Source of the DNA: Tachypleus tridentatus | Taxonomy: Eukaryota; Arthropoda; Merostomata; Xiphosura; Limulidae | Assembly (NCBI RefSeq): GCF_004210375.1 | Contig: NC_134834.1 | Coordinates: 95,980,170-96,044,169, forward strand | Direction of reading: 5' to 3' | Length of the DNA stretch: 64,000 nucleotides | Part shown: positions 1-64,000 of the stretch, in pieces | Layout of the letters: every line of letters begins with the position of its first letter | Position numbering within the stretch: the stretch's first letter is position 1 | Translations under genes and position numbers: made by a program | The notes under the pieces: generated by a model | Seen by the model: only the letters and a program-made list of their open reading frames with translations | Told to the model about the DNA's origin: nothing | Database searches by the model: none

Positions 1-1615
1 TTTGTATTCGACTCTTGTTAAACGCGTGTTTACACAAAACCTCAGGCGCAAAACCACCTGGTTCAGTAAAGAGCTGGGTGACAAAAAGCCAATGCAATTC
101 AAAATATGTAACATTCAATTGAATGCATATGCATGTATATAACTTAAAATGTATTATTCATAAAGGTACATAAAACTGAAGAAACAAGATGAATACAGAT
201 TGTAACTTTAGGAAGGGCAATAGGGATCGTCAAAAGAGCAGGAAAACGTTGAATCAAAATGATTATATTTTCAAGCCTACAAGTAGGGACTTTCTTTTAA
301 GTAAACAAATGAGGCTGGAAATAGTGTCTAATTTTTTTTCTATATGTACAGGTTTATCAATGCTACTCCTTTCTTAGTTTAAAATGACAATTATTAATTA
401 TCTTGTATACTTCCTTTAAAGACATTTTGCCAAGGTTCCCACGTTGTTTAAATCATATCATTGTAGGTTATTGTTTTTTGTTTCTTTGTTTTAAATTTAC
501 AGGTGTTTATCTTTGTTTGGCCTCAATTACGATGTCACTTCGTAAATTCATGACTTAAGATCTGGAATTTTTCAACATTTGAATTGTTTGAGAGGTATAA
601 ACTACTAATTAGGCAAGAGGAAATGATTTTTTGTGAGTGTTAGTTAGCTAATGAGTAATAATTGCATATTCGGTCGCTTTTGCTGTTGTTGTTAACCAGT
701 TACCAAGTTCATTGTTATGATATTTGAGTTAGAATTTCACGAAGAAACAGATATCAGAGAATTGGCTTGTGAAATAATAGTATTAACGTTTACAATGAAC
801 ATTAGTTAAGCCAACTTGTATTCGAAGAAATAAAACCCTTTTGTTATCAGTAAATGGATTTTAAATTTAAATTATTGTTCTTACTGAGTAATCTGAAACA
901 TACTGGCCTACCAATAGATTCCTCTAAAACATATTCCTGCTAGTGTGCTTATAGTCTATTTAATGTCAGTTTACTTCAGTACCGCTGTTGTTCTCTTACC
1001 TTTACTGATCACTAAAGGATTCAACATCACCTATTAATATCATAAAATCAGTTTTAAAAAAATTTCTAAAGTAATAATTGTGCAGCCTAAAGATCTATTA
1101 ATATAGATTTTCTTTACCCTACAAATTTAAAATTATTATTTTATATCTTTTTTTATAAGTAAAGTGCTACAACTTGGTTGTTTTTTTTTGCCTTTTTCTC
1201 ATGCAAACCAACTCGTGTTTGTTGGATGAAAACCTTGTATTTTTGTTAAAGTTTCTGTGATAGGTAATCGATAATAACGAATATTAATGTATTTTAGACT
1301 GAAGGACAAATAACGAGCTTTATTAATATTGGAAAGTGAACAAGAACAAATAAAGAATTTCTTTTCAAACTATCATATAGAGATTCATGACCAATGCGAT
1401 AAAATCTTTGAATCAACAAGTTACAAATAACATATGTGATTGTTGACACTTGTTTAATCGGTCATAACTGTCATTAGTGCACGTTCTAACTGTATAGATT
1501 TGCACGTTTTAAACAGTCCGTAAAAGTAAAGATATGATATTTGTATGAATGTTTACGTATCCTCAGCAATGCTAGAAAGGCATCCATAAATTGCAATATT
1601 TATATAATTCCCAGT
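1..1615. other. no feature recognised
   Basis: A/T-rich DNA with short chance ORFs only. I see no tRNA, coding exon or mobile-element end here. Confidence 0.6.
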
Positions 1616-1627
1616 AGATCAAATAAC

Positions 1628-1746
1628 GTCCTCCAGTGGCTCACCGGTATGTTTGCGGACTTACAAGGCTAAAAACCGGGTTTCGATACTCGTGGTGGGC
1701 AGACCACAGATAGCCCATTGTGTAGCTTTGTGCTTAATTCAAAACA
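1628..1746 (+). mobile_element. family-B SINE with 12-bp target duplication
   Basis: The head starts TCCTCCAGTGGCTCACCGGTATG and has a GGGTTTCGATACTCG box. The tail is CAGATAGCCCATTGTGTAGC...TTAATTCAAAACA. It is flanked by AGATCAAATAAC at 1616-1627 and 1747-1758, so it is a genuine insertion. Confidence 0.8.
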
Positions 1747-2005
1747 AGATCAAATAACATAACTAATCTATCATTTGTAAAGATGCCACTTAAAGGTAAA
1801 TTAAGTAAGTGGAATTTTATACCTCGACAATGTAGCATCATCTACAGAATTTTGTAAGCAAGAAAACTCGTCGATGTTTTCAATAACTTGTACATAATAT
1901 CCTGTCACCTTTTGTTGTTAAGTGTAAATACTGCTTACAACGAAAAATATTCCAAAGTTTCAAGCAAATACACGTTAAAATATACATTGTTTTATGAAAG
2001 TTTAT

Positions 2006-2119
2006 GTCCCTTACTGGCACAGCGGTATGTCTGCGCTAGAAAGTGGGTTTTGATATTCATGGTGGGCAGAACACAGATAGCCCATTGTGTAGCGACGTGC
2101 TTAGCTGCATACAAACATA
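2006..2119 (+). mobile_element. family-B SINE, diverged
   Basis: TCCCTTACTGGCACAGCGG head, damaged anticodon arm, then GGTGGGCAGAACACAGATAGC and a degraded tail. No target duplication seen. Confidence 0.6.
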
Positions 2120-2376
2120 GAAACGAATGTTTATACATTTCAACATATATTACAACACCCATAGTTTAAGATTTATTTTCTGCTCTATCTTTAAAATCCT
2201 CATCAAGGAGAGTTTGAATACAAAATATTCAAGGTTAGATTACTCGTGCAACGATTGGTAATTTTACTTATGCGTTGTAATTGTATAAAACAATATAAAT
2301 AAGTTACTTGAATTGCTGTTAGCTGGTGCTAAAAGTGCAGTATCACTTAATTTATTTTCTCAAATTCATCACTTGT

Positions 2377-2659
2377 GAGGCTCGGCATGGCCCAAGCGTG
2401 TTAAGGCTACAGATTACAGTGTAATCTGAGGGTTGCGGGTTCGCATCCCCGTCGCGCCAAACTTGCTCGCCCTTACAGCCGTGGGGGCGTTATAATGTTA
2501 CAATCAATCCCACTATTCGTTGGTAAAAGAGTAGCCCAAGAGTTGGCGGTGGGTAGTGATGACTAGCTGCCTTCCCTCTAGTCTTACACTGGTAAATTAG
2601 GGACGGCTAGCGCAGATAGCCCTCGAGTAGCTTTGTGCGAAATTCAGAAAACAAACAAA
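2377..2659 (+). mobile_element. family-A SINE, full length, with target duplication
   Basis: tRNA-like head (GGCTCGGCATGGCC, with the B-box region GGGTTCGCATCCC), body and AAACAAACAAA tail. Flanked by TCATCACTTGT at 2366-2376 and 2660-2670. The anticodon arm carries a small insertion that makes AGATTAC and GTAATCT an inverted pair. In better-kept heads of this family the anticodon loop reads CTCGTAA, suggesting a tRNA-Thr(CGT)-like origin. Confidence 0.9.
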
Positions 2660-3216
2660 TCATCACTTGTTTTCAATGAAGTGTTGATTTTCTGTCATCT
2701 TTTAAGACAGAAATTCCAATCTTGTTCGAAGTAGATTAAACTTTACTTTGTATTTCTTGCGAACACTAAATGGAACTGAATAATAGCTATTTCTGATCAG
2801 TTTTTTTTTCAGAATAATTTTAGAATATTCTCAATAAACATACATATTTCGGAGTCTTCATTTTGGAATGATTCGAAAATATAAAAAATAGTGAAGAATG
2901 ATTGCTCAAATGTTAACAGGTTGTGTGAATTTCATTTTAATGTAAATGTATTGTTATGGGTATATTCACATTTTATTCTCATTCTGCCTTTGCTCCAGAT
3001 AAAGGTAAGTCTATCTGTCGATAATGTTATAGTTGTATTCTTTCTTTTAAAACATAATTTATTATGTTTTATGTACTTTTTATTGTTATATTTTTGTAAA
3101 AAAATCATTGTGATTCCAACATTATCTGCCAAATATAACAAAATGCAAAAGAAACCTTAGTAACTGGAGAGTGGTTGAATGCAATCTAGTGAAATAAATA
3201 GATTATAAAATCCCTT

Positions 3217-3492
3217 CCGGCCCGGCATGGCCAGGTGAGTTAAGGCGTTCGACTCGTAATCTGAGGGTCGTGGGTTCGAATCCCCGTCGCACCAAAACAT
3301 GCTCCCCGTTTCAGCCGTGGGGGCGTTATAATGTTACGGTCAATCCCGCTATTCATTGGTAAAAGAGTAGCCCAAGAGTTGGCGGTGGGTGGTGATGACT
3401 AGCTGCCTTCCCTCTTGTCTTACACTGAAATATTAGAAACGGCTAGCGCAGATAGCTCTCGTGTAGCTTTGCGCAAAATTGAAAACAAGCCA
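3217..3492 (+). mobile_element. family-A SINE, full length
   Basis: Head GGCCCGGCATGGCCAGGTGA, loop CTCGTAA, box GGGTTCGAATCCC, full body and GAAAACAAGCC end. One of the best-kept heads. No target duplication seen. Confidence 0.88.
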
Positions 3493-3819
3493 AAATTAAC
3501 GTATTAAACGTTAGGCCTATCACTTCAATGACAGTTAAGTTCACGCTATTATTACTGTCTGTCCTTTTCCGTTAATCTCGTCCTATTTTATATGTTTATT
3601 ATTTAATCGTTTGTTCACTATATTCTCGACATCAGTGAGTTACAAACACAGCTTCCAATAATCGTATGCTTTTTTCTTTCTTGTTATAAATATAAAACCA
3701 AACGATCATAAAATAAACTAGTTAATAATGTCTACACTAAATAGTCTTTTATATCAAGATATAAACCCTTCTTCAAGAGAAATATTTATAATATTTTTTC
3801 TACTATATATGAATACTGT

Positions 3820-4045
3820 TCTCAGTTCATTCATAAAGTCTGCTCCAACATTTGCAGTTCTTTGATGGCTTCAGTGTGGATCCTGTAGTTCTGAAATTGC
3901 AACTTCCACCTCATGATCCCTGGATGATGAACTTCTTTCCGTATAGACAGTTCTGGAACTTCCGAATTGCAAATATGATGGCCAAACACTGTCGTTCAAT
4001 CATGGAGTAGTTCTTCTCACTGTTTAACAGGTTCTTATATATATT
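3820..4045 (-). pseudogene. retroelement RNase H fragment
   Basis: Conceptual translation of the minus strand gives EKNYSMIERQCLAIIFAIRKF and then, after a frame change, MRWKLQFQNYRIHTEAIKE. These match the RNase H signature regions of gypsy elements (YSxIERECLAIxWAIxKF; LMRWxLxLQxY). Stops interrupt it. It supports the view that this is one collapsed pol. Confidence 0.7.
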
Positions 4046-4106
4046 ACCGGAAATAGTCTGTTTTCATCTTCTTGTATAAGTACTACCCAAATTCCAATGT
4101 TAAGCA

Positions 4107-4340
4107 TCAACGTGTCGATCCCCAGAAATAATTTGATCTGTACATCTTCACATTACAATTGAATAATTTATATGTCGAATTTGAAGAGTCAGTGATTACA
4201 GCTTCCAACATTGCTTCAACTTCCTGCTTTATCAGGTCTCTCATTCTATAAGACATCTGAGAGGGCTTCGCTTCGACTGGATCCTTGGTTATGGTTTCGA
4301 TATTGTGTTGCACCAGGTCTGTTTTCCCTGGTTTATCCAT
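4107..4340 (-). pseudogene. retroelement reverse transcriptase, N-terminal fragment
   Basis: The fragment reads DKPGKTDLVQHNIET, then KPSQMSYRMRDLIKQEVEAML. This is the conserved start of gypsy-type RT just before the fingers domain. The palm with the YxDD active site is missing: the next recognisable sequence is RNase H at about 4045. It lies downstream of the integrase on the same strand. Confidence 0.75.
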
Positions 4341-4907
4341 GAAGATATCTGTGTGTGGTACTTTAGGTATTACAAGACTTTTTTCTACCTGTCAATCAAT
4401 TCTTTGCTTATGATGACATATTTGTATGTCTCATCTTTACCTCTTGGCTTTAGATCTGGTAGGTTCTCATCTTCTAAGAGAATGTCACTGTCTTCTGCCT
4501 CTGCATCTATAACGGCCACATCTGCAACATTATCACTGTCTCAGTAGTTGCACCCATCAGATCTTTTTTTTTTTTTTTTCAAAATACGTCTTCAACAGAT
4601 TGTCATGGTAGATCTTGGTCTTCCAATTTACATTAACCTTGAGTCCATTCTATTGAATATTTTCCATTCTTCAAAAGCTCCTTTCCATTGTAGGGTGAGT
4701 TTACTGTGACCCGTGGGCAGCAGAAATAAAACCATCTGTCTAACCTTGAAACACAAATCCTTGGACTTCTTGTCATAGAAATACTTTTGACTACCTTATG
4801 CTGCATACAAACTCTGTTGAGCAAATCAACAGGTCTCCTCCAGTCAGTTCCTGAGGTCTAACACACACTGATGTGTTCCTCACTTCTGAGTCTTTTTATT
4901 GAGCCTC

Positions 4908-5177
4908 CTACTGTTCTACCAAACAGTAGCTCAAAGGATAAAAATCATGTACTTGCTTATGGGGCTTCTCAATAAGCAAATAATACTGTCGGTAAGTGCC
5001 TGTCCCATTCAGGTGGCCTCTCTTGGCACCTTTATTTAGCATACTCTTTAAAATTCCAGTGACTATCTCACGAAGTTCATTACACTTAGGAGTGTACAAG
5101 GTGGTAACTAGCTGCCGAGTACTCATGAGTCTGCATACTTCCTGCGTCAGTTCTGAAGTAAACTGGCCCCCTATCAC
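4908..5177 (-). pseudogene. retroelement integrase, second half of catalytic core
   Basis: The open stretch starts IGGQFTSELTQEVCRLMSTR, equivalent to the D-x-G-x-Q-F-T-S motif of gypsy integrases with the catalytic Asp lost. It continues with LVTTLYTPKCNELREIVTGILKS-type sequence, the region that carries the final catalytic Glu, here degraded. It follows the 5286-5777 piece after a gap of about 100 bases and is clearly the same protein broken by mutation. Confidence 0.75.
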
Positions 5178-5285
5178 TCAGGATTTTCCTTGGAAAGCCT
5201 ATTTTGTGAAGTATTTCCAGGAGGGCTTCCACTGTTTCTATTTTCACCAGTGATATTATTTCTAGATAATGTGCCCCATAGTCGA

Positions 5286-5777
5286 CTATGTCAGCACATA
5301 CTGGTTTCCTTTATCAGACACAGGCATTAATGGCCCAGTCAAGTCCACAGCTAATCTGCTGAATGGCTCTTCTATGAGAGACTTATTTCCTAGTAGCACT
5401 TTGGCTACCTTCCTTCTAGGTACTGTCCTTTGGCATATCTTACATGATCTGCAGAATATACTCACACCTCCAATGACTCCTTGTCTATGGAAGTTACTGG
5501 TGTTTCTAACTGCCATTTTCTTTGTTCCTAGGCGTCGTTCCACATTTGATTCATGGGTCAACGTTATCATTTGGGTCCAGTATTGTGTAGGTAATATGAT
5601 TTTTTTAATTTCCCCAGTGTAACTGATTTGACTGATTTGGTATAGCACTCCCTTTCGGGTCTCCATTCTATAAGTATCTTTCCCTTTTGTCTTGTGCTCA
5701 ACTTTCACTGATTTTGTATAGCACTCCCTTTCGGGTCTCCATTCTATAAGTATCTTTCCCTTTTGTCTTGTGCTCAA
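5286..5777 (-). pseudogene. retroelement integrase, N-terminal zinc-binding region and start of catalytic core
   Basis: A 163-codon open stretch. The N-terminal third is two translated copies of the local tandem repeat (VEHKTKGKDTYRMETRKG type). Then comes a decayed HHCC zinc-binding region ending in CRSCKICQRT (the CxxC pair), followed by the start of the catalytic core (PFSRLAVDLTGPLMPVSDKG, containing the first catalytic Asp). In intact elements the core would continue in the same frame; here it stops and resumes in another piece at 5177. Confidence 0.8.
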
Positions 5778-6395
5778 CTTTCACTGATTTTGTATAGCAC
5801 TCCCTTTCGGGTCATTCTATAAGTATCTTTCCCTTTTGTCTTGTGCTCAACTTTCACTGATTTTGTATAGCACTCCCTTTCGGGTCATTCTATAAGTATC
5901 TTTCCCTTTATGTCTTGTGCTCAACTTTCACTGATTTTGTATAGCACAAAGTCCCTTTCGGGTCATTCTATAAGTATCTTTCCCTTTTCTCTTGTGCTCA
6001 ACTTTCACTGATTTTGTATAGCACTCCCTTTCGGGTCATTCTATAAGTATCTTTCCACTTTACTGTCTTGTGCTCAACTTTCACTGATTTTGTATAGCAT
6101 ATCTTTCGGGTCATTCTATAAGTATCTTCTTGATCTTTGTCTTGTGCTCAACTTTCACTGATTTTGTATAGCACTCCCTTTTTGGTCATTCTATAAGTAT
6201 CTTTCCGCTTCTGTCTTGTGCTCAACTTTCACTGATTTTACCACTGTATAGCACTCCTTTCGGGTCATTCTATAAGTATCTTTCCCTTTGTCTTGTGCTC
6301 AACTTTCACTGATTTTGTATAGCACTCCGAGCTTCTTGGTAATTCTATAAGTATTTTTATCAGCCTTTTGTCTTGTGCTCAACTTTCTCCCAGAA
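5636..6395 (-). repeat. tandem array, about 10 units of 73-80 bp, inside the integrase N-terminus
   Basis: The marker CTTGTGCTCAACTTTCACTG recurs at about 5691, 5767, 5840, 5914, 5991, 6067, 6141, 6215, 6292 and 6372. Units differ mainly by small insertions and deletions around the TTTCCCTTTTGT and CTCCCTTTCGGG positions. On the minus strand each unit would encode VEHKTKGKD-type sequence, so the array grew from coding sequence of the retroelement. Most unit lengths are not multiples of three, so it destroys the frame. Confidence 0.92.
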
Positions 6396-7257
6396 ATTGT
6401 CCCAAGGTTTAGTATAGAAGGGTCTTGCTTCTGTGTTTCCTTGTTTGCACTTCTTTTCTTGAGCTCTGGTTGTGACAACAGATGCTATATTATTCTTATT
6501 TCTGTCTGTTCATCCAAATTTCTACTACCTGCTATATTTTCTATCACAAAGTCGTATTTCGATTCCTTCATACACGTGGCTTCAATGTATTCTACATAAT
6601 ATTTAATATCTACATTTTCTGATGTCATTTTTGTAAGCCTTTTCCTGTGAAAAGTGGGCCGAGACATCACGTCCAGCCGCCTTTTTCGTTATGACTTAAA
6701 GCTGTCTCGTGTTCGATTAGCATATGTAGATGTATCTTTAACTTATCATCTGATCATAGATACCAGACTGGTTCTCACTGCTGCAATACTGCACTTAGTA
6801 TCCCATAACAATTTCCTTTTCTTTCTTTTTAGCTACATATCCTTCAAGTATTTACCTATTATGATTTGTTGGCCCATCTTGATCTTTGTTACATAATGCT
6901 GCTACTAGTGGCACTGTTGATCCATTTTCATTATTACTACAGTTTTGTATATATAGGCCTACTTATTTACGCTGTCTTTCACGTGTTGTTGTTTTTTTTT
7001 TTTTCTTATCGTCATTTACCACTGTATAATCCTAACTGTGATTCGCCTGTTTTCAAATGTTAAGTTCCGTTATATTCTCCGATGGTCAACTAAAGACTTT
7101 TACTTCGTTATAGTGTAAATATACAATGTTGTTGTCAGGCTTAGGATTTTTCTACACTAGGTGTCTGGGACTTGTTGGTGATAAATTAAAAAAGAAAGAA
7201 ACTTCTACGGCAGTTAACTTCACGCTGACAGTTTCAATAAAAACGAACGCACTGTCA

Positions 7258-7680
7258 CCTGCTTTCTCGATATCGAAAAAGCTTTCGGCATAATGTGGTA
7301 CACTGGTTTATGGTTCTGCATGGCAAAAATGGAATTCCGCGGGGTACTATTTGGTGGTTAACAAATTTTCTGTAAAATAAAAGTTGCAAAACAAATGTCA
7401 GGGGAACCTTCTTTGAGTCAGTTAACATAGAAACAAGCATATCCCAAGGAGAGGTAATTAGCCTTATTCTATTTATTTTATATGTGAGCAATATGCCCTT
7501 TACAAGACCTAAACTGTGAGTATGTATTACATTTCACTTACGATGTTGCGGTTCGGGAAAGTGTCCACACTCCATCCATAACAGCGACAAATGTACAACC
7601 ATTATTAAATAATACAGAATAATACTGACAGAAATGTCGCATAAAATAACGTTCCCAAAAATAAATTATTAACATTCACA
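7258..7680 (+). pseudogene. non-LTR retrotransposon reverse transcriptase remnant
   Basis: The plus-strand translation begins FLDIEKAFGIMWYTGL, equivalent to the LDIEKAFDxVWH motif (RT motif A) of Jockey-like LINEs. Later comes the equivalent of the PQGxxxSPxLFxLYxSDMP motif (QGEVISLILFILYVSNMP). Several stops and frameshifts separate the pieces. No 5' or 3' end of the element was identified, and a minus-strand SINE follows directly at 7684. Confidence 0.7.
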
Positions 7681-7683
7681 AGT

Positions 7684-7958
7684 TTGTTTGTTTTTGAATT
7701 TCGCACAAAGCTACTCGAGGGCTATCTGCGCTAGCCGTCCCTAATTTAGCAGTGTAAGACTAGAGGGAAGGCAGCTCGTCATCACCACCCACCGCCAACT
7801 GTTGGGCTACTCTTTTACCAACGAATAGTGAGATTGACCGCAACATTATAACGCCCACACGGCTGGGATGGCAAGCATCTTTGGTGCGACGGGGATCCGA
7901 ACCCGCGACCCTCGGATTACGAGTCGAACGCCTTAACACACTTGGCCATGCCGGGCCA
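7684..7958 (-). mobile_element. family-A SINE, full length
   Basis: Inverted copy running from TTTGTTTGTTTTTGAATTTC to CATGCCGGGCC, inserted just after the non-LTR remnant. Confidence 0.88.
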
Positions 7959-8072
7959 GAAGGGTACAATACTATAAGTTTTAATTTTCTGAGGTTTAAG
8001 TACTTTAAAAGAAATTTTACAATTAAATGGGTTATAAATTCTATATAGTAAACTGTCAAAATATTTTTTACT

Positions 8073-8480
8073 TCAGTCTACAGTACTACTTGTGTTCACA
8101 TAATAAATGGTAATATTTGTATAGAATTTCTTATGATGTCCATATACGAGGATGATGATTCTATTGTTAATGTAATCGAAGACATTTACAGGATTTACAA
8201 AGTTCAAAGGTTCAATAAGTTTTATTAGTTTGGAGGACAAAGGCCCCAGTATATACGAGGTTAAGAATTTCTGTAAAACTGGTGCAAGCTTAATTTTTGC
8301 AGTTTTATCAACTGTGATAAGATTTTCAAAATCTGAAATTAAATGTATTTTTAATTGTAAATAAGGTTTGCTAATTAAAGAAGGAAAAAGAAAACGAGTC
8401 GAGGATAGATCTTTCATTTTGAGATACAACATACATATAATGGTTGCTCCGAATAAAAGTACAAAAACTGGAAGACATTA
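8073..8480 (-). CDS. unrecognised open reading frame with one hydrophobic segment
   Basis: The minus strand is open for 119 codons from an ATG at 8432 and remains open upstream to an acceptor-like TTCCAG near 8480. That extension adds a hydrophobic run (FVLLFGATIICMLYL) resembling a signal anchor. The protein is rich in Leu, Ile and Lys, and I recognise no family. It could be an exon of an undetected gene, a mobile-element piece, or chance in A/T-rich DNA. Confidence 0.2.
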
Positions 8481-8659
8481 ATATTTGTCACAGTGATGTC
8501 GAGAAAACCCACTTGTAGCGAAAAGTATATGTTAAAACGGTTCGTTTGGGTTGAGAAAAATTTTACCAGCCGTTTTACATAAATATTTGTTTACATTTGT
8601 AGTTCTAAAGTCACTTTAACCCCAACGAATAACAAAGTTCCTTTATTGATTCTAAAATT

Positions 8660-8725
8660 AAAAAAGTTGTAACTTCACGGGAAATCGAACCCCGGATTTT
8701 AGTGTTGTACGATTCCCATGAGAAG
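8660..8725 (-). mobile_element. family-B SINE fragment
   Basis: Only the T-arm and anticodon portion (GAAATCGAACCCCGGATTTT, reading minus) is recognisable. Short and diverged. Confidence 0.35.
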
Positions 8726-10545
8726 CAATTGTTGAATAATTACAAATGTATTTGTAAAATACATTTAGTAACAATTCTGACCTTTTGCAATCATTCATAT
8801 AGTCAACATATAACCATATAAACAATTAACAAACATTTTCGTTAATATTGAAAAGTAAATTATTGCGTATTGTGTAAAAATATACTGCCAGAAATGGTTT
8901 ACTAATCCAGAACTAATAACTGTCTTTCAGTTTATGGCTATAATATTAAATGTTTAATTTTCCATCAATAGTGTATTTACTGTTTCTGTTCATCATAAAG
9001 ACGATTTCTTACGTGACTCTACTACCAAGATTACATACATAATCCAGAGTAATATTATGTTATGACATAACAAACACGAGATTATTCTCTGAATGAAACT
9101 CGTAAAAAGGTAAAGTAATCTGAAAAGTACAAAAATTATTAAAACCATTGTATAGGAAATAGAATATTTCAGTCACACTGTGTGTGTGTCGTCGCAACTT
9201 CATTTATAGTTGAATTTGTCATTAATTAAAATTACAGGACACTTTTTGGTCATTTATGTGATGATAACTGGACATCTACAAGTGTCTAATGATGGTTATA
9301 CGTAACAAATGCCAAAAGGAAGAATTATAAAAGGTATGAGGTAAGTACACTGTGGTTCAAAAATCCTCCAAATCTGATTCCATCTCTCCAGTTTTTAGTT
9401 TAAGTCAGGATTCAACATATTGCCAGCAGACAGTGGTTATTTAGGACACAAGAGATCAATTCTTTCCTAATGTGAAATTCACGCTGTTGTTCTCGAGCAA
9501 TGTCATTTACAACATGTCACTAAACTATCGAACGCAGAAATTAAGTTGACGAGTTTGAAGAAACATGATAACTCAACTCTGCTTTACAAACTGAATCACC
9601 AGTTTCACATACCTTTAGATACTGTACAACATTATCTTCCCACAGTTCGGGACGTGGCAAGATTACCGACACGTGTTTTTTCTAGCAAGAAGTAACGACT
9701 CACTTTAAGCTGTTTTAGCGAGGCTATGAATCGACTGTGTGGGTCCATTTCCTGGTCATCACTATCTCCATACCAGATTATACTGAAAGTTTATGCTTTG
9801 AACTCTATTATCTAGCCACTCATACCGATCTTGATGGATGTACTATGAAAATACTTAAACGATACCCCAGAACACTCACCAGACAAATAACAAAGACGCC
9901 TGAGGAAGCTTGTTGCACTGAGAGAAGTCATGTGGAGGTTTATTATAAAACTGAAAAGTTGGACACACAAAGATTTTAATAAATAAACTTTGTATTCCGA
10001 AAATTATTTAAGTTCAAAGCCTGAGCTTCACTCCATCTTCCCGTCCTCCTTATATAATTGTTACAAGATGTGTAACAATTGTGTAACCTATCCAGTGTAC
10101 AGGTTTTATCATAGTAATTATAAAGCATGTTTCAAATAAGATTTTTACCAAACAAACTGACCTAAAATTTTCATTAACTATCGAAAGTTTCTTAGTAAGA
10201 AAACTACTTGAGTAAAAAACGTTCGAGTTAATACTTTGACGTTTGGTCGTTCACTTAAACCTAAAAAACCTCATCTTTCAATCAATAAAACCAGTAGTTC
10301 AGCTTATAAAATTAGCCAGTATTTAACGTCTATTTGAACAGTGTTCTTGTTTTGTAAGTCAAATATGCTTTTAAAATATTTCATGTTTACCAAAGAAAAG
10401 CATTTACGGTAATTTTAGAAATGCAACTAAGAGAAAAACGTTCATAAAATGTTTTTTCTCAAAGAACAAATATGCTTTCTGCTCTTCTATTAAAATAAAA
10501 CAAAAAACATTTGGTCAGTAAAAACGTTAGAGATAGAAACAACCG
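8726..10545. other. Myc 3' flank, no gene recognised
   Basis: Includes a probable Myc 3' untranslated region next to 10546 and a GT-rich spot near 9180. A plus-strand ORF at 9737-9979 has no recognisable relatives. Confidence 0.5.
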
Positions 10546-11147
10546 TCACATCATGTTTGTTTCAACTTTTTGGGAAGTTCTGACGATACTTAATAGTAGT
10601 TGAAGCCTTCTTCGAAGTTTTTTGTTCCTCTGTGTTTCTGTGCTTAACGAATGTTCCAACACTCGTTCCGTCCTTTGCAGTTGTTGGACATACATAGTTG
10701 CTCTTTTTAAGATCACCACCTTTGAAGCCTTGGAACTGTGCATCAATTCAGGTATGTTTTTTCTGAGAGTCTGGAATGAAAAACGTAAGTCGTCTCGTCT
10801 TTTTCTTTCCATGGTGTTGTGTTCTTTCCTTACTCTTTTCGGATAATCCGAGTCAGAACTGAAACGACTATTGGGACAACCTCTTCTCTCTGATTTCATA
10901 TCGTTTCTTTCAAATATTTTATTTGTCCTTCGCATTTCGCCCTGTCCAACGGAAAAACGAACATTACTCACGATTTCAGAAGGGCGCGATTTTGTTGGTT
11001 TTCGAGCCACCAATTGTCCATTCTTTTCAAAATACGAAAGCATTTTGGGCGTAAGACACGTGTCTTCATCGTCGGCCTTAAGTACATTTTCTTTCACAGA
11101 GCAGCGAGTCGACAAATTGTCTACTGTAACGACATCTACTTCCTCAT
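10546..11147 (-). CDS. Myc: Myc transcription factor, last coding exon (bHLH-zipper)
   Basis: The exon begins after a good acceptor (ATGTTTCAG, intron end at 11148) and runs open to the stop at 10546. Its first two bases complete an Asp codon split with the upstream exon, giving the acidic SDSDEEVDVVTV motif found at the same exon junction in animal Myc genes. The last part is a Myc-type basic region (KEHNTMERKRRDD, with the DNA-contacting His, Glu and Arg in place). It is followed by helix-loop-helix (QTLRKNIPEL, then ASKVVILKRAT) and a leucine zipper near the C-terminus. With the upstream exon the protein is about 431 residues, close to the 439 of human c-Myc. The basic region starts near residue 335. 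The downstream minus strand has an AATAAA at 9938-9943, a possible poly(A) signal. The ORF itself is intact. Confidence 0.94.
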
Positions 11148-11504
11148 CTGAAACATAATGAAAAATAAATATAAGCCTTCTGATTTACATTACTGACCCG
11201 AATCTTAAAATATGCAAATTATAGTTGTTTTCGCGCTGTTGGCGTGTCGATCTTCGTATCGTGAGGTCCAAAGTTCGAACTGTGATACGCCGCTGAACAT
11301 GTTCAGCTGAAAGTAACTGTTAATAATATAATTAAATTATACTTTATATAATTTTTTTTAAGTCTCTTCTCTATTTCGGAATAACAACATTCACAAAACT
11401 TTACACAAACAGAATGTTCACTGGAGATTAACTGGCTTCATTTCATTGAATCTTTTCAGTCATTTTTCTCTGATATAAGTTTGAATTCTACTTTTCTCTA
11501 GGAG

Positions 11505-11586
11505 CTCACTGGGATGTTGCTAAGCTTACAAAGATAAAATCAAATTTCCATAGACCATTGTGCAGCTTTGTACAAAAATCAAAAAA
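11505..11586 (+). mobile_element. family-B SINE fragment in the Myc intron
   Basis: Diverged head (CTCACTGGGATGTTGCTAAGC) and tail (CATTGTGCAGCTTTGTAC). Recognised only by the order of its motifs. Confidence 0.35.
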
Positions 11587-12054
11587 ATATTTATTATAAT
11601 TATACCAAATAACGGACAATTCCTAAATTATACGTCGTTCATATTGTTGTAATTACTATCTTTCTGTCTATTAGCATAACTATAGCTTGGGCCAAAGTTA
11701 ACATTTTTATTTAAAACATATCACAAGTTATGATCAGATAAAAATTTAAAATAGTGCTTGCGTTACGCAAATATCTCAATAGATGGGGCTACAAACAAAT
11801 CTGTCAACACCAAAGTTTAGTTTTAAGTAAATGGAGTTAAAGGCTTAAAAATTGCATGAATATTTAAAATATCCTGCTATTATTAAAGAAAGTTTCAAAC
11901 TAAATATAAATATTTAATGTAGCATAATGTTTTAGTTAAGAGAAAAAGGTTCTCAAAGGAAGAATTTTACCCATATAATAACAACCGCGTTTGGCTGCTA
12001 CATACAAAACAACACGGACTATAAAATATAAATCGTGACCGATACTTTAAGTAC

Positions 12055-12279
12055 GTCGCGGGTTCGCGCCCGCGTTGCGCTAAACATGCTCGCCCTCCCA
12101 GCCGTGGGGGGTGTATAATGTGACGGTCAATCCCACTATTCGTTGGTAAAGAGTAGCCCAAGAGTTGGCGGTGGGTGGTGATGACTAGCTGCCTTCCCTC
12201 TAGTCTTACACTGCTAAAGTAGGGACGGCTAGCAAAGATAGCCCTCGAGTAGCTTTGTGCGAAATTCCAAAACAAACAA
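12055..12279 (+). mobile_element. family-A SINE, 5'-truncated, in the Myc intron
   Basis: Starts at the T-arm (GTCGCGGGTTCGCGCCC). It is flanked by ACTTTAAGTAC at 12044-12054 and 12280-12290, so truncation happened at insertion, as in target-primed reverse transcription. Confidence 0.88.
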
Positions 12280-12419
12280 ACTTTAAGTACAGAGCATATA
12301 ACTAAGTGAAAGGCCATGAAAATCTTTAACAGTCCTCATGTTCGTGTGTACATTAAAGTGTTGCCAATAATATTGCTCGGCACTTATGTAACATCGTAGT
12401 TTCCAATAATATCAGGGCC

Positions 12420-12700
12420 AAGCATGGTCCTATGGTGAGCGTGCTAAACTATGGTCGATGAAGCTTCACATCCTTTTAGAGAAACAATGTCAATTACTAC
12501 AGCACATATAGGAGGAACCTTGGGTGCGTTAGAAGAGTGACAGTCAAATCGTACTATTCGGCCAGGCATGAGCGAACTATAATTTAAGAGTTGACTGCTT
12601 ACTATTCACTAAATATTTTCCATGAAGTTAACTGGTTCAAAACTGTGGACGATAACACAGATAGCATTCGATTAGTTTTGCATAAATATCTTAAAACAAA
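12420..12700 (+). mobile_element. possible old family-A SINE remnant
   Basis: The order AGGGCCAAGCATGGTCCTAT, GTGACAGTCAAATCGTACTA, AACACAGATAGC, TTAAAACAAATAAGC follows the family-A layout but is heavily diverged and rearranged. Confidence 0.35.
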
Positions 12701-12976
12701 TAAGCAACCCAGGTATCAAATATTACTCTCCACGTTTGCATCTCAGTGGTTCTAGAAACTGACAATCAATAAATAATCAGGCCAATTTAAATAAGAAAAT
12801 CATTCTTAAACGATGCTTCTTAACAGAGCACCAATGTCGTATCTCTTGTAATTCTCATAAAATCGAAGTTCCTACACACTGACCCAAACATCCAAGTTAA
12901 TATTAACATCGAAGAGTTACAATGAATACGTGTAATTCGGAGTATACAAATAACCATTTTAAACTTTTTACGTGAT

Positions 12977-13234
12977 GGTGCCCAGCATGGCCAGGTGGTT
13001 AAGGAATTCCATGCGTAATCCGAGGGTCGTGGGTTCGAATCTCCGTCGCACCAAACATGCTCGCCTATTTTAGCCGTGGGGGCATTATAAGTGACGGTAA
13101 ATCCTACTATTCTTTGGTAAAAGAGTTGGCAGTGGGTGGTGATGACTAGTTGCCTTACCTCTAGTCTTGTACTGCTAAATTAGCGACAGGCTAGTGCAGA
13201 TAGCCCTCTCGTAGCTTTGTGCGAAATTCAAAAC
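12977..13234 (+). mobile_element. family-A SINE in the Myc intron
   Basis: Head TGCCCAGCATGGCCAGGTGG, box GGGTTCGAATCTC, short body deletion. Flanks CTTTTTACGTGATG and CCTTTTCGTGATG look like an imperfect target duplication. Confidence 0.85.
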
Positions 13235-13874
13235 CTTTTCGTGATGACCGTGTGCTTCTACTTGCTTAATTTGTCACTGAAATCTAATAGTTCAGCCATT
13301 TTAATTATTTTGATTCGTTTATGTCTTGTTAATTTACTAATATTTAAAGGGAAAATGAAAAGTTACGTTTAATACCAATTCAATCTAACAGAATACTGTA
13401 ATTTTGTTTAGTTTTCTTTACAAAGTGATGAACTCGACATATTAAACGAATATATTTAAATAATAAAACTTATAATAATATTCAAAATAATACAATTTCA
13501 ACAAAACACCTTTAATATGATGGCAGTTACCCACAGTTCGTTTCCAATACTAAAGATTACTTAAAAATTCGACACTAGTTAAAGTTACGATTCTTGAAAG
13601 GTTTCACTACAGACAATTAAAACAAAATAAAATTTCAGTACTCGTCAACAGCTGAATTTATTTAAAACAAAATTGTTACTTTCCAATGAGTATTGAGTAT
13701 TCGTTGTTATTGCTAAGCGCAAAGCCGATTTCCAACAATATAAGTGTGCACTGTGCAACTGAGGGGCGGTGAATTTCGATGAACTGGACTGAGTGGAGTG
13801 TCTTGGATTTTTCTATTATAATTTGACAAAGCGACACAGAAGTTTCCTGTGAATCACAATAAGTTTAAAGATAT

Positions 13875-13963
13875 ACTACGCTAAAGTTCGGGGTTCGATT
13901 CTCCGCGGTGAACAGAGTGCACATATAGCCCATGTGTAGTTTTCCGTTAAAACAACGTGACAC
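13875..13963 (+). mobile_element. family-B SINE, 5'-truncated, in the Myc intron
   Basis: Begins at the anticodon arm (TACGCTAAAGTTCGGGGTTC) and keeps the T-arm and the ATAGCCCATGTGTAG tail. Confidence 0.5.
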
Positions 13964-14000
13964 AAGAAAAGTTGTCATAACTAAGTTGACTGTCAACTTA

Positions 14001-14092
14001 GATGGTAACACAACGCTAGATGTCGGGTTTCGATACCATGGTTGGGCAAAATACAAATAACCCATTGCATAACTTTGCGCTTAACAACAATC
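14001..14092 (+). mobile_element. family-B SINE, 5'-truncated, in the Myc intron
   Basis: A second, separate truncated copy: ACACAACGCTAGATGTCGGG to ACCCATTGCATAACTTTGCG. Confidence 0.5.
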
Positions 14093-14253
14093 AAATTCCA
14101 TTTTTCGGCTTTTCGCTACATTAATATTTATTATGTAATTGTTACAATTACCAAAAAATACAATAATTTTCAAATACCATCTTTACATTAAGAGATACAA
14201 TATACTTAACCTACTGATACGAAGTTTTGTTAACAATACACTACCTTACCTAC

Positions 14254-14946
14254 CCGAATCAGAAGGTGTATCACTGTTCAGATGTTCTGGACTTCGTTTA
14301 CACGTGGCAAACTTAAATTTCATGTCATTATATCGATGCAGACCTGTTGGCTTCGCATCTTTGTTTTGTGGTTGGTAATAACTATGATCAATACGAAATG
14401 ACACCGATTCGCAAGGCGAAACGTTAGATGAATCTATACACTCAACAGAACTATTTTTTCTAAAGGTTCGTAATCTATTGAATTACTACTTGACGTAGAA
14501 AGTAGTTCCCGTCCTCTTGTTTTATCTAACTCCTTTTGCTTGCAATTTTCGGTGCAACGACCAGACCACATACAGTCATGTATAAGTTCCACTTTATGCC
14601 AGTCTCTAGCCTTTGATTCCAACAGTCCTCGCCAACTACTGAAGTAATCTAAATAACTCTCAAGGCCTGGGTATTTTTGGTATGGCAGAAAGTCACTGTC
14701 TAAAAGATCAGAGACCAGCTCCAGACGTTCGCACGGACTAAATGGGTCTGGAAAGTCCTCGTGAGAAACGTGAACAGGTGATTGTGGAGGCGTTGGGAGT
14801 TCAAACTTTTTCCAGATGTTTTCACTTGGAGCTGGAGTGTTGTAGAATTCGTTGTCCGATGAGAAACAGTCTAAGCCTTCATCCGCAAGGAACGACGCTG
14901 AACACGAATCTAAACATCCTTTATAAAACACGTCTTTGGTTCCCAT
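14254..14946 (-). CDS. Myc: Myc transcription factor, first coding exon (frame broken once)
   Basis: This exon encodes the N-terminal transactivation half of a Myc protein, a nuclear bHLH-zipper regulator of growth genes that works with Max. The ATG at 14946 has A at -3 and G at +4. Residues 41-57 are Myc box I (WKKFELPTPPQSP), including the Thr/Ser phosphodegron positions T52 and S56. Residues 120-131 are Myc box II (DCMWSG core). The opening frame stops at 14434, but the -1 frame stays open from the A6 run at 14454-14459 down to a donor G|GTAGGTAAG, with the last exon base at 14254. That frame ends in SDTPSDS, which joins to DEEVDVVTV of the next exon with matching phase. Counting one extra base, the exon supplies about 231 codons. 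The break is a missing A: assembly error, allele, or true lesion. A plausible upstream acceptor (GGTTACAG) ends at 15009. Confidence 0.92.
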
Positions 14947-16256
14947 TTCGTCTGTCTGTACACTCGTGATTAGTGGATGCTTTTCTGAGACGATAGCTTC
15001 TCACCACGCTGTAACCGATTGAAAAACAAACTGGTATGATGGAACACGAAACACGATAAACATGATAGCATTTATAAAATAAATTTAATCACGCATTAAT
15101 CTATGTATTTCTAAGTTATAAAAAAATTACATAAATTAAAGAAAAATATGCTTATGCAATTTCGTTAAATATACACAACACAAAACAAGTAAAATGAGTT
15201 TTTGAATATTTTAGCTATCAAAAGAAAGTTTACTGCTGTAAAATAGTGTTATCAGCCTTCAAGGTCCCTAATGATTTTCAAGTAATCTGAAATTATTGAT
15301 TATTACCTTTACACTAATAACTAAACATTTGATTTAGATAATTTTATATTATTTACTCTTCATAACAATTAACTTTGGTATGAACTATGACCAACATAAT
15401 TATCAAGTGCAGCTTGGAGCTAAAGATGAAAGCTTAAATTCGTAGTATTAATACAATATTGAGGTATTAACTGAAGTATCTTTCTTTGGACCCAACAAGC
15501 GAAATTTGGTGAAAATTCATGAAAAGGAGGCGAACAAACTCGCACACGAAAACCACAAAACTGAGAGGTTTGTATGTACTTCCGCACGGACCTAATGGAC
15601 CTCTATACCAGTTATTGTGAAGGTCCATCCACACCTTACAAAGTAGTAACATGAACACATCACAGACAATACTATTATATTTACATAGATTCTCAACCTA
15701 TTCTCTGAAAGTGTTTCTTTCAAGATAGACTGAATGTCTGAAATGTACTTTCCAAGACACACCACACACGCTCGATAAGACTAAATGTTCTAGTGAGTTT
15801 GAAAGTTTTTTGTTTTTTTTCCATCCGGTAACCGCCATCCAAGGAATACATAGACCAGTTTATCATAATAGGGGTAAACGTTATCATCCAGTGGCGTCAA
15901 GTTCATATGTACCTACGATTGTAGACACTGGCTCCTATAATATGTGACGTTATTCTTTTGCACAATAAAAATCAGTGTGTTTACCACTGCTTACTCCTGG
16001 TCACACGAATCTTTCATCAAATCCATGTATGGAACTGGACATTAGAGTTGGTTTCAGATTCTCAAATGGTAACAAGTGACCAATCATTTCCATTTCATAT
16101 TTCTTCACCGATCATCATACACCATGCTTACAAAGTAACGAACTGAGAAGGTAGCTGAGAATTATTTATAGCAATGGTTCTTGCTTTATCATAGGTTTAA
16201 TATCACAAATACCAATTACACTTTAACTGCATTGTATAGAAATGGACGTTTATTGA

Positions 16257-16329
16257 AACGACGCTGAACACGAATCTAAACATCCTTTATAAAACACGTC
16301 TTTGGTTCCCATTTCGTCTGTCTGTACAC
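16257..16329 (-). repeat. 73-bp exact copy of the Myc start-codon region
   Basis: These 73 bases are identical to 14891-14963, which holds the Myc ATG, 53 bases of coding sequence starting with that ATG, and about 17 bases of 5' leader. The match stops abruptly at both sides. It lies in direct orientation 1366 bp upstream of the real exon and cannot encode a functional Myc. It abuts a low-complexity A/T stretch, so it may be a templated insertion or an assembly patch. Confidence 0.9.
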
Positions 16330-16530
16330 ACGAAACAGTTTTAAACTTTTAAAAGGTTTTTAAAAACTTAAAAAATGATAAAAGTCATCCTTGTACCCTT
16401 TTAACATTTTTTAAATGTTTTAAAACATTTTTTTAATTTAAAAAAATTAAATTTAAAATTTAAATTATTAAATAAACTTTTAATTTTAAAAATTTAAAAA
16501 AAAATTAAATTTTTAACTTTTAAAAATTCA
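16330..16530. repeat. low-complexity A/T stretch with a 25-bp inverted copy of local sequence
   Basis: Nearly pure runs of A and T. Bases 16374-16398 are the exact reverse complement of 16844-16868. Together with the neighbouring 73-bp Myc copy this looks like a scar built from nearby sequence, or a poorly resolved patch in the assembly. Confidence 0.75.
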
Positions 16531-16602
16531 CTGCTAAATTAGGCACTGCTAGTGCAGGCAGCCCCCGTGTAGCTTTGTGCGTAATTCAAAACAAGCAAAT
16601 AA
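16531..16602 (+). mobile_element. family-A SINE tail fragment
   Basis: CTGCTAAATTAGGCACTGCT to GTAATTCAAAACAAGC. Joins the A/T-rich patch without any head or body. Confidence 0.6.
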
Positions 16603-17650
16603 ACCTTTCTGTGATTCAAGTAATGTTCGGTGGTGACGCTTTCCAGCACTTGTTTGGACACAACAAAATTTCATAAAGGACTTGACCGTCATTTTTAATT
16701 ACTGAATAGCATGGATACCACTTTCATTCTTCAGCTATTTCAGGTATTCGATAGGTATGACTGGAAGCCTTATTTTAATGTATCCATACGCTGTTGCCCT
16801 AGTTTCCAGACAGATATCTCTTGACCATGTTATCTGTTATCTGGGGTACAAGGATGACTTTTATCATTGAACCTGGCGTTCATACATTCACACCTGTTAC
16901 AAGATGCCGTACTCTGCTTATTACGGCAAGGATACGTTTTCTTGCATGTATCTGTTTGGATTATCTTGGTGATTCAAGCTGATCAATATTCTTTTGTATC
17001 ACAGGTTCTTTAAACACAAATGACAAGTGTGTCAATATTTAGCGTCGAAAGGGACTGCTACATACCTTTTCCAAATGCGACCAATATTTGGTGGTACAAC
17101 ACTATCTACAAATCGCCAAACAATACCAAAATATAGTTCTGATACATACTGTTCCACCGCAACTTTATAATGGCCGCGAGTCACGTGATCTGCCTATTCA
17201 TAATTCATTTACCATAATGTACTCAACCCTGTAGACAAAAAGAGCTGAAAACTAAAACGCTTTCGTGATAAAAATGTTGAATAAGACTGGCTTGTTTTCA
17301 TATTCAACAACAACTCGCTTTTATTTTAACAAAATATTTTACGGCAAATCTATAAACAATTTGTTATCAGTATTTTTTAACAAGGATGGAAAATGTATTT
17401 AATGCTATCACGATAACTCCATAGGAAAAAAACACTTATAAAACAAACTTACGACTTTTTAAATGCATATCTTTCAGATAAATTCGCAATTATCATGTGT
17501 TTCTTCTTGAGGTTTCAATAAAGAAAATGCCAGAACCATGGTTAAGTCAGTGTTTGTACTATACATAAAATACAGAATACAAACCGCTAGAATGCGAATG
17601 TCATGACGTCATCTTGAAATTTAGTGAAAGTTTGGAATTTTAATTCATAT
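16603..17650. other. Myc upstream region, no feature recognised
   Basis: Unique-looking sequence containing the right partner (16844-16868) of the 25-bp inverted repeat; otherwise nothing recognised. Confidence 0.5.
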
Positions 17651-17768
17651 AGTGTGTGTGTTCTTATAGCAGAGCCACATCGGGCTATCTGGCGAGTCCG
17701 CCGAAGGTAATCGAACCCCTGATTTTAGCGTTGTAAATCCGTAGATTTACCGCGGTAACAGCGGGGAA
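17651..17768 (-). mobile_element. family-B SINE
   Basis: Reading plus: GT microsatellite, GCCACATCGGGCTATCTGGC, GAATCGAACCCCT-like box (here TAATCGAACCCCTG), then TTACCGCGGTAACAGCGGGG at the tRNA head. Inverted orientation. Confidence 0.65.
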
Positions 17769-19490
17769 CATATAGTAAGTAGAAACGACTTAAGAAAAAT
17801 CAGTGAATGAATTGCGTAATTAATTGAGTATTCAGCGAGGCAATGAATGAACAACTTTAGTGTCGGTTAGCGAGTTATTCGGTTGTATTATTCAATTAGC
17901 AAGTGAAACAGTTAGTGTGATTGTTACCAATTAGTTAATGAGAAGAAGTTTTACGTGCATTCGTGAATTAGGCTTAGAGTTAATCTCTGAATACGTGTTC
18001 AAACATTATTTGTAAAACTGGACTTATCGAATGAAAGAAGGCTGCAGCAAATGTTAAGGGTTAATTAATTTGCTATCATTATTTGGACTGGACTTTGAAC
18101 TTGTCATTGTTTTTAACGAGTCTTCGAGAAGAATCCACCCAACAAAAATATTCATAAACAAAACGGTTTCTTCAGTCCAACGTTATTCATATACCATATA
18201 TAAACTACTATGACTTGATTTTGTATATACCTTTCTCACCTAAAACTAAAAATACACGTTTAATAATACTAAAAAATTGTAGAATTTGAAATATATAACA
18301 TTTCATTAAATACTATGGCTTCTGTGAAACGCTGTGTCCATACGTTTGATATTGTGTATTTGATACACAAATACAGTTAATACATACCCATAATATTTAA
18401 TATAAGTGGGATTTCTTTTTAGCGCTTCTTTAAAAATGTTATATTCTAGTATAAATTTTCTTTCTCTTTTGGGGCAGTTAATCCACAAAACAAAACAAGT
18501 GTCTTAAAAAATATATGCCATATGAAAAAAATATGTACACATTTTTTAATGAACATGTTAATTGCAGTTATTTTGCTTTTAGAGTCTAAAAGTTAGACTA
18601 TACCGAGATAAAGGTCAGTTCTGTGATACGTTCTATATAATTAACACGAAAGCAAAAACTATGTAGATCGTCGGTTTCTTGTGCACCTGCTTCCCAAAGT
18701 TCTATAATATGAAAGGCAACTTGGTCTAACTTAATGGTAGAACAATAAAAAAAAAAGTTTCATTGTATCTCTTTCCCATCATGAAAACTAAAACGTGAAG
18801 AATTTCGATTAAACGTAAAATAAAGAGACAGGCGAAGAAGGAAAGTTATATATCTACAAAACAACAGCACTATAAACAAATTACTTCATTATTAGTGGTA
18901 GCATGGGAACGAAACTGTTTATTCTTTTAAATATTCGCATATTACTTTCACATTTTAATAACAGTTAAGATAAACCTTCACACTCGATATAAATATAAAA
19001 GAATATATTTATCTGGAATGTAAATACAGTTTTTTCTTAACTTTTATCAAAATGTGCAAAACCCTCTGGTATGCAATACTAATTAAAAAAAAAACAGAAA
19101 TTTCTTTCACATAATTAAAAAAATAAACTGTTGCGTAGAAATTAGCGACCAACAATACCAATATCTATGACAAACCAAAACTGTTATTTGAATTTGTATC
19201 GACTTTGGCTACTTATAACAATAGTAAATGTGTCCTCAGATCATATTAGCAAACATTAAAACAATATAATGTAATGGATGTTTAAACTTGTTATACAGAA
19301 ATTTTAGTAGACACGGGTTAATATTTCTTATAACAAATTAAATGATTGAGCTTTACAACATGTCAAAAACGACGTTAGGGTTAAGTGATAACACGTAGTT
19401 TAACTGCTGGTTGAATTAATATACGATATTTTTCTACACGCTCTACGCAAAATAATCCAAAGCTACCAACAAACGTCTACAGCTCACGGA
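17769..19490. other. Myc upstream region, no feature recognised
   Basis: A/T-rich, no SINE and no coding exon seen. If the donor at 19503 is real, this is intron 1 of Myc. Confidence 0.5.
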
Positions 19491-19502
19491 ATTCTTACAT
19501 AC

Positions 19503-19620
19503 CTTATAACTGATAGTCAGACGAACGCAGCGCACTATAAGTGGATTTATCTTTCCCTACCGATACAATTACGAAACTAACCACGCAAGCCCGAGTAAAT
19601 TCGTACTGACTACTGTCTTT
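19503..19620 (-). other. Myc: possible 5' non-coding first exon of Myc
   Basis: On the minus strand a strong donor (ATAAG|GTATGTAAG, last exon base 19503) follows a relatively GC-rich stretch. A TCAGT initiator-like pentamer lies at 19605-19609 and an AT-rich TATA-like stretch at 19655-19664. Animal Myc genes commonly start with a non-coding exon spliced to the first coding exon, and an acceptor candidate ends at 15009. The upstream end given here is a guess, and the TATA-to-initiator distance (about 50 bases) is longer than usual. Transcript data are absent. Confidence 0.28.
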
Positions 19621-20611
19621 AAAACGTCCTTAAGAAAGAAAAAAAAGATTGCGCTATAATATATTAGTCCGCAGAGATCGTGAGCGCAGTAATATCAGCA
19701 TAATCTGATTTGATTGTATAAATATTAAAGAAGAGCAAGTTTTTATTACAAGTTTATTAAAATACACGATCCAAGTTTTTAATTATACAGTTGTTAACGA
19801 ACTATGTTTTCACGTGGTTTTATACACTCTTCGGAACGACTGCCTTTGTTTGGCGCTTTTCTTGGCAAGCGGGAATCTCTTCATCCAATCAAAATGTACA
19901 TTTCAACCAAACCAGAAAGAAAATGACATCCATGTTACAAGCCACTTAAAAAATATTGAAACTCATAAAAATATCTTTCATGTTTCGAAAAATATTTCAC
20001 ATTGTTGTTGCGTGTAGTTACAATATTTTTGAACAAAGTAAGAAAAATATATTAAAGTACGGCAGATAGGAAAATATACGTATCGACATAAACACGAGAT
20101 CATTTTTTAAAAATGTTTACAGTTGTTTTGTACATTATAAATACCGTTAATTTTCTGTATTATTCTGAATAAATTAAAAAATAGCTTTTCCATAACAATC
20201 GTTTAATGAAATATAACTTTTTAAAGATATGTCACATTTCAGAAAATAACCGCTTAAGTTGTTTTGTTTCTTGTTTTTAAAATAAACCTTTGTGGTTTTG
20301 TTATCAGCTTTTGCAGGCTGATTTCACGTTTTCCTGTAGTAGTAAAATATTTTTATTTCGTGTTCATAATTTAGAATTTTAATCATTTTAACATCCAAAA
20401 TCCGAAATGGAAATAACCACATGAGGGAACGCTAACAATATAGGAAAATCAATAAAAAATATGTAGCAAAGTTATCTTGTAAAATTAATACAATAAAGAC
20501 AAACTACTGAAAATTATATAAATTATCTTTAACTCCCCTGTTTTACTGAGTTTTCTTTAATTTCTGTAGTGTATATTGGTGGATAGAAGACATTTAATAG
20601 TAGAAATAAAC

Positions 20612-20874
20612 GACCTTCATGACCATGTGGTTAGGGCTCATGAATCGTCATCTGATGGTCGCGAGTTCGAATCCCCGTCACACCAAACGTCCTCATTCAT
20701 TTTAAAGTGGGAGCATTATACTGTGACAGTCAATCGCTATAAATTGATAAAAGAGTAGCCCCAAAATTGGCTGTGGGTGGTGATGACTAGCTGGCTGCCT
20801 TCCCTCACTGCTAAATTAAGAATGACAAGTACAGATAACCCTCGTGTAGTTTTCGCGAAGTTTAAAATAAAATA
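20612..20874 (+). mobile_element. family-A SINE, diverged
   Basis: CATGACCATGTGGTTAGGGC head, GAGTTCGAATCCCCGTCAC box, GATGACTAGCTGG body and GAAGTTTAAAATAAAAT end. Confidence 0.75.
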
Positions 20875-20893
20875 AATGGAAGATCTTATAACG

Positions 20894-21052
20894 CAAATAG
20901 TTGTTTTCCTGTAACTGGACATTCAACGTTTCGCTTTACGGCTTCTTCAGGATCGTTTCACTGAAATACAAACAGCATCTGACAGTGGAATGTTCCTGAA
21001 GAAGTCGTAAGCGAAACATTGAATGTTTAGTTAAGGTAAAACAACTATTTGG
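20894..21052. mobile_element. fold-back element with about 70-bp inverted arms
   Basis: The left arm starts CAAATAGTTG and continues through CGTTTCGCTTTACGGCTTC. The right arm is its near reverse complement and ends CAACTATTTGG. A spacer of about 20 bases lies between them. It would form a long hairpin, resembling a fold-back miniature element. No ORF and no clear target duplication were seen. Confidence 0.6.
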
Positions 21053-21202
21053 TGTGATGGAGTTATTTATTTCTAGTACTAAATACATCAACTTTTATTT
21101 GAATACTTTGATTAGATAGAATGACACATTACTTTAACATTGTTGCATGTCTCAAGTACGCTACATTAAACTATTTTGAGCATCATGCTAATAAAATTAT
21201 GG

Positions 21203-21468
21203 TTAGTTAGTTATTTGGTATTTTGCGCAAAGCTACACGAGGGCTATCTACGCTAGTCGTTCCTAATTTAGCAATGTAAGACTAGAGGGAAGACAGCTAG
21301 TCATCACCACTCACCGCCAACTCTTGGGCTACTCTTTTATCAACGAATAGTGGGATTTACCGTAACATTATAACGCCCCCAGGGCATGTTGGTGCGACCG
21401 GGATTCGAACCTTCGGGCCCTCGGATTACGAGTCAAACGCTTTAACACACTTGGCTATGCCGGGCCAT
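21203..21468 (-). mobile_element. family-A SINE at the left edge of the segmental duplication
   Basis: Inverted copy with an 11-base duplication TAAAATTATGG at 21192-21202 and 21469-21479. Its right half (TATCAACG variant, TTACCGTAAC, CAGGGCATGTTGG deletion variant) reappears in the junction SINE at 31978-32230. Confidence 0.9.
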
Positions 21469-22132
21469 TAAAATTATGGAAAGACCAATGATGAAAGATT
21501 ATATAAGTGACTGTTATAATATCTCTCTACTGAGCAACTCCAGAATAACAATAGCACCAGACATTTAATTTATATTCATCTTGTGGTGCTTTGCTTACAG
21601 ACTTTGGTTGATGGCATAAAGGAAGAAAATAAGTTTAATGTATTATTATGTATCAAAACAGTGAAAGGTTTCATCGTTCGTTTATCCAATGCGGTAACGA
21701 AATGTACATCTCAAAAGAGTTGCGTAATCAATGCTTAATTAAATATACACAATAGCTTTCAGAAACGAATAAGTTACTTTATTACATTGGTATAAAATAG
21801 TAATAATTTATAAGCAAAATAATATATCTGAATATATAAAAATAAAACATCAGTCAAACTGAAAAAAATTCAAATTTTTACAACACAAGGTGACACAGCA
21901 TCATGAGTCAAACTTATGTGTTTTTTTTTTTAAATAGCTTCAGTACTATGCAGTAATATTAGGTCATCCCATAAGTAATGTCCGAAAATTTAATACAGAA
22001 AGTGCATCATTTATGTCTTTGTAGAAGGCTTTAATGACTAAAATATGTAGTAAGATGTATATAAAAATGTTCAGACAAATAAAATAAATAACCCAACTCC
22101 TCTTTTTTAGATCATTAAACAAATAAACCCTT

Positions 22133-23174
22133 ATGAAGATGGATGTGTCTGAGGAGCACATTAGGCATATAATGTTTTATGAGTTTTTAAAAAAAGGAAG
22201 TAGTGCAGAAAAAACAACACGAAACATTCAAGGTGTTTATGGTGTGGAGTCTCTCAATGAAAGAAAATGTCGAAGGTGGTTTCAGAAGTTCAGATCAGGT
22301 GACTACAGCTTAAGTGATGCGCCACGTTCAGGTTGTTCTGTTGAGTTTAATGATGACTTGCTGCTGGCTGTACTTGATGAAGATTGTGCTGTAACAATTG
22401 AAGAACTAGCACAGAAGCTTAATTTAACCCATTCAACAGGTCACTGTTATCTGCAACAGCTTGGAAAAGTGTCAAAAATTGGAAAATGTGTCCCCCATGA
22501 GTTGACAGAAGCTAACCTGAGAGCAAGAGTGGACAATTGCACTTCTCTGCACTCTCGTGAACGTAACTCACCTTTTTTTGGACAAGTTAGTGACTGGAGA
22601 TGAATAATTGATATTTTATAAAAAAAATGTTAAGCACCGCAGACAGTGGCTCAGTGCAAGTAAACTGGCTTAAGTAAAGTCCAAAATGGACTTTCACCCT
22701 AGAAAAGTCTTGTTAAGCGTTTGGTGGGATATTGTTGGTGTGATCCACTTTGAGTGGCTATCACTCAGTGTAACGATTACATCAGACTTCTATTGTCAAC
22801 AGTTAGAGCGCTTGACTGTTACACTGAAAGAAAAGAGGCCTGCTTTGATCAATCATGAGGGTGTTGTGTTACACCAGGATTATGTACAGTTTCATACAAC
22901 AAGGATCACACCTGCAAAAATTGAAGAGCTAGACTGGGAAAAAATTCCACATCCTTCTTATTCTCTAGACCTTCCCCCATCTGATTATCATTTATTCAGA
23001 AATTTGCAAAACTATCTTGATGGAAAAGAGCTTGGAACACATGATGATGTCAAAACTATCCTCTTTGTATTCTTTTCCTCTAAACCCCAAGAAGTTTACA
23101 GAAGTGGCGTTCAGAAGCTTGTGAATCGTTGGCAGGAAGTAATTAATAATAATGAAACATACATTATTGATTAA
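22133..23174 (+). pseudogene. mariner transposase pseudogene, copy 1
   Basis: The first piece (22133-22603, 156 codons) is the mariner DNA-binding half: an N-terminal helix-turn-helix (EEHIRHIMFYEFLKKG) followed by RKCRRWFQKFRSGDYSLSDAPRSG. The second (22686-23174, 162 codons) is the C-terminal catalytic half. It contains LHQD (second Asp of the DD34D triad) and YSLDLPPSDYHLF (third Asp). A frameshift in the T-run near 22570 and two in-frame stops lie between them, around TGDE, the first-Asp region. In this copy the residue after the second catalytic Asp is Tyr (Asn in copy 2). It cannot make active transposase. Confidence 0.92.
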
Positions 23175-23244
23175 ATAACATTAAAAGTGTTTGAAACCCT
23201 TTCTATTTTTCTGAACCTAGAATCGGATGTCACTTAAGGGATGA

Positions 23245-23521
23245 TTGTTTGTTTTTGAATTTCGCACAAAGCTACTCGAGGGCTATCTGTGCTAGCCGTC
23301 CCTAATTTAGTACTGTAAAACTAGAGGGAAGGCAGCTAGTCATCACCACCAACCGCCAACTCTTGGGCTACTCTTTTACCAACGAATAGTGGGATTGACC
23401 GTAAATTTATAACGCCCCCTCGGCTAAAAAGGTGAGCATGTTTGGAGCGATGGGGATACGAACCCGTGACGTTCACATTACGAATCGCACGCCTTAACGC
23501 GTTTAGCCATGCTGGTCCACG
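23245..23521 (-). mobile_element. family-A SINE inside the mariner right repeat, copy 1
   Basis: Inverted SINE between the TAAGGGATGA/TAAGGAATGA duplications. It is younger than the mariner and older than the segmental duplication. Confidence 0.88.
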
Positions 23522-23676
23522 TAAGGAATGACCTGATACCTTTAAGAACTACGACATATCGTCTTCGAGTTTCCTGGTTTTTTTTTCTCCATACGATTAC
23601 ACAGTTGAAAATGTTAATTGACTTTAGAAATACGTGAAAACAAAGATTAATTGCATTCATTCCAAGAAGGAAAACA

Positions 23677-24830
23677 GAAACCGATAATGGAAAACTTTGT
23701 TCTTGAAGAAACAGAAAAAAAAAAGAAACAAAAAGAGATCTCATATCAAAACTACTAAAAACAAAACAATTTTGTCATAACTGTTCTGGTAGAAAACAGC
23801 AGAGCTCAGAAAATATAATTTTAGGTACCTGCTTTTTGGAATGGTATTTTTAATGGAACAAGTGCCAGCACTTGTGTCCTTTTATTTATCTATCTTCTAC
23901 ACCAACATAAGATTTGAAAAGCACAAATAAATACACGAGCCTTAGGCCTGAGGCCAGGAGATGAGGCACACGATCTGATTCAGGATGGCTCTAATCAGTT
24001 TATCCGAAACCTTTATTAATGATCTGATATCCCTAGTACTGAGGGCTTTGCTGTAGAAGACATTCCCCACCCTAAGATCTGTTTTACCTTTTAAAATTTC
24101 TTGTTTTATATTTAAGTGTATTTTTTATTGTGTACTGTATTATATACTGAAGCTAATACCAGTACTCCTGTTATTTTCATGGAAGTGTCTGAAGATCACT
24201 GGCATGTTTGGTGCAATCGTTACAATTATTGACCAGTCACAAGCGGCATCACATAAACAGAATGTTGTCATCTAATTACTGGAATACTACAGTTATATAT
24301 ATAGTGATTTAGGCCTTCGTTATGATACCATATGCTTTAACAGAAGCTGTAATTGTGTAAACGAGAGTTAACAAGTGAGGTGTATTTACACAGGCCTACG
24401 AAGTTAACCTTCGTAGAAACTCTTTTGTTTTCAGTAATTCAGCTACGCCTATTTTGGAAATTTTATTTATTTTTCTATCACGTAAGGATTTTTTTACAAA
24501 TCAGGAACAAAAAATGTTCTTACTAAGATTAAGCTATTTTTTCGTTTGCCACAATGGATATATATATATATATATGCTAGGTCCACCGAGAGAAATCGAA
24601 CGCTCGATTTTAGCATACTAAATCTATAGGCTTTTCGGGAGACCTGTAGCTTGGACGGTTTTGTCCCTTTCGTTTTTTGTTTTTTTTTTGGCTAGGTGAT
24701 TAGAGCGTTCGAGTCATAATTTAAGGGTTATGGGTTCGAATTATCGTCACACCAACATGCTCACCCTTTCAGCCGTGGGAAGCGTTATAATGTAACGATC
24801 AATACCAATATTCGTTAGTAAAAGAGGAGT
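23677..24830. other. segment present only in duplication copy 1
   Basis: About 1.15 kb absent from the second copy, where GAAAACA at 34431-34437 is followed directly by CCAAGAGTTGG of a SINE. The block holds no ORF I recognise. It contains a family-B SINE piece (24580-24652), a TA microsatellite at about 24558-24574, and the 5' half of a family-A SINE that begins near 24689. Confidence 0.85.
24580..24652 (-). mobile_element. family-B SINE fragment
   Basis: GGTCCACCGAGAGAAATCGAAC followed by the anticodon arm; the head is lost. Lies in the block missing from duplication copy 2. Confidence 0.5.
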
Positions 24831-24957
24831 CCAAAAGCTGGCGGTGGGTGGTGATGACTAGCTGCCTTCCCTTTAGTCTTACACTGCTAAATTAAGGATA
24901 GCTAGCGCAGAAAGCACTCGTGTAGCTTTGCGAGAAATTAAAAACAAACAAACAAAC
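24689..24957 (+). mobile_element. family-A SINE, copy 1
   Basis: Head GGCTAGGTGATTAGAGCGTT, box GGGTTCGAATTATCG, body and (CAAA)n tail. In duplication copy 2 only its second half remains. Confidence 0.85.
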
Positions 24958-25599
24958 ATATATATTTTTTTAAAAAATTGGAGATTTAATACGTTCCTGT
25001 TACAGCTGAACTATATAGCAAATTTTGTGAAAAAAATGTGGCGTAGAAATCATTTGTTGCAAAAGAATACTCAATAACATTAAAACATAATTATTCTAAA
25101 TGTTCATAAAATTAAATCCGTTTTCTTGCCTTATTCACAAACTCGCATTAGTCTTAGAAAAATAACAAAATAGTTGTTTCCTGATTGGTTCACACACACA
25201 GACAGTAATATATTTACTCATTTTAAACATTATAAACAATAGAGAAGTATGTTGAAAGTCTTCGTATTTGACTTCTTAAGGAATGTTGATATATTTATTT
25301 GAGCTGTATTATTTAAACTATTATCAATTTTCTATTTTAGGCTTGCAAATGTCTTTACATATGCATGAATTATTTTCACCATAAAAGTCAAAATTAATCG
25401 GCGTATTTTAGTGCCACACTTTTACTACTCATTGTTCATAATACAGACAGTTGTACACATTAACCATATAAACATACAAATGTTTGTGCTCCGATTAATA
25501 GCACATTTGCAAGTTATGTAGTCAATTGGAAAATTTGGTAATCCATCGAGCGTGACAACACCACTGGACAGGATTCAATCGCTTTAACTTTCTTACAGC

Positions 25600-25772
25600 A
25601 ATGTCTTGACATGTCACGAAATAGCAAAGCCTTGATATATCACGCTATAGCAGTTTTGAAATATCACATTATAGCAATACCTGGACATTTCACGTGATAG
25701 CAAGGCCTTTGATATATCACGTAATATATACAATGTCTTGACATGTCGCATATACCAATGTCTTAAACTGTC
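25600..25772. repeat. degenerate short tandem repeat, copy 1
   Basis: About five irregular units of roughly 30-35 bases built on a TTGACATGTCACG...TAGCAA theme (variants TTGATATATCACG and TGGACATTTCACG). It sits immediately before a family-B SINE. The matching stretch in copy 2 is at about 35208-35379. Confidence 0.6.
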
Positions 25773-25903
25773 GCCCCCGCTAGTACAGCGGTATGTCTCG
25801 GATTACAACGCTAAAATCAGGGGTTCGATTCCTCTCGGTGGGCTGAGCAGATAGCCCGATGTGGCTTTGCTACAAGAAAAACAAACACACACACACACAC
25901 ACA
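25773..25903 (+). mobile_element. family-B SINE with perfect target duplication and CA tail, copy 1
   Basis: The tRNA-like head runs from CCCCCGCTAGTACAGCGGTATG to GGGTTCGATTCCTC (B-box-like), followed by GCAGATAGCCCGATGTGGC and a (CA)n tail. It is flanked by CTTAAACTGTC at 25762-25772 and 25904-25914. This is the clearest family-B copy in the window. Confidence 0.8.
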
Positions 25904-26175
25904 CTTAAACTGTCAAGATGCACATGGGCCATAATGTAAAACTTGGCTTGCTATGCATTCAGTAAAATAGAAACTCGAATTAAAAATTGGATTATTATAT
26001 GAATGTTTTCATATTCCCTGAGCTAACTAGTGAGATATGTTTAATTTAAAACCCACAGAATGGCACTGCCTTCGAAAGGCCTAAAGACTAAGTCTTACAG
26101 CATTATTGTTTCATTTGTTTATTCAGCATTTTGTATAATCAGAAGGAACCCAAGCCAGGAGAGTCACTTGTTTCT

Positions 26176-26452
26176 GACCTGGCATGGCCAAGCGCGTAAG
26201 GCGTGCGACTCGTAATCCGAGGGTCGCGGGTTCGTGCCCGCGTCGTGCTAAACATACTCGCCCTCCCAGCCGTAGGGGTGTATAATGTTACGGTCAATCC
26301 CACTATTCGTTGGTAAAAGAGTAGCCCAAGAGTTGGCGGTGGGTGGTGATGACTAGCTGCCTTCCCTCTAGTCTTACACTGCTAAATTAGGGACGGCTAG
26401 CACAGATAGCCCTCGAGTAGCTTTGTGCGAAATTCCCAAACAAACAAACAAA
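26176..26452 (+). mobile_element. family-A SINE with target duplication, copy 1
   Basis: CACTTGTTTCT at 26165-26175 and 26453-26463 flanks a complete element (head CCTGGCATGGCC, tail AAACAAACAAAC). Confidence 0.9.
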
Positions 26453-27356
26453 CACTTGTTTCTTTACGGTCACGATTGGAATGGCGGGAACACTCGAGTT
26501 GCGTCATTCACTGACAGTAGCATCAAAAGAAACATTGAAATTCCTATAAAACTCGGGAAAAAGAAAAATAATAAATTATGGTTTGTTTTTAACTCCGCTG
26601 AATTATACTTAATTAAGAACCTATAAAATGTCTTGATGATCTGAGGTTGGAAAGTTGAGACATATTTTCCTTACGGACATAACAATTCTCACAAGCCGTT
26701 CTATAGTATATCTTAGCGTCACTTAGATGTTTCCTGTTTTCACATTATGTCTTTGACGTTATATTTTTGGAAATTGACCTTGTAGGAGATAGATAATCTT
26801 GTTTGTATTAGCGTGGTTCTTAGCGAGAGGAAATAAGGGGTGCCTCAGCCATAGTGACCGGAAATCGGGCTTCGCATCCCGTGATAATAAGTTTCGGATG
26901 TGCGAAAACAATAGGCTAATAAAACAACAGGGAGTAAAAAGTATTCGAGAAACATACATCATCACTGAGAGAAAGCGATAATTCATGTTGTTGTTTTAAT
27001 TATACTGACCACAGAAATCATATGACATATGAGATGTTTTTGCTCCACGTTTATTGTTAAGTTTGTTTGTTTTTTATCAAATCATTTATGCATTAATTTT
27101 TTGCATTTTTCCTTACAAATATTTATTTAACAGATGCTTGAGTAAGAAAGCAAGTTATGCTAATATAATGATAGGTAGATAATAACAGAGTTTTATTGAT
27201 GGTGTAACATGATATTGGTCTGTTTCCTTCACGTATGATCTGTACCAAGTAAAGGGCTTATATAGTGTTACAAACACTAAAGAATTGGTTGGTTGGTTGG
27301 TTTGGTTTGGTGTTCTATGGCGCAAAGAAACTAGGCTATCTGCGCCAACGTTTAAG

Positions 27357-27634
27357 TTTGTTTGTTTGTTTTGAATTTCCCACAAAGCTACTCGAGGGCT
27401 ATATGTGCTAGCCGTCCCTAATTTATCAGTGTAAGACTAGAGGGAAGGCAGCTAGTCATCAACACCCACCGCCAACTCTTTGGCTACTCTTTTACCAACG
27501 AATAGTGGGACTGACCGTCGCATTATAATACGTCCATGGCTGAAAGGGCAAGCATGTTTGGTGTGACGGGGATTCGAACCCGCGACCCTCAGATTACGAG
27601 TTGAACGTCTTAACCACCTGGCATGTGCCAGGCA
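27357..27634 (-). mobile_element. family-A SINE, copy 1
   Basis: Inverted full copy ending CACCTGGCATGTGCC. A short extra SINE-like piece (GGCGCAAAGAAACTAGGC) and GGTT repeats precede it at 27285-27350. Confidence 0.82.
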
Positions 27635-27870
27635 GCTTGCTTACATTTAGCATTGCAAGTCAACTTACACACACAAGTTTAGACATGTTCCATATCTATT
27701 TAAAATGCCATGCTGATAATAATGAACTCTTTCATAAGATAAAATTTCATTTGTACATTGTAAGCACAACATAGTATATTTCATTAAAAAAAAAATCCAT
27801 GAAGGACCGAAAAATGGAATAATCTATCAGAAGATTGAAATTTGACAAATGGCTTCGACGTTTTCGTGTG

Positions 27871-27963
27871 TCCTCGAGGTATCTGCTGAGAACACCGCAG
27901 GGGAATCAAACCCCTGATTTTACCGTTGTAAATCCGTAGACTTACCGCTGTACCAGCAGGGGA
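27871..27963 (-). mobile_element. family-B SINE head, copy 1
   Basis: AATCAAACCCCTGATTTTAC to TACCAGCAGGGG, the inverted tRNA-like head with little tail left. Its duplicate is at about 37478-37570. Confidence 0.55.
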
Positions 27964-29982
27964 CCTGCAAAACTGACCTATTAACATACGTAGAAGAAAA
28001 TGCATATATATATTATATATTTAATGAATTTGAACTCAAGTTTCCTTTTTCTCCGTATAATACAGTAACTTTTTTTTTTTTTAACTATAAGCAACATGGT
28101 GAAGGAAAACTCGTCACACATTATGTATATATAAATTAAAATATACCCCATTCACAGTCTCAGTTAAACACTGTCACAAATCAGCCACCCTGATGAGACA
28201 TTGTCGGAACTGGATATGGCAGATGTTATTGTGCTTGACATATATTCTCTCTCGCTTTCATTCGTGAGTTCATAGAACTGTTAATGTTAGTAGTGTCGTT
28301 TTCTCCCGCTGACGCTGTAATTCCTCGCTGGTTCACTGGTTATTGTGAATTATTGTAAAATTAATTAAACCAAATAATAATAATTATAAATAAACAAAAA
28401 ATAATAATCGTTGTCAACAGAAAATAAACAATGTTGTATTATTTATTTTTACTGTAAAATATCCTATTTGTAAACTACTTATGTTTGTATAATAACTACA
28501 GTTCACTTGTTTAATCGGGTTTACACCCTAATATTCCTTGTTCATGAAAATTGATGACGCGTGCCTAAACAACTACTTTGTTTCGTATCCTAGTCGGTCC
28601 TTTGAACCTTGGGATTGAGCGAAAGGCCTCGTCGGCAGTGGTTATAACAGATGCAGTGGGATTGACATATCCTTCTTTGAATCACCTCATTATTGTTTAG
28701 AATTCCGAGCTTAGTATGAGCTATGAACAACCGCGTAAACCTGGCAGTGTGAACAACCGTGATACTAAACAACGGACCAATTAGAAAATTTTATAAACAG
28801 AGATATAATTGGTCAAAAAACTAAAAGCAATATTGGAATCGATTTGTTATGTTTCCTGCTGAGATTAAACTGAATTGTATTAAGAGATCGAATTATAGCT
28901 ATAATGATTCAGTTTCTGTTTTAACGAGGCGTTTAGTAATTCCCTGAATAAACTATCACGACAAATTGTTTGAACATTCGTCAACAGGTGTGTTGAAGCT
29001 TCCTAGGCTTTAATTTATATTTGCAAACTTCGGTTTCATAAGATGTCGATTTGAACTTTAAAAGAAAATATTATCCAATTTTTGTTAGCTCAATGCTAAA
29101 TTAAAATAATAGTTTTAATTCAATTCAGAAGATTCATATTGTAAAGTTTCAGATATGTGTACTTAGTCTAAACAATATATGTTTATTGCATCACAGAAAC
29201 AACATATATATACGTATAAACATAATATTTTTATTCCAACAGTGACAGCTATATGAGCCTTCAGTTGTTTTTGTTTGAACGCAAAGTTATGTAAAGAAAT
29301 CGAACCCCGGATTTTTCAATGAAAGCCTATGAGCTTAATCCTGATTCTTCATAGGACATCTGATAATCGCGATAGGTTCTTCACATTCTTTGTTATTATA
29401 GCTGGCTAATAGCAGCTTTATCTGCCCAGTATTACAGGGATAATCTTATCTACAAGCAGACATACTTCAAATATTAGGTCATTTAGACCTTGCTCTGAAA
29501 CACACGAACCTTGACTTTGTCTTACAAGATTTTCTGGTGTTTAAACGCTATTTTAGCTTTTAAGTCACATAGCTGTTTCACAGACTTATAAACGTTCGGC
29601 TGATAAATGATATTATGTATTGAAAACCATTTCTTTATCAAACTTTTCGTCTCGAATAGAGCTCAAATTTAGTCAACTTATATTATGATATTGATGCAAT
29701 TCTATATAAAGCATGAATTCAGTTGTTATGATATTCGGTTGAAAAGATCGCTAGACATGGAGAAGCAAATATTTAAAAATGGTATAACACACGTTTATAA
29801 CAAACATTTCTATTCTTGTTTGCAATGTTCTGGGCAGAAGCCCTTTTTGTCAGGCATTATATTAATTGTGTTACATGGAGAAAAAAGAGGCTTAAACAAA
29901 ATCGTTGAAAGGTTAGAATACACAAAGATTCTAAAATGCATATATAATACGTGAAACGCGTTAACAAAAACACCGTTAGAAG
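27964..29982. other. no gene recognised, duplication copy 1
   Basis: Small ORFs such as 29685-29954 are repeated in copy 2 (39292-39561) only because of the recent duplication. A possible family-B SINE scrap lies near 29285-29340. Confidence 0.5.
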
Positions 29983-30254
29983 GTTTGTTTTGAATTTCGC
30001 GCAAAGCTACACGAAGACTATCTGCGCTAGCTGTGTCTAATTTAGCAGTGTAAAAATAGAGGCTAGGCAGCTAGTCATCACCACGCACCGCCAACTCTTG
30101 GGTTACTCTTTTACCAACGAATAGTTGGATTGACTGTAACGTTATAACGCCCCCACGGCTGAAAATGCGGACGTGCTTGGTGCGACGGGCATTCGAACCC
30201 GCGATTCTCAGATTACTGGTCGAGTGCCCTAAACACCTGGCCATGCTGGGCCAT
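29983..30254 (-). mobile_element. family-A SINE, copy 1
   Basis: Inverted full copy: TTTGTTTTGAATTTCGCGCA to CACCTGGCCATGCTGGGCC. Confidence 0.85.
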
Positions 30255-30273
30255 CGCTAGAAGGAACGATGGA

Positions 30274-30395
30274 GTGTTTGTTTGCTTTGTAATTAAGCAC
30301 AAAGTTACACAAAGGGCTATCTGTGCTCTGCCCGTCACGGATATCGAAACCCGGTTTCTAACGGTGTTAGTCAAACCGCTGTGCAGCGGAGGGGG
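30274..30395 (-). mobile_element. family-B SINE, copy 1
   Basis: Inverted: TTAAGCACAAAGTTACACAA tail, GGGCTATCTGTGCTCTGCCC, GATATCGAAACCCGG box and a GCTGTGCAGCGG head. Confidence 0.65.
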
Positions 30396-30646
30396 GCGAT
30401 CCTGGAAGTTGAAGTGTTTGGGAAATGGGTGTTCTAGGGTGCCTTTGCACACAAGTTGGAGATGTTCAGGAAGTCTGTCAGGTGATTTGGGTATAGTTTT
30501 CCTAGTATACAGGTATACAGTTGTTTACACTTTGTACAGGGAATCCAATAAATAATGCGCAGTAAGGTACAAGTGAATAGGTCTTTCACGTAAAGGTAGA
30601 ACTGAAGGGAGTCGATAAGTCGGTGATATGATCATATGTAAGACAA

Positions 30647-30699
30647 AGAGTGTCTTCACACAGACGACTTCTGTTAGTTTGTGTAAGTGAAGACACTCT
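30647..30699. ncRNA. short hairpin, duplication copy 1
   Basis: AGAGTGTCTTCAC pairs perfectly with GTGAAGACACTCT 40 bases downstream, and partial pairing extends inward to a loop around TTCTGTTA. The size (53 bases) is near the lower limit for a microRNA precursor. It may instead be a remnant of a small inverted-repeat element. There is no expression evidence. Confidence 0.25.
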
Positions 30700-31527
30700 A
30701 GTTTGAAATATGGAAAATATTAGGTAGTATTTCACATTACTTTCACATTTGCAGGATGTAGAAATGTCGTTAGATGTGTTGTTGTTCTTTGTTAGTAAGG
30801 TAATGTTGCCACGCACAATTCTGCTAATTTGTGTGGTTAAAGGATGATATGTAAGGACCGAAGACTCTGTCACTATGGTGGCTTGTCGTTGGAGTAGACA
30901 CAGTCAGCTTGTATTAAAGTGAAAGTGGCATGTTTGGAGTTATCAGGATAATTCTGATGTCTAAAATAACGAGTCATGTCGTTTAATTTATTCATAAAAT
31001 CAGCGCTGGAATTTCATCATAATAAATTACTACCAACATATCTGTCCATAAAAATAATTTAAAATATTCACCTTTTATTATCTCTATATTTGTAGTGTAC
31101 ACTTACTTGTTCATCTATATTCACCAATCTATTTATCATTAGCCCTGTTTGCTTTGTATTATAAATCTGCTTACAGCGATTAAGGTGTAATAAATTCCAG
31201 TAATTATTTACCGGTATGAAAGAAATGTAGCTGCTTAACATGAACAGGAAAAAAACAAAAACAACAGCAACCACAACCTGACAGTGAAGTCACAGAACTA
31301 CGAACAAGAGTTGAACGAACGTATTCACGCGCGTAAAAACTAAACTTTGAAATTTTTTCTGTACCCTGAATTCAGTTGGTGAGACATTCAGGTGTATTTT
31401 GGCAATTAATATCCTAAAAAAAACTTTTTATCTCAACCATGTAAATGACTGTTAATATGAATACTGTCCACATGTGAACAGCCAATCTCTGTTTGATTTT
31501 AATTAAGCAAAAAGGTAATTTGACATG

Positions 31528-31800
31528 GGGCCTGGCATGGCCTAGCGCGTTAAGGAGTGCGCTTCGTAATCTGAGAGTCGCGGGTTCGCGCCCGAGTTGC
31601 GCCAAACATGCTCGCCCTCCCAGCCGTGGGGGCGTTATAATGTGACGGTCAATCCCACTATTCATTGGTAAAAGAGTAGCCCAAGAGTTGGCGGTGGGTA
31701 GTGATGACTAGCTGCCTTCCCTCTAGTCTTACACTGCTAAATTAGGAACGGCTAGCACAGATAGCCCTCGAGTTGCTTTGTGCGAAATTCCAAAACAAAC
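31528..31800 (+). mobile_element. family-A SINE with target duplication, copy 1
   Basis: AATTTGACATG at 31517-31527 and 31801-31811 flanks a complete element with a GCGTTAAGGAGTGCGCTTCG variant head. Confidence 0.9.
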
Positions 31801-31977
31801 AATTTGACATGAATACCCTATTCGTGTTTCTTCAATTACACTTATTGGTTTAAACTGGGGAACTTTTGTTATGATCGGAACATTACTAATTACACTAAGT
31901 AAACATGCTAATGCTGACAAAGGTTTGACGCACTTTTTGAAGAATGATTTGCATATATTAGTGCTACAGGCGACAAG

Positions 31978-32230
31978 TTTGTTTTTGTTTCGAATTTCGC
32001 GCAAAGTTGGACGAGGGCTATCGTTCCTAATTTAGCAGTGTAAAACTGGAGGGAAGGTAGCTAGTCATCACCACCCACCGCCAACTCTTGGGCTACTCTT
32101 TTATCAACGAATAGTGGGATTTACCGTAACATTATAACGCCCCCAGGGCATGTTGGTGCGACCGGGATTCGAACCTTCGGGCCCTCGGATTACGAGTCAA
32201 ACGCTTTAACACACTTGGCTATGCCGGGCC
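31978..32230 (-). mobile_element. chimeric family-A SINE at the duplication junction
   Basis: The left part (GTTGGACGAGGGCTATCG, AAAACTGGAGGGAAGGTAGC) matches the SINE at 41579-41832. The right part (CTCTTTTATCAACG, TTACCGTAAC, CAGGGCATGTTGG) matches the SINE at 21203-21468. The switch lies at about 32060-32085. Left and right flanks likewise match those two different SINEs. Confidence 0.9.
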
Positions 32231-32897
32231 ATTAAAATTATGGAAAGACCAATGATGAAAGATTATATAAGTGACTGTTATAATATCTCTCTACTGAGCA
32301 ACTCCAGAATAACAATAGCACCAGACATTTAATTTATATTCATCTTGTGGTGCTTTGCTTACAGACTTTGGTTGATGGCATAAAGGAAGAAAATAAGTTT
32401 AATGTATTATTATGTATCAAAACAGTGAAAGGTTTCATCGTTCGTTTATCCAATGCGGTAACGAAATGTACATCTCAAAAGAGTTGCGTAATCAATGCTT
32501 AATTAATTATACACAATAGCTTTCAGAAACGAATAAGTTACTTTATTACATTGGTATAAAATAGTAATAATTTATAAGCAAAATAATATATCTGAATATA
32601 TAAAAATAAAACATCAGTCAAACTGAAAAAAATTCAAATTTTTACAACACAAGGTGACACAGCATCATGAGTCAAACTTATGTGTTTTTTTTTTTAAATA
32701 GCTTCAGTACTATGCAGTAATATTAGGTCATCCCATAAGTAATGTCCGAAAATTTAATACAGAAAGTGCATCATTTATGTCTTTGTAGAAGGCTTTAATG
32801 ACTAAAATATGTAGTAAGATGTATATAAAAATGTTCAGACAAATAAAATAAACTAACCCAACTCCACTTTTTCAGATCATTAAACAAATAAACCCTT

Positions 32898-33940
32898 ATG
32901 AAGATGGATGTGTCTGAGGAGCACATTAGGCATATAATGATTTATGAGTTTTTTAAAAAAGGAAGTAGTGCAGAAAAAACAACACGAAACATTCAAGGTG
33001 TTTATGGTGTGGAGTCTCTCAATGAAAGAAAATGTCGAAGGTGGTTTCAGAAGTTCAGATCAGGTGACTACAGCTTAAGTGATGCGCCACGTTCAGGTCA
33101 TCCTGTTGAGTTTAATGATGACTTGCTGCTGGCTGTACTTGATGAAGATTGTGCTGTAACAATTGAAGAACTAGCACAGAAGCTTAATTTAACCCATTCA
33201 ACAGGTCACTGTTATCTGCAACAGCTTGGAAAAGTGTCAAAAATTGGAAAATGTGTCCCCCATGATTTGATAGAAGCTAACCTGAGAGCAAGAGTGGACA
33301 ATTGCACTTCTCTGCACTCTCGTGAACGTAACTCACCTTTTTTTGGACAAGTTAGTGACTGGAGATGAATAATTGATATTTTATAAAAAAAAATGTTAAG
33401 CACCGCAGACAGTGGCTCAGTGCAAGTAAACTGGCTTAAGTAAAGTCCAAAATGGACTTTCACCCTAGAAAAGTCTTGTTAAGCGTTTGGTGGGATATTG
33501 TTGGTGTGATCCACTTTGAGTGGCTATCACTCAGTGTAACGATTACATCAGACTTCTATTGTCAACAGTTAGAGCGCTTGACTGTTACACTGAAAGAAAA
33601 GAGGCCTGCTTTGATCAATCATAAAGGTGTTGTGTTACACCAGGATAATGTACAGTTTCATACAACAAGGATCACACCTGCAAAAATTGAAGAGCTAGAC
33701 TGGGAAAAAATTCCACATCCTTCTTATTCTCTAGACCTTCCCCCATCTGATTATCATTTATTCAGAAATTTGCAAAACTATCTTGATGGAAAAGAGCTTG
33801 GAACACATGATGATGTCAAAACTATCCTCTTTGTATTCTTTTCCTCTAAACCCCAAGAAGTTTACAGAAGTGGCGTTCAGAAGCTTGTGAATCGTTGGCA
33901 GGAAGTAATTAATAATAATGAAACATACATTATTGATTAA
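32898..33940 (+). pseudogene. mariner transposase pseudogene, copy 2
   Basis: Two open pieces (32898-33368 and 33452-33940) match those of copy 1, with the same T-run frameshift and the same internal stops around the TGDE motif. The second catalytic Asp is followed by the usual Asn (LHQDN). The RSGHPVEF segment also keeps the family's usual form where copy 1 has RSGCSVEF. Copy 2 is therefore closer to the ancestral mariner at these positions, but it is equally inactive. Confidence 0.92.
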
Positions 33941-34010
33941 ATAACATTAAAAGTGTTTGAAACCCTTTCTATTTTTCTGAACCTAGAATCGGACGTTACT
34001 TAAGGGATGA

Positions 34011-34283
34011 TTGTTTTTGAATTTCGCACAAAGCTACTCGAAAGCTATCTGTGCTAGCCGTCCCTAATTTAGTACTGTAAGACTAGAGGGAAGGCAGCTA
34101 GTCATCACCACCCACCGCCAACTCTTGGGCTACTCTTTTACCAACGAATAGTGGGATTGACCGTAACTTTATAACGCCCCCACGGCTAAAAAGGTGAGCA
34201 TGTTTGGCGCGATGGGGATGCGAACCCGCGACGTTCAGATTACGAATCGCACGCCTTAACGCATTTAGCCATGCCGGCCCACG
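34011..34283 (-). mobile_element. family-A SINE inside the mariner right repeat, copy 2
   Basis: Partner of 23245-23521, with a perfect 10-base target duplication. Confidence 0.88.
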
Positions 34284-34437
34284 TAAGGGATGACCTGATA
34301 CCTTTAAGAATTACGACATATCGTCTTCGAGTTTCCTGGGTTTTTTTCTCCATACGATTACACAGTTGCAAATGTTTATTGACTTTAGAAATACGTGAAA
34401 ACAAAGATTAATTGCATTCATTCCAAGAAGGAAAACA

Positions 34438-34564
34438 CCAAGAGTTGGCGGTGGGTGGTGATGACTAGCTGCCTTCCCTTTAGTCTTACACTGCTAAATT
34501 AAGGATAGCTAGCGCAGAAAGCACTCGTGTAGCTTTGCGAGAAATTAAAAACAAACAAACAAAC
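34438..34564 (+). mobile_element. family-A SINE, second half only, copy 2
   Basis: Starts at CCAAGAGTTGGCGGTGGGTG directly after mariner flank, and shares its tail variants (AAGGATAGC, GCACTCGTGTAGC) with 24689-24957. Its first 10 bases match the family consensus better than copy 1 does. Confidence 0.85.
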
Positions 34565-35379
34565 ATATATATTTTTTTAAAAAATTGGAGATTTAATACG
34601 TTCCTGTTACAGCTGAACTATATAGCAAATTTTGTGAAAAAAATGTGGCGTAGAAATCATTTGTTGCAAAAGAATACTCAATAACATTAAAACATAATTA
34701 TTCTAAATGTTCATAAAATTAAATCCGTTTTCTTGCCTTATTCACAAACTCGCATTAGTCTTAGAAAAATAACAAAATAGTTGTTTCCTGATTGGTTCAC
34801 ACACACAGACAGTAATATATTTACTCATTTTAAACATTATAAACAATAGAGAAGTATGTTGAAAGTCTTCGTATTTGACTTCTTAAGGAATGTTGATATA
34901 TTTATTTGAGCTGTATTATTTAAACTATTATCAATTTTCTATTTTAGGCTTGCAAATGTCTTTACATATGCATGAATTATTTTCACCATAAAAGTCAAAA
35001 TTAATCGGCGTATTTTAGTGCCACACTTTTACTACTCATTGTTCATAATACAGACAGTTGTACACATTAACCATATAAACATACAAATGTTTGTGCTCCG
35101 ATTAATAGCACATTTGCAAGTTATGTAGTCAATTGGAAAATTTGGTAATCCATCGAGCGTGACAACACCACTGGACAGGATTCAATCGCTTTAACTTTCT
35201 TACAGCAATGTCTTGACATGTCACGAAATAGCAAAGCCTTGATATATCACGCTATAGCAGTTTTGAAATATCACATTATAGCAATACCTGGACATTTCAC
35301 GTGATAGCAAGGCCTTTGATATATCACGTAATATATACAATGTCTTGACATGTCGCATATACCAATGTCTTAAACTGTC

Positions 35380-35512
35380 GCCCCCCGCTAGTACAGCGGT
35401 ATGTCTCCGGATTACAACGCTAAAATCAGGGGTTCGATTCCTCTCGGTGGGCTGAGCAGATAGCCCGATGTGGCTTTGCTACGAGAAAAACAAACACACA
35501 CACACACACACA
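35380..35512 (+). mobile_element. family-B SINE, duplication copy 2
   Basis: Counterpart of 25773-25903, with the same CTTAAACTGTC duplication at 35369-35379 and 35513-35523 and the same CA tail. Confidence 0.8.
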
Positions 35513-35784
35513 CTTAAACTGTCAAGATGCACATGGGCCATAATGTAAAACTTGGCTTGCTATGCATTCAGTAAAATAGAAACTCGAATTAAAAATTGGA
35601 TTATTATATGAATGTTTTCATATTCCCTGAGCTAACTAGTGAGATATGTTTAATTTAAAACCCACAGAATGGCACTGCCTTCGAAAGGCCTAAAGACTAA
35701 GTCTTACAGCATTATTGTTTCATTTGTTTATTCAGCATTTTGTATAATCAGAAGGAACCCAAGCCAGGAGAGTCACTTGTTTCT

Positions 35785-36060
35785 GACCTGGCATGGCCAA
35801 GCGCGTAAGGCGTGCGACTCGTAATCCGAGGGTCGCGGGTTCGTGCCCGCGTCGTGCTAAACATACTCGCCCTCCCAGCCGTAGGGGTGTATAATGTTAC
35901 GGTCAATCCCACTATTCGTTGGTAAAGAGTAGCCCAAGAGTTGGCGGTGGGTGGTGATGACTAGCTGCCTTCCCTCTAGTCTTACACTGCTAAATTAGGG
36001 ACGGCTAGCACAGATAGCCCTCGAGTAGCTTTGTGCGAAATTCCCAAACAAACAAACAAA
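35785..36060 (+). mobile_element. family-A SINE, copy 2
   Basis: Partner of 26176-26452, flanked by CACTTGTTTCT at 35774-35784 and 36061-36071. Confidence 0.9.
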
Positions 36061-36964
36061 CACTTGTTTCTTTACGGTCACGATTGGAATGGCGGGAACA
36101 CTCGAGTTGCGTCATTCACTGACAGTAGCATCAAAAGAAACATTGAAATTCCTATAAAACTCGGGAAAAAGAAAAATAATAAATTATGGTTTGTTTTTAA
36201 CTCCGCTGAATTATACTTAATTAAGAACCTATAAAATGTCTTGATGATCTGAGGTTGGAAAGTTGAGACATATTTTCCTTACGGACATAACAATTCTCAC
36301 AAGCCGTTCTATAGTATATCTTAGCGTCACTTAGATGTTTCCTGTTTTCACATTATGTCTTTGACGTTATATTTTTGGAAATTGACCTTGTAGGAGATAG
36401 ATAATCTTGTTTGTATTAGCGTGGTTCTTAGCGAGAGGAAATAAGGGTGCCTCAGCCATAGTGACCGGAAATCGGGCTTCGCATCCCGTGATAATAAGTT
36501 TCGGATGTGCGAAAACAATAGGCTAATAAAACAACAGGGAGTAAAAAGTATTCGAGAAACATACATCATCACTGAGAGAAAGCGATAATTCATGTTGTTG
36601 TTTTAATTATACTGACCACAGAAATCATATGACATATGAGATGTTTTTTGCTCCACGTTTATTGTTAAGTTTGTTTGTTTTTTATCAAATCATTTATGCA
36701 TTAATTTTTTTGCATTTTTCCTTACAAATATTTATTTAACAGATGCTTGAGTAAGAAAGCAAGTTATGCTAATATAATGATAGGTAGATAATAACAGAGT
36801 TTTATTGATGGTGTAACATGATATTGGTCTGTTTCCTTCACGTATGATCTGTACCAAGTAAAGGGCTTATATAGTGTTACAAACACTAAAGAATTGGTTG
36901 GTTGGTTGGTTTGGTTTGGTGTTCTATGGCGCAAAGAAACTAGGCTATCTGCGCCAACGTTTAA

Positions 36965-37240
36965 GTTTGTTTGTTTGTTTTGAATTTCCCACAAAGCTAC
37001 TCGAGGGCTATATGTGCTAGCCGTCCCTAATTTATCAGTGTAAGACTAGAGGGAAGGCAGCTAGTCATCAACACCCACCGCCAACTCTTTGGCTACTCTT
37101 TTACCAACGAATAGTGGGACTGACCGTCGCATTATAATACGTCCATGGCTGAAAGGGCAAGCATGTTTGGTGTGACGGGGATTCGAACCCGCGACCCTCA
37201 GATTACGAGTTGAACGTCTTAACCACCTGGCATGTGCCAG
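36965..37240 (-). mobile_element. family-A SINE, copy 2
   Basis: Partner of 27357-27634 with the same CACCTGGCATGTGCC end. Confidence 0.82.
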
Positions 37241-37477
37241 GCAGCTTGCTTACATTTAGCATTGCAAGTCAACTTACACACACAAGTTTAGACATGTTCC
37301 ATATCTATTTAAAATGCCATGCTGATAATAATGAACTTTTCATAAGATAAAATTTCATTTGTACATTGTAAGCACAACATAGTATATTTCATTAAAAAAA
37401 AATCCATGAAGGACCGAAAAATGGAATAATCTATCAGAAGATTGAAATTTGACAAATGGCTTCGACGTTTTCGTGTG

Positions 37478-37570
37478 TCCTCGAGGTATCTGCTGAGAAC
37501 ACCGCAGGGGAATCAAACCCCTGATTTTACCGTTGTAAATCCGTAGACTTACCGCTGTACCAGCAGGGGA
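37478..37570 (-). mobile_element. family-B SINE head, copy 2
   Basis: Segmental-duplication partner of 27871-27963 with no obvious difference. Confidence 0.55.
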
Positions 37571-39589
37571 CCTGCAAAACTGACCTATTAACATACGTAG
37601 AAGAAAATGCATATATATATTATATATTTAATGAATTTGAACTCAAGTTTCCTTTTCTCCGTATAATACAGTAACTTTTTTTTTTTTTTAACTATAAGCA
37701 ACATGGTGAAGGAAAACTCGTCACACATTATGTATATATAAATTAAAATATACCCCATTCACAGTCTCAGTTAAACACTGTCACAAATCAGCCACCCTGA
37801 TGAGACATTGTCGGAACTGGATATGGCAGATGTTATTGTGCTTGACATATATTCTCTCTCGCTTTCATTCGTGAGTTCATAGAACTGTTAATGTTAGTAG
37901 TGTCGTTTTCTCCCGCTGACGCTGTAATTCCTCGCTGGTTCACTGGTTATTGTGAATTATTGTAAAATTAATTAAACCAAATAATAATAATTATAAATAA
38001 ACAAAAAATAATAATCGTTGTCAACAGAAAATAAACAATGTTGTATTATTTATTTTTACTGTAAAATATCCTATTTGTAAACTACTTATGTTTGTATAAT
38101 AACTACAGTTCACTTGTTTAATCGGGTTTACACCCTAATATTCCTTGTTCATGAAAATTGATGACGCGTGCCTAAACAACTACTTTGTTTCGTATCCTAG
38201 TCGGTCCTTTGAACCTTGGGATTGAGCGAAAGGCCTCGTCGGCAGTGGTTATAACAGATGCAGTGGGATTGACATATCCTTCTTTGAATCACCTCATTAT
38301 TGTTTAGAATTCCGAGCTTAGTATGAGCTATGAACAACCGCGTAAACCTGGCAGTGTGAACAACCGTGATACTAAACAACGGACCAATTAGAAAATTTTA
38401 TAAACAGAGATATAATTGGTCAAAAACTAAAAGCAATATTGGAATCGATTTGTTATGTTTCCTGCTGAGATTAAACTGAATTGTATTAAGAGATCGAATT
38501 ATAGCTATAATGATTCAGTTTCTGTTTTAACGAGGCGTTTAGTAATTCCCTGAATAAACTATCACGACAAATTGTTTGAACATTCGTCAACAGGTGTGTT
38601 GAAGCTTCCTAGGCTTTAATTTATATTTGCAAACTTCGGTTTCATAAGATGTCGATTTGAACTTTAAAAGAAAATATTATCCAATTTTTGTTAGCTCAAT
38701 GCTAAATTAAAATAATAGTTTTAATTCAATTCAGAAGATTCATATTGTAAAGTTTCAGATATGTGTACTTAGTCTAAACAATATATGTTTATTGCATCAC
38801 AGAAACAACATATATATACGTATAAACATAATATTTTTATTCCAACAGTGACAGCTATATGAGCCTTCAGTTGTTTTTGTTTGAACGCAAAGTTATGTAA
38901 AGAAATCGAACCCCGGATTTTTTCAATGAAAGCCTATGAGCTTAATCCTGATTCTTCATAGGACATCTGATAATCGCGATAGGTTCTTCACATTCTTTGT
39001 TATTATAGCTGGCTAATAGCAGCTTTATCTGCCCAGTATTACAGGGATAATCTTATCTACAAGCAGACATACTTCAAATATTAGGTCATTTAGACCTTGC
39101 TCTGAAACACACGAACCTTGACTTTGTCTTACAAGATTTTCTGGTGTTTAAACGCTATTTTAGCTTTTAAGTCACATAGCTGTTTCACAGACTTATAAAC
39201 GTTCGGCTGATAAATGATATTATGTATTGAAAACCATTTCTTTATCAAACTTTTCGTCTCGAATAGAGCTCAAATTTAGTCAACTTATATTATGATATTG
39301 ATGCAATTCTATATAAAGCATGAATTCAGTTGTTATGATATTCGGTTGAAAAGATCGCTAGACATGGAGAAGCAAATATTTAAAAATGGTATAACACACG
39401 TTTATAACAAACATTTCTATTCTTGTTTGCAATGTTCTGGGCAGAAGCCCTTTTTGTCAGGCATTATATTAATTGTGTTACATGGAGAAAAAAGAGGCTT
39501 AAACAAAATCGTTGAAAGGTTAGAATACACAAAGATTCTAAAATGCATATATAATACGTGAAACGCGTTAACAAAAACACCGTTAGAAG
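37571..39589. other. no gene recognised, duplication copy 2
   Basis: Counterpart of 27964-29982 with homopolymer-length differences. Confidence 0.5.
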
Positions 39590-39861
39590 GTTTGTTTTGA
39601 ATTTCGCGCAAAGCTACACGAAGACTATCTGCGCTAGCTGTGTCTAATTTAGCAGTGTAAAAATAGAGGCTAGGCAGCTAGTCATCACCACGCACCGCCA
39701 ACTCTTGGGTTACTCTTTTACCAACGAATAGTTGGATTGACTGTAACGTTATAACGCCCCCACGGCTGAAAGGGAGGACGTGCTTGGTGCGACGGGCATT
39801 CGAACCCGCGATTCTCAGATTACTGGTCGAGTGCCCTAAACACCTGGCCATGCTGGGCCAT
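39590..39861 (-). mobile_element. family-A SINE, copy 2
   Basis: Partner of 29983-30254. A small difference lies after ACGGCTGAAA (GGGAGG here, ATGCGG in copy 1). Confidence 0.85.
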
Positions 39862-39880
39862 CGCTAGAAGGAACGATGGA

Positions 39881-40002
39881 GTGTTTGTTTGCTTTGTAAT
39901 TAAGCACAAAGTTACACAAAGGGCTATCTGTGCTCTGCCCGTCACGGATATCGAAACCCGGTTTCTAACGGTGTTAGTCAAACCGCTGTGCAGCGGAGGG
40001 GG
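39881..40002 (-). mobile_element. family-B SINE, copy 2
   Basis: Partner of 30274-30395 within the second duplication unit. Confidence 0.65.
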
Positions 40003-40253
40003 GCGATCCTGGAAGTTGAAGTGTTTGGGAAATGGGTGTTCTAGGGTGCCTTTGCACACAAGTTGGAGATGTTCAGGAAGTCTGTCAGGTGATTTGGGTA
40101 TAGTTTTCCTAGTATACAGGTATACAGTTGTTTACACTTTGTACAGGGAATCCAATAAATAATGCGCAGTAAGGTACAAGTGAATAGGTCTTTCACGTAA
40201 AGGTAGAACTGAAGGGAGTCGATAAGTCGGTGATATGATCATATGTAAGACAA

Positions 40254-40306
40254 AGAGTGTCTTCACACAGACGACTTCTGTTAGTTTGTGTAAGTGAAGA
40301 CACTCT
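40254..40306. ncRNA. short hairpin, duplication copy 2
   Basis: Identical hairpin to that at 30647-30699, carried along by the segmental duplication. Its conservation therefore says nothing about selection. Confidence 0.25.
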
Positions 40307-41129
40307 AGTTTGAAATATGGAAAATATTAGGTAGTATTTCACATTACTTTCACATTTGTAGGATGTAGAAATGTCGTTAGATGTGTTGTTGTTCTTTGTT
40401 AGTAAGGTAATGTTGCCACGCACAATTCTGCTAATTTGTGTGGTTAAAGGATGATATGTAAGGACCGAAGACTCTGTCACTATGGTGGCTTGTCGTTGGA
40501 GTAGACACAGTCAGCTTGTATTAAAGTGAAAGTGGCATGTTTGGAGTTATCAGGATAATTCTGATGTCTAAAATAACGAGTCATGTCGTTTAATTTATTC
40601 ATAAAATCAGCGCTGGAATTTCATCATAATAAATTACTACCAACATATCTGTCCATAAAAATAATTTAAAATATTCACCTTTTATTATCTCTATATTTGT
40701 AGTGTACACTTACTTGTTCATCTATATTCACCAATCTATTTATCATTAGCCCTGTTTGCTTTGTATTATAAATCTGCTTACAGCGATTAAGGTGTAATAA
40801 ATTCCAGTAATTATTTACCGGTATGAAAGAAATGTAGCTGCTTAACATGAACAGGAAAAAAAAAAACAACAGCAACCACAACCTGACAGTGAAGTCACAG
40901 AACTACGAACAAGAGTTGAACGAACGTATTCACGCGCGTAAAACTAAACTTTGAAATTTTTCTGTACCCTGAATTCAGTTGGTGAGACATTCAGGTGTAT
41001 TTTGGCAATTAATATCCTAAAAAACTTTTTTATCTCAACCATGTAAATGACTGTTAATATGAATACTGTCCACATGTGAACAGCCAATCTCTGTTTGATT
41101 TTAATTAAGCAAAAAGGTAATTTGACATG

Positions 41130-41401
41130 GGGCCTGGCATGGCCTAGCGCGTTAAGGAGTGCGCTTCGTAATCTGAGAGTCGCGGGTTCGCGCCCGAGTT
41201 GCGCCAAACATGCTCGCCCTCCCAGCCGTGGGGCGTTATAATGTGACGGTCAATCCCACTATTCATTGGTAAAAGAGTAGCCCAAGAGTTGGCGGTGGGT
41301 AGTGATGACTAGCTGCCTTCCCTCTAGTCTTACACTGCTAAATTAGGAACGGCTAGCACAGATAGCCCTCGAGTTGCTTTGTGCGAAATTCCAAAACAAA
41401 C
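41130..41401 (+). mobile_element. family-A SINE, copy 2
   Basis: Partner of 31528-31800, with AATTTGACATG at 41119-41129 and 41402-41412. Confidence 0.9.
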
Positions 41402-41578
41402 AATTTGACATGAATACCCTATTCGTGTTTCTTCAATTACACTTATTGGTTTAAACTGGGGAACTTTTGTTATGATCGGAACATTACTAATTACACTAAG
41501 TAAACATGCTAATGCTGACAAAGGTTTGACGCACTTTTTGAAGAATGATTTGCATATATTAGTGCTACAGGCGACACG

Positions 41579-41832
41579 TTTGTTTTTGTTTCGAATTTCG
41601 CGCAAAGTTGGACGAGGGCTATCGTCCCTAATTTACCAGTGTAAAACTGGAGGGAAGGTAGCTAGTCATCACAACCACCGCCAAAGCTTGAGCTACTCTT
41701 TTACCAACGAATAGTGGGATTGATTTTCACATTATGACGCCCCCATAACTGAAAGGGTGACCATTTTGGTGCGATGGGGATTCGAATCCGCGACCCTCGG
41801 AATACAAGTCGAGTGTCTTAGCCACCTGGCCA
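41579..41832 (-). mobile_element. family-A SINE at the right edge of the segmental duplication
   Basis: Inverted copy with private variants (ACAACCACCG, AAAGCTTGAGC, TTGATTTTCAC). Its left part reappears in the junction SINE at 31978, and its right part does not, as expected if recombination switched templates inside it. Confidence 0.88.
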
Positions 41833-42355
41833 TATTTGGTAAGAAATAATAAGAACCTCATGAACTGAATACTTTAAACAAAGTGGTTGGTGAAATTGTC
41901 ACACACAAAGAACAAAGAATTTCATACGACAACATGTACTTCTTAATTAGGAACATAAAACATACCATTGGATAGTGCTAAGCACCTGCATTCTCAGCGG
42001 GACAAGTTGACTAACCGGATAGATTTTTGTTTTTAAATTTTGTAACTTGTATGTATGAATGAACACATTTCCATCTCGTACTGTTCTCACTTGGATAAAA
42101 CAAGTTAAACATGATAATTAACGATTTTTATTGAAACCCAGAATGTGAAGTTTGACAACGCAAGCTGGGGGATGTTACAGAACTACGCAACAACGTGCAT
42201 CATCGCTCTGACGTACAAAGTGGAATAGAAGTTACTGTTTTACACCTAGCAAACACTGAAAGCTAAGACAATGACTTGTAACACCTGCTGTAAAATGGGT
42301 TTCACTATAATAAATCCTGAAACGATTTAAGTGGAAAAGGAAAGATTGGTTTTTG

Positions 42356-42593
42356 GAATTTCGCGCAAAGCTTCTCGAGAGCCATCTGCGCTAGCCGTCC
42401 CTAATTTAGGAGTGTAAGACTAGAGGAAAGGCAACTAGTCATCACCACCCACCGCCAACTCTTGGGCTACTCTTTTACCAACGAATAGTGGGATTGAGAG
42501 TAACATTATAACGTCCCCACGGATGAAATGGCGAACATGTTTGGTGCAACCGCGATTCGAACCCGTGACCCTCGAATTACGAGTCGAACGCCT
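42356..42593 (-). mobile_element. family-A SINE, left arm of a snap-back
   Basis: Inverted SINE whose head is cut at CGAACGCC. Its first 62 bases (42356-42417) are the exact reverse complement of 42594-42655. Confidence 0.88.
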
Positions 42594-42673
42594 TTACACT
42601 CCTAAATTAGGGACGGCTAGCGCAGATGGCTCTCGAGAAGCTTTGCGCGAAATTCAAAAACAAACAAACAAAC
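42594..42673 (+). mobile_element. family-A SINE tail, right arm of a snap-back
   Basis: TTACACTCCTAAATTAGGG to AAATTC plus (CAAA)n. It shares private variants with the left arm (ACTCCTAAA, GATGGCTCTCGAGAAGC), so it was copied from that arm and did not insert independently. Confidence 0.85.
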
Positions 42674-43138
42674 AAATCTCGACTATTATAGTTTGAGGGT
42701 CGGCCGGAAATTTTCAGAAGCCGAAAATGTTTACACCCAGACAGCAACCATATGATATGAAACATGTATAGCGACGGGAGCTTCCAGTCCTCCCTATACA
42801 AGTGGCGCTCAAACTAACAAGCAAGGCTCGTGCCATTCGTACGATAACTTCATAAAGCACTGGTATCCCGTGTAGTATCACTCTGAGGGTTCTTATTTCT
42901 GAATAAAGAGGTTGATACGTCCAATATTCAATAGTTCATAATAAGGAATATTACACTCTCGTACATTAGCGAATAACTAATTATATACAGATGTATTCTG
43001 TTATACTAATGCATATCTACATGTATAGATATCTCCCCCCGCGATTTCGTGATAATTTTGTAGGGGGGGGGGTAACACATTAAAATGATTTTATTCCCTT
43101 GAAGTTAAGCATGAAGCGCTGTGCTATTTGAATCTCTG

Positions 43139-43265
43139 TCTCCCAGTGACACAAAGGTATGTATGTGGATTTACAACGCTAGAAACTGGGTTTCGATAAT
43201 CGCGGTGTACAGAGCGCAGATAGCTCCTCGTGTAGCTTAGTGCTTAAGGTCAGAGAAACAAACAA
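43139..43265 (+). mobile_element. family-B SINE
   Basis: TCTCCCAGTGACACAAAGG head, GGGTTTCGATAATCGCGG box, GCAGATAGCTCCTCGTGTAG tail and terminal AAACAAAC. Confidence 0.65.
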
Positions 43266-43413
43266 ACTGTAAAAACGGAAGTAACAAATGACCTATTATG
43301 CATTTCCGGTTCCTACTTATAACTTTTTTTCACGCACAATTATATAAGAACGAAACACATTTTCAGTTTAAGAGACAATACTGCTGAAGTTTTTAAACCG
43401 TATCTTATTCATT

Positions 43414-43788
43414 TACTTACTACGTAATTTGTAAGAAGGAATTAGATAACAGTGAATATCAGATTAAAAAATTACTTACTTACTATGTAATTTGTAAGAA
43501 GGAATTAGATAACAGTGAATATCAGATTAAAAACTTAATTACTTACTGTGTAACTTGTAAGAAGGAATTAGATAAAAGTGAATATCAGATTAAAAATTAA
43601 TTACTCACTATGTAATTTGTAAGAAGGAATTAGATAACAGTGAATATAAGATTAAAAAATTAATTACTCACTATGTAATTTGTAAGAAGGAATTAGATAA
43701 CAGTGAATATAAGATTAAAAAATTAATTACTCACTATGTAATTTGTAAGAAGGAATTAGATAACAGTGAATATCAGATTAAAAAACTA
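43414..43788. repeat. tandem repeat, about 6 units of 63 bp
   Basis: The marker TTGTAAGAAGGAATTAGATA recurs every 62-64 bases from about 43430 to about 43744. Units differ by a few substitutions (for example ATCAG or ATAAG). Confidence 0.9.
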
Positions 43789-43871
43789 ACAAAATATGTG
43801 TAAAAAACCGTCGAAAGTTGTCTTTATGGTTTCTGAGATGGAGGGTTGACAAAACAGAAATAAATGTTTTT

Positions 43872-44152
43872 CTTTGTTTGTTTTACACTTAGTGCAGAAC
43901 TACTTGAGAGCTATCTGCACTACCCGTCCCTAATTTCAAAGAGATAGAGTACATGGAAGGCAGCTAGTCATCACCTCCCACCGCCAACTCTTGGGGTACT
44001 ACTCTTTTACTAACGAATAGTGGGATTGACCGTCACAATATAACACTCCCACGGCTAAAAGAGCGAGCATATTTTGTGTGACGGGGACTCAAACCCATGA
44101 TCCTCGGATTACGAGTCAAGCGCCTTATCCACCTGGATATACTTGGCCCAAA
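43872..44152 (-). mobile_element. family-A SINE, diverged
   Basis: Inverted: GTGCAGAACTACTTGAGAGC to CACCTGGATATACTTGGCCC, with a short scrambled stretch near TTTCAAAGAGATAGAG. Confidence 0.78.
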
Positions 44153-44550
44153 CGTGTCCGATCTGTTTATTTCTAATTCAACATATAATTTAGTCGTGTT
44201 TAAAATTCAGAAACTTTCTAAATTTTCCTTTATAAAACGAACATATCCAACTGTTGTTCGAGAATACTATAACATCGCAAAGTCTCAGTTAGGTGATACT
44301 TCATTTGTTGGAAATAACTGTTAACTTGTATTGTTACAAAGTTCACACGGGAACAGGTTCAGAACCGACAGTCCTACCGATGCTTCTCTCTTAAACAAGA
44401 AAAAAATATTCGTTTCGTTTTGTATATTTACTAATTTAGACACATGTAACATACACTGATGCAGTCGTGCAATAAAACGTATTTATGTACAATATTGCAG
44501 ATTTATTGAATTATCACATGTGTATACTTTCCGTTTTAAAACTAAGCGAA

Positions 44551-44812
44551 TTTTTTTTTAATCTTGCGCAAAGTTACACCAGGGCTCTGTGCGCTAGCTG
44601 TCCATAATTTAGCAGAGAAAAGACAGCTGGTCATCACCACTTACAATAAAACTATTGAGCTACATTTTCTTAATAACGAATAGTGGGATTGATTATCATA
44701 TTATAAAGCTACCACGACTGAAAGGGCGAGCATGTCTGGTGTAACGGGAATTCGAACCCACGACCCTCAGATTACGAGTCGAGTGCCCTAACTACCTGTC
44801 CATGCATGGCTC
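44551..44812 (-). mobile_element. family-A SINE, diverged
   Basis: Inverted: AATCTTGCGCAAAGTTACAC to CTACCTGTCCATGCATGGC. The internal body is partly deleted. Confidence 0.75.
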
Positions 44813-44953
44813 CAAGTGAATGAAGTGTGCATTAGAAATGTTATGGTATCTTGTAGATAAATTCATCGAAAATTATTTTTTGAATCCATATATTTTTGGA
44901 ACCAATAGAAATGTGGAAATAAAAGAACTTGTTGTCTATTACAAAGTTATACA

Positions 44954-45235
44954 GGCCCGGCATGGCCAAGCGTGTTAAGGCGTGCGACTCGTAATCTGAG
45001 AGTCGCGGGTTCGCATCCTCTTCGCGCCAAACATCCTTGTTCTTTCAGCCGTGGGGGCGTTATAATGTGACGGTCAATTCCAATATTTGTTGGTAAAAGA
45101 ATAGCCCAAGAGGTGGCGGCGGGTGGTGATGACTAGCTGCCTTCCCTCTAGTCTTACACTACTAAATTAGGGACGGCTAGCACAGATAACCCTCGAGTAG
45201 CTTTGTGCGAAATTACAAACAAACAAACAAACAAA
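44954..45235 (+). mobile_element. family-A SINE, full length
   Basis: Head GGCCCGGCATGGCCAAGCGT, loop CTCGTAA, body and an (ACAA)n tail. One of the least diverged copies. Confidence 0.88.
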
Positions 45236-45991
45236 ATTATATATATGTTATATTATATAGATATTATCTTACGATTTGCTAGAAGTTGTATTTTTTGTTT
45301 CTTTATTAACAAATAATTTTACTGTGAAATAAATACGACAAATTATATTTACGCAGCAGATTCCTTTTTAACTTCGAAAAATTCATTCGTGTTATGATAA
45401 ATCGTACTCTCGTACTCTATGACGAGTGCATCACGTGATTTTACACGTGGCTTTTGGATCACATAAAATATTTTTGCGAGAAGGTGCGGCAGAGATATAC
45501 ACTTAATCATATTTAGTATTTTATTGTACCTACCATTTAGTGAAGCAAATGTTGGGCCCTTTACATAGTTAGCACTGCTGTCGTCGCAGTGGTTGATTCA
45601 TACTCTCATTGAACATTGCTTGTGTCCTCGATAGTTTCCGGAAGTTCCGGGTGCACTGTGGAAAAATGAAGGAAGCACTTACAAAGGAAATAAATGACAA
45701 ACATAAACACTAGTCAATCAACAGCTAATGATACACAAACATGAACACGGGTCATACCAATAGCTCATTGTACGCCTCTACACTGTTAGAAGCAATTACT
45801 CATCGTAACGCTATTTGGTAACCTGACAATTGTTCTCCGCAGCTATAAGAAATTATAAAAGAAATCGTATATTTCATAAAATAATTATTTATCTAATAGT
45901 GTTTAAGTAGGAGAAAATAAGACAGGTTTCATATTAAATTTTCTTCATAGTAATAAAATTAAAATGGCGAGCTATACAAGTTACGTACATT

Positions 45992-46935
45992 AGTAGCCCA
46001 AGATTTGGTAATGGGTACTATTGCTTAGAGTAGCTCAAGATTTGGTAATGGGTACTATTGTCTAGAGTAGCCCAAAAGTTGGTAACGGACACTATTGACT
46101 TGAGTAGTCGAAGAGCTAGTAATGAATACTGTTGACTGGAGTAGCCCAAGAGTTGGTAATGAATACTGTTGATTAGGATAGCTCAAGAGATTGTAATGAA
46201 TACTGTTGATTAAAATAACACAAGAGATTGTAATGAATACTGTTGATTAGGATAGCTCAAGAGATTGTAATGAATACTGTTGATTAGGATAGCTCAAGAG
46301 ATTGTAATGAATACTGTTGATTAGGATAGCTCAAGATATTGTAATGAATACTGTTGATTAGGATAGCTCAAGATATTGTAATGAATACTGTTGATTAGGA
46401 TAGCTCAAGAGATTGTAATGAATACTGTTGATTAGGATAGCTCAAGATATTCTAATGAATTTTGTTGATTAGGATAGCTCAAGATATTGTAATGAATACT
46501 GTTGATTAGGATAGCTCAAGAGGTTGTAATGAATACTGTTGATTAGGATAGCTCAAGAGATTGTAATGAATACTGTTGATTAGGATAGCTCAAGAGATTG
46601 TAAGGAATATTGTTGATTAGGATAGCTCAAGAGTTTGTAATGAATACTGTTGATTAGGATAGCTCAAGATATTGTAATGAATACTGTTGATTAGGATAGC
46701 TCAAGATATTGTAATGAATACTGTTGATTAGGATAGCTCAAGAGATTGTAATGAATACTGTTGATTAGGATAGCTCAAGAGATTGTAATGAATACTGTTG
46801 ATTAGGATAGCTCAAGAGATTGCAATGAATACTGTTGACTAGAGTAACCCAAGATCTGGTACTTAATACTGTTGACTAGAGTAACTTAAGGGTTGGTAAT
46901 GAATTCTGTTGACTATCAGTTCAAAAGCTGGTACT
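45992..46935. repeat. minisatellite, about 25 units of 37 bp, resembling part of the SINE body
   Basis: The typical unit is GATAGCTCAAGAGATTGTAA followed by TGAATACTGTTGATTAG. Edge units read AGTAGCCCAAGAGTTGG followed by TAATGAATACTGTTGACT. The family-A SINE contains AGTAGCCCAAGAGTTGG followed by CGGTGGGTGGTGATGACTAG, also 37 bases. Edge units are closer to the SINE than central ones. Confidence 0.92.
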
Positions 46936-47202
46936 CTAACGCAGAGTAATCCAAAACAAACGTCTGCCTCAGTAGAGTTGTAATTCTTCCAACAATATAT
47001 TTTGTACCCTGCTTTTAATCTTTTATCTGTTGTGTCCACCCCTTATTGTTGTTAAATTTATTATCATATTTTCAAGATAAAAGAGACACTTTTGTGTTAT
47101 TGTGTAAGTACGTTTAAACACACAGTTCTATCAGAATAACGAAAGAGTATGGGAGAGTATTTATAGTACTAAAATCAAAGAAAACTTATTATAATTTGCT
47201 AG

Positions 47203-47316
47203 TTTGTTATTAAACACACAGCTACACAATAGACTATCAGTACTCTCGCCACCATGGTATCGCAACCCGAATTTTAGCGTTGGAAGCAAAAAGACTTACC
47301 ATATAGGTACTAGGAG
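47203..47316 (-). mobile_element. family-B SINE, diverged
   Basis: Inverted copy with TTATTAAACACACAGCTACA tail, ACTATCAGTACTCTCGCC and a degraded tRNA head. Confidence 0.5.
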
Positions 47317-47749
47317 GCCACTGATTATGAATTCATGAGGTCAAAAACCACCATAAATTATTTTTAATAACTAGAGGTCATTGAAACATTAAACATTTTT
47401 ATTTCGCTATCATTATTTATTTATTCAAGATAAACTGCTTTTCTGTTTGATTTTATATATATATATATATTTGACACTGAAGAGTAAGTTGCTTGTGACG
47501 CTAGAAGACCGGTTTAATAAGGTACATTATGGAGGGAAGAAACGAGCGCAGACTTGTTATACATTTCCAACTTGATGTAAAACCTTCAACTGTAATTTAG
47601 ATATACATTCATGCAGTATATATATGTATGTATATAAATCTGAGTAAAATATTTACTCTAACGTTAAATAAGATCATCTTAAATTAAAAGAGAGTTTTAA
47701 ATGTTTTATTAACCTTGACATATATTAAGTATCTAACGTATTTCAATTA

Positions 47750-48730
47750 CACTGGGGAACACTTTTTCAGTAACTTTGAGTTGCATTGGATATTTTAACT
47801 GATTCTGAAGGAGATTTAGGCGCTGATTTCAAATCTGAAATTAGTTTTTCTCTACAAGCTCTAGTTTGTATGCAATTTGAGGTTAATGAAATTGTACAAA
47901 TGTGAACTTGCGTAAACCATGTATAAGCATTTTCACGTCCATATATATGGACAGCTTCTAATATTTTGATCAATCTTCTTTTGTTTCAGATCAAACATGG
48001 CTTCCAAAAATAGATATCATTGCAGAAACAAGCCTGATGCCTTCTGCTACATATGTGGATGCTACACACTCAATCGTCAGAGACGTAACATATTCTCGTT
48101 CGTCAAGCGTGCCTACAAGGCATATTTTGAAGTTCATCTTGGTGATCAAGACAAGCAATGGGCTCCTCATGTTGTGTGCCATAATTGTGAGGAAATGCTT
48201 CGAGACTGGACCAAAGGAAAACGCAGTGGTCTGCCTTTTGGTGTTTCAATGATTTGGCGCGAACCCACCAACCATGTAACTGACTGTTATTTCTGCATGG
48301 TAAACACAACGGGTGTTGGGAAGAAAAACCGACATAAAATTACGTATCCGAACATTCCCTCAGCTATTCGGCCTGCTCCGCACTCTGAAGAACTTTCTGT
48401 TCCAGTTTTCAAAGGCTTACCTTCATTGGACGATAAAGACATTGGACATGATACAAGCGAACAAGACAATTGTGACAGTGAATTGTCAGAAAAGTGTACA
48501 CAATCGGAGAACTGTTCTTCAGACACTGAACCTTTCCCCGTCCCCAAGCCTCTTCCTCAGGCTGAACTGAATGATTTAGTGCGGGATTTAGGTCTTTCAA
48601 ATAAAAATGTCAAATTGCATAAAATCTGTAGCTTGCAGACAAAAACTGACTTCAGATTTGAAATCAACACACTCAAATTGACTATAGAAAGGTCTTTTTT
48701 TAAATGCAACAAAATGAGTGTTCCCCAGTG
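47750..48730 (+). mobile_element. DNA transposon with CACTG termini, 981 bp, TTA target duplication
   Basis: It starts CACTGGGGAACAC at 47750 and ends GTGTTCCCCAGTG at 48730. TTA flanks both sides (47747-47749 and 48731-48733). The inverted repeats extend imperfectly for about 125 bases (GATTTCAAATCTGAA and ATGCAATTTGA shared in opposite orientation). CACTG ends with a 3-bp duplication suggest an EnSpm/CACTA-like element; this assignment is tentative. At 981 bp, with only a truncated ORF, it is non-autonomous. Confidence 0.82.
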
Positions 48731-48833
48731 TTATCAATCCCTGTATGTCGTCCACGTTAGTCTTAAGGTTTGTCTAACTATATGTAATTTAGAAAGCAAA
48801 TTTTTATATAGCAAGTCTAGGAGTTTTCGATAA
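47997..48833 (+). CDS. cysteine-rich ORF inside the CACTG transposon, C-terminally truncated
   Basis: A 278-codon ORF, the longest in the window. It opens six bases after a good splice acceptor (TTTTGTTTCAG). The N-terminus (MASKNRYHCRNKP) carries CxxC pairs at residues 17-20, 61-64 and 97-100, with the features of a zinc-binding domain, followed by a Ser/Glu/Asp-rich linker ending PQAELNDLVRDLGLS near residue 200. I recall this N-terminus from many uncharacterised arthropod proteins of likely transposon origin whose homology continues well beyond this point. Here, after about residue 202, the frame runs into the element's own right inverted repeat, and it stops 103 bases outside the element. 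It is therefore an N-terminal fragment with an artificial tail. Function unknown; possibly part of the parent transposon's coding region. Confidence 0.6.
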   Translation: MASKNRYHCRNKPDAFCYICGCYTLNRQRRNIFSFVKRAYKAYFEVHLGDQDKQWAPHVVCHNCEEMLRDWTKGKRSGLPFGVSMIWREPTNHVTDCYFCMVNTTGVGKKNRHKITYPNIPSAIRPAPHSEELSVPVFKGLPSLDDKDIGHDTSEQDNCDSELSEKCTQSENCSSDTEPFPVPKPLPQAELNDLVRDLGLSNKNVKLHKICSLQTKTDFRFEINTLKLTIERSFFKCNKMSVPQCYQSLYVVHVSLKVCLTICNLESKFLYSKSRSFR

Positions 48834-49116
48834 ACATTTACGTTTTTTAACATATTTTATTTAATTGATAAGTGAGAGAGAATAAAGAAAACACAAATCA
48901 AGTATTTTGTGCACACAAAATCTAGTTATATGTTATTTCTTATGTCGCTTGCGCTCAAGAATATAGGCTGTCTCGCCTTTTAAACAAGGATACCCACAGA
49001 GTAATTTGCCAGGTATACAAATATCAACAGAGACAGATAGCACAAAGGTAGGTTAGTAATGTTTAAATATGTGCAAGATGACAAAACATTGTGAGTTGCG
49101 TGAAATTAACAAACGA

Positions 49117-49398
49117 TTTTATTTGTTTGTTTGTTTGGGAATTTCGCACAAAGCTACTCGAGGGCTATCTGTGCTAGCCGTCCCTAATTTAGCAGTGTAA
49201 GACTAGAGGGAAGGCAGCTAGTCATCACCACCCACCGCCAACTCTTGGGCTACTTTTTTACCAACGAATAGTAGGATTGACCGTCACATTATACACCCCC
49301 ACGGCTGGGAGGGCGAGCATGTTTAGCGCGACGCGGGCGCGAACCCGCGACCCTCGGATTACGAGTCGCACGCCTTACGCGCTAGGCCATGCCGAGCC
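49117..49398 (-). mobile_element. family-A SINE with target duplication
   Basis: TTAACAAACGA at 49106-49116 and 49399-49409 flanks a complete inverted copy with an intact GGGCGCGAACCCGC box. Confidence 0.9.
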
Positions 49399-50229
49399 TT
49401 AACAAACGAAAAATATAGCATGTAGAATTGTGCAAAACCGATATGAACAATAGATTATATTATTCACCAGCCAGAAACCCTTAGCACTTGACAAGTACGA
49501 CATCTCTATAAAGTTCTAAGTTTCTGTAAGAGCTAATAATATTTTTAATAAGATTCTCTGTAATTTTAATTTATTTAATGTGTGCATATTTGAAGGGGAA
49601 CTATTAATAAAGCTTATTCTATAATTCGAATAATTTTTATAAAGTATGTGACACACATAACGTGTATCAAAATAAATAATACTCATCATTATTTGTCTTT
49701 GTATAGAACTCATTATGTAACAGAATCTGATAATTTGTTGCACAATTTTTACAGAGAAGAAGTCACAGAATAAAGTTCCAGATGATGATCATCTGTAGAT
49801 ATTTTGACAAGGGGCTAAATAATTATATTTTTCATTAGTTATATCTCGCGTGAAGAATTGTTGGGTTGTACATTCTGAGCTATTTATTCATGTGCTTACG
49901 ATTATATTATTATTACACATGTATTCTAGTTGTAAAAATATGATATTTCTAATTGATTAAGATGCATAATGTCTCTGGAATATTATATGTGGACTGTAGA
50001 GTTGTTTAGACTACTGAGATATCTTGATATTAAGGTTTATAGTATCTGTTTGTTTGTTTTTTCAGGCTGTGCGACGTCTTCAATGTTTTTAAATGCATTA
50101 GACGTCTCTAGCTGTTTACTTTATGTCCTACTTGTTACATGAAATATATATAGTTTAGTTTTTAGATTATGAGTTTAAGACGGGGGATATTTAAATTGTA
50201 TACAACGTCTGTATTTGATTAGATTATGC

Positions 50230-53094
50230 CAGTGGTGGGGAACCTATGACACGAGAAAACATTTTTCTAGCACGAGGCAGCATTGCTGCCTCTTGATTCG
50301 TTAAGGCCTAACGCTAACCCATAATAAATAAATATATATAATGATTATCATTATTGCCAAATGCAGCAGCGAATGATTTTTTTTCCAACCCGGGAGCAGT
50401 GAGAAATATTCACAGGTGACGTCTGACGCTCTCTTGGCACCAAATTTGCGATTGCTGGAACACGTGACTTCGGATAAAACATTTTGAATTCCTCGCACAT
50501 CTAGTGTACGCATCAGTATTTGAGTAAAAATAGAAGTAAACTGTTGGTATTGGCTTCATTCTACTTATATTTTACTTCTGTTGTTTGTTAGTGAATACTG
50601 TATATTTAGTGATAATAACAGTAAATATGCATTTATTTGTTCACAGTAAATATATGAATTATATTGTTAAATTATATTATTCAGCGTAGCATGCGTATAT
50701 CTTTTATCAGTTAGTTAATTATAGATTTATTTCTATAACAATGATATAATTTTTTTTGTACTTGCTGTTATGTTACCGTACGTTAAATTATTGTATTTAA
50801 GTTAATTGGCGAGATATTTTTAAACTCTATTTACCCTTTTCAGCTTGTCAGAATGTCAACTCAACCAGCAAAGAAAAAAAACATACAAATGGAAGAAGCA
50901 GCAACAGATATTTTCTAGAATCATGGACTGAAAGGCTTAGCATGATAAAAAATGGTAATAAAGCATTATGTATCTTGTGTTCTGAAATAGTGGTGTGCAG
51001 GACTTCCTCTGTAAAGTGGCATTATGAAACTGTTCATAAACGACTTTGTAATAAGAATGAACAAGAATAAAAAAGAACACATTTCTCGAGAAGTCAGCAA
51101 CAACAACATGCAGTCAAATGTTTTGATGAAACTTGTTTCAGGTAGTTCTATCTTAGTTGCTGCTAGTTTTGAGATTTTAAAGATTATCGCTCAACTTGGA
51201 AAACTACTTAGTGATGAGGAGTATATTAAAGAATCATGGCTGGAATGTGCTCCTTTCCTTTATGATGGTTTTCCAGAAAAGGAAAAAAATTATTTAGTGC
51301 ATTAAGGAACTGCCAGTCAGTAGAAACACAGTAAAAGATAGAACATTAAAGATGGAAACAAACATATCAGAACAGCTAACAAAAGATATTGGATCATGTA
51401 AATTCATTTTCTTTTGCATTGAGGAGAACACTGATGTTACATCATCAGCTAGGCTAGCCATTATTGTTCGACTTTGTAGGGGTGGTGAAATCTGCGAAGA
51501 ACCGGTTAACTTGGTAACGTTGCCTGAACATACCTGAAATATGTAAGGCAATAGTAAACGAATTATCCAATCAACAGGCTAATCTTTCAAAAATAGTTTC
51601 TGTGACAACTGATGGTGCATCCAACAAGACTGGCAAACAAACAGGTTTTGTAAATCTGTTTGCAAAAATATGTTGGACATCCACTGATAGGTTTTTATTG
51701 TATTATACATGAGAAGGCTTTGTGTGTAAAAGATGGTCCTAAGAATTTTGAAAAAGTGATAGAAATTGTAACCAAGGTAGTTAATGTTATTTATGCATAT
51801 GCTTTGAAAAAAAAAGAATTTCATAATTTATTGAGAGACAAATTCATCGTATACAGGACTGTTTATGTACGACAATATTCATTGGCTAAGAAGAGGTTCT
51901 GTCCTTAAACAATTTGTTGAGTGTTTGGATGAAATTCTTCTGTTCTTCACAAATGGAAAAAAGTTCCTTCTCAAGAATTATCTGATGTCGTGTGGATTTG
52001 AAGATCAATATTTTTTACAAATATCTCCTCACATTTAAATGACTTAAACACCAAATTGCAGGGATCTGGTAAGCATTTGATATTATGTTTGATAACAAAC
52101 AATTACAAAATCAAACTGAAAATGTTTAAATGTGATGTTTACAACGGCACTTTTAAATATTTCCCAAGCCTCAAAAAAACATGACAGATCTTGAAATTCC
52201 TGAGAAAATGTACATTTGAAGCTTACAAATTCAATTTTCAAACATCATTAATTCAACTATTGAACAAGTTTCTTAATAAGACTTAATAAGATCAGGTTGT
52301 ATGAAGAAACTATAAAAGTTATAAAATATGCAGACAGTGTAACGTTAGACAAACTGAATCTGAAAATGTTGCAGTGGGCTGAATTGGATAATTTTGAGAT
52401 GCAACTGATTCATTTACAAAGCAGCTCAAATTGGAAGAAAAAACTTTGCCGACTTAACAACTGAGCTATAAAATATTGAAAGAGATTGGTTAATGACTAG
52501 AATAACACAGAAAACTGCAGAAAATGAGATTTGAAACTCTGGAATTCTATTCCTGAAACTTTTGATTGTCTGAAAAATGACGTACTTATACGAGTCATTA
52601 TTTTCAGTAATTAACTATGGAAAGTGTTTTTAAAAAATATAAACTTTCTGATGAAACTACTGTTGCATGCACCAAATACAAGCCTGATATAAAATATATG
52701 TCATTGTTGGTGCAGCAGGAAAAGTCTCACTAAGGGTTAAATATGCTTATTTTTCTTTGTATTATTTTTATGTTACATAATAAGAACCAAAGCTTACCAT
52801 TTCATAGAATGCTCTCTGTTAATAGTAAAACAATGAATAAACGTAAATAAACAAGATAATTCCTTTTACATTAAAAAAATCCATTATTATTGTTAATAAT
52901 TCACTAATTGTATTTCTCGTGAATTAATATGGTTATTAATAACATGTAACGCCTAAAGCTGTTTCGTTTAAAATAATTCATAATAATAATAAATTACAAT
53001 CCGCTGCTAAAAATTACCAAGAGCACGCGAGAGAATTGTTTAGACGATTATCCCCGATTTGGGCACACACTCTCTTACAGGTTCGCCATCCCTG
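50230..53094 (+). mobile_element. near-complete hAT transposon, 2865 bp
   Basis: Terminal inverted repeats: the left starts CAGTGGTGGGGAACCT at 50230 and the right ends AGGTTCGCCATCCCTG at 53094. The flanking 8-bp target duplication differs at one base (GATTATGC at 50222-50229, GGTTATGC at 53095-53102). Eight-base duplications and CAG...CTG ends are the hallmark of hAT elements. The interior carries a decayed transposase in the same orientation. Confidence 0.9.
50853..52733 (+). pseudogene. hAT transposase pseudogene (BED zinc finger, GTF2IRD2/ZBED-like)
   Basis: An ATG at 50853 follows an acceptor-like TTTTCAG. The product begins MSTQPAKKK. It is soon followed by a BED-type finger (CILCSEIV, then WHYETVHK at about 50968-51044). 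Further pieces match hAT transposases of the type domesticated in vertebrate GTF2IRD2: SNVLMKLVSGSSILVAASFE (51024-51305), EENTDVTSSARLAIIVRLC (51352-51537; the DESTD-like catalytic region with one Asp replaced by Asn), and IHEKALCVK (51660-51908; the HCIIHQEALC-like motif). Many stops and frameshifts separate the pieces; the last recognisable one ends at 52733. Inactive. Confidence 0.85.
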
Positions 53095-53102
53095 GGTTAT
53101 GC

Positions 53103-54055
53103 GATGTGCCTAGTTGTGTGGATTACATATATTTCCATTTAGTTTACGTGACGTATTTGGGCGATGTGGTGCTTCCAGTTTCCAGTCGCGGTGTAGCGAC
53201 TCATAAAACTGCTCTGAACTTGTTTTGATTCTGTTCTTCAACTACAAAGTTTAAACTTATAGCTCCGTCATCTCTCGACCGATTTGAGATCTGTTTACAG
53301 TTACGGACTCACGATTTATTTGTTTGACTACATCTAAAACCTCATAGTTGGATTTTCATTAATGCTGCCTAGAATAATTACAATTTGAGGATAGGCTGAA
53401 AAAAATCCTGGTGAGTAATGAAATCGAATCTGGTATATTTGCACCCCAACCTTGGTGTTACTAGAGCACAAAATATATAACTAATAAAAAGGGGAAAAAA
53501 AGGCCCTCACAGATTAATTCACTGTAATCTTGAATAAAAAATTTCAGTTGCCGCGGCTATTGAGGATTGCTTTCCTTATTGTTTAACAATATCTCTAGTT
53601 ATTTGTATTACGTTATATTTCGATTACGGTGTTTCTCTGGTTCTTTAAGCTATCATTTCGTTAGAAAACAGTTGTAAGTAAAACTGGATTTACAGCATGT
53701 TTTCATTTAATTAGAATAGCTATTAATATTTTCACTAGCGTTTTATGTGTGTGTGTTTATATGTATACTTTTTTTCTGAATAGGAGATTTCTATCGCAAA
53801 TTTACAGCTGAATATTAGAAACAACACAAAACTGAAAACGTAAAACAGTTTCAGCTTAGCAAAGAAAGCAGTTCAGTTTAAGTATTAAAACTGAAACTAT
53901 TAAACTCTTGTATTTTCTGAACAGAGAAAATGAATGGTTAAACAAAAGTTCCGAGTATATAATGAACTGTAGGGTTGTATTTCCTTGAAATAAAGTTTAC
54001 GATAACTGTGTACTTCCTCGAAAGGAAGAAAAGTTTACGATAACTGTGTTCTTTT
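53103..54055. other. no feature recognised
   Basis: Sequence to the right of the hAT element. Nothing coding or repetitive was identified apart from a short near-repeat of AAAGTTTACGATAACTGTGT at about 53992-54050. Confidence 0.5.
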
Positions 54056-54103
54056 CTCGAGAAGCGCAGATAATTTTGCGCAAAAATTCAAAACAAACAA
54101 ACC
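54056..54103 (+). mobile_element. family-A SINE tail fragment
   Basis: GAGAAGCGCAGATAATTTTG to ATTCAAAACAAACAAACC. Only the last 48 bases are present. Confidence 0.5.
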
Positions 54104-54402
54104 CCTTCGAGAGAACCTTGAATAGTTCCTGGTACAGGATTGCTCATACCAAGAACTCGTATATTAACAGAGCGGAAAATAAACTGTTTATTATTGCCTG
54201 TGATACTTTGTTTTCTTAACTGCAATACGTTAAGCTAATTTAAGAACTTGAAACAAAGAATATACTACATCAAATGTCGTAGTTTCTTAACAATGAACAG
54301 ATTGATAAATATCTGTATTGGTTTAAAACTATTCTTTGTAACTAATAGTTCTCAAAGCAAAAGCGATTAAAATTGTATTGTATAAAAGATATCACTACCC
54401 TA

Positions 54403-54625
54403 CAATGGTGAGGTGGTTAGGGCACTTGACTACCACTCTGAAGGTCACGGGTTCGAATCTCTGTCCCGCCAAACATATTCGCTTTTTCACCCCGGGGGTG
54501 TTATAACGTTACCCGCTAAAAGAGTATCCTAAGAATTGGAGGTGGTGAGCAGGCGTCTTTTAATGCTAAATCAGGGACGGCTAGCACAGATAGCCCTCAG
54601 GTAGTTTTGCTCGAAATTCTAAAAA
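54403..54625 (+). mobile_element. family-A SINE, internally deleted
   Basis: Head CCTACAATGGTGAGGTGGTT, box GGGTTCGAATCTC, shortened body and GAAATTCTAAAAACGAAC end. Confidence 0.78.
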
Positions 54626-54747
54626 CGAACAAAAGTTCCGCTAGACAATTACCTAACTTGTAAAAGGCTCAAGATACAGGTATAAGCCCTGAGATTCAAT
54701 ATTTTTACAGTTTGCTGATTTTTAAACACTATCAGATCATTAAAGTT

Positions 54748-54828
54748 GTTGTTGTTTTGAATTAAGTACAAAGCTACACAATGGGCTATCTGTGCTCTGC
54801 TCACCACGAGTATCGAAACCCGGTTTTA
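54748..54828 (-). mobile_element. family-B SINE, head-truncated
   Basis: TTGAATTAAGTACAAAGCTA tail to TATCGAAACCCGGTTTTAGG. The head is absent. Confidence 0.55.
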
Positions 54829-55641
54829 GGTAATTAAAGTAAAAGATGAACCTTTATGGGTGAACCTCGAGGGAATTCAATCAGGTCATGTCTGTCATCG
54901 TTTTCATTCTGAGCGTATCGAAGCTAGCATATTATGTTGGTGGTTGGCTATGATGTTATAATGTAGTAATGATTGGTGGTCTTGCGAACAATGATCGTAT
55001 ATTGTTTTTTGTATAAAGGTGTCATTTTGTGAGGCATAGATGCAGTGAATGACAATTATCCTCCCATTGTTGATAGGCTCAATCACAAACAACTATTAGT
55101 TATACTAACTCATGTTAGAAGTTACCGACGTAGCAAAGCTGACGACAATGTTAGTTTTTTTGAATTTCTTAACAGATTGCGAGTCGAGTACCCTAAAAAC
55201 TAGGCCTAATTGAGAGTGTCATTCGTCATTAATTTCCTATTTAGTTGTGTATAATACAGACTTATTGTTGTCAATATATATTGGTATGTCAACTTGTTTA
55301 ACCTAAGAACGTTTATTTCGCTGTTGTTTTAGATATAATATCATCTGTTTGAGGTTCAATAAATGTAACGCGGTAATGAAGCTACCCCTTTGTTGTTGTT
55401 GTTTCTGTTGCTTCTGTCTATCGTTCTGTTGTGCAGGGTTTCATCAACAAGCTATATATCAGCATAAATACAGCAAACAAATATACGATGGAAACATTAC
55501 CACGTATTTTTATATTAATTCACTGACCTTGTATGTTACGTAAAGGCAAGTATTTACTTACCCGATTGTCGCTACTAGAAAGGTTGTGTCGGTATTATAC
55601 GCTAAGCAACCAAACACTTGTTTTTTCTTTCATTCGTTGAA

Positions 55642-55923
55642 GCCCCGGCATTGACCAGGTGGTTAAGGCACTCAACTCGTAATCTGACGGTCGCGGGTTC
55701 GAATCCCCGTCACACCAAACATGGTCGCCCTTTCAGCCGTGGGAGTGTTATTATATGACTCTCAATCCCACTATTCGTTGCCAAAATAGTAGCCCAGGTG
55801 ATGACGGTGGGTAGTGATGACTAGCTGACTTTCCTGTAGTCTTACATTACTAACTAAGGGACGGCTAACGCAGTTAGTCCTCGTGTATTTTTGCGCGAAA
55901 TTAAAAAAACAAACAAAACAAAA
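55642..55923 (+). mobile_element. family-A SINE with target duplication
   Basis: TCATTCGTTGAA (55630-55641) and TCATTCATTGAA (55924-55935) flank a full element with box GGGTTCGAATCCCC. Confidence 0.88.
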
Positions 55924-56596
55924 TCATTCATTGAAAACTGATTACAGATAACTGTTGATATAAGCATTTAAAGCTATAAGACACTCTTACTCAAAAGTGT
56001 TTCTACACTGTCTATCTCTTCATCTGTCTCTGAGTGGCTGACCTTCCATTTCTCTGATCGACCGTTTCTCTGTCTAACAGTATACAATCACTTCCATTTT
56101 TACATTTTCTTTCGTGTTATAATGTTATTTGTTAAAAGTTTGGCTATTAAAATTTACCATTAAATGTATTTTTAACTTCTTTATAATTTATTATGTACTC
56201 CCAAGTTATGATAGTTATCTAAATGAAAAAGTTACAGTGCACTTCAACGCCTTTTCTTCCTTATCTGTCAGCAGATGTGACCAATGTGATTTCGTTTAAC
56301 AATAATATTTCAGTTTCAGTAATTCGAGTGGTTTTACCTATTAAATCGTCTCTTGCTGGTATTTGTATGGTTATCGACTAGATCTTTTTCTAGTGTGTAC
56401 GTTGCAACGCTCAACTTCCTGATGTTATTTGTTTCGAAGTTTTTAAATGTTTCGTTTTCGTATTATCGTCATTTCCTTAAACTTAATTTACTCTAAAGGC
56501 TTACAACAGAGCTCGTGTTTTGTTGTATTAAATCCGTTTCTATGTTCTTCCTTTCCCGTACTAACCACCCGACAAATTTATAGGTCTATAATCTCC

Positions 56597-56706
56597 GGCC
56601 CGTCATGGCCAAACGTGTTAAGGCGTTCGACTCGTAATTCGAGGGTCGCGGGTTCGAAACCAGGTCGCATCAAAAATGCTCGCCCTCCCATTCGTTGGTA
56701 AAAGAC
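56597..56706 (+). mobile_element. family-A SINE, head and internal fragment
   Basis: Good head (GGCCCGTCATGGCCAAACGT, loop CTCGTAA). An internal deletion joins GCCCTCCCA to TTCGTTGGTAAAAGA, where the copy ends. Confidence 0.82.
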
Positions 56707-56814
56707 ACCTCATACAGAGCCTTGCCACTTCATAGTAAACAAAATATAATTTATGTTGCTGGTGGTTAGCTGTGTCTATTGTTCTTACGATCGCCAACCT
56801 TTTGCGTTTCGTAG

Positions 56815-57351
56815 CTACAACATCACACCTTTGTTATCGTCCCAGTGTCGACGTAGAACTTCCATATTTGCCGCTTTCACCTTAAAAGTGTAGAAGAGGT
56901 CGATATCCTGACAGCAGTGAGTGTTACATTGGAATTGACAAAAAACTTCTTCTACGAGCTTGTCAGTTTCCTCATTTAACATTACCTCTACATGATCGGA
57001 CACTTACATTCAGATGATTATCAAGCAATTACTTTCCTTTTGGCCATTCACCTGGGACAAATCAATTTAAATATGTAGCAAATGTAATATTGGTCACAGT
57101 GACTGTTTGTGACTTATTGCTTTCAATAATCCAGAGGATATCTTGTTTTATGAAGCTCCATACTTGAAATCTCCAATAGCCTTATGCAGAACGTTGTTGC
57201 TCCAAGAGATGATGAATGCCCAACCAAACTTTTTTTTATTGCCAATGATGACAAGTGCCTGTCCAGCATGGTTTTCAGATACGTGATGATGGGTCTTTTC
57301 TGCCTTCACTCTCTGCTCAATCTCAAATTTTTTTTCTAAACTGATTTTCAA
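56815..57351 (-). other. unrecognised minus-strand coding-like fragments
   Basis: Two open stretches, 57351-57148 (starting MKISLEKKFEIEQRVKAEKT) and 57003-56815 (EVMLNEETDKLVEEVFCQF, then FKVKAANMEVLRRHW), look compositionally like real protein rather than chance A/T ORFs. They lie in the same orientation, and the first follows an acceptor-like TTTCATTAG. I recognise no family. They could be remnants of one retrocopy or mobile-element gene, or exons of an unknown gene. Confidence 0.22.
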
Positions 57352-57540
57352 AGCTCCTAATGAAACTATTTATTTATTTCAAATAGGTAAATCTAAGATA
57401 TGGTGGTGACGAATTATCTCGATGATGGATACAAAGCACCAGTTTATCAATGGATGCCTCTTTTAAAGCTTCTTTTAAGCAATATCATACTTGGTTAATG
57501 CCTGTATAGTTGTTATTGAGTTGGAACTTTCTAAAGAGGA

Positions 57541-57720
57541 ACGTTATAATGTGACAGTCAAACCCAGTATTCGTTGATAAAAGAGTAGCCCAAGAGTTGG
57601 CGGTTGTTGGTGGTGACTAGCTGTCTTCCCTCTAGACTCATACTGCTAAACTAGGGACGGCGAGCGCAGATAGCCCTCGTGTAACTTTGGGCGAAATTAA
57701 AAAAAAATAAACAAACAAAA
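57541..57720 (+). mobile_element. family-A SINE, 5'-truncated
   Basis: Starts at ACGTTATAATGTGACAGTCA in the body and keeps the complete 3' half and a (CAAA)n tail. Confidence 0.82.
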
Positions 57721-60084
57721 ATGAACTTTGATACATTTTCGAAATCTGTAAGTTTTATACACACAGAAATTACATCATAAGTTATTTATACTAAAACTCT
57801 GAATCTGGTGAACTATACACTAATTTTAATCAATAAACAAATACACTTGCTAAAACCATATCATACTAATGTATAGAGAGAGCTGTAAATCATTTTATTG
57901 ACATGATAAAACAGTTTGCATAAGAGTGATACTTAAGCCTCAATAACATTCTTAAAGTATTGTGTTGGGAAGAGAAGTTTTCCCTTTTCTAAGTTTAGGA
58001 ACAAGAGAAGACTGCCATTGTAATGTAAACCACCATCCAACTCCATCATGCCACTGAATGCGTGTGTGTGTTCATCAGATATTCACTTGAGTTCTTGTTT
58101 CTCCTGAAGACTCGTATTCGATTATACCAAACAAATCCTTTTGTTCTAACAAAGACAATAAGTACCTCACTAACTGTGGTCTAAGTTAAAAATACCGTGT
58201 TTAGTTGTATCATTTAACATAGTTCGTCATGACTTGTTATGGTTAAATACTTAAATATTATGTTGAGAGATAGATTTTATAACTCACTAATTTGATGTTT
58301 AAATATCAATGATTCAATTTCGTAATGCATTAAATATGGAAAATATACGTTTGAGTAATGTCATTATTGGCTCGTACAAAGATGTTTTAGAAAAGGACCA
58401 TATACTTACAAAAATGTAAGACTATAAAACGTTTAAACAAATAAGTCCATTTACATTAATTATTTCACCCATTAAATAAATATACGAACAAGATGTTTGC
58501 TGAAGAATTTCAGACTTTGCTTTTGAACTTTGATATCTGAGTTTTGTACTTTTAGGATTACTGCTGATGAAGTCATACACCAAAGATTAGCATTCCTTGA
58601 TTTGGTGTGCAATGGAAAGTGCAATGTTGGTCTTTGATCATTTAGCGCGATGTCAACAGAGTTTATCGTATTACTACTATCTTGGCCTAAACGTTCTTAA
58701 ACTATTTACCTAATTCGTGCTGGTAGCGAAATGGCACGAAATGATAGTCACTGCTCGTAAGTTGTTAACATGCGTACACAAAGTAAAATAAGGTCAATTA
58801 TGATCAGAGTAATCGTGAAAAGAAAAATCGATGAACATGGAATTGGAGCGAAAGTTACTAATAACAGTTCCCAGGTAAAACTTTTAATTACTATATAGCT
58901 CCAAGACTGATCCTAAATTTGGGATGCGTTAGATAACAAATCATAAATATGTTGAAATTAGACAATTACTTACAATACAATTGTATTTAAGTCAATATGG
59001 AAACAATTATCTGTTATACCTGAAATGTACATGTGATGAATATCTAATATGGAACACAATGATAAAAATATTTCGCTTGAACTGATAGCACCCTATATAT
59101 TACCAATGTATCGCTTCTACTCATATTTTCACCACAATTGTCCATGGTTACTCCCAAATTAAGATAACAATCAAGTGGTCAAGACCCATTTATTTTATCT
59201 CAAAGTATTGCGTGGAAGTGCTTTTGGAGTAAAATAGAAGATAACGATATGGAACACCTAGTTTCTCCAGGTGTTTACTGATATCACTAGTTGGTATCTT
59301 CAATAAGAAAACGAATGTTTTTTTATTTGTAACCTAGTAATCCTAGCAAAACAAAATAATAATTCTTTTAAATCAGTAACTGAAACGCAATTTTGCACAA
59401 ATTTTCTTTATGTCTTTTTAAATGTTCTGCTTTTAAGTTATATTAATTGTTATAAGGAAAATTATGGTTTCTTGTTCCTTAATGGATGTTAGGTTTTTAT
59501 AGGGCCGCGATTAGTTTCAGTAGGTGTCTGTGACTTGTTGGCGATTTTTCCAAAAATAAATGGACAGCACAAATCCATGTGCTTTAGTGTCGTGTAAGTG
59601 TGCGCGTGAGACACTTTGTTTTAAAGTATCGTATAGACTCCCACACGAGATGTATTAAAGTGAAATTACGATGACCACCCATGTTTTACTACAAGAATAA
59701 TATCATGATTTAACATTAAATATTTATTTACAACCCTAAATTTTCCAAACATGTTTCATACTTATCAAAATTCAATGCAAAAATTTGAGTAAATTATATT
59801 TTGTAGCCTCACTATGCCATTTCGATCCATGTCAACACGTTCGGTCAACCTTTACCTGACCACCGTGCATCTTGACAACAAACCCCCAGCGTAGCATTGG
59901 TTTATTGATATACAAAATCCAATGCACGTTTATATTTTTTCAGTATCGATCTTCAAACAACATCACTTTTTTATAACATTTGATAACCGCTCACGTGAAG
60001 ATAAAACTACATTTAGTATACGTTTACTTATTAATTCAAATGAAGCGTTAAAAGATCAATAGCGCCAGAAATGAAAATACTCAA
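57721..60084. other. no feature recognised
   Basis: A/T-rich flank of the satellite with only chance ORFs. No mobile-element ends were recognised. Confidence 0.5.
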
Positions 60085-63000
60085 GAAATAAGTGTGCTTT
60101 AGCTGTTTTTGAAGACATCTTTACCACATAATAAGAGTGCTCTAGCTGTTTCTAAAGACATCTTTACCACATAATAAGTGTGCTCTAGCTGTTTCTGAAG
60201 ACATCTTTAACACATAATAAGAGTGCTCTAGCTGTTTCTAAAGACATCTTTAACACAGAATAAGTGTGCTCTAGCTGTTTCTAAAGACATCTTTAACACA
60301 GAATAAGTGTGCTCTAGCTGTTTCTGAAGACATCTTTACCACATAATAAGTGTGCTCTAACAATTTCTGAAAACATCTTTACCACATAATAAGAGTGCTC
60401 TAGCTGTTTATAAAGACATCTTTAACACAGAATAAGTGTGCTCTAGCTGTTTCTAAAGACATCCTTACCACAGAATAAGTGTGCTCTAGCTGTTTCTGAA
60501 GACATCATTACCACAGAATAAGTGTGCTCTAGCTGTTTCTAAAGACATCTTTAACACAGAATAAGTGTGCTCTAGCTGTTTCTAAAGACATCTTTAACAC
60601 AGAATAAGTGTGCTCTAGCTGTTTCTGAAGACATCTTTACCACATAATAAGTGTGCTCTACCTGTTTCTGAAGACATCTTTACCACATAATAAGTGTGCT
60701 CTAACTGTTTCTGAAGACATCTTTACCACATAATAAGTGTGCTCTAGCTGTTTCTGAAAACATCTTTACCACATAATAAGTGTGCTCTAGCTGTTTCTTA
60801 AAACATCTTTACCACATAATAAGTGTGCTCTAGCTGTTTCTGAAAACATCTTTACCACATAATAAGTGTGCTCTAGCTGTTTCTGAAAACATCTTTACCA
60901 CATAATAAGTGTGCTCTAGCTGTTTCTGAAAACATCTTTACCACATAATAAGTGTGCTCTAGCTGTTTCTGAAAACATCTTTACCACATAATGAGTGTGC
61001 TCTAGCTGTTTCTAAAGACATCTTTACCACAGAATAAGTGTGCTCTAGCTGTTTCTGAAAACATCTTTACCACATAATAAGTGTGCTCTAGCTGTTTCTG
61101 AAAACATCTTTACCACATAATAAGTGTGCTCTAGCTGTTTCTGAAAACATTTTTACCACATAATAAGTGTGCTCTAGCTGTTTCTGAAAACATCTTTACC
61201 ACATAATAAGTGTGCTCAAGCTGTTTCTCAAAACATCTTTACCACATAATAAGTGTGCTCTAGCTGTTTCTGAAGACGTCTTTACCACATAATAAGTGTG
61301 CTCTAACTGTTTCTGAAGACATCTTTACCACATAATAAGTGTGCTCTAGCTGTTTCTGAAGACATCTTTGCCACATAATAAGTGTGCTCTAACTGTTTCT
61401 GAAGACATCTTTACCACATAATAAGTGTGCTCTAGCTGTTTCTGAAGACATCTTTACCACATAATAAGTGTGCTCTAACTGTTTCTGAAGACATCTTTAC
61501 CAAATAATAAGTGTGCTCTAGCTGTTTCTGAAAACATCTTTACCACATAATAAGTGTGCTCTAGCTGTTTCTGAAGACATCTTTACCATAGAATAAGTGT
61601 GCTCTAGCTGTTTCTGAAAACATCTTTACCACATAATAAGTGTGCTCTAGCTGTTTCTGAAGACATCTTTAACACATAATAAGTGTGCTCTAACTGTTTC
61701 TGAAGACATCTTTAACACATAATAAGTGTGTTCTAACTGTTTCTGAAGACATCTTTACCACATAATAAGTGTGCTCTAACTGTTTCTAAAGACATCTTTA
61801 CCACATAATAAGTGTGTTCTAACTGTTTCTGAAGACATCTTTACCAAATAATAAGTGTGTTCTAACTGTTTCTGAAGACATCTTTACCACATAATAAGTG
61901 TGCTCTAGCTGTTTCTGAAGACATCTTTAACACATAATAAGTGTGCTCTAACTGTTTCTGAAGACATCTTTGCCACATAATAAGTGTGCTCTAACTGTTT
62001 CTGAAGACATCTTTACCACATAATAAGTGTGCTCTAGCTGTTTCTGAAAACATCTTTACCACATAATAAGTGTGCTCTAGCTGTTTCTGAAAACATCTTT
62101 ACCACATAATGAGTGTGCTCTAGCTGTTTCTAAAGACATCTTTACCACAGAATAAGGGTGCTCTAGCTGTTTCTGAAAACATCTTTAACACAGAATAAGT
62201 GTGCTCTAGCTGTTTCTAAAGACATCTTTAACACAGAATAAGTGTGCTCTAGCTGTTTCTGAAGACATCTTTACCACACAATAAGTGTGCTCTACCTGTT
62301 TCTGAAGACATCTTTACCACAGAATAAGTGTGCTCTAACTGTTTCTGAAGACATCTTTACCACATAATAAGTGTGCTCTAACTGTTTCTGAAGACATCTT
62401 TACCACATAATAAGTGTGCTCTAGCTGTTTCTTAAAACATCTTTACCACATAATAAGTGTGCTCTAGCTGTTTCGGAAGACATCTTTACCACATAATAAG
62501 TGTGCTCTAGCTGTTTCTGAAAACATCTTTACCACATAATAAGTGTGCTCTAACTGTTTCTGAAGACATCTTTACCACATAATAAGTGTGCTCTAACTGT
62601 TTCTGAAGACATCTTTGCCACATAATAAGTGTGCTCTAACTGTTTCTGAAGACATCTTTACCACATAATAAGTGTGCTCTAGCTGTTTTTGAAAACATCT
62701 TTACCACATAATAAGTGTGCTCTAGCTGTTTCTGAAAACATCTTTACCACATAATAAGTGTGCTCTAGCTGTTTCTGAAAACATTTTTACCACATAATAA
62801 GTGTGCTCTAGCTGTTTCTGAAAACATCTTTACCACATAATAAGTGTGCTCTAGCTGTTTCTGAAAACATCTTTACCACATAATAAGTGTGCTCTAGCTG
62901 TTTCTGAAGACGTCTTTACCACAGAATAAGTGTGCTCTAGCTGTTTCTAAAGACATCTTTAACACATAATAAGTGTGCTCTAACTGTTTCTGAAGACATC

Positions 63001-64000
63001 TTTACCACATAATAAGTGTGCTCTAACTGTTTCTGAAGACATCTTTGCCACATAATAAGTGTGCTCTAACTGTTTCTGAAGACATCTTTACCAAATAATA
63101 AGTGTGCTCTAGCTGTTTCTGAAAACATCTTTACCACATAATAAGTGTGCTCTAGCTGTTTCTGAAGACATCTTTACCATAGAATAAGTGTGCTCTAGCT
63201 GTTTCTTAAAACATCTTTACCACATAATAAGTGTGCTCTAGCTGTTTCGGAAGACATCTTTACCACATAATAAGTGTGCTCTAGCTGTTTCTGAAAACAT
63301 CTTTACCACATAATAAGTGTGCTCTAGCTGTTTCTGAAAACATCTTTACCACATAATGAGTGTGCTCTAGCTGTTTCTAAAGACATCTTTACCACAGAAT
63401 AAGTGTGCTCTAGCTGTTTCTGAAAACATCTTTACCACATAATAAGTGTGCTCTAGCTGTTTCTGAAAACATCTTTACCACATAATAAGTGTGCTCTAGC
63501 TGTTTCTGAAAACATTTTTACCACATAATAAGTGTGCTCTAGCTGTTTCTGAAAACATCTTTACCACATTATAAGTGTGCTCTAGCTGTTTCTGAAAACA
63601 TCTTTACCACATAATAAGTGTGCTCTAGCTGTTTCTGAAGACGTCTTTACCACAGAATAAGTGTGCTCTAGCTGTTTCTGAAGACATCTTTAACACATAA
63701 TAAGTGTGCTCTAACTGTTTCTGAAGACATCTTTACCACATAATAAGTGTGTTCTAACTGTTTCTGAAAACATCTTTACCACATAATAAGTGTGCTCTAG
63801 CTGTTTCTGAAGACATCTTTACCATAGAATAAGTGTGCTCTAGCTGTTTCTGAAAACATCTTTACCACATAATAAGTGTGCTCTAGCTGTTTCTGAAGAC
63901 ATCTTTAACACATAATAAGTGTGCTCTAACTGTTTCTGAAGACATCTTTACCACATAATAAGTGTGTTCTAACTGTTTCTGAAGACATCTTTACCACATA
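60085..64000. repeat. 43-bp satellite array, about 90 units, running off the window
   Basis: The unit is ATAATAAGTGTGCTCTAGCT followed by GTTTCTGAAGACATCTTTACCAC. Variation is concentrated at a few positions (AGCTG/AACTG, GAAGAC/GAAAAC/AAAGAC, CATAAT/CAGAAT, TACCAC/TAACAC). Rare variants recur at exact multiples of 43: ATGAGTG at 60991, 62109 and 63356 (26 and 29 units), and TTTCGG at 62471 and 63245 (18 units). This shows higher-order duplication. No coding or spacer structure. Confidence 0.96.

Follow-up and report, generated by a model that had tools for sequence, protein, structure and literature searches.

A probable SINE-mediated tandem duplication with a chimeric SINE at its seam in Tachypleus tridentatus

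Tandem duplication mediated by SINEs is an already well-known kind of event, and its closest described counterparts are the human TE-mediated rearrangements with homologous junctions (TEMR-HR), mostly Alu/Alu. In the part of the human survey drawn on here (PMC9675761), the TEs at such junctions have a median similarity of 82.6%, the junction homology is shorter than 40 bp in the majority, and direct orientation is found in 91% of the TE-mediated deletions and duplications. The authors of that survey favor RAD51-independent routes for most TEMR-HR, and classical NAHR in mammals is there associated with more than 100 bp of perfect identity. A break-induced deletion reporter in cells adds that Alu pairs diverged by at least 15% are repaired mostly by end joining and not in register (PMC4356517, in the section available). 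A second body of work concerns false duplications in genome assemblies, which, according to the available portion of PMC9516828, are marked by low depth, by sequence gaps or depth gaps separating the copies, by discordant linked reads and by haploid k-mers. The same portion also reports a genuine allele-specific tandem duplication seen at haploid depth. The locus described here is most likely an ordinary, well-resolved SINE-mediated tandem duplication; the only rival of weight is assembly error.

The window, i.e. the whole stretch of DNA that was analyzed, comprises 64,000 bases with 35% G+C and 0 N. By self-alignment, direct repeats were found in two blocks, positions 21202-23676 matching 31977-34437 and positions 24831-32222 matching 34438-41833. 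Self-comparison thus delimits a duplication unit A (21202-31976) and a unit B (31977-41577), which directly abuts unit A at a SINE. Three SINEs on the minus strand mark the boundaries: S21 at the left end (21202-21466, with a putative tRNA-like head at its right end), recognized by its SINE family match and an 11-bp target-site duplication (TSD); S31 at the seam (31977-32230), delimited by a three-SINE alignment and the column table made from it; and S41 at the right end (41578-41833), placed by alignment and SINE family match. The first-pass annotation had given coordinates for the duplication and the SINEs that lie within 1 bp of these, and to it we add a 1,154-bp deletion in unit B and an uneven divergence of the two units.

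Altogether 174 ORFs of at least 60 aa were found in the window. A Pfam scan was applied to eight of the 11 ORFs of at least 130 aa, the remaining three being unit B twins of scanned ORFs, and four of the eight had a match. Unit A carries a broken mariner-type transposase on the plus strand at 22127-23174, in two ORFs identified by Pfam (HTH_48 and Transposase_1); matching ORFs of unit B lie at 32892-33940, the scan having covered the unit A ORFs only. Outside the duplication, two minus-strand ORFs at 10546-15000 resemble portions of a Myc gene, with Pfam matches to HLH and Myc_N, and a 287-codon open frame at 47970-48833, with several cysteines near its start, had no Pfam match at E 0.001.

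The family scan returned 35 matches to a single SINE family in the window, and S21 and S41 have the same orientation in it. Candidate A and B boxes, as judged by the usual box patterns, are present in the family consensus (TGGCCAAGTGG and GGTTCGAATCC, with starts 44 bp apart). ARAGORN reported no tRNA in the whole window or in the SINE consensus; an Rfam tRNA match at 7889-7948 stayed under the gathering score (24.9 vs 29, E 0.82), as did two weak tmRNA matches. The family may resemble the Nin-DC SINEs. Tandem arrays also occur in the window. One of them, a 37-bp minisatellite of 25 copies at 45992-46915, has a unit that resembles the SINE core (consensus about 133-176); the best six BLAST pieces between the two showed 69-95% identity over 19-39 bp at E values from 1e-4 to 0.016, and two further pieces had E values of 0.11 and 6. 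To go by this resemblance, the array was probably born from the SINE, like a limpet satellite that is reported, in the part of PMC11121367 at hand, as derived from Nin-SINE. The others are a 43-bp satellite of 91 copies at 60087-64000, which runs to the end of the window, and two arrays at 5627-6387 and 43413-43789 whose repeat units measure roughly 76 and 63 bp, respectively.

The seam SINE had been proposed to join S41's left half and left flank to S21's right half and right flank, and the three-SINE alignment with its column table bears this out. S31 agrees with S41 against S21 at all differing columns through 32022, including a 10-bp gap common to the two, and with S21 at all differing columns starting from 32085 as well as in the right flank. 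Ten further differing columns span 32025-32075, six of them S41-like (32038, 32044, 32048, 32057, 32058 and 32075) and four S21-like (32025, 32035, 32071 and 32074). The switch is consequently placed within 32059-32084, matching the earlier estimate of 32060-32085; it would lie in 32076-32084 should the S21-like states at 32071 and 32074 be due to S41 having changed afterwards, and in 32059-32070 should the later change have been in S21, at the position paired with 32075. The right part of S31 with its flank (32076-32852) equals S21 at 776 of 777 positions, with one mismatch, and the left flank (31629-31975) equals that of S41 at 347 of 347 positions. The limits of both stretches were set at the closest small indels; the base that follows the identical left flank, 31976, differs from the S41 flank. 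In the same three-SINE alignment, the left flank of S21 and the right flank of S41 did not align to the flanks of S31.

An independent SINE insertion at the seam as the origin of S31 was considered and rejected; both flanks and both parts of the element belong to S41 and S21, and we give this alternative practically no credence. The TSDs also speak to this point. S21 bears an 11-bp TSD, TAAAATTATGG, at 21192 and 21469, and S31 carries only the right half of it, with no left partner of at least 7 bp, so that it is not an insertion of its own. For S41, no TSD of at least 6 bp was found. Nor does the register of the seam look accidental. Removing the pairs that touched unit B from 2,000,000 random breakpoint pairs drawn 5-15 kb apart left 1,432,873, of which 686 (0.05%) hit two same-orientation copies with the register within 10 bp, a rough figure because register was taken from copy ends and the window was treated as circular.

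To the left of the switch the S31 sequence is patchy. Over about 98 bp (31976-32075 vs 41577-41675), S31 and S41 differ by four substitutions and one indel, one of the substitutions being that at 31976, just outside the SINE; the clustering of substitutions here has a Fisher p of 4e-6, with bounds chosen after seeing the data. All four of the SINE-internal differences between S31 and S41 left of the switch are S21-like. At three of the four S21-like columns, S31 and S21 carry the commonest state of the family, which is little informative, and at 32025 they have in common a minority state found in three of 19 other copies. Any of three sources would produce such a tract, namely patchy heteroduplex repair, alleles that differ at S41, or mixed reads merged into one consensus.

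How similar the two parents are depends on how gaps are treated, with 204 of 245 aligned bases equal (83%), or 204 of 283 columns when gaps are counted (72%). The longest stretch of exact identity between them, 17 bp (21341-21357), lies away from the switch, around which the exact runs are 13 and 9 bp. We ranked the pair among the 21 copies longer than 200 bp, leaving out unit B copies except S41; these form 100 direct pairs, 52 of them no more than 12 kb apart once the duplication is allowed for in the spacing. Among those 52, S21-S41 is 20th by identity and 44 have a longer exact run, so the best-matched pair was not the one used. The first-pass annotation had explained the structure by unequal recombination between directly oriented SINEs. 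An exchange in register between such elements is indeed seen; the 83% identity, with exact homology of 9-13 bp, however, makes a classical homologous route doubtful.

In terms of the known systems, the short, diverged homology makes this event more like short-homology SINE/SINE (Alu/Alu-type) rearrangement than like classical NAHR. Two elements of the same family lie in direct orientation at the breakpoints, and an in-register chimera rebuilds the element with breakpoint homology of 13 and 9 bp, i.e. below 40 bp, between parents about 82-83% similar (gaps aside), all of which recalls TEMR-HR as described in the available part of PMC9675761. The likeness to the human median would nevertheless depend on how gaps were counted there, given the 72% obtained here with gaps included. 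Differences from the human events are the apparently tRNA-like nature of the SINE and the size of the unit, 10 kb compared with the 1,085 bp that the same part of PMC9675761 gives for TEMR duplications. A tandem duplication from misaligned direct repeats is common to this locus and to classical NAHR, but the 17-bp run falls far short of the perfect identity cited above for the latter. By analogy, the mostly end-joined fate of Alu pairs diverged by at least 15%, as far as the section of PMC4356517 goes, would count against a simple in-register route.

If the duplication arose in this manner, the ancestral locus would have held a single unit flanked by S21 and S41, both oriented alike. On one chromatid or homolog, a DNA end that was broken or stalled within S41 may have paired with S21 on another by way of short homology in register (9-13 exact bp inside the 83%-identical SINEs), and end joining or synthesis during repair would then have produced the arrangement S21-unit-S41/S21-unit-S41. 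A short-homology or homeologous pathway, MMBIR-like or by annealing of non-allelic copies, seems preferable to classical NAHR. The diverged block and the deletion of unit B, described below, may be allelic differences if homologs exchanged, or else the result of later conversion.

The divergence between the units is unevenly spread. From 24839 to 31975 only five substitutions occur in 7,124 bp (0.07%), three of which fall inside a 4-bp stretch of the SINE at 29983, together with 18 small indels, of which 15 are in homopolymer runs of 3 or more. To the left, 21312-21999 has one substitution in 688 bp. Between these, 22000-24838 has 34 substitutions in 1,680 bp (2.0%), four small indels (three of 1 bp and one of 4 bp) and a 1,154-bp gap in B; the contrast in substitutions with 24839-31975 has a Fisher p of 6e-20, for block bounds chosen after seeing the data. 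The event had been called recent on account of the similarity of the units, and this fits the 7.1 kb at 0.07% but does not hold for the 2.0% block with its 1.15-kb deletion. Natural divergence does not usually give more single-base homopolymer indels than substitutions, and the excess seen here suggests residual long-read error in two truly almost identical copies.

The right edge of the 1,154 bp present in A (23677-24830) and absent from B falls within a SINE of which A has the whole and B a truncated copy (34438-34563, plus strand, by self-comparison and the family scan), for which reason the difference is read as a deletion in B. A SINE/SINE event was rejected as the origin of this deletion, since its left edge at 23676 is outside SINE matches and no microhomology was seen by eye at the deletion seam. 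Mis-polishing of SINEs was also considered as a general cause of differences and found no support in the SINEs at 26181 and 27357, which show 0 substitutions between the units in their 500-bp bins, although the SINE at 29983, with three of the five substitutions of the near-identical part, counts in its favor.

One variant, compatible with the main reading, is an exchange between sister chromatids, giving units identical at birth, with 22000-24838 later converted from a diverged allele. The confinement of the divergence (34/1,680, against 5/7,124 rightward and 1/688 leftward) agrees with it, but a plain exchange between two homologs yields the same pattern in one step, and we regard the variant as possible, if on the unlikely side. 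Ectopic conversion of the unit B SINE at 34008 from a copy within the window was rejected, no donor standing out: this SINE is slightly nearer than its unit A counterpart to 14 of 20 copies and less near to six, and at 18 differing columns, some of them at ragged ends, the commonest state of the family is found in B at nine, in A at five and in neither at four. A reading that we consider fairly unlikely is that one recent exchange between homologs, unequal and at SINEs diverged by 17%, left both the allelic block with its deletion and the patchy tract, the latter by heteroduplex repair or repeated template switching.

The first-pass annotation had named two haplotypes joined by an assembler as the alternative, and several of these features can also be read as a false duplication, in which two haplotypes, or one sequence twice, were placed in tandem by the assembler with a crossover inside the common SINE. 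Near-identical neighboring copies with a divergent block are what this locus shares with the heterotype and homotype false duplications described in the available portion of PMC9516828, where such a block beside near-identical sequence is a reported setting for their origin and where 7 to 24% of false duplications in three earlier assemblies lay on the same scaffold. The 7.1 kb with 15 of 18 indels in homopolymers and five substitutions also fits one sequence assembled twice, the homopolymer indels being linked to such cases by reasoning from sequencing error; the 2% block with the 1,154-bp indel looks like heterozygosity, and the S21-like differences of patchy S31 could come from a mixed-read consensus. 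No assembly gap separates the copies, however, in which they differ from the false duplications of that portion of PMC9516828, although a gap is usual there and not required, as false copies can also be joined gaplessly via sequence without read support. The in-register seam inside a diverged SINE is a further difference, as the join would rest on 9-13 exact bp in an 83%-identical 250-bp element, a seam that few overlap criteria would be expected to accept, and with better-matched direct SINE pairs nearby an overlap-driven misjoin would have had better choices. Finally, the stretches of 777 bp on the right and 347 bp on the left of the seam differ from their parents by only 1 and 0 bases, which polishing could also bring about. 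On balance we consider a false duplication fairly unlikely.

The structure itself, with its chimeric element, its register and the shortness of its homology, is directly readable. A real and young tandem duplication is in our judgement the probable explanation, as far as assembled sequence can tell, and it is from this structure that we infer a duplication event in the animal. If real, the locus offers a base-resolved case in which SINEs drove a duplication at short, diverged homology and the parents, the product and the switch can all be read; if false, it would serve as a warning that a chimeric repeat at a seam, even one in register, is in itself no proof of duplication.
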